Of a stretch of DNA of 64,000 nucleotides, positions 1 through 64,000 are shown piece by piece (the stretch's first letter is position 1; each line of letters starts with the position of its first letter). The position numbers were made by a program, and so were the translations under genes. The notes beneath the pieces were generated by a model, which saw only the letters and a program-made list of their open reading frames with translations, was not told the origin of the DNA and did not search any database. Where the stretch lies: contig JAUIAH010000002.1 in the NCBI GenBank assembly GCA_030425385.1, forward strand, positions 186,001-250,000. Reading direction: 5' to 3'. Source of the stretch: Verrucomicrobiia bacterium (lineage in GTDB: Bacteria; Verrucomicrobiota; Verrucomicrobiia; Verrucomicrobiales; DEV007).

Positions 1-797
1 TGAGCAATCGGGAAGTGGTCATTAACAGTGTGATCAACGAGCCCGTGCTTGCCGCGTCTTCGTCCACGACCCCAGGTGCCGGTGCCACGACGACTTCGGC
101 CGTTCAATACCTCCCCATTGGGACGGTGATCAACATTCTCCCCCGCGAAATGGCGAATAATACGGTCGCTCTCGACGTGCAGCTCACCGTCTCCAGCATC
201 ATCGGCGAACGGATCATTCAGGGCAACCCATACCCCGTGGCGAGTTCTCGGGTCTACGGCGCCCCACTCCGAGTGCAGTCAGGATACACGGTCGCCATCG
301 CAGGCCTCGATGAAGCCGTGAATACCGATGGGAAAACCCGCGTGCCGGTGATGGGTCGCCTGCCTGTGGTTGGCAACCTCTTCCGGGACAGCTCTCGCCG
401 CCATTCGCGGAAGAACCTCATGATGTTCATCACACCCACGCTATTGCGCACGAACACTCAGGGCGTCTCCGAGCGGCCCCACGCCGTCTTCACTGAAGAA
501 GCAGACCGCATGCGTCATCGCTACGGATCAGGCAAGTTTGCCGACAACACCACGCTTCAGTGGGATCGCGAACTCTTCCTCCTCGAACGCAAAGTCGACG
601 AGGGCATGGCTCGCAAGGAAGACAAGCTGCACATCGATGCCATCTACTCCGAGAGCGCAAGCCGCTTGGAAGTCACCAAAGCACTTTCGAAAACCCGAGC
701 CATGTCGGCAAGCGACGCTCAAGCGCGCATGGCCGCGTTCCGTGCCATCAATGAACGCGCTGATCGCCTCCGCAAGCGTATCCGCTGGCGGTTCTAA
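1..797 (+). CDS. Type II secretion-type secretin, C-terminal part
   Basis: The gene enters from the left edge; its open frame is read from base 3 and only about the last 264 residues are present. The visible part is the end of a secretin, the outer-membrane gate of type II secretion or type IV pili. It shows the family pattern of an inner strand region (IGTVINILPR, VALDVQLTVSS), then a gating and lip region with GYTVAIAGL, the conserved VPVMGRLPVVGNLF stretch, and NLMMFITPTLL. A tail of about 105 charged residues follows the barrel and may be the S-domain or a helical extension. No pilus or Gsp partner gene lies downstream, so the pathway cannot be named from this window. Family call is secure; gspD versus pilQ is not. 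Confidence 0.88.
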   Translation, partial: SNREVVINSVINEPVLAASSSTTPGAGATTTSAVQYLPIGTVINILPREMANNTVALDVQLTVSSIIGERIIQGNPYPVASSRVYGAPLRVQSGYTVAIAGLDEAVNTDGKTRVPVMGRLPVVGNLFRDSSRRHSRKNLMMFITPTLLRTNTQGVSERPHAVFTEEADRMRHRYGSGKFADNTTLQWDRELFLLERKVDEGMARKEDKLHIDAIYSESASRLEVTKALSKTRAMSASDAQARMAAFRAINERADRLRKRIRWRF

Positions 798-825
798 GAA
801 GTTTCAATTGATCAAGGGCTGGCTG

Positions 826-1083
826 CTAGTAGCCGGCACCATAGCCATAGCCGGGCTGCGTGGGGATACTGCTTCCTCCGTAGCCCGGTTGCGCTTGATA
901 GGCACCGCTGCCGCCCGATCCGTAACCCGCCGCATTGGGATCATGATTCGTCTGAAGCCGTCTCCCAGCCCGCTCCATATCCAAACCCAGGCCGTACATG
1001 GTATGCCCACAATTCGACGTGGAGAACGCCAACACCAGCACACCCAGGGCTTGAAAGCTTCTCTTGAGAATCAACCGTTTCAT
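826..1083 (-). CDS. Small entericidin-like lipoprotein with Gly/Tyr-rich tail
   Basis: An 85-residue protein that starts at the ATG at 1083. Residues 1-25 form a lipoprotein-like signal peptide (MKRLILKRSF followed by ALGVLVLAFS) ending at SNCG. The next residues, HTMYGLGLDMERAGRRLQ, fit the short entericidin pattern (T, G-x-G-x-D, then A-G). Entericidins are tiny envelope lipoproteins of uncertain role that are often stress induced. Unlike the usual 40-50 residue members, this one carries a tail of about 35 residues rich in Gly, Tyr, Gln and Pro with repeated PGYG. It is divergent from the TPR gene, with about 140 bases between the two starts. The start is not backed by a strong ribosome site, and the lipobox is imperfect, so localisation is inferred. 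Confidence 0.6.
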   Translation of the reverse strand: MKRLILKRSFQALGVLVLAFSTSNCGHTMYGLGLDMERAGRRLQTNHDPNAAGYGSGGSGAYQAQPGYGGSSIPTQPGYGYGAGY

Positions 1084-1225
1084 GTTTCTTAAATTTAAGG
1101 GTAAACGAAATAATGGCATGATGCCTTTCGCAGTCAAGACGCGTCTCCGCCCTTCCCTATTCATGAACGGTGCGCCCCTTAGCAATTTGTGGAGGCACGG
1201 GATCAGAACACTTCTATACTGCGGC

Positions 1226-3916
1226 ATGCGTGGCCACCTCGTCATCGTCACCCTCTTCTGGAGCCTCCTGTCCCCCATCTGGGCGGAGTCAGACCCCGCT
1301 CCCTACGATCAAGCCCTCCGCGAACTCCAAAGCGATCACTTTGCGGTCCGCGAGGCCGCCACCAGACTGCTCTGGCAACATGCCGAACACGCGGAAACGC
1401 AGCTTCGCCAAGCGATGCAATCCGCTGACCCCGATGTACGCCAACGCTCCTTGCGGATCTGGGAGGCCTACCAACTTGGCATCTACCCGGACACACCGCG
1501 CGATGTCGCCGAGAAGATCTATCAGTTTCACGATGGCACCCTTGATGAGAAACGGACGATCATTCGCAACTTGGTCGTCTCAGACAATCTCAACGCCGCC
1601 TATCGCTTAATTCATGCGGTCGAAGAGGCTCACATCCGCACGAATCTCACTGACATTCTAGCCGCACAAGTACGCGCCAAGCTCCTACCGCTTCTGTTAG
1701 AGCAATCATGGGGAGAGGCCGAATCTCTCCTGGCACGCGCTGCCATTGGCGACATTGGCATGCGAGACTACGCCGTATTCGTCCACCTTCGCGGCGACCT
1801 GGAAGAGGCTCTCACACAAGCAGAGGATCGACCAAACGCTCCGGAATTGAAACGCTGGCTCCTCCGCGCTGCTGGCAGAATGGAGGAAGCTCTTGCTCTA
1901 GGTGCGAACGACCTTCAGGCCCAGCGCGAAGTGCGCGTGGCCAATGGTGACGCCCTCGCTTTCTGCGAATTTGAACTGGATCAACCCGTCATGGAGCCGC
2001 TGCAGCAATGGCGTGCCCGTGCCTTTCAAGCCCAACTGGGGGGCAAGCAAGAGGAGCAACAGCAAGCCATTGAGAAATTGGTCGAGCTAGCCGAAGAGAA
2101 TGAGAACCCCTACAGCACCCGCCCCATCGTCGATGCCCTTCTCTTGAATGACGCTGTGGATGAAGCTCTACCATTCCTGCCAAAAGTCATCGAACAAACG
2201 GTCTACGACATTCAAACTTACCGCGGCCTGTATGGAGCGGCTTTGAAAGCGATCGGGGTAGAAGAAGAGCGCCCGCCCTACGGCACCTGGGTCGATGATC
2301 GTGTCGCCAACTTAGCGAATGACAATGACGGTACCGTGCTCCAGGAATTGCTCGATTTCGTCCGCAATCTGATCGACATGGACGAACAGGAAGAGTGCGA
2401 GCGTTTGCTAGGGTTGGCCTTCGACGCCCTGGAGAATAATCTTGATCGGCGACGCCTCCTTGTGGGCGAGGAGATTCGGCTAGGGCTGAGAGATGCCGCC
2501 GAGAAGCACCTCCGCAAACTCGCCGCCGACGGCATGCGAATCGATCAGCTCATTGATGCGATTCTTCCCGGCAATCAAGCACTCGCCAAGCAGTGGTATG
2601 ACTTTCTGCTAGAGCATGAACCCGAGCAGACCAATCGCCTCGAAACCGTCATCAAGACTCTGCACATCGTGGACGTTCAAGAAGACGATGCCAAACCCAA
2701 GGAGGGTCTTACCCGCCTTCTGGAACAAGCCTATGCCGTGGCGGAGCCACTCCGGCGTCAAGCGCGTGAAGACTACCTGCGCAATCTCTACCTCACCGCT
2801 ACGCTGCACGAAGCGTGGGATCTCGCCGTGAAGTTCGCACAGGATATCGCCCGCGATCAGCCTCCTGAAGATCAGATCTACTGGTATTACCTCATCGGAA
2901 ACACGGAAGCAGAAAGAGAGCGGTGGCCCGAAGCGGCAGAGGCTTACGAGCACGCCTGGAAACTGCACAGCGACAATGTGAGAGATTCCGCTCAGCAGAA
3001 GGTGGAGGCGGGGAGACACGCCGGAGCGGATGACGAACTTCCTCACCTTCAGCCAAGTTATCTCTACTTGGCAGGCATGGCCCTGACAAAAGCAGGAAAC
3101 ACCGTCCAAGGACAGCAGTACATCAACCAAGCGCGTCTTCTTTGCCTCGGAGACCTCCAAGCGCGGAGCGCCCTCGCCTCGGCGATGAATAGCAACGGGG
3201 ATCGCGTCATCGCCCAAGGAGAGTACGCCCTCATTGCCCGGCTCAGCCGTTTGGAGGAGAACTACGGCTCCTGGGCTTTCTATCACCTTGCTAGCACCCT
3301 GCGCTATGACGATCCCGCCACGGCCTTGCGCTACCTCCAGCGCGTGATTGTCAGTCGTCACGAAATGGACGTCATCCCGTCCGCACGCTTCACCTTTGAC
3401 ATTCGCATGCAATCACTCATGCATCAATGTCAGGCTCAGGTTCACGCTCAGAATGGCGAGCCTGACAAAGCCCTTGCCTCGGTCCAGGCCTACTTCGACC
3501 TCTCTCCAGGAAACGCTTCCATCGGAGAAGAATTGCTACCAATGTTAGAGAGCCTTGGAAAAGAAGCAGAGGCTCGGGATTTCTACGAAAAGACCCGAGC
3601 CCTCTCGAAAGAGGCCGTTCGACTCTTTCCGAAGTCTGCCATGGCTCACAACAACCTTGCCTGGCTAGATGCCCGCTCCCGGCGCCAGCTAGACGAGGCA
3701 CTCCACCACGCTGAAACCGCCAATCGCCTGAAGCCAGACAACGCCGCCTACCTCGATACTCTGGCTGAAGTTCACTTTGCCATGGGTGACCGCGAGAAGG
3801 CCTTGGAACTTTCGAACCATGCGGTGACCCTGACCCCTCAAGACCAAGAGTTGTTAGGTCAGCAGAAACGCTTTCAGGAAGCGCCCCTCCCAGAGAAACG
3901 GGCTCCCGGAGAGTGA
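1226..3916 (+). CDS. Secreted HEAT/TPR-repeat protein (896 aa)
   Basis: The ATG at 1226 opens with a clean signal peptide (MRGHLVIVTLFWSLLSPIWA, then ES), which is why it is preferred to longer in-frame starts. After the signal, residues 30-90 look like a HEAT-like unit (REAATRLLWQH, DPDVRQRSLRIWEAY). The rest is helical throughout, with TPR-like pairs clearest from about residue 600 onward (AEAYEHAWKLHSDN, AHNNLAWLDARS, AYLDTLAEVHFAMGDREKALEL). Proteins of this kind are periplasmic scaffolds. No catalytic domain is visible. It is convergent with the cytochrome-like gene, only 7 bases away. The function is unknown; the secreted repeat-protein call is strong. Confidence 0.8.
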   Translation: MRGHLVIVTLFWSLLSPIWAESDPAPYDQALRELQSDHFAVREAATRLLWQHAEHAETQLRQAMQSADPDVRQRSLRIWEAYQLGIYPDTPRDVAEKIYQFHDGTLDEKRTIIRNLVVSDNLNAAYRLIHAVEEAHIRTNLTDILAAQVRAKLLPLLLEQSWGEAESLLARAAIGDIGMRDYAVFVHLRGDLEEALTQAEDRPNAPELKRWLLRAAGRMEEALALGANDLQAQREVRVANGDALAFCEFELDQPVMEPLQQWRARAFQAQLGGKQEEQQQAIEKLVELAEENENPYSTRPIVDALLLNDAVDEALPFLPKVIEQTVYDIQTYRGLYGAALKAIGVEEERPPYGTWVDDRVANLANDNDGTVLQELLDFVRNLIDMDEQEECERLLGLAFDALENNLDRRRLLVGEEIRLGLRDAAEKHLRKLAADGMRIDQLIDAILPGNQALAKQWYDFLLEHEPEQTNRLETVIKTLHIVDVQEDDAKPKEGLTRLLEQAYAVAEPLRRQAREDYLRNLYLTATLHEAWDLAVKFAQDIARDQPPEDQIYWYYLIGNTEAERERWPEAAEAYEHAWKLHSDNVRDSAQQKVEAGRHAGADDELPHLQPSYLYLAGMALTKAGNTVQGQQYINQARLLCLGDLQARSALASAMNSNGDRVIAQGEYALIARLSRLEENYGSWAFYHLASTLRYDDPATALRYLQRVIVSRHEMDVIPSARFTFDIRMQSLMHQCQAQVHAQNGEPDKALASVQAYFDLSPGNASIGEELLPMLESLGKEAEARDFYEKTRALSKEAVRLFPKSAMAHNNLAWLDARSRRQLDEALHHAETANRLKPDNAAYLDTLAEVHFAMGDREKALELSNHAVTLTPQDQELLGQQKRFQEAPLPEKRAPGE

Positions 3917-3923
3917 ATCCCGC

Positions 3924-5204
3924 TTAGAGATTCGCCCAGTAATCGCGCGCTTCTGGCAAGGTCTCTGTTAGGATCTCATGGATCGCCTGTTTCTCTGACC
4001 CCGACAAATGGTCGAATGCCTCCACGTCCGTGGTGAGAATGGTGTGGAGACGGAAGTAGACCTCTTCCCGTAACGGTCTCGGCAAGGCTGCAAACGATTG
4101 CGAATAGATCATGTAACTGCACCGGTGCTCGAAGAGTCGCCCAGCCAATCGAAGATCTTTCAGAGCACGCCCTTTCTGATCTGGACGACGATCCTTGAGA
4201 AACGCCGCGCGATAGTCGCCTCCGTCTTGCCACGATTCATCACCCAACGAAACCTCGTCCGCAAAGAGCAAGTAGCGCATCAAGCGATCCACACACGCGC
4301 CGATGTCGGCCACATCATTGGGCCGCAATCTTGTCAGAGCATGCCGGGAATCATCGTCAATCTTGGCATCATACAAACCTTGCCTCACGCGATAGAGCGC
4401 CTCCAGGAAACAGTAGTGCATCCCGATCTGATGGTCGTGGATGAGAAGCGCTAGAACATCGCTATCTGGACGGAGGTGCAAATCGAGATCGAAGAACTCT
4501 TGCAAAGACGCCTTATTCTCTCGGCCATCTGGCTGCAAGACTGGATCACGCCGGCTCCCTTTGGCTAACACATTGGCCATGTGTTTCACTCTGCCCGTGT
4601 GCCCTGTCAGAAACCACCCTCCCCAGCGATCCTCAAAAGGAGCGTCATGACTGACCCGATCAAAGGATGGCACGCTTCGCAGATTCCGGCCGTCCGCATC
4701 TGGAAAGACGGACATTCCCAAGAGACCAGGCAGGAAATTCGTCGCGCTACCCGCATGGCATCCCAGACAGCGTTCCTCCCTCGCAAAGAGCAGTCGTTCC
4801 GGTTCGTCCAAGGGGCGTTGGAAATAGAAGACTCCGCCAAGATTGGGATCGATGCTCGTGATCTCGATGCGGCCATTCGGCATCCATCCCAGGTAGACTT
4901 CCTCATTGAAATAGATGGCCCGCGGATTGCCAGGATGGACCGCGCGACGCTGCAGGCTGGTCTTGGTGAAGACCAAGATCTGCGAACTCACTGGAATGTC
5001 GAGCTCAACAAGCAAGCGCTCGACCAGCGGTTTGCCACTAGGCTCCTCCAAGGCCAGCTCACCCGCATGGAGCCGCTTGAGCAAATTGGACATGGGATCC
5101 GTCAGCGGCGCGTTGTAGTAGTCGTGCGGCGGCAAATCGTAATCGTTGAACGATTGACCCACGACCACTGGTGCGAGGAGGAAATAGCAGAACACGCGAA
5201 TCAT
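3924..5204 (-). CDS. Secreted cytochrome-like protein with one CXXCH site
   Basis: From the ATG at 5204 the product has 426 residues and begins with a typical signal peptide (MIRVFCYFLLAPVVVG, then QS). In-frame starts at 5246 (ATG) and 5261 (TTG) would add 14 or 19 basic residues and cannot be excluded. A single heme-binding motif CLGCH lies at residues 146-150, inside a segment (FAREERCLGCHAGSATN) that resembles heme sites of periplasmic c-type cytochromes. The remaining roughly 270 residues match no domain I can name; they are acidic and carry several histidines (LIHDHQIGMHYC) that might bind metal. It follows pth by a few bases to tens of bases depending on start, so it may be read from the rpsB-tsf-rplY-pth transcript. 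A redox role is inferred from the heme motif only. Confidence 0.7.
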   Translation of the reverse strand: MIRVFCYFLLAPVVVGQSFNDYDLPPHDYYNAPLTDPMSNLLKRLHAGELALEEPSGKPLVERLLVELDIPVSSQILVFTKTSLQRRAVHPGNPRAIYFNEEVYLGWMPNGRIEITSIDPNLGGVFYFQRPLDEPERLLFAREERCLGCHAGSATNFLPGLLGMSVFPDADGRNLRSVPSFDRVSHDAPFEDRWGGWFLTGHTGRVKHMANVLAKGSRRDPVLQPDGRENKASLQEFFDLDLHLRPDSDVLALLIHDHQIGMHYCFLEALYRVRQGLYDAKIDDDSRHALTRLRPNDVADIGACVDRLMRYLLFADEVSLGDESWQDGGDYRAAFLKDRRPDQKGRALKDLRLAGRLFEHRCSYMIYSQSFAALPRPLREEVYFRLHTILTTDVEAFDHLSGSEKQAIHEILTETLPEARDYWANL

Positions 5205-5267
5205 AGCGTTCACGCTAACGGATCCGCCACGACGCTTCAATGGCATTCTCCCAAGCCTCAAACGAGG

Positions 5268-5876
5268 CTACTCGCCCACCACCAGCCCGTTATACTCCGT
5301 CATGGCGTGGTCCAGCCCCATCTCCATCGCATCGGTGACGGCGCGCACGGCTACATCCAGCACCGCCTGGAGAACGGGTCGCTCCTCCTGGCCGAACTTC
5401 CCTAACACATGGTTGACCACTCTGTCCTGCTCACGACTCTCGCGTCTGCCGATGCCGACTTTGAGTCTGGGAAACGCATCCGTCCCAAGGTGTTGGATGA
5501 TCGATTTGATCCCATTATGGCCTCCTGAAGAGCCGCGAGCTCGGAATCGCAATCTTCCCAAAGCAAGATCCATATCATCATAGACCACCAGCATTTCTTC
5601 AGGCGGGATCCGGTAGAAACGAGACACCTGCGCCACGGCCACGCCACTTTCGTTCATGAAGGTGGTGGGTTTCACAAGATACGCATCCCGCGACTTCAAT
5701 AAGTCGGCCTCTAGTCGTCGAATGGATTTATAGCGCGCCTCACCCAACGGCGCGCCATCCGGCGGTGGCAGGGTTTCCGCCAACCGATCCATAACAAGAA
5801 ACCCGACATTGTGCCGGGTTTCTTCGTAGTCACGGCCAGGATTGCCGAGACCAAAGAGGGCTCTGAAATATGCCAT
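5268..5876 (-). CDS. pth: Peptidyl-tRNA hydrolase
   Basis: This 202-residue protein releases tRNA from peptidyl-tRNA that drops off the ribosome. The sequence shows the whole family signature: FGLGNPGRDYEETRHNVGF at residues 8-26 with the catalytic His22, KPTTFMNESG with the substrate-binding Asn, YDDMDL, and GSSGGHNGIKS near residue 110. Length is normal for the bacterial enzyme. It lies 25 bases after rplY on the same strand; rplY-pth is a common bacterial pair. No oddities were seen. Confidence 0.97.
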   Translation of the reverse strand: MAYFRALFGLGNPGRDYEETRHNVGFLVMDRLAETLPPPDGAPLGEARYKSIRRLEADLLKSRDAYLVKPTTFMNESGVAVAQVSRFYRIPPEEMLVVYDDMDLALGRLRFRARGSSGGHNGIKSIIQHLGTDAFPRLKVGIGRRESREQDRVVNHVLGKFGQEERPVLQAVLDVAVRAVTDAMEMGLDHAMTEYNGLVVGE

Positions 5877-5901
5877 CAGACACTACTGAAGCGTGCGAGC
5901 A

Positions 5902-6528
5902 CTATTCTTCAGAGGCGTCAGCGGAATCGTCTCCACCGCCCGCAGCAGCGGCCGCTTTGAGCGCACGCACTTCGGCCACAATGGCCACCACCACGTCCTC
6001 GCCAAGAACAGGTCCCACGCCTTCAGGCCAGGTCACTTCGCCAACGTGAAAGGCACCGCCCACACCGAGATTCGAGATGTCGCCTTGAACTTTGTCAGGA
6101 AGATCGCCAGGCTTGCAGCGCACCTCCAAGGAGAGGAGCTGTTGATCGAGCAATCCACCAGCCTTTACCCCAACACTATCTCCGATCAGCTCCAGGGGAA
6201 CGCTCGCCGTGATGAGGTCGTCGTCATTCACCACGCGGAAATCCACATGCGTGACCGCACTCGTCAGCGGGTGATGCTGCACGTCTTGGATCAGCGCCAA
6301 CTTGCCCTGCTCACGTGCGCCATCAATGTCCAACCGCACGAGAACGTTCTCCGAGGCACTGCTAGCAAGCAAATCACGAATGGAGACCGCGTCCAGGTCC
6401 ACCCCATAATTGTCCTGCTTCCCGCCATAGACGACGGCTGGCACGCGACCCGTGCGGCGGAGTTTCTTAGCGGCTGCAGAGCCCGAAGACTCGCGTTTCG
6501 CGGCAGTGAGAGGATGGATGGTGGCCAT
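5902..6528 (-). CDS. rplY: 50S ribosomal protein L25 (CTC type)
   Basis: A 208-residue L25 of the long general-stress (CTC) form that binds 5S rRNA. The N-terminal 5S-binding half is recognisable (GSAAAKKLRRTGRVPAVVYG, then QDVQHHPLTSAVTHVDF), and it is followed by the CTC C-terminal beta domain (VPLELIGDSVGVKAGGLLD, then LEVRCKPGDLP). The tail is low-complexity Ala/Gly/Asp/Glu. It sits between the tRNA-Ala gene and pth. A TATACG sequence about 50 bases upstream, on its strand, could be a -10 element for its own promoter. Confidence 0.96.
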   Translation of the reverse strand: MATIHPLTAAKRESSGSAAAKKLRRTGRVPAVVYGGKQDNYGVDLDAVSIRDLLASSASENVLVRLDIDGAREQGKLALIQDVQHHPLTSAVTHVDFRVVNDDDLITASVPLELIGDSVGVKAGGLLDQQLLSLEVRCKPGDLPDKVQGDISNLGVGGAFHVGEVTWPEGVGPVLGEDVVVAIVAEVRALKAAAAAGGGDDSADASEE

Positions 6529-6629
6529 GAAAGAATCGTGGTTAAAAGGGAAACTGGGTGTGAAAGGGGGGCGTATAGAAACACATTTCTGCCAAGCGGC
6601 AAGTCGAATGCGTGTGAAGAACTAGCGGG

Positions 6630-6705
6630 TGGTGGAGGTAAGCGGATTCGAACCGCTGACCTTCTCATTGCGAACGAGACGCTCTACCACCTGAGCTATA
6701 CCCCC
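6630..6705 (-). tRNA. tRNA-Ala (anticodon CGC)
   Basis: Read on the minus strand, bases 6705 to 6633 fold into a full cloverleaf. The acceptor arm is GGGGGTA paired with TACCTCC and includes the G3:U70 wobble that identifies alanine tRNA. The D arm is GCTC/GAGC, and the anticodon stem TCTCG/TGAGA closes a TTCGCAA loop, giving anticodon CGC for the codon GCG. The T arm is AGCGG-TTCGAAT-CCGCT. The discriminator is A, and the CCA end is encoded at 6632-6630. The gene lies 38 bases after the tsf stop and about 100 bases before rplY. Confidence 0.95.
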
Positions 6706-6718
6706 ACTTTCGAGAAAG

Positions 6719-6736
6719 CTCCTGCGTTTACAGGAG
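6719..6736 (-). terminator. Short hairpin between tsf and tRNA-Ala
   Basis: On the minus strand CTCCTG and CAGGAG pair around a TAAACG loop starting 8 bases after the tsf stop codon, followed by CTTTCTCG. It could be a weak terminator or an RNA-processing signal ahead of the tRNA. The T tract is short, so termination is uncertain. Confidence 0.35.
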
Positions 6737-6743
6737 TAAAGGT

Positions 6744-7331
6744 TTACTCACCAAGCGCGTAGCGCGTGAAACGACGAATCACAATGTTCTCGCCGAGTTC
6801 CGCAATCTTGGCCTTGAGCAGATCACCCACAGTTTGGTCAGGATCCTTGATGAACCCCTGCTCCAAGAGACAGATCGTGCTGTAGAACTTGTCCAACTTA
6901 CCCTCGAGAATCTTCTCGATGACGTTAGCAGGCTTGTCCTTCATCTGCTCCGCGTAAATCTCCTTCTCTTTATTGACCACGTCCTCAGGCACTTGGTCTC
7001 GACTCACACAGGTTGGCTGAGCGGCCGCGATGTGCAGCGTGATATCCTTCACGAAATCACGAAAAGACGCATTCTTAGCCACAAAGTCCGTTTCACAATT
7101 CACCTCGATGAGCACGCCGGCCCGATCATGGTGAATGTAGGAGGCAATGACGCCTTCCTTCGCCACACGCGAGGCTTTCTTGTCCGCAGTGGCAAGGCTC
7201 TTCTTACGCAAGATGGTCTCTGCTTTCTCCAAATCGCCATCGGCTTCCTTCAGTGCTTCTTTGCACTTCATCATGCCGACGTTGGTCTTCTCACGGAGCT
7301 GCGCGACGAGTTTGGCGGTGATTTCTGCCAT
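6744..7331 (-). CDS. tsf: Elongation factor Ts
   Basis: A 195-residue nucleotide-exchange factor for EF-Tu. The N-terminal UBA-like segment (LVAQLREKTNVGMMKCKEAL) and the core signature (VLIEVNCETDFVAKN) are intact, and the C-terminal part (DQTVGDLLKAKIAELGENI, then RRFTRYALGE) matches the short EF-Ts form that lacks the coiled-coil extension of the E. coli protein. It follows rpsB by about 75 bases, the usual rpsB-tsf order. Confidence 0.97.
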   Translation of the reverse strand: MAEITAKLVAQLREKTNVGMMKCKEALKEADGDLEKAETILRKKSLATADKKASRVAKEGVIASYIHHDRAGVLIEVNCETDFVAKNASFRDFVKDITLHIAAAQPTCVSRDQVPEDVVNKEKEIYAEQMKDKPANVIEKILEGKLDKFYSTICLLEQGFIKDPDQTVGDLLKAKIAELGENIVIRRFTRYALGE

Positions 7332-7405
7332 AGTAAGGGTGTATCAGTTGGTAGGTGCTAGTTGGTGAACTGGTTAGAACACGGCGTGCGAGGACTCCGC
7401 AGCCG

Positions 7406-8143
7406 CTAGGAGGCGTCCACAAGCTCCATCTCCGCCCGCTTGGCTGGAGTGAACTTGCCGCCGCCTTGAGTCGCCGCGATCACAGGATCGATCAGCTTCT
7501 GCAAGATCACGCGAATCGAACGGAGAGCGTCATCATTGGCAGCGATGGGATACGCAATCGGATCTGGATCCGCATTGCTATCGACCAAGGCCACAACAGG
7601 GATGCCCAGGCGAGTGGCCTCATTCACGGCGATGTCCTCACGGAAAGAATCCACGACAACCACCGCATCAGGCAATTTCTCCATGTTGCGGATCCCCTCG
7701 AGGTTCCGAAGAAGTTTCGCCCGCTCACGATCGAGGGCAGCCAACTCCTTCTTACTCATAGCCTTAAACTCGGGCGACTTCTCAATCTTCTCCAAATATT
7801 CGAGACGCTTCACGCTCTGGCGGATCGTGGACATATTCGTCAACGTGCCACCGAGCCAGCGGTGATTGATGTAATACTGATTGCAGGCCGTGGCCGCTTC
7901 GCGCACGGACTCTTGGGCCTGGCGCTTGCACCCCACGAAGAGGATCTTCTTCCCCGCCGCTGCGAGCTCAGCCAGAAACGATGCCGCTTCCTCGATCTGC
8001 TTCACCGTCTCATAGAGATTGATGATGTAGATATTGTTCCGCTCCTCCAGGAGGTAAGGCTTCATCTTGGGATTCCACTTCCGGCGCTGATGGCCGTAGT
8101 GAACGCCAGCTTCAACAAGTTCTTCGAGAAGTTCGGTAGACAT
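7406..8143 (-). CDS. rpsB: 30S ribosomal protein S2
   Basis: The ATG at 8143 gives 245 residues starting MSTELLEELVEAGVHYGHQ, the normal S2 beginning; a longer frame to 8200 only adds non-homologous residues. The S2 signatures are present (HQRRKWNPKMKPYLLEERNN, FVGCKRQAQESV, NHRWLGGTLTN, and IPVVALVDSNADPDPIAYPI). The protein is needed to place S1 on the 30S subunit. It is first in the leftward rpsB-tsf cluster and has a roughly 90-base leader after the predicted promoter, long enough for autoregulation, although no known S2-binding fold was identified. Confidence 0.97.
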   Translation of the reverse strand: MSTELLEELVEAGVHYGHQRRKWNPKMKPYLLEERNNIYIINLYETVKQIEEAASFLAELAAAGKKILFVGCKRQAQESVREAATACNQYYINHRWLGGTLTNMSTIRQSVKRLEYLEKIEKSPEFKAMSKKELAALDRERAKLLRNLEGIRNMEKLPDAVVVVDSFREDIAVNEATRLGIPVVALVDSNADPDPIAYPIAANDDALRSIRVILQKLIDPVIAATQGGGKFTPAKRAEMELVDAS

Positions 8144-8239
8144 ATAAGAAGGTTCCGTGCAGGGGCTGCATGCTGAGAGGCAACGATCAATCGAAGTCAA
8201 GAAGAATCCGCGAAATTGCCCCGGTTCAGCGAGCGGCCA

Positions 8240-8267
8240 AGTATAGTCACACCTCTAGGACTGGCAA
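8240..8267 (-). promoter_or_regulatory. Sigma-70-type promoter for rpsB-tsf
   Basis: On the minus strand a -35 element TTGCCA (8267-8262) and a -10 element TATACT (8245-8240) are separated by 16 bases. Transcription would start near 8233, about 90 bases before the rpsB ATG. This is the best-formed promoter I could find in the window. Confidence 0.55.
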
Positions 8268-8286
8268 GTGGCAATCTGAACCCATT

Positions 8287-9915
8287 TCAACCACGCAAAC
8301 ATTCCTTGAGAGCCACCGCCATGGCATCGCCCACCTCCTCCTCGTCACCAACCACGATATCCCCACCGCCAGAGACAAAGTCCTCCGTATGCAGTTGATA
8401 CCGGGATCGCACGATCAGCTGGGCCTGCGGCGCCAGCAGTCGCACCTGGGCCATCATCAGAAGTCCCGATTCATGATGGGGCACCGTGATGACCACCACC
8501 TTCGCATGGCTCACCTTCGCGTGCTCCAGCACCTCGCTCTGAGTGGCGTCTCCCACCAAGCCCCGGAATCCACAGTCGTGGGCCCGCGTCACCCCCTGTT
8601 GGTTCAAATCAATCACCATGACACGCGTCTCTCCCTCCAGCAGCGGCTGAATCAATCGCTGTGCTGCTGGACCGAAACCGACAACCACCACTTCCGGCAC
8701 GAATGCCGCCGTCTCTGAAAGCGATTTCTCCGGAACCTTACCTAGCGTTGTCGCCAACCAATCGGCAAGCGCACCCGCCCGCGGCACCAAGATAGCACTG
8801 ACCAAGAAGGACATGATCGTCACCGAGACGATGAGTGCGTAAAGATCTGTTGAAACCACCCCAGCTGTCCGGCCGATAGCACCTAGCACAAAGGCAAATT
8901 CACCAATCTGTGCCAAGCTGAGCCCGGTCGCCAAAGACACGCGCAGCGAGTGGCCCAGCAACTGAAAGATGGCCCAGACAATGAGCAATTTCACCACCGT
9001 GATGGCCGCCGTCACCAAGAGCACCCAATGAGCATGTGTGAGGATCCACATGGGATCAGCCACCATACCCGCGGCTCCAAAGAAGAGCGTCAGGAGGACG
9101 ACACGAAACGACGACACATCCGCGCGAATCTGGGTAGCAAAGGCCGAACTCCCTAACAACATGCCGGCAACAAACGCTCCCAGCGCCGGTGAAATGCCCG
9201 CGGCGTGCGCCACCCAAGCGGCCCCCAAACCCGTCGTCACCGCCAAGATCACCGTCAGTTCACGATTCCGATGCAATGTCAGCGTTCCGAGCGCCAGCAC
9301 CGCCACTTTGTTAAGCACCCACATGCCCGCGACCAGTCCCACCGCGACGAGGAGCAGCTTGCCCACTTCCATCGCCACGGTCATGCCCTCCCCTTCTCCT
9401 CCAAGGACCGTCATTAACAAAGCCAGTGGCACCACCGCCATGTCTTGAGTCAAGAGCACTCCCAAACTGTTTCGACCATGCGGCAGATCCATTTCCGACC
9501 GCTCCATGAGAATCCGCAACACAACCGCCGTACTACTCAGAGCGATCATCGCTCCAAAGGCCAAGGCTTGGCGAATGGGCAAGCCCCAAAGGGAGGCGAC
9601 CACCGCTCCCACAAGCATCGTGAGGATGACCTGAATTACCCCCCCGAGCAGTGGTTTGGCTCCCAGTTTGCGCAGGCGTTTCACCGAGAATTCCAGCCCC
9701 AAGCTGAAGAGCAAGAGCGCCACCCCCAACTCCGCGATCGCCTCGATCTCGTGCTCCGATGCCACCATTCCCACGCTCCCGGGGCCTCCAAGGAGCATCC
9801 CGGCGAAGAGATACCCAATCAATGGACTTTGGCCCCAACGAGAGAAGAGCCCACCCAGCAGGAGAGCACCTGCCAGAAGGACGACGATGTCTCGAAGTAG
9901 TAGCCAGAGATCCAT
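8287..9915 (-). CDS. KefB-type cation:proton antiporter with TrkA-N domain
   Basis: A 542-residue monovalent cation:proton antiporter-2 protein. Residues 1-385 are a membrane domain of about 12 segments with family features (PLIGYLFAGMLLGG, LGVALLLFSLGLEFS, and SSTAVVLRILMERSE). From about residue 410 there is a Rossmann nucleotide-binding TrkA-N domain (VVVVGFGPAAQRLI, VMVIDLNQ, GLVGDATQSEVLEHA). Such proteins exchange K+ or Na+ for protons and are gated through the cytoplasmic domain by NAD(H) or glutathione adducts. The protein ends shortly after TrkA-N, without the longer C-terminal region of E. coli KefB. It is monocistronic by spacing, about 80 bases downstream of recF on the same strand. 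The ion cannot be assigned. Confidence 0.9.
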   Translation of the reverse strand: MDLWLLLRDIVVLLAGALLLGGLFSRWGQSPLIGYLFAGMLLGGPGSVGMVASEHEIEAIAELGVALLLFSLGLEFSVKRLRKLGAKPLLGGVIQVILTMLVGAVVASLWGLPIRQALAFGAMIALSSTAVVLRILMERSEMDLPHGRNSLGVLLTQDMAVVPLALLMTVLGGEGEGMTVAMEVGKLLLVAVGLVAGMWVLNKVAVLALGTLTLHRNRELTVILAVTTGLGAAWVAHAAGISPALGAFVAGMLLGSSAFATQIRADVSSFRVVLLTLFFGAAGMVADPMWILTHAHWVLLVTAAITVVKLLIVWAIFQLLGHSLRVSLATGLSLAQIGEFAFVLGAIGRTAGVVSTDLYALIVSVTIMSFLVSAILVPRAGALADWLATTLGKVPEKSLSETAAFVPEVVVVGFGPAAQRLIQPLLEGETRVMVIDLNQQGVTRAHDCGFRGLVGDATQSEVLEHAKVSHAKVVVITVPHHESGLLMMAQVRLLAPQAQLIVRSRYQLHTEDFVSGGGDIVVGDEEEVGDAMAVALKECLRG

Positions 9916-9995
9916 GGTAACGCCTCCCCTCCCTTACCCAGATCGGCTCGCCCGTCTACTCGTCTTGCCCGGAAAGTCGATTCCCCATGCTTCCG

Positions 9996-11060
9996 TTAGG
10001 CTCTCGCCACGACGGATCCCGCGTCGACTTGGTAAACCATGAGATCCCGAGCCTCTGCCGGGAGCCATCGCAGCGAAGTCGTGGTGATCAGCTTCTGACT
10101 CTCTCGAGGCAGCGCCTCCGTCAACGCCTCGCGACGCTGCGGATCCAATTCCCCAAAGATATCATCCACCAGCAAGATCGGGGTAGCGTTTCGATGATCT
10201 CTCAGCAGTTCCAATTGCCCCAACTTCAACGCCAAGGCAAGGGTCCGCTGCTGGCCTTCCGAAGCAAAGCGACTCGCCGGCCGACCATCTAAATCAATCC
10301 TCACATCATCACGATGCGGCCCCACATGGGTGAGCCCACGCCGGCGATCCCGCTCCTCGCATTCGCTCAACGCTCCCACGAAATCGTCACCACAGCCCCG
10401 TTCGTAGATAAGCGTAAGGGCTTCTCGTGAACCACTGATCCGTCGCTGGGCCGCATCCACAAATGGAACCAATGCCTCCACGAGAGCCGCCCGCCGTTCC
10501 GTCAGCACCTTCCCATGCTCGACTAACACAGCCGTATACGCGTCCAAAGCTCCGCGCGCATGTCCTCGACCCTGTTTCAGCAATTCATTGCGTGAACGCA
10601 ACGCCTTCTCGTAAGAGCGCAAAGTCGCCCGATAGTCCGGGTAAAGCTGTGCCGCTTGGAAATCAAGATAGCGCCGCCGTCGATGCCCACTCCCAGTCAC
10701 CAAGCCGAGATCGTCGTTTCCCATCCACACCACCAAGCCACCGTGCTCGAGATACACCCGACTGCGCTCCACCTCGTTGGCACCATGATAGAGTTTCCGT
10801 CGCTTGCGATGCTCATTCACCACACTCAAGGCCCGTCCATCCCAGTCCCCGGCCAAGCCAAAGCCAGGCTCTTCAAAGCGAATCAGGTCATTGAGAGCAT
10901 TCGTCCGAGGCGACTGCAGCCGCAACAGCACACAGACAGCCTCGAGAATGGAGGTCTTTCCCTGGGCATTGGCTCCGATGAACGCAGACACCCCAGGCTC
11001 CAATGCCAAGCGGAGACTCTCGAAACATCGAAAGTGACTCAGCTTCAGCGTGCGCAACAT
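9996..11060 (-). CDS. recF: DNA replication and repair protein RecF
   Basis: A 354-residue SMC-like ATPase that loads RecA at gapped DNA with RecOR. Walker A is GANAQGKTS at residues 29-37 in the context LSHFRCFESLRL, the ABC signature is SEGQQRTLALALK, and Walker B is PILLVDDIFGELD. The family segment LTHVGPHRDDV is also intact. It lies downstream of the large kinase fusion (about 50 bases) rather than in the usual dnaA-dnaN-recF-gyrB cluster, so its place here is unusual but not unique among PVC bacteria. Confidence 0.96.
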   Translation of the reverse strand: MLRTLKLSHFRCFESLRLALEPGVSAFIGANAQGKTSILEAVCVLLRLQSPRTNALNDLIRFEEPGFGLAGDWDGRALSVVNEHRKRRKLYHGANEVERSRVYLEHGGLVVWMGNDDLGLVTGSGHRRRRYLDFQAAQLYPDYRATLRSYEKALRSRNELLKQGRGHARGALDAYTAVLVEHGKVLTERRAALVEALVPFVDAAQRRISGSREALTLIYERGCGDDFVGALSECEERDRRRGLTHVGPHRDDVRIDLDGRPASRFASEGQQRTLALALKLGQLELLRDHRNATPILLVDDIFGELDPQRREALTEALPRESQKLITTTSLRWLPAEARDLMVYQVDAGSVVARA

Positions 11061-11112
11061 GCCAGAGGAAACGCCACGTCCCGAATAGCGGCAAGCCCAT
11101 TTCTAAAGTGCC

Positions 11113-14100
11113 TCAAGTCGACCACTCACAAAGCGCTCCCGCGTGATCACGTGATCCGTCGCGTAACCAGCCATCGAGCTGTGCCTGTTCCTTGAGCTGT
11201 TGCCCTCGCAGACGTGGCACCGCCACGTAGCTACAGGGTATTTCTGATAGTGCCGTCATATCACCCCACAGCCGCTCAAACTGGGCCACGGGAAAGACGT
11301 CTTCCTGTCCGTGTCCCCAACGTTTCTTCACTTCCTTGAGGGTAATGTAAGTGGGCAAGCGACTGCTGAAGTCGCGGACGGCTTCGGCCACGGCGACGGC
11401 ATCTTGGAGATCTTCTCGGCTGAGACCAAAGGCGGCCAAAGTGCGGTCGAGATCGATCCAGCACGTGTTTGAGTTGTAATAGGTGAGCTTGAATTCATCC
11501 TCTTCGCGAGGCATGGCGAGCCCTTCCACCAATCGCAAGCTACCGTTGACGCGCGCCAAGCCACCCCCTCGGTCCTCGATCCGCCTTTGGATGACTTCAA
11601 AGGTCAGGGTCGCGTCCGAGCGACGATGATAGCCCAAAAGCCCCGCGTCTACATTGGCCCCGACGGTGTCAATGTTATGCAACATCAAGGTCTTCAATTG
11701 CGGACGTTGCTCTAGCATCTTGGCGAGGGTGCCATTGAGGAGTAAGTTGGGCACTTCATACCAGTGCCCCACTGGATGAAGGCATTGCAGGGGGAGATTG
11801 TCTCGGTAGTCCGAGCCCTCCCCCATTTCCCGTGCCCACCCTAACAACGAGGACCGCACACTGGCACGCATCTTCTGAGCTCGTTCGTCGAGAATCTGTT
11901 GGGGCATTTCCTCCCACTCAAAGCGCAAGTCACGCTGCATGGGAATCAGTCGCAATCCGATGGAACGCCCTCGCGAGAGCTGGACCACATCTCCTAAACC
12001 ATAGTGATTCACACTCTCCAGAAAGCGCCGGATGGGGTCATCCGTGAGGTAACTCGTCGTGATCACGTGCAGCGGTATGGCGCCATGAGCTGTACCCACC
12101 GCCCGCGTCTTGGCCAAATGGACTTCCAGAAAGGTCCGATGCCGCCCGTCGAATTTGCAGAACGGGTGGAGCGCTTTCACCACTCCAGCACCTTCCGTCC
12201 ACCGACTCGCCGCACCAGCAGCCAAAGTGACCACGGCAACCTCACCGCGCGCGAGCGCTTCCTTCCCTAACGTTTCATCATCAGCTGTGAGCGCGGTTGC
12301 TACATCACCTTCCTCCACATCGTTCACTCGCGAACTCGCTGCCAGGCGGTTCTTCGAAAGGCCAATCAGTCCTTGCCGCATGTCGACACGGATCCGCTCG
12401 TGGAGAATAGCATCAAAGCCATTGCGTTCTAACAATCCCTCAAGCGACGATTCCTCGTCACCATCATCGGTCGACCGCGGGAAGAGGTTCGAGACGAGCT
12501 TGTCGCGCACCTCGTCATACACCTTCTCCGCATTGGCCTTGCGTTCAAAGCGCACCATCTCCAGTCGTCGCTTCTCGCCTAATAGCCGCGGATCCGATCG
12601 CAACAACAGGGGCAAGGTCATGGTGTAGTAGCCCGGAGGCATCACCGCGTCATGCCCAGTTCTCAGGCGCGCACTGCTCCCATCCTCATTGATCGAGAAA
12701 TCATAGACTACTGGGTCCATGGCAAAGGGCAACGAGTGTTGCAGTTGCCCTTTGAGCGATGCCATGATCTCCCGCACGCTCTCCAACGCCTCAGTCTTAC
12801 GAGCAGGATCCACCATGAATCCCATCCCACCTCCTGACATACCGCCTAACATCCAGAATCCCCAATAATCGTCACCAAAGCGATCGCGCAGCTGATCAAT
12901 CAAGCGTTCCGTGAAGAAGGTGGTCGACCACGGGATGATCGTTTGTAAGGGCCCAAAGAAATGCTCGGTGGTGAGGGCTCCGAGCCGCTTGATGTCCCCC
13001 TGACGGAGCGCCTCAAGAATCTGATCGAACATCCGCAGCGAGTCTTGGCGGGCGTCCCATGCCTCGGCCGAGCGTAAGAGATATTTCTCAGTGACCATCT
13101 CTAAGATGGGCCCGACGTTCTGTGCCATGCCACCGTGAACGAGGATGAGACTGTCGCGCAACTTGTCCCGCATCGCCTGCGGAATCTCATCGCTGCCTAA
13201 CAACGTGTGTTTGGGTAACAATCGGCCACGGCTGATACCGTATTCCGGGTCATTCTCGTCAGCACGACACCCTTCAATCACCTTGATCCCCGGCCAGACC
13301 CCTCCGGAGTCCTGCCATCCACCGCCAGATCCACCCAGCCATTCGCCGAGAATGGCTCGTGCCGCGACGATACGCCGCTCGGACTCTTCCAGCGGCCCCT
13401 CCAATGCGCGCGTCTGTCCCGTGGCTCGCATGCAGGCGGCGATCAAGCCACCTAACAGATTCGTTGACACTGCCAGGCGACTTCCTTTGGGGATATCATT
13501 GACACAACTGATCAATTCAATCCCGCGACCAGGCCCCACTAGTGTTTCTAACAACAATTCGAGGCGTTGCCCGGAGCCCTCCAAACCGATGGGGACAATG
13601 CCGGCGGCGATAAGACTCGCTTTCAACAACCCAAGATAATCTTTGGCAAAGTTGAAGACATCACTCAGTTCCGTGATATCCGCGGTCACGCCAAGATCGA
13701 CGCTTGCCAAGCGAATCACAGGCTCATCAATCACCCTGAAGAGGGCCTCCACAGGTGGTCGCGTTTCCGGGTCGCGCCCATGGACGGCGAGATCCACCGA
13801 GATATTCAGAACGCGCGCCCCGCTGGGATAATCCATGCCCAAGAAGAAGATATCACTCCACGCGCTATGCGTGAGATCCATGCGGACCGCCGTCGTTTCA
13901 TGGATGATCGGAGTGGCGCCCTGACACTCTTCGATTAATTCGGGACGGATGCGCAAGGGATAGTCCTCGCAGCTTCCCGTGCGGAACATCCATTGATTGC
14001 CCCGCACGGCGCGCACGCTCGCCCGGACTTGATCGGCGAGATTCTGAATCCCCAGTTGATAGTAGGCTTTTGCCAGAGCACTGCAGACCGCATCGGAGAT

Positions 14101-14445
14101 GCCATCCCGAGCTTTATCCTCCAGGAAATGATCCAGACACTCCGCAAACCGCCTTTCTAACAAGTGCGTATGAGCTTCAAAGGAAACGACGGCTCCCACT
14201 GAATCTTGGGGAAGTTTGGCTGGAATGTAGAAGCGATAGAGGGCGTATAGGAAGAACAGCGCCCGCACGCGCTCATAGAGATTCGTCGATTCCCTCCGGA
14301 ACGCGTCAAGAGCCTCACATTCGGCCAACAAAGCCTCCAGGGACATGCTCTTGCAAACCGCCTCTAGGGAGGTATCGCGCACCGCCGGATTCGTTGCCAG
14401 GATAACCTGGACCAGTGGAGATGAAGACGTGACGGCGTTCACCAT
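11113..14445 (-). CDS. GHMP sugar kinase fused to UDPGP-type nucleotidyltransferase
   Basis: The ATG at 14445 overlaps the stop of the upstream gene (TAATG), which fixes the start and gives 1110 residues. After a helical region of about 140 residues there is a GHMP kinase: the ATP-binding motif [17 protein letters not shown] at about 317-333, a [16 protein letters not shown] segment at about 374-389 that closely resembles the L-fucokinase part of Bacteroides FKP, and a third motif [10 protein letters not shown] at about 534-543. From about residue 735 the protein changes to a UDP-sugar pyrophosphorylase-like domain ([22 protein letters not shown], and [13 protein letters not shown]). The likely role is phosphorylation of a free sugar at C1 and its activation to a nucleotide sugar, in the cytoplasm. 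The domain order is the reverse of FKP, where the transferase half is first. Substrate (fucose or another sugar) and nucleotide are not known. Confidence 0.75.
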
Positions 14446-15311
14446 TAAAGAAGCTCGGGATTGCGAAGGGCCCCCTTGGCCAAGAGTTCCGTGATCGCTG
14501 TGAGCACTTCTTCGCGATAACAACCTGAAAGACTCACCGCCAGCTGACCGATCAGAAGCCCATGACGACAGTCGAGATCGTAGCGCCGTCCTTGCATGAC
14601 CTTTGCAAGGTAACGCCCACGGCTAGCCGCCTCATCCAGCGCTCCTGAGAGATCGAGCATTTCCCCCTCCGCAAGACGTGCCTCCCGCTCCTTCAGAAGG
14701 GTCATGATGGACGATCGCAGCACATGCATGCCGAAGAATGCGAGGTAATACCCATGCCGGATCCCTGGTGTCATGATGACCTGCTCCGCCTCCGTCGGAG
14801 TCGGTTTCTCCAACACCGCCCCCACCTGATACAATTCCCGGCTCCCATCAAAGAGCGTGCCTCCCACCGCTCCAAAAGCCCCCAAACGTCCCTCATGTGT
14901 GGGCTGCACGGCCGATACGTGGCACTCTTCCTGCTCCGCGACCTCGATCAATTGGCGCGCACAGGAGGCCTCTTGAGAATCACTCACATAGATGTGATCG
15001 CTCACCATCAGCAGGAAGGGCGCCTCACCCGTAAACGTCTCTGCAGCGAGCACGGCATGCCCGTAACCCTTGGGCTCCGTCTGTTCGATGAACGTGACTT
15101 CGGCCGAAACCTCCTCCACCGCATCGCGAAAGAGTGCCTCGGTCCCCGGCCGAATCACCACGGCGACGTCCTCAATCCCGGCAGAAGTCGCCTCATCCAC
15201 CAAGAGGCCCAGCACTTTGCGATTGCGCCCCAGACTATCGACCATGGTCTGAAGAGGGAGATGGCGCTGCGTCGCGCCTGCAGCAGTAATGACAGCTTTA
15301 TTTATACCCAC
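14445..15311 (-). CDS. GalU-like sugar nucleotidyltransferase
   Basis: A 288-residue protein with a GTG start ([12 protein letters not shown]), chosen because nucleotidyltransferases begin with this K-A-V-I strand. The fold is that of glucose-1-phosphate uridylyltransferases ([49 protein letters not shown], and [10 protein letters not shown]). However the nucleotide-binding loop reads AAGATQR instead of the usual AAGxGTR, and the Pro-Lys pair that normally follows is absent, so activity may be altered. It is translationally coupled to the kinase fusion by a TAATG overlap, pointing to one nucleotide-sugar pathway. The specific sugar is unknown. Confidence 0.72.
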
Positions 15312-15446
15312 GATAATTACTTAATTCCACCAAAGGATATTTCAAGGTCTCGACCACGATCTGGAAAGAAATCGCAAATTTCGAGAAACATCCGTCTCCG
15401 TACTACGTGGTAAGCCCATGAGACTCTCTGTGTGTCGCGGCACTCC

Positions 15447-15488
15447 AGGAGCAGGCCTCCCGAAATTGGCTGTCAGAGGCCTGCTCCT
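15447..15488. repeat. Perfect 13-bp inverted repeat in a divergent intergenic region
   Basis: AGGAGCAGGCCTC at 15447-15459 is the exact reverse complement of bases 15476-15488, with a 16-base spacer. It lies between the starts of two divergent genes, so it cannot be a terminator of either neighbour. No strong T tract follows on either side (only CATTTTAG on the plus side). Confidence 0.7.
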
Positions 15489-15553
15489 CACTCCCCTCAT
15501 TTTAGCCTCGCGCTTGGCGGCTATGGCCCGTATAAACAAGGCCCATACCCCCA

Positions 15554-16078
15554 ATGAAAGAGTACGCTTACATCCATGAGGAAGGGAAACTCCCCCCTTT
15601 CCTCAGAGATCTGCCCTTTCTCGACAGCTTCGAGGAGAGCCATCTCAACACCATTCTCTACTCCAGCTACTTCCTTGAGTGCGACCCCGATGAATGCTTC
15701 ATCGAAGAAGGCACCACGGATTCCCGCATGTTCGTCCTGCTCACCGGCACGGTCCGAGTGGAGAAGAACGGCGAATTGCTAGCGAAAACCACCAGTCCCG
15801 GTGAGCTCTTCGGAGAGATCGCCGCATTCAACGAAGAGAGCCGATCGGCCTCCGTCATCGCCGAGACCCACACCCTTCTCCTGGTGATCGATCAGAAGTT
15901 TCTTCAAGAAATCAAGCCCGTTCGAGACAACGGCAGTTTCTACGCCGCCGTCTACAGCTTCCTCGCCAAGATCATGGCCAACCGACTCCGCGCAACCTCA
16001 ACGGAACTCGCTCGCGTAGAGAAGGAACTTGAACAAGCTCGCGAAGCCCTTGCCAAATATCAGGAAGGCGCCGCCTGA
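15554..16078 (+). CDS. Cyclic nucleotide-binding domain protein
   Basis: A 174-residue protein made of one cNMP-binding beta-roll (about residues 18-140) and a C-terminal helix likely to form a coiled coil (ELARVEKELEQAREALAKYQ). The phosphate-binding cassette is recognisable as SPGELFGEIAAFNEESRSAS. There is no helix-turn-helix, so it is not a CRP-type transcription factor by itself. Stand-alone proteins of this kind are probably cytoplasmic sensors that bind a partner. A TATAAA sequence lies 18 bases before the ATG. Target unknown. Confidence 0.85.
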   Translation: MKEYAYIHEEGKLPPFLRDLPFLDSFEESHLNTILYSSYFLECDPDECFIEEGTTDSRMFVLLTGTVRVEKNGELLAKTTSPGELFGEIAAFNEESRSASVIAETHTLLLVIDQKFLQEIKPVRDNGSFYAAVYSFLAKIMANRLRATSTELARVEKELEQAREALAKYQEGAA

Positions 16079-16336
16079 CCTAACCAAACAGCCAACCACT
16101 TGGGCCTTGGACGGAATCAGAGAATTTCCATGTTCCATTCTGTCCACCATTCGTCAGCACATGTAATCCGCGTTGACAAGGCGTGCTGCGATATGCTCAG
16201 GACGGTCTCCTCGAAGGCGGATAGTTGGGTTGCTCGCTTGCCAACGGTAGGCGGCCATTTCAACTGTAGTCCTGTCCCTTCATGTTCCTGAAGCCTGGCA
16301 GCTCATTGAACAGACAGGATTGAAGCTCTGCCGCTC

Positions 16337-18556
16337 ATGACCATGTGGCACAAGACTGCGGTAGCCCTGGGAATGCTCGTCATTGTTCTCGGTGTGACCC
16401 GAGTGCGTCTGCAGGTCGACGTCCTTGAGCTTTTGCCACAGGAGCTGAAAGAGGTCCAGGGGCTCCGTCTCTTCCTCGATCACTTCTCTCGACGGGATGA
16501 ACTCATCCTCACACTTGAGCATGCCGATCCAGACATTCTGACAGAAGCGCGAGAGGACTTGTCTGCTCATTTGCGCTCCCATCCTGAGATGGGGACGTTG
16601 GTCCACGCAGATCTTTGGTCAGAATCCTCGCCTGCGGCCCTGGGGGAGATGGCCGCGTGGTTGCTCGTCAATAGCACCCCACCTGAACGCTTTGCTAGCC
16701 TCCTTGAAGACCTGCAGGCCCCGCGTCGTCGCCCGTTGCTAGAGGATTCCTTGGACACCATTGGAGCCTCGATGGAATTGGATCGCGCTCTGACATTGGC
16801 CTACGACCCCTATCAATTGATTCTCCGTTTGCGCGATCAGCATGAGGCCCTTCTCCCGGGGGAAGCGTCGCTGTCGGACGATGGCACGTTTCAGTTACTC
16901 ACCCTCTCCCATCCCGATCCCAGCTCCGCATGGGTCCCCTCTGTCAAAGAGGCTGTCCGCTCTTGGCTTGCTTTCACTGATGTCCGAGTCGGTTTCACAG
17001 GGGAACCCGTTTTCGAGAGCGAGATAGCCACCAGCATGGAACGCGACATGAAACTGTCAGGGATCACTGCTCTCCTCCTCACGAGTATCCTCTTTGCCCT
17101 AGCCTATCGTCGCCTACGCCCGCTGCTCGCCCTGATGGCGGGATTGACCCTGACATTTCTCCTCACATTGGGATTGGCTGGGTGGCTCCTCGACTCCGTC
17201 ACCGTGATGAGCGTCGGCTTTGCTGCCATCTTGATCGGTCTCACCGTGGACTACGGCGTTCTTATCTATCAAACTTCCCTTTCAGAGGCGCAATCGGCCT
17301 CACAGTTGCGCCAACGCACTTGCCAGAGCATCCTCTGGGCTGCGCTCACCACGGCGGCGGCCTTTGCGGCCCTCGGCTTGAGCAGCGTTCCCGGCATCGC
17401 CGCCCTTGGTCACTTGGTAGCCATCGGCATCATCGTTGGGGCAGTGGTGATGCTCCTCGTCTATCCGCCGATGGTTCAGAATCAGCACCCGCATCATTCG
17501 AGCAAATCCAATCGGCTACACTATCCAGGCCTCACGCCTGTGGTAGCCGTGCTCATTGGCTCCCTCCTCCTATCGGCCCTCTGGCTAGGCCTCCCGAAGC
17601 TAGACACTACCACCGCCGCCTTGCGCCCGCGCGATAGCCAAGCCTACGACACCATGGATCGGCTGGAGACGCGTTTGTTAGGCTCTCAAGATCGACCCTT
17701 GGCCATCGTAACAACCCAGAATGCAGCCGCTCTCGGGGATGACTGGCAGGTGCCCACGGCTCTCCTCCCGCACGCTTCCTGGCAACAGGCCAACCTCGCC
17801 AACTGGCGTGACGCCAAGGTCTCAGGGGAAGCCCTTGCCGAAGATGCTCATGCCGCAGGTTTCGAGCCAGAAGCCCTGACATTGACTCAGGAAATCATTC
17901 GCCATTGGGACAAGTGGCAATCGACGGCCATGCCTGATCGCCCCGAGCATCCCTCGGTCGCACGCCTCTGGTCACGGCTCGTCGCGACCGATGGCGACAC
18001 TGTCTACCTGCTCGCTTCGAGCAGCGCTGGCACACCCCTGCCAGAGGCGCCGGGCGTGTTTCCCGTTTCGTGGCCGCAGATCACGGACCGCTTGAATGCC
18101 ATCGTCCCACGCGATCTTCTTCGCGTGGGTGCGGTGCTTGTGTTGGTGGTAACCGTCATGCTATGGTTGACCTTCAGGCAATGGCCTTCCGTGATCCTGA
18201 CATTATCCCTTTCTTCGATCACCTTAACCGCCTTGTCGGGAGCGATGCAATGGCTCGGTTGGGAATGGAATTTCTTCAGCATGAGCGCGCTCTTGCTCAC
18301 GTTCGGAGCTGGGCTCGACTATAGTATCCATGTGCTCCTGGCGCATCGCCGATGTGGCGAATGTGAGGATGTGCTCCGCGCTCTAAGAGTGTGTGCCCTC
18401 TCCAGCATCGCTGGATTTGGTTCCATCGCCTGGGCCAGCAATCAGGGACTGGCAAGCTTGGGACGGGTATGCGCGCTGGCTCTGGCTTTAAATGGCCTCG
18501 TCTGTCTGATTCTCCTCCCGGCCTGGCTCCGGATCCGCGCGCGCGTCGCACCGTAA
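16337..18556 (+). CDS. RND/MMPL superfamily exporter
   Basis: A 739-residue membrane protein with two repeated halves. Each half has one N-terminal membrane segment, a large periplasmic loop and a cluster of five segments. The conserved RND membrane motifs are visible twice: FAAILIGLTVDYGVLIYQ in the first half and LLTFGAGLDYSIHVLLAH in the second, with the acidic residues of the proton path. The first segment is short and lacks a long cytoplasmic tail. Members of this group move lipids, hopanoids or other hydrophobic compounds. The sufT gene follows after 50 bases. A TTGACA element lies about 160 bases upstream. Substrate cannot be assigned. Confidence 0.87.
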   Translation: MTMWHKTAVALGMLVIVLGVTRVRLQVDVLELLPQELKEVQGLRLFLDHFSRRDELILTLEHADPDILTEAREDLSAHLRSHPEMGTLVHADLWSESSPAALGEMAAWLLVNSTPPERFASLLEDLQAPRRRPLLEDSLDTIGASMELDRALTLAYDPYQLILRLRDQHEALLPGEASLSDDGTFQLLTLSHPDPSSAWVPSVKEAVRSWLAFTDVRVGFTGEPVFESEIATSMERDMKLSGITALLLTSILFALAYRRLRPLLALMAGLTLTFLLTLGLAGWLLDSVTVMSVGFAAILIGLTVDYGVLIYQTSLSEAQSASQLRQRTCQSILWAALTTAAAFAALGLSSVPGIAALGHLVAIGIIVGAVVMLLVYPPMVQNQHPHHSSKSNRLHYPGLTPVVAVLIGSLLLSALWLGLPKLDTTTAALRPRDSQAYDTMDRLETRLLGSQDRPLAIVTTQNAAALGDDWQVPTALLPHASWQQANLANWRDAKVSGEALAEDAHAAGFEPEALTLTQEIIRHWDKWQSTAMPDRPEHPSVARLWSRLVATDGDTVYLLASSSAGTPLPEAPGVFPVSWPQITDRLNAIVPRDLLRVGAVLVLVVTVMLWLTFRQWPSVILTLSLSSITLTALSGAMQWLGWEWNFFSMSALLLTFGAGLDYSIHVLLAHRRCGECEDVLRALRVCALSSIAGFGSIAWASNQGLASLGRVCALALALNGLVCLILLPAWLRIRARVAP

Positions 18557-18606
18557 TTTGCCATTCCCAACTTGCCGGAAGGCCATTCCTCTCCCAAGTG
18601 GATTTC

Positions 18607-19152
18607 ATGAACATCCAATCCGAACGCATCGCGCTCACTCGGGAGGTCGAGGCCATCCAGATCCCTAGCGGAGACACGGTGACTCTCCCGGCAGGCTTGC
18701 ACGTCATGATCACTCAGAATCTCGGCGGCACCTACACCGTAGCGACAGACTTCGGACTCGCCCGCATCACGGCGAAAGATGCCGATGCGTTAGGGATCGA
18801 TGAAGAATCTCAAGCCAAGGATAAAGTCGCAGTCAAGGACGGCGACCTCGAAGGCGCCGTTTGGGAGCAACTGAAGCAAGTCTACGATCCCGAGATTCCA
18901 GTCAACATCGTCGATCTCGGACTGGTCTACGACTGCCAATTGGAAGAGGAAGACGGCGGCACGGTTGTTTCCGTCAAGATGACTCTCACCGCACCTGGCT
19001 GTGGCATGGGCCCGACCATTGCTGCTGACGCGCAAAGCCGCATCATGACTCTGGATCCTATCAAAGACGCTCAAGTGGAACTCGTCTGGGATCCACCATG
19101 GACCCAGGACATGATCAGTGAGGAGGGAAAGATGAAACTAGGGTTAGTCTAA
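18607..19152 (+). CDS. sufT: Fe-S cluster assembly protein SufT
   Basis: A 181-residue protein from the ATG at 18607. The N-terminal part (IPSGDTVTLPAGLHVMITQN, then GTYTVATDFGLARI) is the small barrel of the SufT family, and the C-terminal part is a MIP18/DUF59 domain (YDPEIPVNIVDLGLVYDC, then TLTAPGCGMGP with its conserved Cys). SufT helps mature Fe-S proteins, especially when iron-sulfur demand is high. Other suf genes are not in this window. It is followed by the sulfatase gene after 11 bases, so they may share a transcript although their functions differ. Confidence 0.92.
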   Translation: MNIQSERIALTREVEAIQIPSGDTVTLPAGLHVMITQNLGGTYTVATDFGLARITAKDADALGIDEESQAKDKVAVKDGDLEGAVWEQLKQVYDPEIPVNIVDLGLVYDCQLEEEDGGTVVSVKMTLTAPGCGMGPTIAADAQSRIMTLDPIKDAQVELVWDPPWTQDMISEEGKMKLGLV

Positions 19153-19163
19153 CAGACACCACC

Positions 19164-20510
19164 ATGAAAGGGATCGCTCTCCTCGCGTGCCTCCTTTCAT
19201 TGGCCCTCGTGCACACCCATGCCGAGCGGCCTCCTAACATCGTCTTTATCATGGCAGACGATATGGGTTATGCCGACGCGGGGTGTTTCGGAGGACAACA
19301 CATCCACACGCCCACCCTCGACCGCATGGCTGCTGAGGGGACGCGCTTCACGCAGTGTTACTCGGGCTCGCCTGTCTGCGCGCCGGCCCGCTCAGTCCTC
19401 ATGACCGGTCTCCACACCGGTCACACCCGGGTGCGTGGAAACATGGGGAGAGGTGGCGTGAAAGGGTTAGGGGGGAAAGACGGACGCGTCCCGCTACGAG
19501 CGGAGGACGTGACGGTGGCGGAAGTGCTTCAGGCTGCGGGCTACGCCACAGGCATGAGCGGGAAATGGGGCCTGGGCGAGCCGGGAACTGAGGGCACGCC
19601 GAACCGACAGGGCTTCGACGCGTGGTTCGGTCATTTGAATCAGCGGCGCGCCCATAGCTACTACCCGGATTTCCTCTTTCACAATGACCAACGTTTCGAT
19701 CTGCCCGGAAACATGGATGGGCGTCAGCAACAGTATTCCCACGACCTCTTCACAGGCTTTGCATTGAACTTTGTGAGGCAGCACGCCGAGACGCCTTTCT
19801 TTCTCTACCTCCCCTACACCGTTCCCCACGCCAAGTTCGAGATCCCAGACTACGATCGCTACGCGGACCGCGATTGGAGTGATCAGGAGAAGTGTTATGC
19901 CGCCATGATCACGCGCATGGACCGGGACATCGGGCGCCTCTTCACATTGTTAGAGTCTCTTGAGATCGACGAGGAAACCATCGTCTTCTTTTGTTCTGAC
20001 AATGGCGCGGCCGATCGCTACGATCACCTCTTCCAGAGCTCGGGCCCTCTGCGAGGCCGCAAGCGTGATCTGACCGAGGGCGGGATCCGCACGCCTATGC
20101 TCGTGCGTTGGCCTGGCAAGGTTCCTGCGGGCGCAGTGAGTGAGGCGGTTTGGAGCTTTGCGGATTTCCTTCCCACCGCCGCTAGTCTCTCGGGGACCAC
20201 CACGCCTTCCGGCTTGGATGGGATTGATGTGAGCCCGGCACTTCTCGGAAACGATCTGCCCATTCTTCGTGAGCGCTTCCTCTACTGGGAATTCTTCGAG
20301 CAGGGCTTCAAACAAGCCGCGCGCTGGCGCAACTGGAAGGCCATTCGCAGTCGTCCCCACGGACCCCTGGAACTCTATGATTTGGCTCAAGACATCGGTG
20401 AGAAACACAACGTAGCCGCCGAGAATCCTGAAGTCGTCACCGCTTTCGAATCCTATCTCGCCACCGCTCGCACTCCATCAGACGCGTGGCCGACGCCTAT
20501 CGATCCATGA
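19164..20510 (+). CDS. Secreted sulfatase
   Basis: A 448-residue type I sulfatase with a signal peptide (residues 1-20, ending HTHA). Metal-binding Asp residues lie in FIMADDMGYADAGCFG, and the formylglycine site is SPVCAPARSVLMTG with Cys72 in the C-x-P-x-R context, which needs a formylglycine-generating enzyme encoded elsewhere. Further family motifs are GKWGLGEPG, YLPYTVPHA and FCSDNGA. It removes sulfate esters from sugars or aromatic compounds in the periplasm or outside. In marine PVC bacteria such enzymes usually act on sulfated polysaccharides; that role is inferred. Its stop overlaps the next start (ATGA). Confidence 0.93.
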   Translation: MKGIALLACLLSLALVHTHAERPPNIVFIMADDMGYADAGCFGGQHIHTPTLDRMAAEGTRFTQCYSGSPVCAPARSVLMTGLHTGHTRVRGNMGRGGVKGLGGKDGRVPLRAEDVTVAEVLQAAGYATGMSGKWGLGEPGTEGTPNRQGFDAWFGHLNQRRAHSYYPDFLFHNDQRFDLPGNMDGRQQQYSHDLFTGFALNFVRQHAETPFFLYLPYTVPHAKFEIPDYDRYADRDWSDQEKCYAAMITRMDRDIGRLFTLLESLEIDEETIVFFCSDNGAADRYDHLFQSSGPLRGRKRDLTEGGIRTPMLVRWPGKVPAGAVSEAVWSFADFLPTAASLSGTTTPSGLDGIDVSPALLGNDLPILRERFLYWEFFEQGFKQAARWRNWKAIRSRPHGPLELYDLAQDIGEKHNVAAENPEVVTAFESYLATARTPSDAWPTPIDP

Positions 20511-21202
20511 AAGCGGCTCTGATCGTCCTGCTGTGTCAGATCGCTGCATGCAGCGTTTGGGCACAAGGCTTCTATGTGGTGAATCTGCAAGGGGACGCAG
20601 GGCTGCATCGCCTGTATGACGCGGGATTGGAGCCGCACCAGGTGCCGGGGCTGGAGAACTGTCTCTGCGAGGTCCGTGCCCAAATGCTCGGATTCCGGCT
20701 CGACACGGTGGAGTTGCCCGCGCTCCGAGCCAACTGGGATTTCATCGTGACGCGCGAACGCCGACTGGTGACGGTGCGCGGCTACACGCCCGCCCTCAGT
20801 CGCAATGAAGCCTTCCGGTCATCGGTCCGTTTAGAGCGCTTGTTAGAAGGATCGGTAGAAACCCTCCGTCACTGGATGGAATCCGCCCAGCAAATACCTC
20901 AAGAGCCTTATCGCCGCGCCCACCAATTCGGAAATCACGTGCACGTCGCCTATCAACTGATTCCCACGGCTGAGGAATGGAAACCCTTTCTCCTCCACCT
21001 CAGCATCACCCGCGATCTCCCATCGGAAGCGCTCACACTTGGCGACGCCCCCTTGATGCCGACACGGGGCTACGAACATTTCGGCAACCACCCTTCATCA
21101 GGGGCTCATCGAACGAGCAAGCGCATCCTTCCCATCGCCATGATCATTGTTGGAATCCTGCTTCTGAGCACCGTCCTCCGCCGATGGCTCAATGCCACCT
21201 AA
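20507..21202 (+). CDS. Membrane-anchored secreted protein, unknown function
   Basis: The 231-residue product starts at the ATG overlapping the sulfatase stop by four bases. It has a signal peptide (MKAALIVLLCQIAACSVWAQ) and a C-terminal membrane segment (ILPIAMIIVGILLLSTVL) followed by RRWLNAT, so most of it faces the periplasm. The middle is not a family I recognise. The ATGA overlap suggests it is made together with the sulfatase. Confidence 0.65.
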   Translation: MKAALIVLLCQIAACSVWAQGFYVVNLQGDAGLHRLYDAGLEPHQVPGLENCLCEVRAQMLGFRLDTVELPALRANWDFIVTRERRLVTVRGYTPALSRNEAFRSSVRLERLLEGSVETLRHWMESAQQIPQEPYRRAHQFGNHVHVAYQLIPTAEEWKPFLLHLSITRDLPSEALTLGDAPLMPTRGYEHFGNHPSSGAHRTSKRILPIAMIIVGILLLSTVLRRWLNAT

Positions 21203-21274
21203 CTCCCTAGCGAAGGCACGTTCTACCAATATGATTGTCGTTGGTGATTCCAAACATCCGTGCGATGTGGATGG

Positions 21275-22339
21275 ATGCGGACTGAACCATTGCCTCTTAC
21301 CAATGTGTCACGCGAGGAACTCGCGGGGATGGTTCAGGTCTGGGGTGAGCCCGCGTTCCGCACAAAGCAAATTCTTCAGTGGCTTTACGAGAAGCGCGTG
21401 TCGTCGTTCGATGAGATGACGAATCTTGGGCTGAGCTTACGGCAGCGGCTGAGCGAGCATTTCTCCCTGGCCCGACCAGAACTCGTCAAACGGCAGGGGT
21501 CCAAGGACACGACTCAGAAGTTTCTCTTCCGCTTACACGATGGCCGCATGATTGAGTGCGTGCTCATTCCAGCGTCGCCCGCGCTTTATGGCGAGGCTTC
21601 TGATCGGCACACTCTTTGCGTTTCCAGCCAGGTGGGCTGTGCCTACGATTGCAAATTCTGCGCCAGTGGATTGGCAGGCTTCACTCGCAATCTCACGAGC
21701 GGTGAGATTATTGATCAAGTGTTAGAAACCGAGCGCCTTACCGGGCAGCGCGTGAATAATATGGTCTTCATGGGCATGGGTGAACCGCTGGCGAATCTCA
21801 CAAACCTCCTCAAGGCGATTGACGTGATCAACGCTCCCTGGGGCATTGGCATCGGGGCGCGACGCCTTACCATTTCCACTAGTGGACTCGCTCCGCAGAT
21901 CAAGAAGCTCGCCGAGCAACCCTTGCAGATTCGCTTGGCGATCTCGCTACACGGAGCCACGGATGCGGTGCGTGAGCGCATCATGCCCGTGAATCGGAAA
22001 TACCCTTTGGCGCGCTTGTTAGAGGCACTGAGTTACTATCGCGAACGCAAGAAGCAGCGCATCACCTTTGAATATATTCTCATAGAAGGCGTCAACGATG
22101 CCGTGGAACAGGCCCATTTGTTAGCACAGCACGCGGACCGGCTCGGCGCCAAGGTCAATCTCATCCCCTACAACACTGTCGAGGGATTGACCTGGAAACG
22201 CCCCACGGAGTCGCAACAAGAAGCCTTCCTCAGCACGCTCAAACGAGCAGGCGTGGCGGCCACCTTGCGTCGGGAAAAGGGACACGATATTGATGCTGCC
22301 TGCGGTCAGCTTCGCCTGAAGGAAGAACAATCTGTCTAG
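21275..22339 (+). CDS. rlmN: 23S rRNA (adenine-2503-C2)-methyltransferase RlmN
   Basis: A radical-SAM enzyme of about 354 residues that methylates C2 of A2503 in 23S rRNA and A37 in some tRNAs. The cluster motif is CAYDCKFCASG (C-x3-C-x2-C), preceded by CVSSQVG. Other family features are KQILQWLYEKR near the start, MGMGEPLAN, and the C-terminal Cys in HDIDAACGQLR used for the mechanism. A GTG at 21260, five codons upstream, is also possible; I prefer the ATG at 21275 because the added residues are atypical. The GDPD gene begins 3 bases after its stop. Confidence 0.95.
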   Translation: MRTEPLPLTNVSREELAGMVQVWGEPAFRTKQILQWLYEKRVSSFDEMTNLGLSLRQRLSEHFSLARPELVKRQGSKDTTQKFLFRLHDGRMIECVLIPASPALYGEASDRHTLCVSSQVGCAYDCKFCASGLAGFTRNLTSGEIIDQVLETERLTGQRVNNMVFMGMGEPLANLTNLLKAIDVINAPWGIGIGARRLTISTSGLAPQIKKLAEQPLQIRLAISLHGATDAVRERIMPVNRKYPLARLLEALSYYRERKKQRITFEYILIEGVNDAVEQAHLLAQHADRLGAKVNLIPYNTVEGLTWKRPTESQQEAFLSTLKRAGVAATLRREKGHDIDAACGQLRLKEEQSV

Positions 22340-22342
22340 CCG

Positions 22343-23389
22343 GTGCCCGCTGCTTCCCGACCGAAACGACGCGTGCGTTTGAGGCGCTTGGCACTGGGAT
22401 TCCTAGCATTCCTCTTCTGTGTCTGGCTGAACAACACGTCCGTCTTCGTCGAGGAGCCTCCGGGGAAACCCAAGTGGCTGGCTCACCGTGGATTGGCGCA
22501 AACGTTTGAGATTGACGGTCTCGAATGGGACACGAACACGGCCGCCATCATTCATGAGCCTGAACATCCTTACATCGAGAATACCGTGCCCTCGATCAAG
22601 GCGGCGTTCGCGCTTGGAGCGGACATGGTCGAGTTTGACGTTCGCCTAACTAAAGATCGGCGATTGGTTGTCTTTCATGATTACTTGTTAGAATACCGGA
22701 CCAATGGCGAAGGACGCGTGGCCGAGAAGACGTTGGAAGAACTACGCGCGCTGGATGTGGGACATGGCTATACGGCAGATGAAGGCGAGACCTTTCCCTT
22801 TCGCGGCATGGGCGTGGGGCTGATGTTACCAATCGAGGACATGCTCGACCGTTTCCCTGAAGGCCGCTTTCTCATTCACGTAAAGGACGGCGGCACCATT
22901 TCTGGCAACTTGTTAGCCAATCTCCTCAAAGAGAAAGACGCTGCCTGGCGGGCCGGGATCGGCGTCTACGGCGATCACGAGGCGATGATGGTATTGCAAG
23001 ACGCGTTTCCAGATCTCAAGGTTCACTCTCGCAAGACCCTCAAGAAGGGACTCCTCTCCTACTTGCTCACAGGCTGGACCGGGCGCGTTCCGCAATCATT
23101 GCGTGGTGGACAGATCCAGATCCCTCTCATCTACGCGAAGTTTCTCTGGGGTTGGCCTGACAGATTTCTACAACGGATGGAGGCAGCCGGCACGCGCGTC
23201 ATTCTCGTCGACGGCAATGGGAAATGGTCCGAGGGGTTCGATGACATCTTGGATCTGAACGATATTCCCACCGGCTTCAGGGGCTACGTCTGGACCAACC
23301 GCATCGATCGCATTGCCGGCGCCCACCGACTTTTGGACGAGATAGATGGCCACGCAGATCCGCTCCCTCCTCCTTCTCCCGAGCATTGA
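22343..23389 (+). CDS. Membrane-anchored glycerophosphodiester phosphodiesterase
   Basis: A GTG start gives 348 residues. Residues 14-31 form a membrane anchor after a very basic N-terminus (RPKRRVRLRR). The GDPD catalytic pattern is complete: LAHRGL, YIENTVPSIKAAFALGADMV, EFDVRLTKDRRLVVFHDY, then LIHVKDG. The enzyme hydrolyses deacylated phospholipid headgroups to glycerol-3-phosphate and an alcohol, here probably on the outer face of the inner membrane. An insertion of about 25 residues between HRG and the ENT motif is longer than usual. It is probably co-transcribed with rlmN. Confidence 0.9.
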   Translation: MPAASRPKRRVRLRRLALGFLAFLFCVWLNNTSVFVEEPPGKPKWLAHRGLAQTFEIDGLEWDTNTAAIIHEPEHPYIENTVPSIKAAFALGADMVEFDVRLTKDRRLVVFHDYLLEYRTNGEGRVAEKTLEELRALDVGHGYTADEGETFPFRGMGVGLMLPIEDMLDRFPEGRFLIHVKDGGTISGNLLANLLKEKDAAWRAGIGVYGDHEAMMVLQDAFPDLKVHSRKTLKKGLLSYLLTGWTGRVPQSLRGGQIQIPLIYAKFLWGWPDRFLQRMEAAGTRVILVDGNGKWSEGFDDILDLNDIPTGFRGYVWTNRIDRIAGAHRLLDEIDGHADPLPPPSPEH

Positions 23390-23420
23390 ATTGTGAGGCA
23401 TCCGTTGTTAGGAAACATCC

Positions 23421-25295
23421 ATGACGCGGATCCTCCTTATCGAAATGGGCCTCACGCTTGCAGTGATGATGGCCACTATTCAAGCTGATGCCATCTTGGA
23501 CGTGCCACCGGAGGACATCATTGAGAATCCCACCTTCCTCTCATGGGAGAATGACTACTGGTCGCCCGGACAACCAGATTCCAGCTGTTCCGTCGAGATT
23601 CCCACTTTAACCGATGACTTTGGAGATCCGGTGTCTCTCTATTTGGACTTGGAGAATCCAGTGACGCTTGAGAACCTTCACATGGAGTTTGACGTGGATT
23701 TGGATACGGCAGGGAACAACCTGTTTATCAATGACACCACGAGTGGTCATGGTTTCCTGAGCGTAAGGTCTCCATCGACCGCCTCTCTCGGGACACTCGA
23801 CAGCTACGATCCTGCGACGAAGACTTTGAACTCCGGCACGGCCTTTGCGATCTCTGGTCAAAACCCTCCTCAACTGGCCATAGTGGAGTTTCGGGGTGCT
23901 GACATCGAGGTGAACAAAGGGGGCTTCAATCTGTTCGGTCCCAATGTGAGGGTTCGCGATCAGAATACAGGGTTGCCCGCCTTCAGAAACCTCCGGCGCA
24001 ACGAAGGCTTTCTGGTGATGGACTACGGATTCACGATGTCGATCAATGGCAATTTCGTGAATGAGGGATCGATCACCATGGCGCTCAATCCATCCGATCA
24101 GGTATCAGTGGTCAATATCGCGGGAAACTTTGTCAATAATGGGACGGTGAGCATGCGGGGAAATACAGCGCTCAACGTGGCGGGAGGCTATTCTGGCACA
24201 GGCACCATAGGTGTCAGCGGCTCTAACAATCAGGTCGCGGCCGCAGGTGCCTTTGAATTGGGCGCCGTCCAGACCGAGGTGATTCAAGATGCTGTCGTCA
24301 CGATCGACGCCGATGTCATCAATCGCGGAGATCTCGTGGCCAGCGGCTACGGGGGCGAGTGCATCATCACTGGCAATTTCACTCAGAATGGAGGTTCTGT
24401 GGACACCGGCCCGCAACCGCCCAGCGGTGAAGATTCCTTCATTCTGCGCGCTCAGGCTCAATTCTACGATGGTGGCGTCAGCGTCCAGGGCAATGGGAGA
24501 TTAGAGGCACCGCAAGGCATTGTTGCCGAGAACGGCCGCATCTTTCCAGGGCGCTCACCCGGTAGGCTCTCCATCATCGGCAATCTCACCTTGGGAATCG
24601 CTTCGGAACTCGGCGTGGAGATTGGAGGCAACCTGCCGGGAAGCACGTATGATGTGTTGGCGCAGTCAGGGGGCGACACAGGAGTGGACCTCGCCGGGAG
24701 GCTGACCGTGTCGTTGATCGATGATTTCACTGACACGTTTGCCCCCACCGACACCTGGTCCGTGGTCACGAGTGACCTTCCCATCGGCGGCGCCTTTTCC
24801 AACGTGGCATCGGGTTCTCGAATCTGGACCCTGGGAGGCGAAGGCAGCTTCCGCGTAGAGTATGGACCCGGCTCAAGTTCTCCGAATGCAGTACAGCTCT
24901 CCGATTTCACCCTCCACACCCTGACCACCACAAGCTACGCCGCGTGGGCCACCTCGATGAATCTTCCCGCTGGAAAGGATGGTCCATTGGACGATGCCGA
25001 TGGCAATGGCGAGGCGAACCTGCTCGCCTACTTCGGTGGCTCCTCGTCAGGGGTCCCCTTCACAATCGAATCACGTGGGACCCAGCAAGTCGCGATCGCC
25101 GAGTTCGCCAACAGTGTTGACGATGAATACCAAGCCGTCCTAGAAACCTCCCCAGATCCTTCCCCCGATGGATGGAGCCCAGCCGAGGGAGCGCGCGTGA
25201 TCGGTCGCACCCAAACCACGGTGGTCTGGGAAGTCCCCCTTCCGACTGGCCTGGACCGCTTGTTTCTCCGAGTACGCATCATCGAAGCTCCCTGA
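23421..25295 (+). CDS. Secreted beta-rich repeat protein with PVC-type C-terminal tail
   Basis: A 624-residue protein with a signal peptide (residues 1-23). The body is rich in Gly, Asn, Ser and Val in short strand-like repeats (NGNFVNEGSITM, IAGNFVNNGTVSM), which points to a right-handed beta-helix or autotransporter-like passenger. From about residue 500 a C-terminal module contains WATSMNLPAGKDGPLDDADG followed by NGEANLLAYFGG, a tail often seen on secreted proteins of Verrucomicrobiota. I see no barrel domain and no catalytic motif. It is likely a surface or extracellular adhesin-type protein. Confidence 0.72.
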   Translation: MTRILLIEMGLTLAVMMATIQADAILDVPPEDIIENPTFLSWENDYWSPGQPDSSCSVEIPTLTDDFGDPVSLYLDLENPVTLENLHMEFDVDLDTAGNNLFINDTTSGHGFLSVRSPSTASLGTLDSYDPATKTLNSGTAFAISGQNPPQLAIVEFRGADIEVNKGGFNLFGPNVRVRDQNTGLPAFRNLRRNEGFLVMDYGFTMSINGNFVNEGSITMALNPSDQVSVVNIAGNFVNNGTVSMRGNTALNVAGGYSGTGTIGVSGSNNQVAAAGAFELGAVQTEVIQDAVVTIDADVINRGDLVASGYGGECIITGNFTQNGGSVDTGPQPPSGEDSFILRAQAQFYDGGVSVQGNGRLEAPQGIVAENGRIFPGRSPGRLSIIGNLTLGIASELGVEIGGNLPGSTYDVLAQSGGDTGVDLAGRLTVSLIDDFTDTFAPTDTWSVVTSDLPIGGAFSNVASGSRIWTLGGEGSFRVEYGPGSSSPNAVQLSDFTLHTLTTTSYAAWATSMNLPAGKDGPLDDADGNGEANLLAYFGGSSSGVPFTIESRGTQQVAIAEFANSVDDEYQAVLETSPDPSPDGWSPAEGARVIGRTQTTVVWEVPLPTGLDRLFLRVRIIEAP

Positions 25296-25380
25296 AATGA
25301 CGGCCATTCTGCTAGGAAGCTGGAGCGAGGGGACAATCTCCGTTGACCTGCCTGAAGGGGCTGTGTAAGCAGAGCCAACC

Positions 25381-26637
25381 ATGTCCGCGATGAAAGTGAT
25401 AGTGATAGGTAAGGGTGGCCGTGAACACGCCATTGTGAGAGCCCTGAAGGAATCATCCTCTGCCCCAGAGGTGTACGCCTGGCCTGGCAGTGATGCCATC
25501 GGCCAACTCGCTCAGCGCGTCGAGGGCATCTCTGCGGTTCCTGAACTCTTGAACTTCATTCAGAAAGAGGAGATCCACTTGTGCGTCGCGGGCGAGGAAA
25601 GCTATCTCATGCAAGGGCTGGCCGATGCCTGCGAGGCCTCGGGCATCGCCTGCTGGGGCCCGAAGCGGCAAGGAGCATTGTTGGAAGGAAGCAAAGAATT
25701 CGCCAAAGAATTCATGGATCGACACGGCGTCCCCACGGGGACCTACGATTCGGTGAGCGATGCCCAAGCAGCCCGGGACGCCATTTCTAGCTACCCATGC
25801 GTCTTGAAATTTGATGGGTTGGCAGCCGGGAAAGGTGTGGCTGTTTGCCCTGACGAAGCCACGGCCGAGGCCTTCCTCAAGGAAGTGTTCGACGATGAGC
25901 GCTTCGGTTCCGGGAAATTGCTCGTGGAAGAATACCTTGAAGGACCCGAAGTCTCCATCTTTGCCATGGTGGCTGACGGGGACTATCAAATCCTCTGTCC
26001 TGCGCGCGACTACAAGCGTCTGGGAGACGGCGATGAGGGTCCGAACACAGGCGGTATGGGCGCGGTGGCGTCGCCGCAATTATTAGAGCCAGCGCTGCTT
26101 CAGCGGATTGAAGAGGAAATCGTGCGGCCCACGGTGAGCGGTCTGGAAAAGGACGGCAATCGCTATCGCGGCTTCCTCTACTTTGGACTCATGCTCACAG
26201 ACGATGGTCCCAAGGTGATCGAGTACAATTGTCGCTTTGGAGATCCCGAATGCCAGGCGGTGATGCCGCTGATCGAGGGTGACCTCGCCGGCTATCTCTT
26301 GAAAGCAGCCAGTGGTGTCTTGGATCGCACGTATTTCTCCTTCCAAGATCTTTGGAGTGTCTGCCTCGTTCTCGCCTCAGCGGGCTATCCGGCCTCTTCT
26401 CGCAATGGCGATGTCATTCGAGGGCTGGAAGAGGTCCAGGGCGCACGCGTCTACCACGCGGGGACTCGTCAGAATGCCGAAGGCCAATTTGAGACCGCCG
26501 GTGGACGTGTGCTCGCGGTGGTGGCTCAGGGAGCGACCCGAGAAGAAGCGGTGGCAAACGCCTACGCCGAAGGGACCAAGGTCGATTTCGATGGGGCGCA
26601 GCGCCGCTCCGATATCGGCGTGCGGAATTTCACTTGA
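25381..26637 (+). CDS. purD: Phosphoribosylamine-glycine ligase (GARS)
   Basis: A 418-residue ATP-grasp enzyme for the second step of purine synthesis. The N-terminal motif VIVIGKGGREHAI, the ATP-grasp core (PCVLKFDGLAAGKGVAVCP, then LLVEEYLEGPEVSIFAMVA) and the end of the active site (IEYNCRFGDPECQAVMPLI) are all present. An ATG three codons downstream (25390) is also possible. It ends tail-to-tail with the lipoate ligase-like gene, with an 8-base overlap of the 3' ends. Confidence 0.96.
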   Translation: MSAMKVIVIGKGGREHAIVRALKESSSAPEVYAWPGSDAIGQLAQRVEGISAVPELLNFIQKEEIHLCVAGEESYLMQGLADACEASGIACWGPKRQGALLEGSKEFAKEFMDRHGVPTGTYDSVSDAQAARDAISSYPCVLKFDGLAAGKGVAVCPDEATAEAFLKEVFDDERFGSGKLLVEEYLEGPEVSIFAMVADGDYQILCPARDYKRLGDGDEGPNTGGMGAVASPQLLEPALLQRIEEEIVRPTVSGLEKDGNRYRGFLYFGLMLTDDGPKVIEYNCRFGDPECQAVMPLIEGDLAGYLLKAASGVLDRTYFSFQDLWSVCLVLASAGYPASSRNGDVIRGLEEVQGARVYHAGTRQNAEGQFETAGGRVLAVVAQGATREEAVANAYAEGTKVDFDGAQRRSDIGVRNFT

Positions 26638-27310
26638 TGCGGTATCGCCACGCGTCCGTTCCATAACGGGCACGCACCAGTTGATCAATCGCCTGGCCAT
26701 CTAGTGGCGGTCCGGTGACCCTTTTTCCCGCAAGATGGTTGGCAAGGGCTGCGGGCAATCGGTCCGGAATCGTCTCCTCCAAACGGATTGAGCCCTGAAT
26801 GAGGGCCCCATGACGGGAGCGTCGCTGCGCGGCTCCCGCGGCTTTCTTGCCGCTCGGCAGGAGAAGATCTCCTTTCGCCGGATGCTGAAAACATTGCGTC
26901 CCGGTAGAGGAGGTCTCAACGAAAGTAGTGGTCACCCCGACCTCATCAAGGGCGCCTTGCAGCGCGCGATGGAGGCACTCATAGCCCTCTCGCGGAGCCA
27001 CTTGAAAGAACGGATCACCACGCGGAATTGCCAACGCATAAGTTAATTCCAGGGGGATTCCGTGGGCCACGACCCCTCCTCCAGTCCACCGCCTCGTGTT
27101 CGGGAGCCCTGGAAAGGCCTCTTCAGCGTGAGTGGGCGATTGGAAATATCCGTAAGTAACCGCTGGCGAGGACCATTGATAGAGCCTCAGTTTCGGGAGC
27201 GGACCGGGCGCTTGGGTCAAGAGCCACTCATCGATGGCCATCTGTTCTGCCCCTTGGAGCCTGCTCGGAAGCATCTCCCAAAGGACGAGCTCAGGAAAGA
27301 GCGCACTCAT
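26630..27310 (-). CDS. Lipoate-protein ligase A family protein
   Basis: A 226-residue protein of the biotin/lipoate ligase fold. The lipoyl-AMP binding loop RRWTGGGVVAHG at about residues 72-83 and the later GKKAAGAAQRRSRHGALIQG at about 153-172, with the catalytic-type Lys, identify the LplA/LipM branch. It would attach lipoate, or transfer octanoate, to the lipoyl domains of 2-oxoacid dehydrogenases or GcvH. The C-terminal accessory domain of E. coli LplA is missing, as in octanoyltransferases. The choice between ligase and transferase cannot be made from sequence alone. Confidence 0.85.
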   Translation of the reverse strand: MSALFPELVLWEMLPSRLQGAEQMAIDEWLLTQAPGPLPKLRLYQWSSPAVTYGYFQSPTHAEEAFPGLPNTRRWTGGGVVAHGIPLELTYALAIPRGDPFFQVAPREGYECLHRALQGALDEVGVTTTFVETSSTGTQCFQHPAKGDLLLPSGKKAAGAAQRRSRHGALIQGSIRLEETIPDRLPAALANHLAGKRVTGPPLDGQAIDQLVRARYGTDAWRYRIK

Positions 27311-27324
27311 TTCGGATAGAAATC

Positions 27325-27363
27325 ATGAAATTTTTATTAATTGCTTGATATTTATGAAATTTT
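27325..27363. repeat. Two direct copies of ATGAAATTTT
   Basis: The 10-mer ATGAAATTTT occurs at 27325-27334 and 27354-27363, 29 bases apart, just upstream of the lipoate ligase-like start at 27310. The spacing is close to three helical turns, so they could be paired protein-binding sites on one face of the DNA. Confidence 0.5.
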
Positions 27364-27424
27364 GAAGATCCATACTCGCGTGAGTACTTGTTCGCATCTT
27401 GTGCTCCGTCTTGTGTTGAGGGGA

Positions 27425-27474
27425 TTGAGGCGGCGGCCGTTTGGGGTTGAGGTTCTCTTCCGGCGCCGCCTCAA
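27425..27474. repeat. GC-rich 11-bp inverted repeat in an AT-rich leader
   Basis: TTGAGGCGGCG at 27425-27435 is the exact reverse complement of 27464-27474. CCG (27437-27439) and CGG (27461-27463) extend the stem past a one-base bulge, leaving a loop of 21 bases that contains TTTGGGGTTGAGG. It would form a stable RNA hairpin in a leader transcribed toward 27698. There is no T tract, so it is not a simple terminator. Confidence 0.6.
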
Positions 27475-27545
27475 ACATCCCATGATTTCCAAAGGGCGTT
27501 TTGAAATCTTCTCATCAACGCGGCTCAGATCGCTGATTCTCGGGA

Positions 27546-27666
27546 TTTAGGCGACTTCGTTGTTGTATTTCGGAGAGTTTTCTAAAAATATCAAAACTGA
27601 AAGATTTTATTGGAACAATCCCTAAACTCAGCTTAAACATCTTGACGTCTTTAGGACCGTCCTAAA
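27546..27666. promoter_or_regulatory. Cluster of TTTAGG/CCTAAA half-sites with one palindrome
   Basis: TTTAGG occurs at 27546-27551 and 27650-27655; its complement CCTAAA occurs at 27621-27626 and 27661-27666. The last two units form a perfect palindrome, TTTAGGAC-C-GTCCTAAA (27650-27666), centred 40 bases before the regulator start. This is a good candidate operator, possibly for autoregulation by the encoded NtrC-like protein. Confidence 0.45.
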
Positions 27667-27697
27667 CAACTTTCTAAATTCAGTTCCTCCAGCAAAT

Positions 27698-29083
27698 ATG
27701 GCTAAGATCGTAATTATCGATGACGAAGCGGCTGTCCTCAAGATGATGTCGCAGCTTTGCGAGCGTCTGGGTCACGAGACCTATGCGTTCCAAACGGGCA
27801 CCGAAGAGATGTCATTCATCCGTCGTAACACTCCCGAAATCCTCATCGTCGATCTCAAGATAGGGGATATGGATGGTCTCGACATCATCCAGCAGTGCCA
27901 CATCCAGTATCCGAACATGGCCATTATCATGGTGACGGGATACGGGAGCGTCAAGATTGCGGTCGATGCCATGAAATTTGGGGCATTTGACTACCTTTCC
28001 AAGCCTTTCGAGCTCGATGATCTCCAACGGATTATCAATCGCGCCGTGGCCACCGGAGCTCGCAAGGATCAGCCTCAAAAGGAAGATCCCTATTCCCGCC
28101 CTACCCTGGCGACCTTCGGCGAGCGCTCCAAATTGGTGGGCAGCAGTGAGCCGATTAAGAAGATCATGTCGGTGGTCAAGAAAGTGGCGGACAATGACAG
28201 TCCCGTCCTCCTTGAGGGTGAGTTTGGATCGGGTAAGCAGATGGTGGCTCGCGCCATCCACAACCAGTCCCGACGCAACAGCGCGCCCTTTAAAGTGCTT
28301 CACTGCAGTGCCTTGCCCGAAGAATTACTAGAACTTGAGCTCTTTGGCGGAGCCGCCCACACGGGCGAGACCATCTTCATGCGGGCTCAAGGGGGCACCG
28401 TGGTTCTGGAAGAGGTCAATGTCCTCCCGGTCCGTTTGCAGAGCCAGTTAGACGCGTTCCTTGAGGACATCAATAATCGACGCGTTCACGGATCCTTGCC
28501 GGCCAATCTCGACTTCCGCTTCGTCTCGACCTCGACCAAACCCTTGGAGAAGGAAGTCGCGGAGGGGAAATTCCGGGAAGATCTGTTCTACCGCATCTCC
28601 ATCATTCCGGTGTCCATGCCGCCGCTCCGTAGCCGCAAGGAAGACATCGCACCATTGGCCGAGCATTTCCTCAAGAACTACGCGAAGGTATCTCAGTCCA
28701 AGGTGAAGAGCGTGGACAAGTATGCCCTCCAGTTGCTCACGAACTACGCCTGGCCGGGCAACGTCGGTGAGCTGCAGAACGCCATCGAGCGCGCCTGCAC
28801 CTTTGCGGAGGATGATCGCCTCCGCCCGGTGGATCTTCCGCCCAAGATCACGCAGAAGATCGAGATCACGGATGAAGAGAACCAGAAACTCAAGCACCAG
28901 CTTCCCATCGGCAGCAAACTGTCCGATTACATCAAGAAGCAGGAGAAGATCTTTATTCAAGAGACCCTCAAATACAACGAGGGCTCACGCGAGAAGACCG
29001 CGAGCATGTTGGGGGTGAGCATCGCTACCCTCTATCGCAAGATGGGATTGAAGTTAGAGCGCGACAAGATGCTCAACTCTTAG
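27698..29083 (+). CDS. NtrC-family response regulator lacking a normal GAFTGA loop
   Basis: A 461-residue regulator with three domains. Residues 1-118 are a receiver (acidic pair Asp8/Asp9, phospho-acceptor Asp52 in LIVDLKIGDMDG, and Lys102 in YLSKPF). Residues 145-385 are an AAA+ domain with Walker A GEFGSGK (174-180) and the arginine finger region GKFREDLFYR (290-299). Residues 410-455 are a Fis-type HTH (NEGSREKTASMLGVSIATLY). In sigma-54 activators ELFG is followed by a loop with GAFTGA; here it reads ELFGGAAHTGETIF, several residues shorter and without that motif. Walker B is VVLEEV instead of LFLDEI. It is therefore doubtful that it activates sigma-54 polymerase. No kinase gene adjoins it. 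A strong terminator follows. Confidence 0.88.
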   Translation: MAKIVIIDDEAAVLKMMSQLCERLGHETYAFQTGTEEMSFIRRNTPEILIVDLKIGDMDGLDIIQQCHIQYPNMAIIMVTGYGSVKIAVDAMKFGAFDYLSKPFELDDLQRIINRAVATGARKDQPQKEDPYSRPTLATFGERSKLVGSSEPIKKIMSVVKKVADNDSPVLLEGEFGSGKQMVARAIHNQSRRNSAPFKVLHCSALPEELLELELFGGAAHTGETIFMRAQGGTVVLEEVNVLPVRLQSQLDAFLEDINNRRVHGSLPANLDFRFVSTSTKPLEKEVAEGKFREDLFYRISIIPVSMPPLRSRKEDIAPLAEHFLKNYAKVSQSKVKSVDKYALQLLTNYAWPGNVGELQNAIERACTFAEDDRLRPVDLPPKITQKIEITDEENQKLKHQLPIGSKLSDYIKKQEKIFIQETLKYNEGSREKTASMLGVSIATLYRKMGLKLERDKMLNS

Positions 29084-29122
29084 GCTACCTGGATGGTCAT
29101 TCTTGGTTGAAGTTACGAGGTT

Positions 29123-29153
29123 AGAAAGCGAGCTCATGCAGAGCTCGCTTTCT
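29123..29153 (+). terminator. Rho-independent terminator after the NtrC-like gene
   Basis: AGAAAGCGAGCTC pairs perfectly with GAGCTCGCTTTCT around an ATGCA loop, 39 bases after the stop codon. The right arm ends in TTTCTTGCTT. The self-complementary A-rich and T-rich ends could also let it work on the other strand. Confidence 0.8.
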
Positions 29154-29213
29154 TGCTTCAGGCACCCTTGAAAGCGGTTGCCTCTCAGGCCAACCTTGCG
29201 CACTATGGGCCCT

Positions 29214-29879
29214 ATGCGTTTCACGCTGAGCCGGATCGTACTTCTCCTCATGCTCTGCCATGTCGTCATCGGCTGTGGGACGCTGAGCCGATTCAAACCG
29301 CGCAGCCCCACTGACAAGGCGACGGCAGCGACTCCGCAAGAGGCGTCCGCGCGAGAGGCGGATAACAAGGAGGAGAAGGGCGATGACGATGACAGCGACG
29401 GCGACGCGGCTCGTCTGATCGCCGTGGATCAGACTCCATTCTTCCGCTGGCTCCGATCAGGTCTCCGCAAAGACGCGAAGCCTTCCCGATTCCTCAGCGC
29501 CTCCACGAAGGTCTTGTTACTGAAAGAGAATGAGGAGGACAAATTCTCCCGTGTCCGTCTGCCTGATGGCAAGAAGGGCTGGGTGCCATCCCGCTTCCTC
29601 ACAGAACTCTCAAAGGAGAAGCAGACCGAGGCAGCGGGAACGCCGGGCAAACCCGATCCCGCAGAAGCCGTCGCAGGGCCCCCATCACTCGAACCGCTCC
29701 GCGCCGCTGATCCTGCCTCACTACCGGGTTCGGAGGCGGCTCTCCCCTCCATCCCTGCGGACAAGCGCCCCAAGCCCATCATCAATGACTTTGGGATTCG
29801 CACCTCGCGCCCCAAGCCGGCGCCCCCATCGATCCCGGCCGAGTCCGGCGAATCCCCTGCTCCGCAAGAAGGGAACTAA
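29214..29879 (+). CDS. SH3-like domain lipoprotein
   Basis: A 221-residue protein starting at the ATG at 29214, chosen because it opens a lipoprotein signal peptide (MRFTLSRIVLLLML, then VVIGC). After an acidic linker (EEKGDDDDSDGD) there is one bacterial SH3-like unit at about residues 75-125 (FLSASTKVLLLKENEEDKF, then LPDGKKGWVPSRFL). The remaining 100 residues are Pro/Ala-rich and probably disordered. SH3b domains often bind cell-wall peptides. The fucU-like gene starts 7 bases after its stop. Confidence 0.75.
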   Translation: MRFTLSRIVLLLMLCHVVIGCGTLSRFKPRSPTDKATAATPQEASAREADNKEEKGDDDDSDGDAARLIAVDQTPFFRWLRSGLRKDAKPSRFLSASTKVLLLKENEEDKFSRVRLPDGKKGWVPSRFLTELSKEKQTEAAGTPGKPDPAEAVAGPPSLEPLRAADPASLPGSEAALPSIPADKRPKPIINDFGIRTSRPKPAPPSIPAESGESPAPQEGN

Positions 29880-29886
29880 CAGAACC

Positions 29887-30315
29887 ATGTTGCGCGGCAT
29901 TTCCCCCTTGCTCAGCCCAGAACTCCTCGCGACCCTCTGCCGCATGGGGCACGGGGACGAGATCGTCCTCGCGGACGCGCATTTCCCTGGACACTCCGTC
30001 CACCCTAACACGCTTCGAGCCGACGGGATACGAATCGCCCCTCTGCTAGAGGGCATCCTACCACTATTCGCACTCGATAGCTACGTGGAGGCACCCGTGC
30101 TCATGATGGCGCCCGTGGAGGGCGACTCCCCGGATCCTCAGGTGGAGATACGCTATCGCGAGGTGATAGATCGTCTGGCACCAGGCACTCCACCGATCGC
30201 AATGCTCGATCGCTTCGCCTTCTACGAGCGCGCTCGTGAAGCTTATGCGGTGGTCATGTCAGGGGACACGGCAACGTATGCGAATATCATCCTGAAGAAG
30301 GGAGTGACCACCTGA
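29887..30315 (+). CDS. fucU: RbsD/FucU family sugar mutarotase, FucU-like
   Basis: A 142-residue protein, the normal length for FucU, which interconverts the anomers of L-fucose. The family start is clear: LLSPELLATLCRMGHGDEIV followed by LADAHFPGHS, with the catalytic-type His22 and Asp30. The C-terminal RFAFYERAREAYAVVMSGD and TATYANIILKKGV also fit FucU better than RbsD. No fucose isomerase, kinase or aldolase adjoins it, but the large kinase fusion at 11.1-14.4 kb contains an FKP-like kinase, so a shared fucose pathway is possible though unproven. Confidence 0.88.
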   Translation: MLRGISPLLSPELLATLCRMGHGDEIVLADAHFPGHSVHPNTLRADGIRIAPLLEGILPLFALDSYVEAPVLMMAPVEGDSPDPQVEIRYREVIDRLAPGTPPIAMLDRFAFYERAREAYAVVMSGDTATYANIILKKGVTT

Positions 30316-30319
30316 GCTC

Positions 30320-31642
30320 ATGGATCTCTCCCCCGCAAGGATGTGCCTTTGGATTGGGATGACCCTATTGTTAGGTGCATTCGAAGCCTCCGCCGATTCT
30401 TCCTATGCAACCTGGACCGCCGTCGACGGCCGCCAGATTCGAGCTCGCCTCCTCTCTGTGGACGAGGGTGATGCCACTTTTCTGTTAGAAAGCGGCAAGA
30501 GAGCCACGGTCGCGATCACACGTTTCCAGGAGAGCGATCGCGCCCGTATCGATCATTTCCGCAATCAGGGTCAGTATTGGCAACGACCACCACGTCACTA
30601 TCAATGGCCCACCCGCGTTCAGCTGAATTGGCTGCAGGAAACCGTGGAAGTCGTCATCGAAGATGTCGAAGAGGGGCGCTACATCTACCGTACGCCCCAC
30701 TATGAATTCGAGGCCGATGCGAAATTGGCGCCTAACCTCGTCAAGGATATCTCTCGGATCTTCGAAGTCACTCACAAAGCGCTATCAAGTAATCCGTTAG
30801 GCCTGCGTCTCTCGCGCCCTCGCAGCGGCTACTTCAAGATCCGCCTCTTCCAAAGCACGGTGGGCTATCGCATGGCGGGTGGCATGTCGGGCGCAGCCGG
30901 TGTCTATTCCACTGAGACCAAACAGATTCTCGTGCCCTTCCGCTCTCTCGGTCTGCGTCAGGCCAATCAAGCCTGGGTCCGGCGCGGTGGCTACTATGAT
31001 CCCACGACCTTGATCCATGAAGCCACCCATCAGCTTTTGGATCATTGGCTCGATGTCGCCCCCATCTGGTTCAATGAAGGCTTTGCTGATCTCGTAGGAG
31101 CCGCGCAGTATGATAGCGGGAAATTGCTCTTCAACCGCCTGGAACAAGGCATGAAAGAGCGCCTCACGGCAGGCTTGCGGGACGGTAGCATCATCAAGGA
31201 TCTGGGCCCCTCCGGTTTGGAGGTTCCCATCGATGTGAATCGAGTTCTCTTAGCTCCACAACGGCAGTTCATGGGCTTTCCACCCGCCCCTGCCCTTCCC
31301 CACGCCGAGATCTTGCATCATTACCATTCGGCGATGCTCCTCACCTACTTCTTTCTCCATGACGGTGGTGAAGCAGGCGCCGCTCGCTTGCGCCTGTATC
31401 TGGAAGACTACCGACGCGAAGTCACTGAGAAGGGACTGCACGAGATCGTACTCCCTGACCAAATCACCAATGATGACGAACGCGACGAGGTCGGGCGCCT
31501 CATCGCGAAGCGGATGGTCATCCAGCGCAATGCCTCCAAGAAGGCCTTTGCGCAACTGGCTGCAGGCCGCTCAGACGAGGCACTCTTCGCGGCCATGCGG
31601 CAATTTTATGAGGAGCGCGCCATCCAGCTCAAAGCTCGCTAG
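30320..31642 (+). CDS. Secreted SHD1-domain zinc metalloprotease-like protein
   Basis: A 440-residue protein that begins 4 bases after fucU. It has a signal peptide (cleavage near EASA) and an SHD1-like domain at about residues 28-80 (TWTAVDGRQIRARLLSVDEG, then VAITRFQESDRARI), common in PVC secreted proteins. The catalytic part has TLIHEATHQLL at about 230-240, which is a gluzincin HExxH site (His233, Glu234, His237), and APIWFNEGFADLVG with Glu253 as the third zinc ligand. It is probably an envelope peptidase. Substrate unknown. Confidence 0.78.
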   Translation: MDLSPARMCLWIGMTLLLGAFEASADSSYATWTAVDGRQIRARLLSVDEGDATFLLESGKRATVAITRFQESDRARIDHFRNQGQYWQRPPRHYQWPTRVQLNWLQETVEVVIEDVEEGRYIYRTPHYEFEADAKLAPNLVKDISRIFEVTHKALSSNPLGLRLSRPRSGYFKIRLFQSTVGYRMAGGMSGAAGVYSTETKQILVPFRSLGLRQANQAWVRRGGYYDPTTLIHEATHQLLDHWLDVAPIWFNEGFADLVGAAQYDSGKLLFNRLEQGMKERLTAGLRDGSIIKDLGPSGLEVPIDVNRVLLAPQRQFMGFPPAPALPHAEILHHYHSAMLLTYFFLHDGGEAGAARLRLYLEDYRREVTEKGLHEIVLPDQITNDDERDEVGRLIAKRMVIQRNASKKAFAQLAAGRSDEALFAAMRQFYEERAIQLKAR

Positions 31643-31682
31643 ACGAAGGGCAAGGGCATGATCGAGCTTGCACGAAGCTGAG

Positions 31683-31700
31683 GAACCCCGTCAGGTCTGG
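31683..31700 (+). other. Sequence like the 5' half of the SRP RNA core
   Basis: The 18 bases GAACCCCGTCAGGTCTGG match the conserved 5' side of the bacterial SRP RNA (4.5S) core. The required 3' partner (a GGAAGG-type loop and AGCAGC) does not follow; instead the LAB_N start codon comes two bases later. This may be a relic of an SRP RNA gene or a chance match. Confidence 0.25.
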
Positions 31701-31702
31701 GC

Positions 31703-32077
31703 ATGGTCCAAACGCTCTGCCCACACTGTCACGAACTCTTGCCGGAAGGCACCGGTTTCCTGGCGCCCTATCTCCAATCACTCTTGCCTTGGCTCTACAC
31801 TTCCTCCTCCCTTTGGACGGTGGTCGGGTTTGCCGGGGCGTTGATCTTTGGCAGCCGCTTCGTCTTCCAATGGATCCACTCGGAGAAACGCAAACGCCTC
31901 GTGGTACCTTCCTACTTCTGGCACCTCAGCTTCTGGGGCAGCACCTTCAATTTCATCTACGCCTTACATTTAGACAAGGCACCTCTCATTCTAGGAAGCT
32001 GTTTCCTCCCCTTCCTCTACGGTCGCAACCTCGTGCTCCTATACCGCGGACAAAAGGATGACGTCACCAGCAACTGA
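31703..32077 (+). CDS. Lipid A biosynthesis N-terminal domain (LAB_N) membrane protein
   Basis: A 124-residue membrane protein with three segments. The LAB_N signature is strong: FGSRFVFQWIHSEKRKRLVV, then PSYFWHLSFWGSTFNFIYAL, then FLYGRNLVL. Such small proteins occur alone or fused in front of lipid A disaccharide synthase, and often beside glycosyltransferases. A CPHC motif (LCPHCHELL) near the start is not part of the domain and could mean that the true start is further downstream. The exact function is not established. Confidence 0.82.
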   Translation: MVQTLCPHCHELLPEGTGFLAPYLQSLLPWLYTSSSLWTVVGFAGALIFGSRFVFQWIHSEKRKRLVVPSYFWHLSFWGSTFNFIYALHLDKAPLILGSCFLPFLYGRNLVLLYRGQKDDVTSN

Positions 32078-32086
32078 CCCGCCCTA

Positions 32087-33142
32087 TCAGTCTTCCATGA
32101 ACGGCTCGTCGGAAACAGGATGATCCGTGCTTTCGTCTAACGAATCACTTGAGCGCTGGATCGCGCGTTCCGCACGCCCAGGCAGATCCGCAGCAATGTG
32201 GAAGAGGGCATCGCCTTCATCGGCAATGCCCAGATTCGTACGCCCAATCACGACACCGTGTTCCCGCGGATAGATCCGCACTTCTTCTTTGCCGAACGGA
32301 TCCGAGATGAATCCTAACACCGTCTCCTCATCTACCACTTTTCCCAACGGGACCAAAGGCGTGAAGGTCCCGCCGCGGGGAGCCCGCTCCCAGAAAGTGC
32401 GATCAGAAAAGACCGGCTTGCTAAAGGGTGAGGATTTCTTCTCTGCAGGCAACATCCCAAGGTGACGCAACACATTGATGATCCCCCGTTGCCCGAAGCG
32501 GAGGGAAGGCGCATCCAGCCGAAGAGACTCTCCCCCTTCGAAGGTCAACAGCGCCTTGCCTTGTTTCTCAAAACTCTCGCGAAGGGAACCCTCACGAAGT
32601 GGCGACTCAATCACCACCGGGCACCCAAAGACCTGCGCCAGCTCCCTCGCCTTGGCATTTCCCGTGGTGATCCGAATTTGCGGAAGATTCGACCGATGCT
32701 GGGCGCCAGTGTGCAAATCAATGCCGTAATCGGCTCGCTGAACCACCTCTTCCATGAAGGTGCGCGCTAACCGAGCCCCAAAGCTTCCAGAGGCCGATCC
32801 AGGAAAGAGTCGATTGAGATCCCGTCGATCTGGCAAGTAGCGAGACCGCGCAATGAATGCCGGTTGATTGACGATCGGCACGACCAAGACATCCCCGCGC
32901 AGCCGATGGAGAAGGCGCATCTTGAGCAAACGGCGCAAGATCTCGACACCGTTCAATTCATCGCCATGGATACCAGCACTAATAAAGACACAAGGCCCGG
33001 GGCGTTTGCCACGCAGGACATTGACTGGCATGAGCACCTCTTCGTGGGTGATGAGGTGGCCGACGACCACTTTAGCCACACCACGCTCACCGGGCTTGAA
33101 CGCGGTGCCGCCGACAACGAGAGACTCGATTCTATCATTCAT
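32087..33142 (-). CDS. Succinylglutamate desuccinylase/aspartoacylase family protein
   Basis: A 351-residue zinc amidohydrolase of the AstE/AspA family, starting at the ATG at 33142. Zinc ligands are in FISAGIHGDELNG (His59, Glu62) and DLHTG; the fold signature SRYLPDRRDLNRLFPG is also present. A C-terminal beta domain of about 100 residues (EETVLGFISDPFG, then GVVIGRTNLG) is typical of the branch that travels with RimK. It is 19 bases downstream of rimK in one operon with the retropepsin-like gene. It might trim groups added by RimK; this is inferred from context. Confidence 0.87.
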   Translation of the reverse strand: MNDRIESLVVGGTAFKPGERGVAKVVVGHLITHEEVLMPVNVLRGKRPGPCVFISAGIHGDELNGVEILRRLLKMRLLHRLRGDVLVVPIVNQPAFIARSRYLPDRRDLNRLFPGSASGSFGARLARTFMEEVVQRADYGIDLHTGAQHRSNLPQIRITTGNAKARELAQVFGCPVVIESPLREGSLRESFEKQGKALLTFEGGESLRLDAPSLRFGQRGIINVLRHLGMLPAEKKSSPFSKPVFSDRTFWERAPRGGTFTPLVPLGKVVDEETVLGFISDPFGKEEVRIYPREHGVVIGRTNLGIADEGDALFHIAADLPGRAERAIQRSSDSLDESTDHPVSDEPFMED

Positions 33143-33161
33143 CGATCCACCATCTAGAGGC

Positions 33162-34067
33162 CTAGCCGGAGCCACGCGTCCGATTGCGCCCCGGCTTGGC
33201 TGTCTTGGCAATGAAATCGATGATCAATCCGGCAATATCTTTGCCAGTGGCTTTCTCGATGCCTTCCAACCCTGGAGACGAATTCACTTCCATGATGACG
33301 GGCCCGTGATTAGAGCGCAGCAAGTCGACTCCTGCCACGTTCAGTCCCATCACCTTCGCAGCCCGCGTCGCCGTGGACCGCTCTTCTGGCGTGATGCGGA
33401 TGACCTCGGCAGAGCCACCGCGATGGAGATTGGAACGGAACTCGCCCTCTTTCCCCTGCCGCTTCATCGCAGCAACGACCTTGTCCCCCACCACCAAACA
33501 CCGGATGTCTGCGCCACCCGCTTCTTTGATAAACTCCTGCGCGAGGATATTCGCGTTGAGACCCCGGAATGCCTCGATCACACTCTCCGCCGCCTTACTC
33601 GTTTCCGCAAGAACGACGCCCACGCCCTGCGTACCTTCTAAAAGCTTGATCACCAAAGGCGCCCCGCCGCATTCCCTAATCAAATGCTTCGTTGCACGCG
33701 GATCGTGGGCAAAGGCTGTCACTGGGAGTCCCAGTCCTTTGCGAGCAAGAAGCTGCATGCTACGCAACTTATCCCGGGAACGCGTGATCGCGACGGATTC
33801 ATTGACGCAATAAACCCCCATCATCTCAAACTGCCGCACCACCGCCGTGCCAAAGAACGTTCGCGAGGCGCCAATTCTCGGGATGATCGCATCATAGCCG
33901 CTCAACTCCTTATCACCCAGAAAGATGCGAGGATTGTGAGCCGTGATGTTCATGTGACATTTCAAATAATCCACCACGTGTACCTCATGATCACGCTCCT
34001 TGGCAGCCTCTACCAAACTGTTTGTAGAATAAAGACGACGGTTACGAGAGAGAATAGCAATCTTCAT
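33162..34067 (-). CDS. rimK: RimK-type alpha-L-glutamate ligase
   Basis: A 301-residue ATP-grasp ligase. It shows the family N-terminus ([15 protein letters not shown]), the conserved [20 protein letters not shown], the ATP-binding stretch [20 protein letters not shown], and the metal-binding end [15 protein letters not shown]. In E. coli RimK adds glutamates to the C-terminus of S6 and makes poly-glutamate. It is flanked closely by a retropepsin-like protease gene (3 bases upstream) and the AstE-like gene, the classic RimK gene neighbourhood. The acceptor here is unknown. Confidence 0.95.
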
Positions 34068-34070
34068 GAG

Positions 34071-34559
34071 TTATTGGGGATTGGGGACATCATACTGACA
34101 ATGGAGATCCTGACTGGCGACATAGGAACGTCCAGGAGCAACGGTAAAACGTTGCGCCATATCGACGCGGCCTAAAAGCATGCGAAACTTCATGCCCTCC
34201 CTATTGGATAAATTCAGCTGGATGGGAAATGAGAATTTGCCGAGGAAAGCGGTGGTCTCAATATAAAGACGCTCTTCTTCATGGCCGCCAGAATCCTTCA
34301 CCACACGCCGGTCGACGACCGGAGCCTCACATGTTAACATGAGCTCTGACCGATCCACCAATGGATGGAGGTGAAAGCGAGTCCACTCGGCACCATCTTT
34401 CTCAAAGATCTCGTAGTCGTGCGTGTGCAAGCAGGAAGAACGCGCCCCCGTATCAATCTTCGCCTTGATACCGGGGATGCCGAGATCTGGAAAGGATAGC
34501 CATTCTCGCCAGCCGATCAGCGGCAAAGAATCGTCTACAGGAGTCTTCGGTTCCGTCAT
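34071..34559 (-). CDS. RimK-associated retropepsin-like protease (PF05618 family)
   Basis: A 162-residue protein from the ATG at 34559, which has GGGGA seven bases upstream. The motif IKAKIDTGARSSCLHTHDYE contains the Asp-Thr-Gly of retropepsin-like aspartic proteases, and GMKFRMLLGRVDMAQRFTV closes the fold. The family is often annotated as ATP-dependent zinc protease although the fold is aspartic-like. It is the first gene of the rimK operon. Relatives take part in glutamate-tail regulation of RimK targets; that role is inferred here. Confidence 0.87.
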   Translation of the reverse strand: MTEPKTPVDDSLPLIGWREWLSFPDLGIPGIKAKIDTGARSSCLHTHDYEIFEKDGAEWTRFHLHPLVDRSELMLTCEAPVVDRRVVKDSGGHEEERLYIETTAFLGKFSFPIQLNLSNREGMKFRMLLGRVDMAQRFTVAPGRSYVASQDLHCQYDVPNPQ

Positions 34560-34681
34560 GGTCAATCCCCGGAGCTTGGACGTGCTTTGCCCGGAGGCAA
34601 GGATCAATCTCAGGCATTGGAAAGGGAACTTCTCTGAGTTCAAGAGTGACGACCACTCTGTTCGCCCCGTAGGCTTCCAGC

Positions 34682-37600
34682 ATGATCACCCATCTCAAGG
34701 GCGCCGCGCTCATGCTTCTATCTACGGTGTCCTTCCGCGCCCTCGCCGAAGAGCCATCCCAAGACACGCTCCAATCCTTTGGCATCTACGCGGAATCCGC
34801 TCCTCTGGCCGCCGTCGGCAAACGAATCCCGACGACATTGCCTCTCCAACTTTCTCCAGGGGATCGCATCGCCTTCGTGGGCAACACCCTTCTCGATCGC
34901 TCCCAGCACTTCGCCTATTTCGAGAGCTTTCTCGTCCAGGCACATCCGGAGCACGATCTCGTCGTACGAAACTTCTCCTGGTCGGCAGATGAAGTCGATC
35001 TCCAGCCGCGCCCTGACAATTTCGCTACCGTGGGGCAACACCTCACGCGGGAGAAGATTGATGTCATTATCGCCGCCTTTGGATTCAACGAATCCTTTGC
35101 TGGCATCGACGCCATTGAGACCTTTCAAGATCGCCTTCGCACCTGGATTGAAAGCACGTCTTCACGAGCCTTCAACGGAACAGAGGGGCCCAAGATTGTC
35201 TTACTATCACCCATCGCAAACGAGAACCTACCGGGAGTACCGGCAGCCGATCGCAATAATGCCAGACTCAAACAGTACACGGAGGCCATGCGAGCGGTGG
35301 CTGAAGAAGCCAAAGTCGCCTTCGTTGATCTCTTTGCGCTGACCCATCCGCTCTTCTCCCAAGCTTCCGAAAAACCCTGGACCATCAATGGCATTCATCT
35401 GACAGCGGAAGGCTACGCCAAAGTCGATTCATTGCTGTTCCAAGCGATCTTCAATCAATCTGCTCCCTCCCTTCGAGAGGGCGTGCGCGAGGCCATGGCA
35501 GACAAGAATCGCCAATACTTTCGTCGGTATCGGCCGCTCAACACCTTCTACTACACAGGTGGACGCAATCAGAAATACGGCTACCTCGACTTCCTCCCAG
35601 CCATGCGAAACTTTGAAATCATGGCCGCCAATCGCGAGGCTCGCGCTTGGGCGCTCGCGCGGGGAGATCGACCAACTGCCAGAATTCTCGAAGATTCAAA
35701 TGTACCACCCTTAGAAGAGACAACGCAATCGCGTGGCGCCAATGAATGGCTCTCACCCGCTGATGAACAGAAGGCCTTCCGCGTAGACCCACGATTTGAG
35801 GTCAATCTCTTCGCCTCCGAGGAGGAATTCCCCGATCTGGCCTGCCCCATTCAAATGCGCTGGGATGCCAAGGGCCGTCTGTGGGTTGCCTGTTCCACCA
35901 CTTACCCTCACGTTTATCCAGGGCAAGAGCCCAACGATAAGATTGTCATCCTAGAAGATACCGATTGGGATGGACGCGCCGACACCTGCAAGGTTTGGGC
36001 GGATGATCTGCACATCCCGCTCTCATTTGTGCTTACCAAGGACGGTGTGCTCGTTTCGGAAGAGCCGCACCTTTCCCTCATTCGCGATACCGATGGAGAT
36101 GATCGTGCCGACACGCGCGTTCATGTCCTCACAGGATTTGGGACGGAAGATTCGCATCATGCGTTGCACGACTTTGTATGGACCCCCGATGGCGATTTGT
36201 TGTTTCGCGAATCCATCTTTCATAACAGCCAGGTCGAAACAGCCTACGGACCCGTGCGCGCCAAGAATTCGGCCTGGTTTCAATGGACTCCAGCCACCCA
36301 AAGACTCCGCTCGTTTGGAAACTACCCGAACACCAATCCGTGGGGCGTCACTTTTGACGATTGGGGCTACCACGTCGCCAGCCACCCTGTCTTCGCAGCC
36401 GCCTTTCATGCCACCAATCCCCCCTATCCCACACAGCATCCCGCAGCCAAAGGCTTGCCTGCATACTCGGGCGTTTGCGGACATGAATTCGTCGACTTCG
36501 AATCATGGCCTGCCTCGCTACAAGGTGGCTTTATTAAAGTACGCTACAAACCGACGAACCGCGTGGAGATTCATCGCTGGGTCGAGCACGACGATCACTT
36601 CGCCGAGGAATATCAGGGCGACCTCCTATTCTCGGAAAACTTATCGTTCATCCCAGTCGATCTTCGCTATGGCCCCCGTGGAGCCATGTATGTCTGTGAC
36701 TGGTACAATCCCGTCAAAGGCCATGCACAATATTCCCTTCGAGACCCCCGCCGCGACCGAAAGTCCGGACGCATCTGGCGTCTGACACCCAAAGGGACGG
36801 AACTGGCATCACCTATCATTATTGCCAACCAATCGATTGATGAACTCCTCGATCTCCTCAAGCGTCGGGAATACCGCTACCGCTATTGGTCGAAACGCGA
36901 GCTACGCACGCGCGATGCTGCGAAGGTGATGGCAGCGCTTGATCAGTGGGCCCATTCCCTGCAGACTGAGGATCCCCGGCATCGGCACCATCAATTGGAA
37001 GCTTTGTGGATGTATCGATCTCTCGGCCGAGTACAATCAGAACTCCTTGCAGAATTATTAAGATGCCCACAACACCATGCCCGCGCCGCCGCCACTCGTA
37101 TGCTACGCTATTGGCACAAATCGCTCGATGACCAGGGCTTGGATCATTTGAAAGAAAGCGCATTGGATGGGCACGCGCTCGTTCGCATGGAAGCAGCCAT
37201 GGCGGCGAGCTATATGGGTTCCAAGGACTCGCTGCACGCAATTCTCCCCATCTTGGATCAAACGATGGGTGATCACCTCAACTACGCTGTCCGTTGTGCT
37301 CTCGGTTCCCAAGCACTTCTGCCTCACTGGCAGAATGACGAACGCTTGGCCCCAAGGATCCAGGAACTTCTCAATGCCGGCAAACGGCCAGATCCCTTGA
37401 AAGTAGCAAGCCGGCCACGGAACGCCACCGATGCCGGATTTGATAGCCAGAAAGATCTCAAAACCCTCAAGATTGGCTGCATACCAGAACGCATGCTCTA
37501 CACCCGAGAGCGCTTTCGCGTGGCACCCAATCAGCCAATCAAACTCGTATTCCATAATCCCGACGCCACGGAACACAATCTCGTGATCGTTCAACCGGGC

Positions 37601-37831
37601 GCTTTAGAAGAAATCGGTCTGGCTGGAAATGAAATGGCCAAAGATCCTGAAGCGGCCAAGAAAGGGTTCATCCCCGACTCGCCTAAGATCCTTCACGCTA
37701 GCAAGCTACTCAAGCAAGGCCAAGCGCAAGCACTCCGATTCCGCGCGCCAAGCGAGCCAGGTGTCTATCCCTATCTGTGCACCTTTCCGGGGCACTGGAT
37801 CGTGATGAAAGGCGAGATGGTGGTGCGCTGA
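34682..37831 (+). CDS. Secreted multidomain protein: SGNH-like, propeller, HEAT and cupredoxin
   Basis: A 1049-residue protein with a signal peptide (residues 1-22). About 45-270 is an SGNH/GDSL-like domain (IAFVGNTLLDRSQHF, AFGFNESFAG, NGIHLTAEGY), but the nucleophile Ser of the GDS motif is replaced, the site reading GNT. About 375-720 is a PVC-type dehydrogenase propeller (MRWDAKGRLWVACS, DTDWDGRADTC, DTDGDDRADT with calcium-like loops). A helical HEAT-like region follows. The last 110 residues are a cupredoxin with ligands in EHNLVI and YLCTFPGHWIVMKG, that is His, Cys, His and Met. It probably oxidises sugars or alcohols and passes electrons to copper. There is no CXXCH heme site. Neighbours do not reveal the substrate. 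Confidence 0.82.
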   Translation: MITHLKGAALMLLSTVSFRALAEEPSQDTLQSFGIYAESAPLAAVGKRIPTTLPLQLSPGDRIAFVGNTLLDRSQHFAYFESFLVQAHPEHDLVVRNFSWSADEVDLQPRPDNFATVGQHLTREKIDVIIAAFGFNESFAGIDAIETFQDRLRTWIESTSSRAFNGTEGPKIVLLSPIANENLPGVPAADRNNARLKQYTEAMRAVAEEAKVAFVDLFALTHPLFSQASEKPWTINGIHLTAEGYAKVDSLLFQAIFNQSAPSLREGVREAMADKNRQYFRRYRPLNTFYYTGGRNQKYGYLDFLPAMRNFEIMAANREARAWALARGDRPTARILEDSNVPPLEETTQSRGANEWLSPADEQKAFRVDPRFEVNLFASEEEFPDLACPIQMRWDAKGRLWVACSTTYPHVYPGQEPNDKIVILEDTDWDGRADTCKVWADDLHIPLSFVLTKDGVLVSEEPHLSLIRDTDGDDRADTRVHVLTGFGTEDSHHALHDFVWTPDGDLLFRESIFHNSQVETAYGPVRAKNSAWFQWTPATQRLRSFGNYPNTNPWGVTFDDWGYHVASHPVFAAAFHATNPPYPTQHPAAKGLPAYSGVCGHEFVDFESWPASLQGGFIKVRYKPTNRVEIHRWVEHDDHFAEEYQGDLLFSENLSFIPVDLRYGPRGAMYVCDWYNPVKGHAQYSLRDPRRDRKSGRIWRLTPKGTELASPIIIANQSIDELLDLLKRREYRYRYWSKRELRTRDAAKVMAALDQWAHSLQTEDPRHRHHQLEALWMYRSLGRVQSELLAELLRCPQHHARAAATRMLRYWHKSLDDQGLDHLKESALDGHALVRMEAAMAASYMGSKDSLHAILPILDQTMGDHLNYAVRCALGSQALLPHWQNDERLAPRIQELLNAGKRPDPLKVASRPRNATDAGFDSQKDLKTLKIGCIPERMLYTRERFRVAPNQPIKLVFHNPDATEHNLVIVQPGALEEIGLAGNEMAKDPEAAKKGFIPDSPKILHASKLLKQGQAQALRFRAPSEPGVYPYLCTFPGHWIVMKGEMVVR

Positions 37832-37833
37832 GA

Positions 37834-40344
37834 TCAGCTTGCCAAGGGAACATCCTCCTCCTGTCCCAATACTTTCCCCACCATCTCGTAAAGGCTTGTG
37901 AGCGCATAAGGCTTGTGGAGGAAAGCAATGTCTTTCTCCCGAGCCGCGTCCACCAAGGCCCGGTGGTCCGTGTAGCCGCTGCTGAGCAAGCCTCTGATGT
38001 GAGGATGAGTCGTCAACAGCTTGTCTAACACTTCCATTCCCGTTCCATCAGGCAGCATGGCATCGCTAAAGATCATATCGAAGCGACCGTCGTGCTCATC
38101 GAACACACGCAGGGCTTCTTTCGCCGTCATCGCCGTGATCACTTGATACCCTTTACTCGTCAGCGCGGTCTTTACGAAGTTGATAACACTCGGCTCATCC
38201 TCCACCAGCAATATCCGCTCTCCACGGGAGCCATTGCGTTTGCCCACCTCCTCTAGCGGCACGGCCTTCCGACTAGCTGCCACTACTTTCGCGGGCAGGT
38301 AGATCGTGAACTGCGTGCCTTCTCCTAATGCACTATCGAGGTCAATCCACCCTTCGTGTTGCTCAATGATCCCGACCACCACGGACAAGCCAAGCCCCGT
38401 CCCATCAAGTCCTTTGGTCGTGAAGAATGGGTCAAACACGCGGTCGATGATCTCTGGATCCATGCCTGGCCCCGTGTCTTTCACAATAAATCGTATAGCT
38501 TGTAAGGATTCTCCATTGCTTGGCCTCGCCGCCATCTCCAATGAGGTGGACATCTCAATCGTGCCTCCCCTTGACATCGCATCGCGAGCGTTCACACAAA
38601 GATTCATGATCACTTGATCCATCTGGCCCCTATCTGCCTCGATCATGGCTTCGCCATCCATAAGATCGATCTCCAAGCGAATATCTTCTCCCAGGATGCG
38701 ATTGAGCAAGACGCGCTTGTCCTCTACCAGTGCATTCAGGTCCATAGGAGCCTTTTCCAAGATTTGCTTTCGCGAAAAGGCTAGCAATTGGTGGGTGAGG
38801 TCCGCCGCACTTTCAGCGGCTTTCCGGATCTCTTGAAGCTCCTGCTGATCGGCCGCTAGCAGATCATCACGCTCCAAAAGCATATCACTATAGCCGATGA
38901 TGGGCAAAAGCATGTTATTGAAGTCATGGGCAATGCCACCTGTTAGCTTACCAATCGCTTCCAACTTCGATGCTTGATTCAATTCCTCCATCAATCGCTG
39001 TTTCTCCCTGCCGGTCTCAAGACGCTGCAAACCACTCCGCACGATATGGACAAACATTTCGAAGAGCCTAACTTGATGATCTGTCCAGGCATACGGCTGG
39101 CGATTCGCCATCATGAGCACTCCACGCGATTGATCCCGCTTATCCAATGGAAAGACGGCCATCGACGCAATCCCAGCCTCAGAGAGGGCATCCCGGAAAT
39201 TGATAGGATCCCCACCCCGTTCATCAAGGTCACTGATCGCTGCCCACCCGTGCCTATCAATCTGATCGCCACTCCAGGATGACTCCAGGATGGCATCGAT
39301 CGGCACTGACAAAAGCTCATCCTCCTTTTGCCAGGCAAAGGTCTCATTCAGGCTTCCGCCTTCTTGAAGGTAGACTCCAGAGAAATCGATCTTGAGAAAG
39401 GTTCCCATTCGCCCGAGGGCCGCTCGAATCCCCTGTGCCAATTCATTATCACTGAGATCAAGCAATTCCAGGCTGATATCGTTGATGACTGCTTCGAGAT
39501 GAATCCGCCATCGCAGATCCTTCGTGCGCTGGGAAACCAGTTCTTCCAGATGGTCCTTGTATTCCTCCTTACGACGTTCCCCATCTCGTTGAACACTGAT
39601 GTCTCGAAAGATAAGGACAGCTCCCACCAGCTTTCCCTCACTATTGCGAATCGGCGATCCCGAATCATCAATAGGAATCTCAGATCCATCGGGGCGAATA
39701 AGTACCGTCTTCTCAGCCAGGCCGGTCACTTCTCCCGATTCCAAGGCGACCAGGAGAGGATTCTCCACCACCTCACGGGACTCTTCATGAACAATCTGAA
39801 AGACATCCACGAGCGGTTTCCCCACGGCGTTGTCGGAAGTCCACTGGGTAAGATCTTCCGCAACCCCATTCATGAACACAATATTGCCGGTGGGATCTGC
39901 GGCAATCACGCCATCACCGATCGAATGCAGGGTCGTGAAGAACCATTCCGCACTGGCCTGCAATTGCTGGTCCATCTGTGCTTTATGGATCGCAATCTCA
40001 ACTGCTGAGACCAACGCGGCCTGCTCAAAAGGCTTGATGAGATAGCCCATAGGCTCCGTCTCCTTGGCCCGTTCGACCACACCCTGCTGGGAGTAAGCCG
40101 TAAGAAAGATAAACGGAATCCCATACTGCTTGATCTCGTGAGCCACTCCGATGCCATCCATGTCTCCACGCAGCACGATATCAAGAAGCGCCAAGTCAGG
40201 CTGGTGTTCCTTGGCGAGCGCAATTGCCTCTTCCCCCCTTTTGGCAATGCCGCAGACGTGATATCCAGCGTCTTCAAGAGACATCTTAATATCCTCAGCA
40301 ACAATGCGCTCATCTTCGACGACTAAGACGGTGGACTGACTCAT
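37834..40344 (-). CDS. Hybrid receiver-PAS-GAF-histidine kinase-receiver
   Basis: An 836-residue cytoplasmic signalling protein with no membrane segment. Order: receiver (1-120, Asp55 in LALLDIVLRGD), PAS (130-255), coiled coil, GAF-like (280-440), HisKA (His473 in GGIAHDFNNMLLP), HATPase (about 540-690; NLCVNARDAM, DTGPGMDP, GTGLGLSVV), and a C-terminal receiver (about 705-830; MIFSDAMLPDGTG). It starts 2 bases after the membrane kinase gene, so that kinase probably phosphorylates the N-terminal receiver, giving a four-step relay. No DNA-binding domain is present, so the final output must be elsewhere or by protein contact. It is the last gene of a five-gene operon. Confidence 0.92.
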   Translation of the reverse strand: MSQSTVLVVEDERIVAEDIKMSLEDAGYHVCGIAKRGEEAIALAKEHQPDLALLDIVLRGDMDGIGVAHEIKQYGIPFIFLTAYSQQGVVERAKETEPMGYLIKPFEQAALVSAVEIAIHKAQMDQQLQASAEWFFTTLHSIGDGVIAADPTGNIVFMNGVAEDLTQWTSDNAVGKPLVDVFQIVHEESREVVENPLLVALESGEVTGLAEKTVLIRPDGSEIPIDDSGSPIRNSEGKLVGAVLIFRDISVQRDGERRKEEYKDHLEELVSQRTKDLRWRIHLEAVINDISLELLDLSDNELAQGIRAALGRMGTFLKIDFSGVYLQEGGSLNETFAWQKEDELLSVPIDAILESSWSGDQIDRHGWAAISDLDERGGDPINFRDALSEAGIASMAVFPLDKRDQSRGVLMMANRQPYAWTDHQVRLFEMFVHIVRSGLQRLETGREKQRLMEELNQASKLEAIGKLTGGIAHDFNNMLLPIIGYSDMLLERDDLLAADQQELQEIRKAAESAADLTHQLLAFSRKQILEKAPMDLNALVEDKRVLLNRILGEDIRLEIDLMDGEAMIEADRGQMDQVIMNLCVNARDAMSRGGTIEMSTSLEMAARPSNGESLQAIRFIVKDTGPGMDPEIIDRVFDPFFTTKGLDGTGLGLSVVVGIIEQHEGWIDLDSALGEGTQFTIYLPAKVVAASRKAVPLEEVGKRNGSRGERILLVEDEPSVINFVKTALTSKGYQVITAMTAKEALRVFDEHDGRFDMIFSDAMLPDGTGMEVLDKLLTTHPHIRGLLSSGYTDHRALVDAAREKDIAFLHKPYALTSLYEMVGKVLGQEEDVPLAS

Positions 40345-40346
40345 GA

Positions 40347-41762
40347 CTAAACTCGCTCCTCGTATTCGCTTTCGTAGAATTCTATGTGGACACTGGTACC
40401 CACACCGTTTCGGTAATCAATTTCGCCATCAAGCTGATCGACGAGCATATCGACAAGCTTACTCCCGAGGGACCCCTCGCGCTCAGGCTTCTTCCCCTGA
40501 AGGCCAATCCCATCATCTGCGACTATGAGGCTATAGCGGCCATCCGACACCGGCCGCACCTTGATGGAGATCTTGCCGTCGCGATGGTCCGGAAAAGCGT
40601 ATTTGAGCGCGTTGCTCACCAGCTCATTGACGATGAGACCGCACGGCATGGCCGTGTCCAATCCCAGGAGAATCTCAGGAGCATCGACCTCAAGACTCAC
40701 ATTAGAACCTTCTGAGCGATGCATCCGAACGAGCTGCCCAGCCAGCGTTTCGACATAGCCATGGAAATCAATCTCCGAGATATTCTGGGATTGATAGAGT
40801 TTCTCATGAATCAATCCCATGGATCGAATGCGCGATTCACTCTCTTTCAGGAAAACCTTGATACGCTCGCCCTCGACCTCACGTGCTTGCATCCTGAGAA
40901 GACTGCTCAAGATCTGCATATTGTTCTTCACTCGGTGATGAATCTCTTTGAGAAGGACCTCCTTCTCTCTGAGGCGAGCCTCTTGCTGAAGCGATTCCTG
41001 GAGTTGCTCGTGCGAACGCTTCAGATCGGTTGTCATCTGATTCATCGCATGGCCGAGGGCCCCTAATTCATCATGATCCTTGATCTCTAGCTGATGATCG
41101 AGATCACCCGAAGCCACGCGTTGAGCGAAGTCCTTGATGCGCGAGATGGGATGCGTGAGATTCCGAGCGAAGAGGAAAGAGGTGACAATGCCAATGGCGA
41201 AGGCAGGGATGGACAACCGCAGAATGATGCCATAGACGCTTTGAACGCTTTTGTAATAGTCATCAAGGGTGATACCGACGTGAATCCAGCCCCATTTGAT
41301 GCCTGAATAGGCAAACGCATGGCTATAATGCATGATCTCGTCACCATCTTCAGCGAGAGGGTTAGGGCGAATTAGTGCCGTGCTCTCGTGCACGGCCGGA
41401 TTACTCCAATCCGTATCTAGGGTATCCAATCGCCACCCGTCGTGCGTGTGGACCAGTGAGAACCCATCATCCATCTTAGTAATCACCACGTAGTCCACAT
41501 GGCCGCCCATCTCGATCATGCGAAGGCATTGGGAAATCACTGATTCCCAATCCTCGGCAACAATTGCCTTGGCAGTGACGCGATCGAGCGACGATGCCAG
41601 AAGATTCCCGCGCTCCTTGAGCTGCCCAAAGAGCATGCGCTTCTCATGATGAACCATGGTCCACGCGAAGACACCCAACGTAAGCGCCGCCACCCCGACA
41701 GAGAGCGCGGTAGCTTTGACGAAGATGCTAATGCCTTTCTGTCTGTTAGAATCAGAACTCAT
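40347..41762 (-). CDS. Membrane histidine kinase (HisKA_2 type)
   Basis: A 471-residue sensor kinase. One membrane segment near residues 12-35, a periplasmic domain of about 140 residues, and a second segment near 176-198 are followed by HAMP (to about 250) and a HisKA_2 dimerisation region with EIHHRVKNNMQILSSLLRMQ (phospho-His 275 or 276), then a HATPase domain (VNELVSNALKYAF, ADDGIGLQ, GSLGSKLVDMLVDQL). Its start overlaps the stop of the second PhnD-like gene (TGATG). This suggests that the binding proteins pass their signal to its periplasmic domain. Confidence 0.92.
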   Translation of the reverse strand: MSSDSNRQKGISIFVKATALSVGVAALTLGVFAWTMVHHEKRMLFGQLKERGNLLASSLDRVTAKAIVAEDWESVISQCLRMIEMGGHVDYVVITKMDDGFSLVHTHDGWRLDTLDTDWSNPAVHESTALIRPNPLAEDGDEIMHYSHAFAYSGIKWGWIHVGITLDDYYKSVQSVYGIILRLSIPAFAIGIVTSFLFARNLTHPISRIKDFAQRVASGDLDHQLEIKDHDELGALGHAMNQMTTDLKRSHEQLQESLQQEARLREKEVLLKEIHHRVKNNMQILSSLLRMQAREVEGERIKVFLKESESRIRSMGLIHEKLYQSQNISEIDFHGYVETLAGQLVRMHRSEGSNVSLEVDAPEILLGLDTAMPCGLIVNELVSNALKYAFPDHRDGKISIKVRPVSDGRYSLIVADDGIGLQGKKPEREGSLGSKLVDMLVDQLDGEIDYRNGVGTSVHIEFYESEYEERV

Positions 41763-42700
41763 CAGGGCTCTTGAGAATCGATCGGGATCTCGGCCGAAAG
41801 GGGTTGTGCGTGCTGCGAACGCTCTTCTCTTCTCGCCAAAAGACTCTTGAGGGAATCAAGCTGCGCCGGGTCGAATGGATAGAGCCGCTTGACTCGAAAG
41901 AGCGTCAGCAACTGTTCGCCTTTCGGTTTCTTGTTCAGTTTGAGTCCCTCGCGCAGAACGAGATCGGGCTCCTTCTCCTTGTAGTCCGCTCGAAAGCACA
42001 AGATGCTGTTGATGTAAGGCTCAGATTGATAGAGAACCTTGAGTTTCTTACCAATCTGTGGATTGAGTTCAACCACGGTCTCATAAGCGCTCTTGGTGAC
42101 TATGCACGCTTGCGCTTTGCCAAAGAATAACGGCAAGACTGCTTGCGAGACGTTGTTGGTTTCCTGAACTTCCGTAAAGGTCATCTCCGTGAACGGGATC
42201 TGCTCTTCGGCAAACTTCTCCTGCAGCCACATCAAGGGGAGATCGCCAGACCCTCGCTGAATGAGGAGCTTGGCATCCGAGAAACCACTGAGCGAATCAA
42301 TATGGTGAGGCACCAGGAAGAGATACTCATCGAAGATTGAATTCTCTGTATCCTGACCGATGAGCACAGGGCGCATAGGATATTCCTCATTCAAACGCAA
42401 ATACTCGTATCCGAAGATAAGAAAGAAATCGAATTCGTTAGCGACAAGCTTCTGCAGAAACTCATCGTTGTCTTCGATGACTTCCGTGTCGTACCCGATA
42501 CCGTGCGACTCCACAATCTCTTTTAATAGATGCTTCGCGGCTACTTGAGCATCCCGCGCATCCACATTATTGAGTGCTGAAAGAGGGAAACCGGTCCGCA
42601 TCGAGTAGAGTTTACCGGTCTGAGCAACAAGTGAAAGAGAACCTAGCTGTAGCAACGCCAGGCTCACCCAAAGGATATGGCGAGGAGATAGCAAACTCAT
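41762..42700 (-). CDS. PhnD-like periplasmic binding protein 2
   Basis: A 312-residue protein from the ATG at 42700, which overlaps the previous stop by four bases (ATGA). It has a signal peptide (ending near SLVAQ) and the two-lobe fold of the phosphonate-binding PhnD group (NEFDFFLIFGYEYLRLNEEY, PLFFGKAQACIVTKSAYETV). It is a clear paralog of the gene before it: both share a FFGK...C(I)..TK segment, ELNPQI, and a C-terminal LLTLFRVKRLYPFDPAQLD / ILTLSKVERLQPFEEGQLD stretch. No importer permease or ATPase gene is nearby, so it probably serves sensing. Confidence 0.85.
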   Translation of the reverse strand: MSLLSPRHILWVSLALLQLGSLSLVAQTGKLYSMRTGFPLSALNNVDARDAQVAAKHLLKEIVESHGIGYDTEVIEDNDEFLQKLVANEFDFFLIFGYEYLRLNEEYPMRPVLIGQDTENSIFDEYLFLVPHHIDSLSGFSDAKLLIQRGSGDLPLMWLQEKFAEEQIPFTEMTFTEVQETNNVSQAVLPLFFGKAQACIVTKSAYETVVELNPQIGKKLKVLYQSEPYINSILCFRADYKEKEPDLVLREGLKLNKKPKGEQLLTLFRVKRLYPFDPAQLDSLKSLLARREERSQHAQPLSAEIPIDSQEP

Positions 42701-43611
42701 TCGAGTGGCGCAGTTGTATATTCCGATTTCGAGTGACGTTCCTGATGAAAGTTCCAAAGCACTTTCATCGTATCCAATTGCCCTTCTTCAAAGGGTTGCA
42801 ATCGTTCGACTTTACTCAATGTAAGAATCTGTTTTCCCGCAGGATGCTCATGTGTCGAAGAGGCGCGCCTGATGATGTCCAAACGTTCTTCAGCACTGCG
42901 ATTTCCCGAGGCGCACAAACAGAAGAGGAGCAACGGGTCCGACTCAGCAACCACTTGAAGAGACTTCCTGATTTGGGGATTGAGTTCCGCCATGGCTTCA
43001 AAGGACCTTTTAGTCGCGATACAAAGATCCTGTTTCCCAAAGAAGACGGACAGAATTGCGTTCTGGCTTTGTTTGACGGTGGAGACTTGCTTGAAGTATT
43101 CTTCAGAACTTGGGAGACCATTCTTGTCGAGCAAATGATCCATCCAGATTTGGCCGTAAGGTGTGGTCCATTGATGGGTGATGGTAACATCTTTCGATGC
43201 GTAATCTGCGATCGAAGCGTGTTGGCTTCCTTTCTTGCCAAGAACGATCAACGTTTCAAAGCAACTCTCGTCGATGATCGCCGTAAGAGCGGGCTTTAGG
43301 GGAGCGCGTTCACGAAAGCGAAAGTATTGAAACGTCTCTAGAGGAAAGAAGTCGATCTCATCCTTCTGGACTGCGTTGATGAACGAGCTATCCGAAGCAA
43401 AGATGGTAGCCTCACCAAAGTTCTCGTTCACCAGTTCCTCAAAGAGCACGTTCAAGGTGACCCCCAGGCTCCCCGCATCACCCGAGGCGACGGCTGACTC
43501 TAAAACACCTACGCGAATAGGGCTAGCCACCTCTGCAAGAGCGTGATTGCCGGGCGCCAGAATATAGGTGATCCCAATTGCCAGGGTTGTGAGCAGAGAT
43601 GGACTATTCAT
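42697..43611 (-). CDS. PhnD-like periplasmic binding protein 1
   Basis: A 304-residue protein with a signal peptide (residues 1-26, ending NHALA). The binding-protein fold is shown by IRVGVLESAVAS, KDEIDFFPLETFQYFRF and the hinge segment LSVFFGKQDLCIATKRSFE. Its start overlaps the TolC stop by four bases (ATGA) and its stop overlaps the next start. It and the following gene arose by tandem duplication but have diverged widely outside the C-terminal third. The ligand is unknown; phosphonate, phosphate-like and other small anions or osmolytes are all possible for this family. Confidence 0.85.
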   Translation of the reverse strand: MNSPSLLTTLAIGITYILAPGNHALAEVASPIRVGVLESAVASGDAGSLGVTLNVLFEELVNENFGEATIFASDSSFINAVQKDEIDFFPLETFQYFRFRERAPLKPALTAIIDESCFETLIVLGKKGSQHASIADYASKDVTITHQWTTPYGQIWMDHLLDKNGLPSSEEYFKQVSTVKQSQNAILSVFFGKQDLCIATKRSFEAMAELNPQIRKSLQVVAESDPLLLFCLCASGNRSAEERLDIIRRASSTHEHPAGKQILTLSKVERLQPFEEGQLDTMKVLWNFHQERHSKSEYTTAPLE

Positions 43612-45212
43612 TTTACGGGGTCCTTGCCAATATCCCGATTGAGATCGGCAATAGTGGTGAGTTGATCGAAGTGGAGTTTATGGCGCCTGGCTTTGACCAT
43701 GGCTTCCATCATCTGAGATTCGAAGACGTCACGCGCCTCGATGAGATCATTGCGATACGCGCGCTCGACCAAGTCGCGATTCTCCGTCGCCGTTTGAACA
43801 GCTTCTACGCTGATGGCCTCCTGCTGTTCCATTTGCTTGAGATTGAGATAATGACTCTTGATCTTCATGGCGAGGCCATGACGTAGCAGCTCCCGCTGGG
43901 CGCGGATTTGTCCGGCATGAGCCTTTGCCTCTTTCAGCTTTTCACGGTGGCGGAAGCCTGTGAAGAGAGGCAATTCCATCCCAATCCCAACACTCCAGTT
44001 TTGGAGATTGGATTTAGAAGCGGCTCCCGTATTGAGGCCGTTCTCTAGATAATGTGCGGAGCCGAGGAAGGCGACCCTAGGAAGATGCGCCGATCGCTCT
44101 TCACGTATCTTCGCATCGGCCGCTTGAATGCCGATCTGCACCTTATTCCATTGGGGATTGGATTGAAGGGCTTCCCCAATCGCGGTGGCAAGGTCGATGT
44201 CATGCGCTTGGTAATTGAGTGCTTTCTTTGTCGGGGTGACGGATGATTGCCAGGAAAGTCCCATGCTGTGCACCAAGGCAGAAGCGGCCAGCTCTTTATT
44301 TTTCCGAAGGCGCTCCACTAGCATGCGGATGCTATCAACCACGACCTTGTTGCGAAGATAATCCGTCTTCTTCACCTGCATGGATCCGCCTTTATAAAGC
44401 TGCTCCGTGAGGGTCAGCGTGATCCGCATGCGCTCGAGCGTTTCCTCTCCCAGACTGAGTAATTGACTGGCAAGAACCGTTCCGTTGTACATCCGCGTGA
44501 CCTCATAAATGATCTCGTGATCCGTGCGGCGAGCATCCTGGCGGGCGGCGGCAATCCCTTGCTTGGCCTGGGCACGCATGGCTTCGCGCATGCCCCCATC
44601 ATAAAGGAGCCACTGGACCTCTAGGAGGGCCCCATAAGTGAAGCGATCTGCAAGCTGGATCTCTTGTTCGGGAACGGTGAGTTCTTGCCCAGGGACGGCA
44701 AATTGCTGACTTGGGATGGTAATGAGTTGCCCGGGGATGTTGACGCTCTGAGGAGGCACGGGAACCTGGAGGTCCGCCGGAGGGAAATTGGGCCCGAAAG
44801 CGCCACTCGGAATGGTAAGCGAACTGGCTGGCGTTTGGATGGTGCCACCTGGAAATGGGATACTCATCTCGGGCAGGCCAAGAGCCATGTCCGGGAGGGT
44901 GAAGGTCGATTCCGGGTAGATGAAATTGGGTTCGTCTCCCCGCAGATCGGCGAGGCCTCGGAGATTCACCTGAGGCCAGTAGGCAGAAAGGGCCTGCCGG
45001 TGCTGGGCTTTGGCAATGGCCACGGAGAATCGAGAGGCGGGCCGCTGCTGGTTATGCGCCAGAGCAGTCTCAATGCACTGCGCCAAACTGAAGCTTCCTT
45101 CCATGACAGGCGCCCGCCCGTCTTCCCGCAGGAGACGCGTGAGCTCTTCGTCCCCATACAACGCGCTCATGGCGAGGTAGAAACAGAACCAAATTCGGAG
45201 GGAGGAGTGCAT
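43608..45212 (-). CDS. TolC family outer-membrane protein with a heptapeptide-repeat insert
   Basis: A 534-residue TolC-like protein with a signal peptide (ending near LYG). Both helical halves are recognisable: FSLAQCIETALAHNQQ at residue 41, ALSAYWPQVNLRGLADLRG at 74, FTYGALLEVQWLLYDGG at 191, then LPRVAFLGSAHYLENGLN and GIGMELPLFTGFRHREKLKE. Between the two strands of the first half (about residues 95-188) there is an insert rich in Pro, Ile, Thr and Gln. Its end is a strict 7-residue repeat with Pro at 153, 160, 167, 174, 181 and Gln two residues after each. By homology this is an extracellular loop. It opens the five-gene operon. No HlyD-type or inner-membrane exporter partner is adjacent. 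Confidence 0.9.
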   Translation of the reverse strand: MHSSLRIWFCFYLAMSALYGDEELTRLLREDGRAPVMEGSFSLAQCIETALAHNQQRPASRFSVAIAKAQHRQALSAYWPQVNLRGLADLRGDEPNFIYPESTFTLPDMALGLPEMSIPFPGGTIQTPASSLTIPSGAFGPNFPPADLQVPVPPQSVNIPGQLITIPSQQFAVPGQELTVPEQEIQLADRFTYGALLEVQWLLYDGGMREAMRAQAKQGIAAARQDARRTDHEIIYEVTRMYNGTVLASQLLSLGEETLERMRITLTLTEQLYKGGSMQVKKTDYLRNKVVVDSIRMLVERLRKNKELAASALVHSMGLSWQSSVTPTKKALNYQAHDIDLATAIGEALQSNPQWNKVQIGIQAADAKIREERSAHLPRVAFLGSAHYLENGLNTGAASKSNLQNWSVGIGMELPLFTGFRHREKLKEAKAHAGQIRAQRELLRHGLAMKIKSHYLNLKQMEQQEAISVEAVQTATENRDLVERAYRNDLIEARDVFESQMMEAMVKARRHKLHFDQLTTIADLNRDIGKDPVK

Positions 45213-45227
45213 CGCTTAATGGAATAT

Positions 45228-45239
45228 TGATAATTATCA
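45228..45239. promoter_or_regulatory. Palindrome TGATAATTATCA before the TolC operon
   Basis: A perfect 12-base palindrome lies 16 bases upstream of the TolC start codon in an AT-rich stretch. It contains TATGATAAT on the TolC strand, which could serve as a -10 region, and resembles a compact Fur-type half-site pair. It is a candidate operator for the five-gene operon. Confidence 0.4.
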
Positions 45240-45346
45240 TATTTTCAACATTCAGAAGCCATTTTCCAGCGTAAACTGAAAGATGGCGATTCTGTGCAAC
45301 GGCGATTGGACATTGAGGAGGCGGGTATCATGGTGGCGTCTCACGG

Positions 45347-45985
45347 ATGACACGTCTCTCCCTGTCGCTACGGCGTACTTTCCTGGCCGGTTTGGCCTTT
45401 CTGATTCCCTTGGCCGCCACGGGGTGGTTGCTCGTTTTCATCTATCGGCTGGTCGAACGGATGAGTTGGCCCCTCATGAACTTCCTGCTGCCAGATGGGA
45501 TGGAGCCCCCGCGGATGCTGGTGAGTCTCTGCGGCATCCTCTTGGTGATCCTGCTCATTCTTGGATTCGGATTGGTCGCGCGCAATGGCATCGGCAAGCG
45601 CTTGTTGGAGGCGGTGGACCAGTTCTTCCTTGGAATCCCTGTCGTGGCTTTTGTCTATCGTGGTTTGAAGCAAGGGATTCAGTCCGCGCAGGCTTTGGGC
45701 GGGGCCCAGCGCTTTCAACGGGTGGTCTACGTGGAGTATCCCGCACCAGGCTGCCGCTTGATTGGATTCGTGACGGGACGCTATCATGATGAGCAAATTC
45801 AGAAGCCGGTCACGAGTGTGTTTGTGCCCACGTCTCCAAACCCGATGACTGGATTTGTGATCGTAGTGGAGGATACGAAGGTCTTGGATTCCACGCTTTC
45901 TCTTGAGGAGGCCTCGAAGCTCGTCTTCTCTGCAGGCCTGATCACTCCGCATCCGCCTCCATCAGCCATTGCATCCCATGACTAA
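45347..45985 (+). CDS. DUF502 family membrane protein
   Basis: A 212-residue inner-membrane protein with two N-terminal membrane segments (about 13-33 and 60-78), and then a soluble domain. The family pattern is complete: FLAGLAFLIPLAATGWLL, GFGLVARNGIGKRLL, FLGIPVVAFVYRGLKQ, and VFVPTSPNPMTGFVIVVE. DUF502 proteins are widespread and of unknown function. Its last 8 bases overlap the start of the solute-binding protein gene. Confidence 0.9.
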   Translation: MTRLSLSLRRTFLAGLAFLIPLAATGWLLVFIYRLVERMSWPLMNFLLPDGMEPPRMLVSLCGILLVILLILGFGLVARNGIGKRLLEAVDQFFLGIPVVAFVYRGLKQGIQSAQALGGAQRFQRVVYVEYPAPGCRLIGFVTGRYHDEQIQKPVTSVFVPTSPNPMTGFVIVVEDTKVLDSTLSLEEASKLVFSAGLITPHPPPSAIASHD

Positions 45986-46766
45986 ACTGCTAACCGCTCT
46001 CTTTCTAGCCACTCTGCTCGCACTGACTAGCAGTTGCTCCAAACGCGATCCCAATACTCTCCGCATTGGAATGGAGTTGAGTTATCCCCCCTTTGAGATG
46101 ACCAATGCCCAGAACGAACCCGATGGGATCAGCGTGCGCCTTGCCGAGGCATTGGGTGAACACCTGGGACGACCGATCGAAATCGTGGATGTGGGATGGG
46201 ACGGAATCATCGCGGCGCTGCGAACCGGCAAGATTGATCTCATCTTGTCCTCCATGACCAAGACGGAAGAGCGTGAGAAGTCGATCGCCTTTTCCGATCC
46301 CTATGTGACGAACAGTCTCTGTACCTTGGTGGGGAAGGAGTCGCCGATCCAAGATCCTGAGGATCTGAAGAAACCAGGCGTGCGGATCGCTGTGAAGGGT
46401 GAGACCACCGGAGAAGCCTATGTGAATGAGTATCTGCCGGATGCTGAGGTGATTCGGTTAGACCAGGCGAGCGACTGCGCCTTACAAGTCATGCAGGGCA
46501 AGGCCGATGCCTTCATCTATGACCAGATCTCTATTTATAAGAGTTGGCAGGCGCATCCCGAGGCGACCCGGGCGATCTTGAAACCCATTCGCGCAGAGAG
46601 TTGGGCAATCGGTCTGCGTCATGGTGAGGACGCTCTTCGGGAAGAGGTGAATGCGTTCTTGGCCGCCTTTCGCGCACAGAATGGCTTCGAGGCGTTGACC
46701 GATCGCTACATGGCAGCCGAGAAGAAGGCCTTCGCTGAGCAAGGCATTCCCTTCATCTTTGAGTGA
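45978..46766 (+). CDS. Amino-acid ABC transporter substrate-binding lipoprotein
   Basis: A 262-residue family-3 solute-binding protein. The ATG at 45978 overlaps the DUF502 stop and opens a lipoprotein signal (LLALTSSC). The domain is typical: LRIGMELSYPPFEMTNAQN, EIVDVGWDGIIAALRTGKID, LILSSMTKTEEREKSIAFSD, then VRIAVKGETTGEAY. It should bind a polar amino acid in the periplasm and deliver it to the permease encoded 8 bases downstream. Exact ligand unknown. Confidence 0.93.
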   Translation: MTKLLTALFLATLLALTSSCSKRDPNTLRIGMELSYPPFEMTNAQNEPDGISVRLAEALGEHLGRPIEIVDVGWDGIIAALRTGKIDLILSSMTKTEEREKSIAFSDPYVTNSLCTLVGKESPIQDPEDLKKPGVRIAVKGETTGEAYVNEYLPDAEVIRLDQASDCALQVMQGKADAFIYDQISIYKSWQAHPEATRAILKPIRAESWAIGLRHGEDALREEVNAFLAAFRAQNGFEALTDRYMAAEKKAFAEQGIPFIFE

Positions 46767-46774
46767 ACCGTTAG

Positions 46775-47548
46775 ATGACGTCTCTCGGCACGGCGCCCCC
46801 CACGGCTAGGCAATGGTTTCTCGCCTGGGCGACAGTGTTTCTCCTCGTTGGCATCGCAAGCTACGGATTCTTTTCCGGGCTTTCATACCAGTTCAACTGG
46901 AGCACGATCTTCGAATACAAGCACCGCCATCGCCTTGTGCAAGGCTGGTGGGTGACGCTGCTGGTATCCGTCTGCGCCCTCGTCCTGAGCACAATTCTTG
47001 GAGTCATCGTGATGTTCGGCCAGCGGAGCGCGGTCTTGGTGGTCCGTTGCCTGAGCCGATTCTACGTCGAGCTCATTCGCGGCACGCCTCTCATCGTCCA
47101 GATTCTCTTTGGCTATTATGTGATCTTCGAGCGCTTGCGATTGGACGATCCTTTCTGGGCGGGAGTGCTGATCATTTCCGCTTTCTCCGCTGCCTATTTA
47201 AGTGAGATCTTTCGGGCGGGAATTGAGGCTGTTCCCAAATCTCAGATCGACTCCGCCCGAGCCATCGGTCTAAGTCCCGTTCAGACTTATCTCCATGTGA
47301 TCTTTCCTCAAGCCATCCGCCAAGTGTTGCCCGCGTACGCAGGTCAATCCGCCTCGTTGATCAAGGACACGTCTCTCCTCTTCGTCATTTCCGTGAGTGA
47401 ATTCACCTTCAACGCGCGCAAGGTCAATTCGGACACTTACAGCCCCTTCGAAACGTTCCTGCCACTGGCGCTGGGTTACCTGATCCTCACGCTACCCATC
47501 TCGTGGATGGCACGACGGTTGGAGGCGAAGATGGCCTTCGAAAAGTAG
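46775..47548 (+). CDS. Amino-acid ABC transporter permease
   Basis: A 257-residue HisM/GlnP-type permease with about five or six membrane segments. The ATPase-coupling EAA loop reads EIFRAGIEAVPKSQIDSARA followed by IGLSP, and ELIRGTPLIVQILFGYYVIF is typical. It pairs with the binding protein just upstream. The ATP-binding subunit normally follows, but here a single-domain response regulator comes next on the same strand after 200 bases, so the ATPase must be encoded elsewhere. Confidence 0.93.
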   Translation: MTSLGTAPPTARQWFLAWATVFLLVGIASYGFFSGLSYQFNWSTIFEYKHRHRLVQGWWVTLLVSVCALVLSTILGVIVMFGQRSAVLVVRCLSRFYVELIRGTPLIVQILFGYYVIFERLRLDDPFWAGVLIISAFSAAYLSEIFRAGIEAVPKSQIDSARAIGLSPVQTYLHVIFPQAIRQVLPAYAGQSASLIKDTSLLFVISVSEFTFNARKVNSDTYSPFETFLPLALGYLILTLPISWMARRLEAKMAFEK

Positions 47549-47749
47549 ATTCTCTTCCAAGCGCTTGGCAATTTCCCGATCGCGTTTCTACCCATCGAGA
47601 ATTCGCGAAGCGCGCTCCTGCGAAACCGGCGCCGTATCGAGAAGACGGGCATGAAATTGCGGCAGGCGCTTCAAACTCGCCTCCATTCTTCGAAATCCGT
47701 GGCATGCTGGGTGTTGTCTCCTCAACCTCAACTAAACTAACACAACCTC

Positions 47750-48256
47750 ATGCCTTCCCCTATCAAACATTCCGTCCTGGTCGTCGAAGACGACACGTCT
47801 GCACGCCGGTTCCTCGTCTACGCGCTCCAGCATCTTGGCTTCCACGTTTCAGAAGCGGGCGACGTCCAATCGGCCGCCAGTTTCCTCGATCGCGTGGCTC
47901 CGCAATTGGTGCTGGCCGACTGCAATCTGCCTCAGACTTCGGGAACCGATCTCGTCCGGTGGGCGCACCACACGGGGCGCTCCATGCATGTGATCGGGAT
48001 GAGCGCTGAACACTTCAAAGGGAAAGAAATGTTAGAAGCAGGCGCGGTGGACTTCATTCCGAAACCGATCGATTTCACATCGCTCAAAGAGACCCTGGAG
48101 AAGCACGCAATCACCGTGGGCCAAGATGAGCCCAAGCGGGAGACGATCGATTGCATCGCCCCGATCGGGACGCGGGCGCATCCTACGAACGCGCCGCGCG
48201 TGTGGATGCGGAACGCCACGCGTAAGCCAGGAACGCCATCCCCACCGCAATCATAA
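47750..48256 (+). CDS. Single-domain response regulator with C-terminal extension
   Basis: A 168-residue protein. Residues 7-122 are a receiver domain (VLVVEDDTSARRFLVYALQ, phospho-Asp in LVLADCNLPQTSG, Thr/Ser and Lys positions in VIGMSAEHF and FIPKPIDF). The last 45 residues have no recognisable fold, and residues 145-168 are encoded opposite the 3' end of lgt, a 74-base convergent overlap. There is no output domain, so it likely works by protein contact or in a phosphorelay. No kinase adjoins it. Confidence 0.82.
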   Translation: MPSPIKHSVLVVEDDTSARRFLVYALQHLGFHVSEAGDVQSAASFLDRVAPQLVLADCNLPQTSGTDLVRWAHHTGRSMHVIGMSAEHFKGKEMLEAGAVDFIPKPIDFTSLKETLEKHAITVGQDEPKRETIDCIAPIGTRAHPTNAPRVWMRNATRKPGTPSPPQS

Positions 48257-49151
48257 AGGCGGAATAGAATTGCCCTCTTGTGAATCCTAACAAACGCGTC
48301 GCATCGGGTTCTCTAAACGTCTCCCCGATCATACGAAAGATGGCGTAGAGGATGAAGAAGATACCAGTAAGCATTCCGTGAGGGAGCTGACGCCATTTCA
48401 AGCGGATGAAGATCAGGATTCCAGCAAGGAGGAAGCCCTCCAGGGCCGCTTGGTAAAGTTGTGAGGGGTGTCGTGGTGTCAGATGCTGCGCCAAGACAGG
48501 AAGCACCTCTGGAACATGCCGTGCGGCGTCGATCACTTGGTCGACGTAACGCACGGATTCATTCGGAACGAGTGGGTCCACTTCGTTGATGACGCGTTGC
48601 ACGGTTTCAGCAGGCAGGCCGTGCTCTGGACCCAGATTCAACTCTTCCGGAAACTGCACAGCCCACGGCACGGTGGTGGGGCGCCCCACCAATTCCCCAT
48701 TGATGAAATTCGCCAACCGGCCGAGCCCGATCCCAATCGGTGCGATGGGTACCAGAGAATCACCTAAGTGCGTCCACGGATAGCCATGCTTGCGCGCATA
48801 ATAGAAGGTGAAGGCGACGATCCCAAGGATTCCGCCGTGGCTAGCCATCCCTCCTTTGTAGACTTGCAAGAGCACGAGCGGATTGCTGACCAGTTCTTCG
48901 AAGCGATAGAAGAGGAAGTACCCCACACGCCCACCTATCATCACCCCAAAGATCGCCGTGTAGACGATGAAATCCGTCACCTGAGACTCCGGGATCCGGC
49001 AAAGACTGCGCCGGGAGAGATAACGCAGAAAGAGGATGCCGGCCACGAATCCTAGCAAGTAGGCAAGCCCATACCATCGCGGACCGAAGTTCTCCGTGAT
49101 ACGGAAGATGATAGGGTCGAAGCGGTGGATGTAGTAGGCCAAGTAATCCAT
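48183..49151 (-). CDS. lgt: Prolipoprotein diacylglyceryl transferase
   Basis: A 322-residue inner-membrane enzyme that attaches diacylglycerol to the lipobox Cys of lipoproteins. Family motifs are intact: RWYGLAYLLGFVAGILF, IGGRVGYFLFYRF, YKGGMASHGGILG with the essential His, and GLGRLANFINGELVGRPT. An insert of about 55 residues (LNLGPEHGLPAETVQRVINE and onward) precedes the conserved RHPSQLYQAALEG and makes the protein longer than E. coli Lgt. The gene overlaps the response regulator gene at their 3' ends. Confidence 0.96.
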   Translation of the reverse strand: MDYLAYYIHRFDPIIFRITENFGPRWYGLAYLLGFVAGILFLRYLSRRSLCRIPESQVTDFIVYTAIFGVMIGGRVGYFLFYRFEELVSNPLVLLQVYKGGMASHGGILGIVAFTFYYARKHGYPWTHLGDSLVPIAPIGIGLGRLANFINGELVGRPTTVPWAVQFPEELNLGPEHGLPAETVQRVINEVDPLVPNESVRYVDQVIDAARHVPEVLPVLAQHLTPRHPSQLYQAALEGFLLAGILIFIRLKWRQLPHGMLTGIFFILYAIFRMIGETFREPDATRLLGFTRGQFYSAFMIAVGMAFLAYAWRSASTRAARS

Positions 49152-49162
49152 GAGGGACGTGC

Positions 49163-50695
49163 CTAGAGCTTGCTGGGCATGGCGTAAAGTTCAAGCCCGG
49201 GGTGGAGCGGTTTGGGATCGTCTGCCGGTGATTCCCACAAAGGGGTTTCCTGGAGCAAGCGCCCATAGAACGCGCGTGCCGTCTGCCATTCCGCTGATTG
49301 ATCCCCTACCGCAGCCATGCCCGCGTCGACAAAGCGGTGATACGAATCATAGCAGATCGCCACATGCGTCACACCGAGTGCTCGCAGTTCTGCAAGCGAT
49401 CCCAGTTCTGGAGCGTAAAGCGCTATCAACTGTCGGCGCACGGGTTCCAATCCCTGGCGCTTCAGCGCTGCACGAAGGTTAACATTCTCATCCAAGGCGA
49501 TGACAGCATCAGTGGGAAGGTGCTCTTGAACATACTGACACAATGCCATTCGGCTATCCTGGGCAAAGGCCTCGCGGTGCTTGGCCAACCATGGATACCA
49601 CGGAAAGGCAGCCACGGCGGCAATCCCTAAGATCGCCACCACCCGCCCTCGAGGCCAGCGCTCTCCAGCCACACGCACGAGATTCCCCATTTGAAGACCC
49701 ACGTAGTAGAGGGAAATCATGCTGATCGGCAAAAGATAGCGTTCCGAGTACTTTCGACTCATCGTTAGAATCGCAAAGAGGATCAAAGCGAAGAGGAGGA
49801 TGACGAGATCCGCTTTCCCCAAACGCCGCAGAAAGAGAGCCCAAAGGCCCAGGAAGAGGAGCCCATGGTAACCCAGATCATAGTAGAGCCTCACTGCATA
49901 GTCCCAATTCGGCACCTCATTGCCGATCCCACGGTGTCCCTGCACGAGCCACGTCACTTCTCGATTAAGTGATTGTGTGAGCGTCGCCAAAGGATCGTCC
50001 ATGACGAGAAAGCGGAGATGCACGAGAAGCACGATTCCCAGGACGCCTACGGCGAGCCACCCAAGATCCCGTTTCCACTGACCGTCCTCCTCCTGGTAGA
50101 GAACCATCACCGGCAAGGTGATCGCCAGAAGCCCAGCCCCCACATACTTTGAAGCCAGCGCCACTCCTGTAGCCAAGCCTAGCAGAAGCGCTGATTTCCA
50201 CGTCGGCTTACGCATGCGCTCGGTCACCGCCCAGAGCACCAGCGCCGTCCCCATCAGGAAGGGCGTGTCTTCCTTGAAATAATGCCCCACTTCGTAAAAG
50301 CGCCAGAATAGCAACGCCACCAATCCCGTCATCATGCCACTCACCCAGCCACCACGCCTCCCCGCCGCCATGACGAGCGCCCCCAGCGCCAACGCCATGC
50401 ACCCAGCCGAGAAAAGTCGACCCAGTGTGAGAATCGTCTCGGCATCCTCTCGCGGGGTCCCCGTGAGAAGACGCAGCCATTCCGTCGCCTCCAGAAGCAG
50501 GAGGGGATGATTCAGATTGCGCGTGTTCTCCACAATCTGGCCGACCTTGCTGGGCTCGTCATGATGATAGACCGCTGGCCAGTCGCGATGCTCCTGATAA
50601 AGAGCGAAACCCAACAGAACGAAGATCGCTGCCAGGACGGGAAGGATCCACGGCCGAGGGACAGGGTCAGTGGCGATGACGGAAGCGGCGGGCAT
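49163..50695 (-). CDS. GT39-like (PMT_2) membrane glycosyltransferase
   Basis: From the ATG at 50695 the product has 510 residues and about 10-12 membrane segments. The first periplasmic loop has the GT-C acidic motif in YHHDEPSKVGQIVENTRNLN, where Asp-Glu is the likely catalytic pair. Later segments such as SALLLGLATGVALASKYVG and SRKYSERYLLPISMISLY are typical of PMT_2/ArnT relatives. It would transfer a sugar from a lipid-linked donor to protein or lipid. It ends 11 bases before lgt on the same strand. Donor and acceptor are unknown. Confidence 0.82.
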   Translation of the reverse strand: MPAASVIATDPVPRPWILPVLAAIFVLLGFALYQEHRDWPAVYHHDEPSKVGQIVENTRNLNHPLLLLEATEWLRLLTGTPREDAETILTLGRLFSAGCMALALGALVMAAGRRGGWVSGMMTGLVALLFWRFYEVGHYFKEDTPFLMGTALVLWAVTERMRKPTWKSALLLGLATGVALASKYVGAGLLAITLPVMVLYQEEDGQWKRDLGWLAVGVLGIVLLVHLRFLVMDDPLATLTQSLNREVTWLVQGHRGIGNEVPNWDYAVRLYYDLGYHGLLFLGLWALFLRRLGKADLVILLFALILFAILTMSRKYSERYLLPISMISLYYVGLQMGNLVRVAGERWPRGRVVAILGIAAVAAFPWYPWLAKHREAFAQDSRMALCQYVQEHLPTDAVIALDENVNLRAALKRQGLEPVRRQLIALYAPELGSLAELRALGVTHVAICYDSYHRFVDAGMAAVGDQSAEWQTARAFYGRLLQETPLWESPADDPKPLHPGLELYAMPSKL

Positions 50696-50712
50696 GGCGG
50701 GCGCATTGGTAG

Positions 50713-52800
<2,088 letters not shown>

Positions 52801-52814
52801 GCGAGGATCGTCGC

Positions 52815-53465
52815 ATGAGTGTCCTTCCAGAAGTCTTTCAGAAAGTCGCCGCTCGGCGTGTGGTTGCCGTACTCGTCATCGATCGTGAAGATGACGCCAT
52901 TCCGCTCGCCGAAGCGCTCTTGGCGGGAGGCGTCGACTGCATGGAACTCACTCTGAGAACGGATGCCGCCATGGGCGCACTCCAACAAATCCGAGCCAAG
53001 GTGCCCGAGATGATTGCAGGCATCGGGACCATCCTCACGCCAGATCAAGTGCGCGCCGTCCGCGACGCCGATGCCGCCTTCGGCGTCTCTCCTGGTCTCA
53101 ATGAAAGGGTTCTCGACACCGCTCAAGAGATTGGCCTGCCCTTTGCCCCTGGCATTGTCACACCGTCAGACATCGAGCGTGCGCTTGCCTACGATCTGCG
53201 CATGCTCAAGTTCTTTCCTGCCGAACCCTCGGGCGGCCTCAAGTATCTCGATTCCATCGCCGCCCCATACAATCATCTGGGGCTGCGCTATGTGCCTTTG
53301 GGAGGAATCAACGTCGACAATATGCGCCACTATCTCGCTCACGCTGCCGTGGCTGCGATCGGAGGTTCTTGGCTAGCCAAACGCGACGCCATCCACGCGG
53401 GCGACTGGGCAACGATCACTGCCAACGCCAAAGCCGCCGTGGCGATTGCTGAGGAAAGTGGTTAG
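52815..53465 (+). CDS. eda: 2-keto-3-deoxy-6-phosphogluconate aldolase
   Basis: A 216-residue class I aldolase (KDPG/KHG). The catalytic Glu is in GGVDCMELTLRTD, GIGTILTPDQV and GVSPGLNERV line the barrel, and the Schiff-base Lys132 lies in LRMLKFFPAE. It splits 2-keto-3-deoxy-6-phosphogluconate to pyruvate and glyceraldehyde-3-phosphate, or performs a related reaction in sugar-acid breakdown. It may be co-transcribed with ligA, but the other Entner-Doudoroff genes are not here. Confidence 0.93.
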   Translation: MSVLPEVFQKVAARRVVAVLVIDREDDAIPLAEALLAGGVDCMELTLRTDAAMGALQQIRAKVPEMIAGIGTILTPDQVRAVRDADAAFGVSPGLNERVLDTAQEIGLPFAPGIVTPSDIERALAYDLRMLKFFPAEPSGGLKYLDSIAAPYNHLGLRYVPLGGINVDNMRHYLAHAAVAAIGGSWLAKRDAIHAGDWATITANAKAAVAIAEESG

Positions 53466-53617
53466 ATTGGAGGCAGGACCTCCATTGTGTGTAGGAACGG
53501 GATGGTCGTCTCAGATCCAACTCCAATACCTAACAGAGAAGATTTGTCATCTGTGACCATGAAGCGAGAGGGATATGCTTCCCTGACACTTAGCCACTTT
53601 GGCTCACATCCATTCAC
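53462..53617 (-). pseudogene. Possible gene remnant (51-codon frame)
   Basis: On the minus strand a frame opens at a GTG (53617) and runs 51 residues to a TAA opposite the eda stop. It reads like ordinary protein sequence (CEPKWLSVREAYPSRFMVTD and then LLGIGVGSETTIPFLH). The same frame continues upstream for eight sense codons, then meets a TGA, so the N-terminal part is lost or the gene is very short. I do not recognise the family. Confidence 0.25.
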
Positions 53618-53976
53618 AATGATTGCGATCCTCTCATTCGTTCATTCTTAGCATGACATGGACGGCGAGTGGACCCAGCGAAATCCCAGTCCCGCGAATC
53701 TAAGAATCGATGTCCGCCTCATGATCGAAGACAGGCTCAACTCAGCATCCATGAGGCGCTCTCGATGAGGTCTATTCGCAGATTTTAGAGAGGTATTTCT
53801 CCCGCAAACGCATGCCGAACTCCTTGATGATCAACACCTCTTAATCAGTTGGGGATTTCTTCTTGGCAGAAGGGATCACGCCACTAGGGTACCGGAAACG
53901 CGACCACTCTTTCCCACTTTGAAGTATCGTTTGCTCCACGGTTGATCCGTGGTACGACTCCTGCCCTTCCTCCTCG
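53466..53976. other. 511-base stretch without a confident gene
   Basis: Apart from the possible remnant at its left end, no complete gene is visible. Minus-strand fragments that look coding (for example a run reading IIKEFGMRLREKYLSKICE near 53785-53845) are broken by stops, suggesting decayed genes. The sequence is also richer in A+T than its neighbours. Confidence 0.5.
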
Positions 53977-55632
53977 ATGATTCGTTCCCTGAAACGGCTC
54001 CAACTTCAGCGCCGCGGCCTGGCCACCACACGGCGTCGCCGCAAGCAAAGCGAGAGCGATCTCAGGCAGCGCATTGATCAGAGCGCCATTGTGAAGACGC
54101 TGATCTTCCTCGCATTCTTCGGTGGCCTGGTAGGGTTGATCTACTCCACTCCGGTCACACGGGTCTTTGGACAAGATCCCTTGAAAGCATCCATTATCGG
54201 TGGGCTTGTCTTCTTGGCCTCTCTGGTTCAATTCTTTGCCAATCACCCAATCAGTTTTGCGCAGAACAGTCGGACCCTTCTCATGTTCGGCGCTGTTCTG
54301 GTGCAATTGGCTTGTGTCAGGCTTTGTGGGATTGTCGTGGATCTCCTTCCTGCTCTGAGCCAAGACGCGGAGACGAGTCGTCACTTTCTCTTTCTCCTCA
54401 TGCCTTTCGCATTGGCACCAATGGCCCTTTCGGTTTTGTTAGGACGCAGGCAGGCCGTCTTTGCTACCATCTTTGGCGGAATCTTTGGCTGCCTCATGGT
54501 GGATCAATCCATGGTCTACGATTTCCTCCTCGGAAGTCTCCTCGCGGGTATGGTGGCGGTGTATGCAACGCACGATTTGCGCAAGCGTGGGCGATTGATG
54601 CGTGCGGGGTGCTATGTGGGACTCATCTCCCTCGTCCTCGCCTTCATGTTAGGTCACATTCCCTTGATGAATGAACTCCGTGCCGCGAGCCCACGGGTGA
54701 TCGGCGTTCAGATCATCACGGTTCTGCTCGTTGGCATCATCACGGCGGGCATCGTGGGAGGGTTCCTCCCCCTTCTCGAAGCTGTCTTTGGAATCACGAC
54801 TAATATCACTTGGTTAGAGCTAGCCGACTTGAATCACAAATTGCTCAAACGCATGACGATTGAAGCACCCGGCACTTACCATCACAGCCTGGTGGTGGCG
54901 CGTTTGGCCGAGAGCGCGGCTGAGAGCGTGGGGGCCAATGCGACCCAATGTCAGGTCTGCGCCTATTTCCATGACATCGGGAAATTGGTGAAGCCCCGCT
55001 ACTTTATCGAGAATATCAATCCTGAGGACAACCCACACGATGATCTCTCACCGAGCATGAGTGTGTTAGTCATTCATTCCCATGTGAAAGAGGGCGTTGA
55101 TCTCGCTCTGAAACACAAGCTCAAGGGACCGATCATTGATGTCATTCAAGAACATCACGGCACTTCGCTGGTCTACTATTTCTACCGACGCGCTCTGGAT
55201 AAGCAGGAGGAGATCCGCAAACTGGTGGAAGAAGGCAACGCGCATGAGGAAGATATTCCCGAGGTGAACGAGGAGGATTTCCGCTATGCTGGTCCCGTCC
55301 CTCAGACCAAAGAGTCCGCCATCATCAGCCTGGCGGATTCGGTCGAAAGCGCCTCGCGCTCACTGGAAAAACCCACGCACTCCAAGATCGAGCAATTGGT
55401 GGAGGATATTGTGGCCATGCGCGTGAAGGACGGGCAGTTGGACGACGCCGACCTCACCCTGCGCGAGCTGGCCCTGGTGAAGGAGAGTTTCACCAAGACA
55501 CTCATCAGCATGCTCCACACGCGAATCGCCTATCCCAAAGCGGCCAAGAAGCTTCATGAAACGCAGGCGCTCATGAAGAAGGACGCGACGCATGGGGCCA
55601 GCAAGGGCTTACGCGTGATTGACGCGGCTTGA
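53977..55632 (+). CDS. PgpH/YqfF-like membrane HD-domain phosphohydrolase
   Basis: A 551-residue protein with seven or so membrane segments between residues 40 and 270 and a C-terminal HD domain (TYHHSLVVARLAESAAESVG, CAYFHDIGKLVKPRYF, QEHHGTSLVYYFYRRA). In Firmicutes PgpH degrades cyclic di-AMP. Here the large extracellular 7TMR-HDED domain that normally precedes the membrane region is missing; only a basic N-terminus of about 37 residues remains. It is followed by ybeY after 6 bases, a neighbourhood that is common for this family. Cyclic di-AMP hydrolysis is likely but not shown. Confidence 0.88.
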   Translation: MIRSLKRLQLQRRGLATTRRRRKQSESDLRQRIDQSAIVKTLIFLAFFGGLVGLIYSTPVTRVFGQDPLKASIIGGLVFLASLVQFFANHPISFAQNSRTLLMFGAVLVQLACVRLCGIVVDLLPALSQDAETSRHFLFLLMPFALAPMALSVLLGRRQAVFATIFGGIFGCLMVDQSMVYDFLLGSLLAGMVAVYATHDLRKRGRLMRAGCYVGLISLVLAFMLGHIPLMNELRAASPRVIGVQIITVLLVGIITAGIVGGFLPLLEAVFGITTNITWLELADLNHKLLKRMTIEAPGTYHHSLVVARLAESAAESVGANATQCQVCAYFHDIGKLVKPRYFIENINPEDNPHDDLSPSMSVLVIHSHVKEGVDLALKHKLKGPIIDVIQEHHGTSLVYYFYRRALDKQEEIRKLVEEGNAHEEDIPEVNEEDFRYAGPVPQTKESAIISLADSVESASRSLEKPTHSKIEQLVEDIVAMRVKDGQLDDADLTLRELALVKESFTKTLISMLHTRIAYPKAAKKLHETQALMKKDATHGASKGLRVIDAA

Positions 55633-55638
55633 GATCCG

Positions 55639-56100
55639 ATGGCAGTGCGCTTGCCTGACATTCTCCTCACCGATCACTCTGATCAGGAGCACCCGCTCGA
55701 CCTCACGGCCCTGACAGACATCGCCATTCAAGCACTGGCACTCGTCTCAAAGGAGACCATGGAAGGCTCCGTCTTGAATGCGCTTGCCGAGATCGAGATC
55801 ACTCTCGTCAATGATCCTACCATTGCCAGAATTCATGGCGACTTCATGAATCTGCCAGACCCCACGGATGTGATCACCTTTCATCATGGCGAGATTCTCA
55901 TCAGCATCGACACCGCCAAGCGTCAGGCAGCCGACTACGAACGGTCGTGGTTTCATGAAGTGGCCCTCTACACTGTACACGGCCTTCTCCATCTCGCGGG
56001 GTATGAAGACAAGGCCCCCGACGACTTCCGCCGCATGGCCGAAACGCAAGAGCGGATCTTGCAACGGTGTCTCGCCGAGCGGACACTCGACAAGTTGTGA
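55639..56100 (+). CDS. ybeY: Endoribonuclease YbeY
   Basis: A 153-residue metal-dependent RNase used for rRNA maturation and ribosome quality control. Family features are DVITFHHGEILISIDTAKRQ and the metal-binding segment VHGLLHLAGYED. In the usual motif three His bind the metal; here the third position is Asp (HGLLHLAGYED instead of a form ending DH), a variant I also associate with Bacteroidetes. Its stop overlaps the dinB start by one base (TGATG). Confidence 0.93.
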   Translation: MAVRLPDILLTDHSDQEHPLDLTALTDIAIQALALVSKETMEGSVLNALAEIEITLVNDPTIARIHGDFMNLPDPTDVITFHHGEILISIDTAKRQAADYERSWFHEVALYTVHGLLHLAGYEDKAPDDFRRMAETQERILQRCLAERTLDKL

Positions 56101-57173
56101 TGTCAGAGGCTCCGCGAAAGATCATCCATATCGACATGGATTGCTTTTACGCGGCCATTGAGGAGCGCGACCATCCCGAGTGGGCCGGGAAGCCTTTAGC
56201 GGTGGGGGGATCATCCGGGCGCGCGGTCCTCACGACCTGCAACTATGAGGCGCGGCGCTATGGCTGTCGCAGCGCCATGCCGGCATTCAAAGCACTGCAG
56301 TTGTGCCCGCACCTGCGCATCGTTCCCACGCGATTTGAGGCGTATCGGCACGAATCCCAGCGCATCCGTGAAGTGTTCCGGCGCTTCTCGGAACTCGTAG
56401 AGCCGCTCTCCCTTGATGAAGCCTACCTTGATGTCTCTCATTGGCGCTCGTCCGGTAGCGCAGTGGCTCGCGAGATCCGCACCCAGATCCACGAAGCGAC
56501 CGGACTCACGGCCTCAGCAGGCATCGCTCCTAACAAGCTTCTCGCGAAGATTGCCAGTGACTGGCACAAACCAAACGGTCAATTTGAAGTGACCCAAGAG
56601 GCCATCCCAACATTCATGCCCACCCTCCCCATCGGCAAGCTGTGGGGCGTGGGGAAGAAGACGGGTGAGCGCCTCAGCCAACTAGGCATCAGCACCTGCG
56701 GCGATCTCCTCACTCACGACCTCACCGAGATTCACCGTCGCTTTGGAAAGCTCGGCGTCGAACTCTATCACCAGTGCCAAGGAATCGATTCTCGCCCTGT
56801 CCAGCCTTCACGCGAACGGAAGTCGTTGAGCAACGAACGTACGTTTTCGCAGGATCTCCGTTGTTTCGAGGAGAGCATTCCCAAGCTCCACCGTCTCTGG
56901 GAAGAGCTCCTCACCGATCTCAAGAAGATGCAAGCCCCTCGCTCTATCAAAAGTGCCTTCGTAAAGCTCAAGTTTCATGATTTCCGGCATACCACAGTAG
57001 AGCGTCAAGCTTCCTCTCCAGATTGGGAACTCTATGAGAGCCTGCTAGAAGAAGGGTGGACACGGGCAGAAGCACGTCATGTGCGCCTGCTAGGGGCCGG
57101 CGTGCGCTTTCACAGCCGACCCCCAGCAACCCATGCGGAGCAGTTGAGCCTCTTCGAAGCTCAAGAATACTAA
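56100..57173 (+). CDS. dinB: DNA polymerase IV
   Basis: A 357-residue Y-family polymerase for translesion synthesis. The catalytic carboxylates lie in KIIHIDMDCFYAAIEERDHP and PLSLDEAYLDVS. Other family markers are VLTTCNYEARRYGCRSAMP, GIAPNKLLAKIASDWHKPNG, and KLWGVGKKTGERLSQLGI in the thumb. The C-terminus (HAEQLSLFEAQEY) contains QLSLF, a beta-clamp binding motif. Coupled to ybeY by a one-base overlap, so likely in the pgpH-ybeY-dinB transcript. No LexA box was identified. Confidence 0.96.
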   Translation: MSEAPRKIIHIDMDCFYAAIEERDHPEWAGKPLAVGGSSGRAVLTTCNYEARRYGCRSAMPAFKALQLCPHLRIVPTRFEAYRHESQRIREVFRRFSELVEPLSLDEAYLDVSHWRSSGSAVAREIRTQIHEATGLTASAGIAPNKLLAKIASDWHKPNGQFEVTQEAIPTFMPTLPIGKLWGVGKKTGERLSQLGISTCGDLLTHDLTEIHRRFGKLGVELYHQCQGIDSRPVQPSRERKSLSNERTFSQDLRCFEESIPKLHRLWEELLTDLKKMQAPRSIKSAFVKLKFHDFRHTTVERQASSPDWELYESLLEEGWTRAEARHVRLLGAGVRFHSRPPATHAEQLSLFEAQEY

Positions 57174-57192
57174 CAGTAAAACACCCCTCGAC

Positions 57193-58209
57193 TTAATCGC
57201 CGTCCAAGAGGCGCCCGATACCACCGAGCACGGAACCCTCTCCCTGCGATGACCCACCAATACGGCTCGGGGCGTGTTTGATGATGCGGTCCGCCATGCG
57301 CGAGAACGGCAAACTTTGCAGATAGACCGTCCCATGCCCGCGGAGGGTTGCGAGGAAGAGGCCTTCTCCCCCAAAGAACATCGATTTCAGATTGCCTGCG
57401 CGCTCGATGTCATACTCCACGCCCGGACTAAAGCCCACGAGACACCCTGTATCCACGCGCAACGTTTCCCCTTTCAATTCGCGTTTCACCACCGTACCAC
57501 CTGCGTGAACAAAGGCCATGCCATCCCCACGCAGACGCTGCAGGATGAATCCCTCTCCGCCAAAGAAACCAGCTCCAAGGCGGCGGTTGAACGCGATCGA
57601 CACCTCGGTCCCTAACGCTGCGCAAAGAAAGGAGTCCTTCTGACAAATGAGCTCACCACCGACCACACTGAGATCGACCGGGATGATCTTGCCTGGATAG
57701 GGTGCGGCAAAGGCCACTCGCCGTTTGCCCGCGGGGCCGGCGTGCGTGAAGTGGGTCATGAAGATCGACTCGCCCGTGATCATCCGTTTCCCTGCGCCTA
57801 GCAATTTCCCCATCAGCCCCTCATCGGGCTTTGTTCCATCACCCATCTTGGACTCGAAGGCGATGTCCTCCTCCATGTAGTTCATGGCGCCGGCCTCCCC
57901 GATGACGGTTTCTCGTGGATCGAGCTCCACCTCCACGATCTGCATGTCGTCGCCAAAGATCTCGTAGTCGACTTCATGACTCGTGCGTCCCGAAGCCACG
58001 GGTGCTCCAGGAATCGGGGGCGGCCCACTTGTCTGCGTGTCCCGGAAGAGATCGGGCAGTGCCTGATCAGCGGGCTGCCAGTTGGTGAGACCTGCGCTCC
58101 ACACCATCGTGGTGGGCGTGATCACGCCATGACTCACGAGGGCGGGTAGTTCCTCTTCTGTGGTCTGGTGTTGCTGTTTATTTGCGTCTGCGTAATGCCA
58201 TTGCTTCAT
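57193..58209 (-). CDS. AIM24/TIGR00266 family protein with N-terminal GYF-like domain
   Basis: A 338-residue soluble protein. Residues 1-55 form a GYF_2-like domain ([20 protein letters not shown], then [10 protein letters not shown]) that may bind proline-rich partners. Residues 80-315 are an AIM24-type beta-rich domain with repeated glycine turns ([38 protein letters not shown]). Function of the bacterial family is poorly known. No signal peptide is present. It is convergent with dinB (19 bases apart). Confidence 0.85.
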
Positions 58210-58294
58210 ATGCGTGGTTCGGTAATCGGTGACAGATAGACCACCATGCTGGCGAGATTCGCGGAAATGCCAAGTAGAGAACGCGCCAAGGAAC

Positions 58295-58468
58295 TCAGGC
58301 AGACCAGAACTTCTTCAGGAATTCTCGCCGTGCTTCGGCAAGTGTAAGAATACGACCGTCCGGGAGGCAGACGCACCGATTGCGGGCAGTCTTCGGACGA
58401 CGCAGCGGCTGCCGCTGCGGCTGGGTTTGCATGGCTTTGCGACGAGTGGATCGATGAGGTGATTTCAT
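58295..58468 (-). CDS. Possible small basic protein (57 aa)
   Basis: An ATG at 58468 opens a 57-residue frame with a very basic N-terminal half ([20 protein letters not shown]) and a more structured end ([20 protein letters not shown], then EFLKKFW). The frame stays open further upstream to 58552. It could be a small nucleic-acid-binding protein or a gene fragment. No ribosome site or family is recognisable. Confidence 0.35.
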
Positions 58469-58787
58469 AGGAATGCGTGTCTTGATGACGGCATCACCGT
58501 AGGCCTCTTCCCACAACAAGCGATTGCAGCTTGGCAGGCTGTTTGTAATCACGTGACTTTACGGCACAGATCTATATCATGCACTTGTTAGAATAGATCT
58601 CAACCCGAGAATAGCGCCAATCTTCATTGGACAATGCCCAAGGGTGGCGAAGACAGCAGCGGCAGATCGAACGTTGGCAATGGCCCCATCTCTGGGAGAG
58701 CCACGAGCAGATCATCCTGTCAGAATCCTAGGATTTCTCGTTTCATTGAACGGTTCGTGCTCTGATGGGTCAATACGGGTGTCACCG
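58469..58787. other. 319-base gap before the Wzz-like gene
   Basis: No convincing gene, RNA or terminator is visible. The frame continuing the small basic protein upstream to 58552 is the only coding hint. An AGATCT occurs twice (58566-58571 and 58593-58598) near a TTGTTAGAAT stretch. Confidence 0.4.
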
Positions 58788-59924
58788 ATGAAGAAACAGC
58801 TATTGATCGCTCTTGCTACCGCATTGCTCCTCGCTGGTGCCTTGTTTAATGTGCTTCCGAGGACATTTCAAAGCACCGCGACACTCCAGCTGAATCGAGA
58901 GGGGTATGATTGGAAACAACGTGGCAATACGCCGATATCGATCGATACGGAGATCACCATGATTACGAGCAAGGAAATCCTTCAGGATGTCGTGGATCGA
59001 TTAACACTCGATGAGCGATGGGAACTGAGCAACGCGCAGGCTCTCACGAAGCTATCCAAGCAGGTTGAATCGAAAGCGCCCAAGGGAACCGATCTCATCA
59101 CGATCACCTCTTGGGACACAGATCCCGAAATGGCCTGCCATCTTGCGGACGCCGTCGCGACGGCTTATCAAGCCCGCCGTAGAGCGCAAGAGACGACTCG
59201 GGCGCAGAAGGTGTTGGCCACCTTGCAGATGCAGTTGAAGGATCAACAGGATAAGGTTGAGGAGGCAAGATTACGCATGATTGAGGTAGCGGAGCGCTAT
59301 GGGATTGTTGACCTACCGAAGCATGGCGTCTCCGTTAGCCGAGCGTTGACACCTGGTGGTGCCTCCAAAGCTGAGGCGGTGATCGCTCAGATCACAAAGC
59401 AGCTTAAGGCGCTGAAGGAACTTGAAGGCGATCCATTGCTTCAGAATGCAGTGTTATTGGATCTTACAGAACCCACGTTGCAAAGCCTATGGCCGACGTA
59501 TCAGCAATTTCAGCTTGAGAAGGAGGGGCTTCTCAACGCGGGCTTGGAGGCAGAGCATCCTAGCATAGTGAGGGTCGAAAGACAGATCGTGCAGACGCGT
59601 CAGAGGTTGGAAAGCACTGTTGAGGATATTCAAAAGACCTTGGCGACTAAAGTTGCCATTGCAGAGAAGGCTTTGAAGTCGCTAGAACCCATTGGAGAGA
59701 GAAGGGATGGTGATTTGGACGAGCGGCGCAAAGTAGCTGAGTATGCCGAAGCTAGAAAGTCGTATGAATTGCAGAAGACTCATTTGGCAAACATGCAGGC
59801 GAAATTCACCACCGAGCAGGTGGGCCTGACAATGCCCCAGATAACGGTGACGATGCATGAAGGCGCGACGGTTGCGGCGGAACCTGTCCATTTCATTCGC
59901 CGACTGGCGCTCGTGATGCGATAG
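58788..59924 (+). CDS. Wzz/GumC-like chain-length protein without second membrane segment
   Basis: A 378-residue protein from the ATG at 58788. It has an N-terminal membrane segment (LLIALATALLLAGALFNVLP) and the Wzz periplasmic fold (FQSTATLQLNREG, TEITMITSKEILQDVVDRL, ITITSWDTDPEMACHLADAV), then long coiled coils (KDQQDKVEEARLRMIEVAER and around 270-330). In Wzz and GumC a proline-containing second membrane segment closes the protein. Here the sequence reaches EPVHFIRRLALVMR, where that segment would begin, and stops. No polysaccharide or tyrosine-kinase genes adjoin it. Its codon use also looks more A+T rich than its neighbours. Confidence 0.75.
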   Translation: MKKQLLIALATALLLAGALFNVLPRTFQSTATLQLNREGYDWKQRGNTPISIDTEITMITSKEILQDVVDRLTLDERWELSNAQALTKLSKQVESKAPKGTDLITITSWDTDPEMACHLADAVATAYQARRRAQETTRAQKVLATLQMQLKDQQDKVEEARLRMIEVAERYGIVDLPKHGVSVSRALTPGGASKAEAVIAQITKQLKALKELEGDPLLQNAVLLDLTEPTLQSLWPTYQQFQLEKEGLLNAGLEAEHPSIVRVERQIVQTRQRLESTVEDIQKTLATKVAIAEKALKSLEPIGERRDGDLDERRKVAEYAEARKSYELQKTHLANMQAKFTTEQVGLTMPQITVTMHEGATVAAEPVHFIRRLALVMR

Positions 59925-60062
59925 AGCGTCACTATCCAAGCGATCCGTCCATTCTATCGGCATCCTATGATCCCACGCGTTCTTTTCTGAATCCTAAGGT
60001 TCCCACCAACCTGGTGCATTGAGGGGTCGACAGGAGCATGAAGAGCAGATAGACCCTCCCGC

Positions 60063-61748
60063 ATGTTCGGACTCCATATCGTTGATATCGCGGTTATCCT
60101 CCTCTATTTCCTGGGCATCACTGCGATCGGCATTTGGGCTGCGCGATCCGTGAAGAACATGGGAGACTTCTTCATGCCGCGGAAGTTTGGCAAAGTCTCA
60201 TTGATTGCCCACGCCTTTGGCACCGGCACCCACTCCGATCAAGCCGTGGGCGTCGCCTCTAAGACCTTCACCAGCGGCCTCGCCGGGATTTGGTATCAAT
60301 GGTTGTGGCTCTTCTGCACGCCCTTCTATTGGTTGATCGCACCCGTCATGCGGCGCTTCCGCGCCATCACGATGTCAGATGTCTTCGAGGCTCGCTACGC
60401 TCGTAGCGTCGGCATGCTCTTTGCTCTCATTGGCACGCTCAATCTGATGTTTAACATTGGCGTCATGCTCAAAGGGTCGGGGGCGGTTCTCTCGGCTTCG
60501 CTCGGCGGAAATGTGTCGCCAGACGCGATCATTCTCGTGATGACCGCGCTATTCGTCGTCTACGGCATCGCTGGGGGGTTGTCCGCGGCCATCCTCACAG
60601 ACTTCGTGCAGGGGATCCTGACCATCATCTTCTCCTTTGTGCTCGTGCCCTTTGTTCTCAAGGCGGTGGGCGGCTTCTCTGGGCTTCGCGAAACCGTGAA
60701 TGACGAGGCCATGTTCTCCCTCACAGCCCCTGGCGATATCACCGTGTTCTACATCGTGGTGATCGCGATCAATGCCTTCATTGGCATTGTCACCCAGCCC
60801 CACACCATGGGGAACTGCGCCGCGGGTCGAACAGAATCCGACGGACGCGTGGGATTCACCGTGGGGAACTTCATCAAGCGCGTTTGCACGATGGCTTGGT
60901 GCGTCGTGGGGATCGCTGCTGTGGGCTACCTTGCCGGGCGCGATGTGGACCCCGATCATGTCTACGGCTTGATGGCACACGAATTCTTTCCTAACATCAT
61001 GCCTGGCTTGTTAGGTATCTTCATCGCTTCTCTGCTAGCCTCCGTGATGAGTTCGTGTGATTCCTTCATGATCGCATCCTCAGCGCTCTTTACGGAGAAC
61101 CTCTACAAACCTTTGGTACCCGAGAAAGAACCGAAGCACTACCTTCTCGTGGGGCGCATCGCCTCGGCGGGCATCGTGGCGGGGGGATTAATCTCGGCCT
61201 ACCTCCTCACTGATGTCGTCCAGGGCATTGAAATCTTTTGGAAGATCTCCCCTCTCATGGGCATTGCTTTCTGGTTAGGCTTGCTATGGCGCCGGGCGAC
61301 CACCGCGGGCGCTTGGGCCTCCACCCTCACCGCCTTTGCCGTGTGGATCCTCACAGAGCAAGCTTTCTTCCTCGACGCGCTTCGCGAGGCCGCTCCCCAC
61401 ATGCTCAAGGAGGATGGCAGTGGCATGATGCTGCATTGGCAAATGATCTTCTACCTCACCGCAGGTTTCGCCTCGGGGATCCTCGTTAGCCTCTTCACGC
61501 GCCCAGTCGATGCCGCGAAACTGGAGCAATTCTATGCCCTGGTCCGCACGCCGGTCGATACGGAGGAAGGATCTCCCGCGCAGCCGTGCACGCTTCCCGC
61601 CGGGATCGACGCCGCTCCCCGCCACCTGTGGTTTCGAGCAGGCCAGCTTGAGATTCTCAAACCTAGCAGAACCACTGTCCTTGGCTTCCTTCTGAGTTGG
61701 GTCGCCGTCGGTGCCATGATCGCTGGATTCTGGGCCTTCACGCGTTGA
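60063..61748 (+). CDS. Sodium:solute symporter family protein
   Basis: A 561-residue transporter with about 13-14 membrane segments. The SSS fold is shown by IVDIAVILLYFLGITAIGIW, AARSVKNMGDFFMPRK, FVVYGIAGGLSAAILTDFVQ (the conserved sodium-binding region), and LLGIFIASLLASVMSSCDSF. An early stretch FGTGTHSDQAVGVASKTFTS is distinctive of a PVC-rich branch. The C-terminal 60 residues hold a long cytoplasmic loop and one more segment. The substrate could be a sugar or organic acid. It is followed after 41 bases by the PSCyt gene, so they may act on one substrate. Confidence 0.92.
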   Translation: MFGLHIVDIAVILLYFLGITAIGIWAARSVKNMGDFFMPRKFGKVSLIAHAFGTGTHSDQAVGVASKTFTSGLAGIWYQWLWLFCTPFYWLIAPVMRRFRAITMSDVFEARYARSVGMLFALIGTLNLMFNIGVMLKGSGAVLSASLGGNVSPDAIILVMTALFVVYGIAGGLSAAILTDFVQGILTIIFSFVLVPFVLKAVGGFSGLRETVNDEAMFSLTAPGDITVFYIVVIAINAFIGIVTQPHTMGNCAAGRTESDGRVGFTVGNFIKRVCTMAWCVVGIAAVGYLAGRDVDPDHVYGLMAHEFFPNIMPGLLGIFIASLLASVMSSCDSFMIASSALFTENLYKPLVPEKEPKHYLLVGRIASAGIVAGGLISAYLLTDVVQGIEIFWKISPLMGIAFWLGLLWRRATTAGAWASTLTAFAVWILTEQAFFLDALREAAPHMLKEDGSGMMLHWQMIFYLTAGFASGILVSLFTRPVDAAKLEQFYALVRTPVDTEEGSPAQPCTLPAGIDAAPRHLWFRAGQLEILKPSRTTVLGFLLSWVAVGAMIAGFWAFTR

Positions 61749-61789
61749 TTGCGCGGCATCCTCCGGCCGAATGCGGGGTTATCTCACCC

Positions 61790-64000
61790 GTGCACGCCCA
61801 CCTCTATTTCCTGAAATGCCTCACTTTATCCCTGGTTTCCCTGCTCCTGGCACGCGGAGTCCAGGCGGAAATTCGCTTCAATCGCGATATCCGTCCGCTA
61901 CTGTCCGACAACTGCTTTGCCTGTCATGGCCCCGATGAATCGACCCGAGAGGCAGGCCTTCGCCTTGATGTCCGAAAGGCTGCCGTCACCACGCACCAGG
62001 GAACCGCAGCCATCGTTCCAGGTGATGCGGGGGCGAGCGCGATCGTCGCCCGGATGACGACCACGGATCCCGATGAACGCATGCCGCCGCCTGGTTCTGA
62101 CAAAGCACTCCAGCCCGAAGAGATTGCCTTGCTCAAACAATGGATTGATGAGGGGGCGCCCTACGAGGGACATTGGTCCTACGAGCCCCCCAAACGCACG
62201 ACATCGCTACGAGGCACCGCCGCCATCGATCATTTCATCCTTCAACGTTTCGCCGAGGCAGGAGCGGAGCCCCTTCCACTAGCAGAACCCCATGAATTGG
62301 TGCGGCGCTTGCATTTCGACCTCACCGGCCTTCCCCCCACCTCGGAAGACGTGGCCACCTTTCAAATGGCCTTCGCCATAGAGCCGTCCGCAGCCGTCGC
62401 CGAGCGTGCGGAGATGTTGATCGCCTCCTCACGCTATGGCGAAAGGATGGCGGCCTTCTGGCTGGATCTCGTGCGCTACGCGGACACCATCGGCTATCAT
62501 AGTGACAATCCGATGCCGGTCGCTCTCTACCGCGAATGGGTGATCAATGCCTTCAACGCCAATCAGCCATTCGACCAGTTCACTCGCTGGCAACTAGCCG
62601 GCGATCTCCTTCCCCAGCCCACGACCGAACAGAAGATCGCCTCGGGATACAATCGGCTCTTACAAACTACCGAAGAAGGCGGCGCCCAAGAGAAAGAGTA
62701 TCGCGCCATCTACGCAGCCGATCGAGTTCGCAATGTCTCCAACGTTTGGTTAGGCGGCACCCTCGGCTGCGCGCAGTGCCACGATCATAAATACGATCCC
62801 TACACCATGCGTGACTTCTACGCCATGGCAGCCTTCTTCGCCGATGTGCAAGAGCGTGGTGTGGGCAAGCGCGAAGGGGCGCTTGAGCTTCCCACGCCTG
62901 CTCAGGAGCAGGAACGCGCCTCACTCCGCGCAAGCGTCCACGAGCGAGAATCGACAAAGAAAGCCGCTGATGAAAGCCTGAAAACCGCCGGAAGCGGCCA
63001 GAGAAAAGCGGCGAAAGCGGCAGTGGACGCCGCTCAGAAACGCTTAGACGATGCCAAACAAGCTCTCGCGAAACTGGAGGAATCCATTCCTCGCACCCTG
63101 ATTACCGTGGCCTTGAAGGAACCCCGACCAACGCGCATTCTACACCGCGGGAATTGGCAGGATGATAGTGGCGCGCTCGTAGGACCTGCCGTGCCCGCGT
63201 TTCTCGGCAAGGTCGAAGCCACCCACGCGCGCCCCAGTCGACTCGACTTGGCCAATTGGCTCATCGGCCCTGACAATCCCACCACGGCGCGCGCCTTCGT
63301 CAACCGCCTGTGGAAAGTCTTCTACGGCGCAGGCCTCTCCCGTAATGTCGACGACCTCGGTTCCCAGGGGCAATGGCCCACCCACCCCGAACTGCTTGAT
63401 TGGCTCGCGGTAGAGTTCGTGGAGAGCGGCTGGGACGTCAAGCACATGGTGCGACTGCTCGTGAATACGCAAGCCTACGCGCGCAGCTCCCGTCTGCCTG
63501 CAGAATGGCGCCAACGAGACCCTAACAACACTCTCCTAGTGGGCCAAACACGTTTCCGCTTGGATGCTGAGATGGTTCGCGACAATGCCCTCGCCATCAG
63601 TGGCCTCCTTGTCGAAACGTTAGGTGGGGAAAGCATCAAGCCCTACCAACCAGCAGGCTACTGGCAACATCTGAATTTCCCCCGCCGCCAGTGGGCGCAT
63701 GACCAGGATGCCAATCAATACCGACGCGCCCTCTACACGCATTGGCAGCGCAGTTTCCTCCATCCAGCCATGCTCGCATTCGATGCGCCCTCCCGAGAAG
63801 AATGCACCGCAGAGCGCCCCCGCTCGAACACCCCCCTGCAAGCGCTCGTCCTTCTCAATGACCCCACCTATGTAGAAGCCGCCCGCGCCTTCGCTGAACG
63901 CATCCTCGCAGAGGGTGGCGAGGACATCACGGCTCGCATTGCTTGGGCCACGCGCACCGCGCTCTCACGACCGGCTTCCAGCCAAGAAGCCTCCCTGTTA
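61790..64000 (+). CDS. PSCyt1/DUF1549/DUF1553 cytochrome-like protein, 5' part
   Basis: An open frame from the GTG at 61790 to the end of the window (737 residues, no stop reached). A signal peptide (ending near GVQA) is followed by a planctomycete cytochrome domain with heme motif DNCFACHGPDE (Cys42, Cys45, His46) and RMPPPGSDKALQPEEIALLK. DUF1549 follows (LVRRLHFDLTGLPPTSEDV, FWLDLVRYADTIGYHSDN) with a second CXXCH at 327-331 (LGCAQCHDHKYDPY). A coiled-coil insert lies around 390-425, then DUF1553 begins (RLDLANWLIGPDNPTTARAF, NTPLQALVLLNDP). Such proteins are PVC-specific and often sit beside sulfatase or DUF1501 genes. The exact reaction is not established. Confidence 0.9.
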   Translation, partial: MHAHLYFLKCLTLSLVSLLLARGVQAEIRFNRDIRPLLSDNCFACHGPDESTREAGLRLDVRKAAVTTHQGTAAIVPGDAGASAIVARMTTTDPDERMPPPGSDKALQPEEIALLKQWIDEGAPYEGHWSYEPPKRTTSLRGTAAIDHFILQRFAEAGAEPLPLAEPHELVRRLHFDLTGLPPTSEDVATFQMAFAIEPSAAVAERAEMLIASSRYGERMAAFWLDLVRYADTIGYHSDNPMPVALYREWVINAFNANQPFDQFTRWQLAGDLLPQPTTEQKIASGYNRLLQTTEEGGAQEKEYRAIYAADRVRNVSNVWLGGTLGCAQCHDHKYDPYTMRDFYAMAAFFADVQERGVGKREGALELPTPAQEQERASLRASVHERESTKKAADESLKTAGSGQRKAAKAAVDAAQKRLDDAKQALAKLEESIPRTLITVALKEPRPTRILHRGNWQDDSGALVGPAVPAFLGKVEATHARPSRLDLANWLIGPDNPTTARAFVNRLWKVFYGAGLSRNVDDLGSQGQWPTHPELLDWLAVEFVESGWDVKHMVRLLVNTQAYARSSRLPAEWRQRDPNNTLLVGQTRFRLDAEMVRDNALAISGLLVETLGGESIKPYQPAGYWQHLNFPRRQWAHDQDANQYRRALYTHWQRSFLHPAMLAFDAPSREECTAERPRSNTPLQALVLLNDPTYVEAARAFAERILAEGGEDITARIAWATRTALSRPASSQEASLL

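Follow-up and report, generated by a model that had tools for sequence, protein, structure and literature searches.

A conserved TolC, PhnD-like and sCache-HAMP gene set as a candidate trans-envelope signalling system

The five-gene operon analyzed in this study lies in a 64,000-nucleotide stretch of Verrucomicrobiia DNA (the window) and contains a conserved unit made up of a TolC-family channel, one to six PhnD-like binding proteins and an sCache-HAMP sensor. Around this unit the kinase type and the hybrid vary, so the constant part of the five-gene set described in the initial annotation is TolC, PhnD and sensor. The operon probably encodes one trans-envelope signalling system, in which TolC admits or presents a signal, the PhnD-like proteins bind it and the sCache kinase is switched. 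The known role of TolC proteins is to form the exit duct in efflux and secretion. A TolC, PhnD and sensor set without a pump in several phyla looks like an undescribed route for sensing the outside across the whole envelope, though signalling from a binding protein to a kinase is already known for the PhnD family and is not new here.

The ORFs are co-directional (Table 1), and re-reading of the junctions gave ATGA, ATGA, TGATG and a 2-base gap in that order, which agrees with the earlier description of five tightly joined genes. Pfam annotation assigned OEP to the first protein (4e-36), Phosphonate-bd to PhnD1 (2.3e-18) and PhnD2 (PF12974, 6.3e-17), HAMP/HisKA_2/HATPase to the membrane kinase and REC/PAS/GAF/HisKA/HATPase/REC to the hybrid. 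Signal-peptide-like N-termini were found in TolC and, as had been claimed, in both tandem binding proteins. The ORF list and Pfam annotation also agreed with the claim that no permease, ATPase or membrane-fusion gene is present within the operon. The 3' neighbor (34682-37831) is convergent and the 5' neighbors (45347-47548; DUF502, an amino-acid SBP and a permease) are divergent. Because the 8-Mb genome has just 3 Phosphonate-bd genes and the set recurs across phyla, the grouping is not due to chance. None of the five proteins scored above the curated cut-off of a listed NCBIfam equivalog family (among the best 25 families for the two kinases). A role in anti-phage defence was rejected, as PADLOC gave weak matches to the receiver domains of the hybrid only.

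Table 1. Coordinates of the operon genes and their features in the window
Feature	Position	Strand	Details
TolC gene	45212-43608	minus	534 aa; operon gene 1; TolC-family outer-membrane channel
Pro-rich heptad-like insert, TolC extracellular loop 1	44649..44921	minus	aa 98-188; prolines mostly 7 apart
Periplasmic tip, TolC repeat 1	44349..44399	minus	GS..V...DY motif; two extra residues
Periplasmic tip, TolC repeat 2	43713..43760	minus	Asp in place of docking glycine
PhnD1 gene	43611-42697	minus	304 aa; PhnD-like periplasmic binding protein
PhnD2 gene	42700-41762	minus	312 aa counted from ATG at 42700, taken as start; mechanical ORF begins further upstream at TTG
PhnD2 family signature LPxFFGxxDAC	42104..42136	minus	F193 invariant, F192 95%, n=115 homologues
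Membrane sensor kinase gene	41762-40347	minus	471 aa
Periplasmic sCache (PDC) domain of kinase	41229..41648	minus	model pLDDT 91
Hybrid kinase gene	40344-37834	minus	836 aa

A search by TolC profile alone recovered 59 usable loci, spread over Verrucomicrobiota, Kiritimatiellota, Acidobacteriota, Thermodesulfobacteriota and Myxococcota. One to six PhnD-like genes follow TolC in 55 of the 56 loci with downstream sequence, and the same sCache-HAMP sensor follows the PhnD run in all 45 runs with a readable end. The five-gene order itself is identical at locus G070:C412. Gene order, which the initial annotation had put forward for checking, is therefore kept in relatives and well beyond them. Neighbor clustering across about 60 loci in five phyla found no pump, adaptor or importer as a recurring neighbor, with the adaptor judged from operon annotation and this clustering rather than from an adaptor profile. 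The loci of relatives also have no importer, so the idea of an importer lost only here was rejected, and none of the loci shows one. Two family members (G039 and G066) have PhnD, kinase and hybrid genes without TolC, and the window's own genome encodes a paralogous kinase-hybrid pair with neither PhnD nor TolC alongside, so TolC is dispensable in some versions of the system. The distribution is patchy, since the system is missing from three genus-mates; a clean empty site was not found in these genomes because the two flanks are not syntenic there. Single-sequence searches with PhnD1 gave no matches in a scan of genome contigs and none against plasmids.

The operon TolCs form a separate clade, and a clade-specific profile scored the window TolC at 787 bits versus 47 for the next-best OEP protein in the genome. 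In clade members the extracellular loop is Pro-rich and can reach 110 residues, and alignment with SilC places the insert between barrel strands S1 and S2. The V/T-G-V tip glycine of TolC is required for adaptor docking (PMC4069162), and PMC3391258 gives the adaptor-side motif. In repeat 2 the window TolC has Asp instead of this glycine; the position is Glu or Asp in 43 of 54 clade TolCs and Gly in 16 of 18 paralogs, with the glycine retained in 7/54 of the clade. The repeat-1 tip motif was found in every clade TolC (54/54) and in no paralog (0/18). Both the loop and the tip features are restricted to the clade.

The predicted fold of PhnD2 (pLDDT 89.9) had ArrX as its best structural match (Z 23), with AioX at Z 21. 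The nearest folds to this model are ArrX, AioX and XAC2383 (5ub3 was a high match), which are PhnD relatives with a signalling role, rather than transport PhnD. However, the oxyanion-binding Ser pair (S-x-S) of ArrX is not conserved among 115 PhnD2 homologues, in which positions 151 and 153, aligned to the ArrX S-F-S, are variable. Since these positions are not conserved and the pocket is too variable, the ligand class cannot be read from the pocket. The one to six tandem copies at each locus likewise have variable pockets, and they arose by repeated lineage-specific duplication, except for one older clade in which last-position copies are frequent. Fixed roles for individual copies are not supported, given this repeated duplication within lineages.

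The membrane kinase is arranged as TM1, periplasmic domain, TM2, HAMP, HisKA_2 and HATPase, and fits the class of sCache sensor kinases, in which HAMP comes after a single PDC/Cache domain in the periplasm. The model of its periplasmic domain resembles the sensor domains of WalK, CitA and Tlp3, and sCache_3_2 was detected in 23 of 46 homologues. As first annotated, this kinase with a periplasmic domain is followed by a receiver-kinase-receiver hybrid in which Pfam detected no DNA-binding output. Catalytic motifs are intact in both kinases, as are those of both receivers of the hybrid. Behind a constant TolC, PhnD and sensor, the output is a HisKA_2 kinase, a HisKA hybrid, a REC-GGDEF-EAL partner or a direct GGDEF-EAL fusion. 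Sensor and hybrid are fused in one genome (G120), and the Desulfovibrio loci have a GGDEF-EAL output.

In the proposed mechanism, a specialized outer-membrane TolC trimer with a large Pro-rich extracellular loop would admit or present an external signal, acting as a signal port instead of an exporter. Secreted PhnD-like proteins would bind the signal in the periplasm and then dock onto the sCache domain of the kinase, a contact suggested by analogy with AioX-AioS and XAC2383-XAC2382. They may dock on the modified TolC tips as well, though both this contact and the direction of transport are putative. The HisKA_2 kinase would phosphorylate the hybrid at its N-terminal receiver, and the kinase and C-terminal receiver of the hybrid would relay the signal onward. 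For other phyla, the front end would be the same but would lead to REC-GGDEF-EAL or fused GGDEF-EAL proteins, i.e. c-di-GMP. The envelope-sensing reading made earlier survives in that the PhnD-like proteins appear to serve a kinase instead of an importer, together with a dedicated TolC, given the conserved order and the lack of an importer at any locus; its binding-protein-to-kinase part was not novel. More tentatively, this TolC class may have departed fully from export and may now form, in five phyla, the outer-membrane half of a receptor. Its modified tips would hold PhnD in the place of adaptors, and PhnD would pass an event at the Pro-rich loop, or a ligand in the channel, on to a Cache kinase or cyclase.

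One alternative is a substrate-sensing efflux operon, in which TolC forms the outlet of a tripartite exporter with inner-membrane pump and adaptor encoded elsewhere, and the PhnD-like proteins and kinase detect the compound being exported and tune export. In the classical picture a TolC protein works with several unlinked pumps, more than 10 RND pumps are encoded in the genome, and efflux is commonly tuned by signals (BaeS, CpxA). TolC could borrow an adaptor and pump from another locus, and some clade members do keep the tip glycine. However, an OEP gene lies within a few kb of most RND pumps in this genome, none of the roughly 60 loci has a linked adaptor or pump, and most of the clade has replaced the docking glycine and conserved its own motifs at both tips. 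This makes the efflux explanation unlikely. An uptake module, with TolC as a diffusion channel, PhnD-like proteins that scavenge a nutrient for a permease elsewhere and a kinase that reports nutrient status, is very improbable. The importer subunits PhnD, PtxB and HtxB do share the fold, and the number of tandem copies with variable pockets suggests many substrates. However, permease and ATPase are absent from every locus, the invariant neighbor is a sensor, and the nearest folds are those of signalling proteins.

It is also quite improbable, if somewhat less so than uptake, that the sCache domain is itself the small-molecule sensor while PhnD and TolC merely modulate the background, for example as repressors freed by envelope damage, as YfiR/YfiB act on YfiN. 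sCache domains are known to bind ligands directly, the paralogous kinase-hybrid pair does without PhnD and TolC, and the outer-membrane, periplasmic and inner-membrane layering is like that of YfiB-YfiR-YfiN. However, repeated duplication of PhnD within lineages and variable pockets are more in line with PhnD recognizing ligands than with its being a fixed repressor.

If signalling through TolC is true, the channel would have a new use in a TolC clade that is tied in five phyla to periplasmic receptors and a sensor, and never here to a pump. The system would be a rare signalling route, with parts in every layer from the outer membrane through periplasm and inner membrane to the cytoplasm. It would also give a function to seek for the common transporter-less "phosphonate ABC transporter substrate-binding proteins", and in soil and sediment bacteria it would connect phosphorelay and c-di-GMP control with events at the outer membrane. 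Hosts available in culture include Desulfopila sp. IMCC35006 and Nitratidesulfovibrio liaohensis XJ01, so the system is open to testing.

A literature search, mostly outside the subscription literature, found no description of a TolC-PhnD-kinase operon. In the arsenic oxyanion sensors AioX-AioS-AioR, ArxXSR and ArrXSR, a membrane kinase receives its signal from a periplasmic protein of the PhnD family, with no ABC importer (PMC5908839). The window operon likewise encodes a PhnD-fold protein beside a membrane histidine kinase and no importer. However, AioX-AioS-AioR has one binding protein, the DNA-binding regulator AioR and no TolC in its described regulatory cluster, whereas the window has two binding proteins, a hybrid and TolC, and its family does not conserve the Ser pair of the oxyanion pocket. 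In Xanthomonas citri, XAC2383-XAC2382 is reported to be a periplasmic receptor and diguanylate cyclase pair (J Biol Chem 2018, cited in PMC10380989). It shares with the window system a PhnD-fold receptor, paired here with a membrane cyclase, and resembles the Desulfovibrio GGDEF-EAL loci. The pair reportedly has no TolC, no tandem receptors and no kinase phosphorelay. The initial remark that a described system with this gene content is not known agrees with these nearest systems, which are not described with a TolC; PhnD-family signalling to a kinase or cyclase is itself known.

The window TolC shares the OEP fold with TolC/OprM/CusC tripartite efflux and type I secretion channels. Unlike them it has no linked adaptor or pump, has lost the repeat-2 docking glycine, and has a two-residue insertion at the repeat-1 tip and a long Pro-rich loop. 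PhnD ABC importers would be expected to have a linked permease and ATPase, whereas the operon has none and none recurs in homologous loci. YfiB-YfiR-YfiN (TpbB) passes from outer-membrane, periplasmic and inner-membrane sensor layers to a HAMP output; its layering is like that of the window system, but the outer-membrane and periplasmic proteins are unrelated. Among the best 25 families, and all under the family cut-offs, PhyK comes nearest to the HisKA_2 kinase, and PhyR-type receivers to the first REC of the hybrid. Unlike PhyK-PhyR, the window system is without a sigma-factor mimic and carries its receiver on a CckA-like hybrid kinase.

The five overlapping genes described in the initial annotation were borne out on the minus strand, and Pfam assigns them OEP (TolC), Phosphonate-bd twice (the PhnD-like proteins), HAMP-HisKA_2-HATPase and REC-PAS-GAF-HisKA-HATPase-REC, with a complete set of catalytic motifs in both kinases and both receivers. 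None of the listed matches to NCBIfam equivalogs reaches its cut-off. The flanking genes differ from the operon in orientation. The convergent fusion protein (1049 aa) is ~70-74% identical in three genus-mates, where its neighbourhoods are different, and the divergent importer genes serve another binding-protein family; one genus-mate (G053) keeps that DUF502/amino-acid SBP/permease block without the TolC operon.

Features of the operon, its surroundings and related loci
Feature	Location	Strand	Remark
Five-gene operon	window 45212-37834	-	overlapping junctions
Pro-rich insert in TolC extracellular loop 1	window 44649-44921
GDSL esterase/DUF7133/HEAT/cupredoxin-like fusion protein	window 34682-37831	+	convergent with operon
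DUF502 gene, amino-acid SBP, ABC permease	window 45347-47548	+	directly upstream, divergent
HisKA_2 kinase and REC-hybrid pair	L139 (G000:C2:11000-22000) 5334-9350		home genome
GDSL-lipase-TolC frame	L013 1932-4679
Hpt genes upstream of TolC	L066 2259-2651; L080 8290-8745		Geobacteraceae
Sensor-HAMP-PAS-GGDEF-EAL fusion adjoining TolC and PhnD	L087 3968-6721; L089 11296-13968		Desulfovibrio relatives

The 8-Mb home genome, from a family with 75 genomes, holds three Phosphonate-bd genes including the two in the operon. The PhnD proteins are absent from three genus-mates and most family members, and members with relatives retain the gene neighbourhood. Conservation of the gene order, the absence of which the initial annotation named as refuting its reading, was found in relatives: contig C412 of G070 carries the identical five genes in identical order, and TolC-PhnD-sensor versions occur in G064, G120 and a second G070 contig (C560). 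PhnD-kinase-hybrid sets without TolC occur in G066 and G039. The sensor and hybrid kinase of G120 form one fused protein, placing both kinases in a single pathway.

When a profile built from ten TolCs was scanned against 84,980 species genomes, 60 loci were found, five of which (L034, L035, L036, L088, L090) were already part of the profile. They belong to Thermodesulfobacteriota (20), Acidobacteriota (16), Verrucomicrobiota (14), Myxococcota (5) and Kiritimatiellota (1); three have no given phylum and one, in a 'Clostridia' bin, may be contamination. Using profiles for the other parts, PhnD-like genes were recognised behind 55 of the 56 TolC genes having downstream sequence (L052 is the sole exception), and each of the 45 PhnD runs with a readable end is followed by one and the same periplasmic sensor-HAMP module. 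Runs hold 1-5 PhnD copies by script count and 6 in L085. At L013 the TolC frame continues that of a GDSL-lipase encoded upstream, whose end is PEP-CTERM-like; this could be a genuine fusion, or simply a frame left open by GC-rich DNA.

Outputs are exchangeable behind this common sensor: HisKA_2 with a REC-hybrid in Verrucomicrobiota, GAF-HisKA kinases partnered by REC-kinase or REC-GGDEF-EAL proteins in Acidobacteriota and Thermodesulfobacteriota, and PAS-GGDEF-EAL fused straight to the sensor in Desulfovibrio relatives. Seven Geobacteraceae loci have small Hpt phosphotransfer proteins directly upstream of TolC. Because TolC, PhnD and sensor stay constant while outputs vary, these three probably form the input unit. 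The home genome also encodes a paralogous kinase-hybrid pair (46% and 48% identical to the operon kinases) without PhnD or TolC; the input parts have thus been either gained or lost by a free-standing pair.

The window TolC scores 787 bits against the clade profile, and the best other OEP examined in the home genome, where many lie near RND pumps, scores 47. Extracellular loop 1, between barrel strands S1 and S2, is 110 aa long in the window TolC; lengths across the clade run from 47 to 110 aa, against 16-30 aa in most paralogs. Its many prolines are mostly seven apart with P-x-Q steps, and almost every clade member has related repeats, though these vary. The window protein also lacks the docking glycine of the repeat-2 periplasmic tip, a residue that TolC, OprM and CusC all conserve; in MdsC, alanine at this site abolished pump function (PMC4069162). 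This glycine is present in 16 of 18 paralogs but only 7 of 54 clade members (Fisher p 7e-9, only indicative since the sequences are related), and a repeat-1 tip motif is found in 54/54 clade members and 0/18 paralogs. The adaptor-docking surface has thus changed shape and then stayed conserved, which fits binding of another partner, and PhnD may be that partner.

The predicted PhnD2 model (pLDDT 89.9) most resembles ArrX (Z 23), the sterol carrier BstB, AioX and XAC2383, and a sequence profile search agrees (ArrX top, 8e-20). Of these four, three are known signalling partners or are paired with one (PMC5908839; XAC2383-XAC2382, J Biol Chem 2018, cited in PMC10380989). Among 115 homologues W158, F193, P214 and Q263 are invariant and positions matching the ArrX oxyanion motif are variable, which suggests a common interaction surface with differing ligands. 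The PhnD tree shows lineage-specific duplication again and again, and one older clade in which last-position copies are abundant. The periplasmic part of the kinase is modelled as a single Cache/PDC domain flanked by two TM helices (pLDDT 91) resembling those of WalK, CitA and Tlp3, and sCache_3_2 was detected in half of the sensor homologues.

The likeliest reading is that the operon is a trans-envelope sensor. TolC would serve as a dedicated port or presenter, and the PhnD-like proteins would recognise the signal and then switch the Cache kinase, with phosphorelay or c-di-GMP as output. No description of such a system was found in the open-access papers searched. In this reading it would work on the principle of AioX-AioS and of XAC2383-XAC2382, extended by an outer-membrane component.
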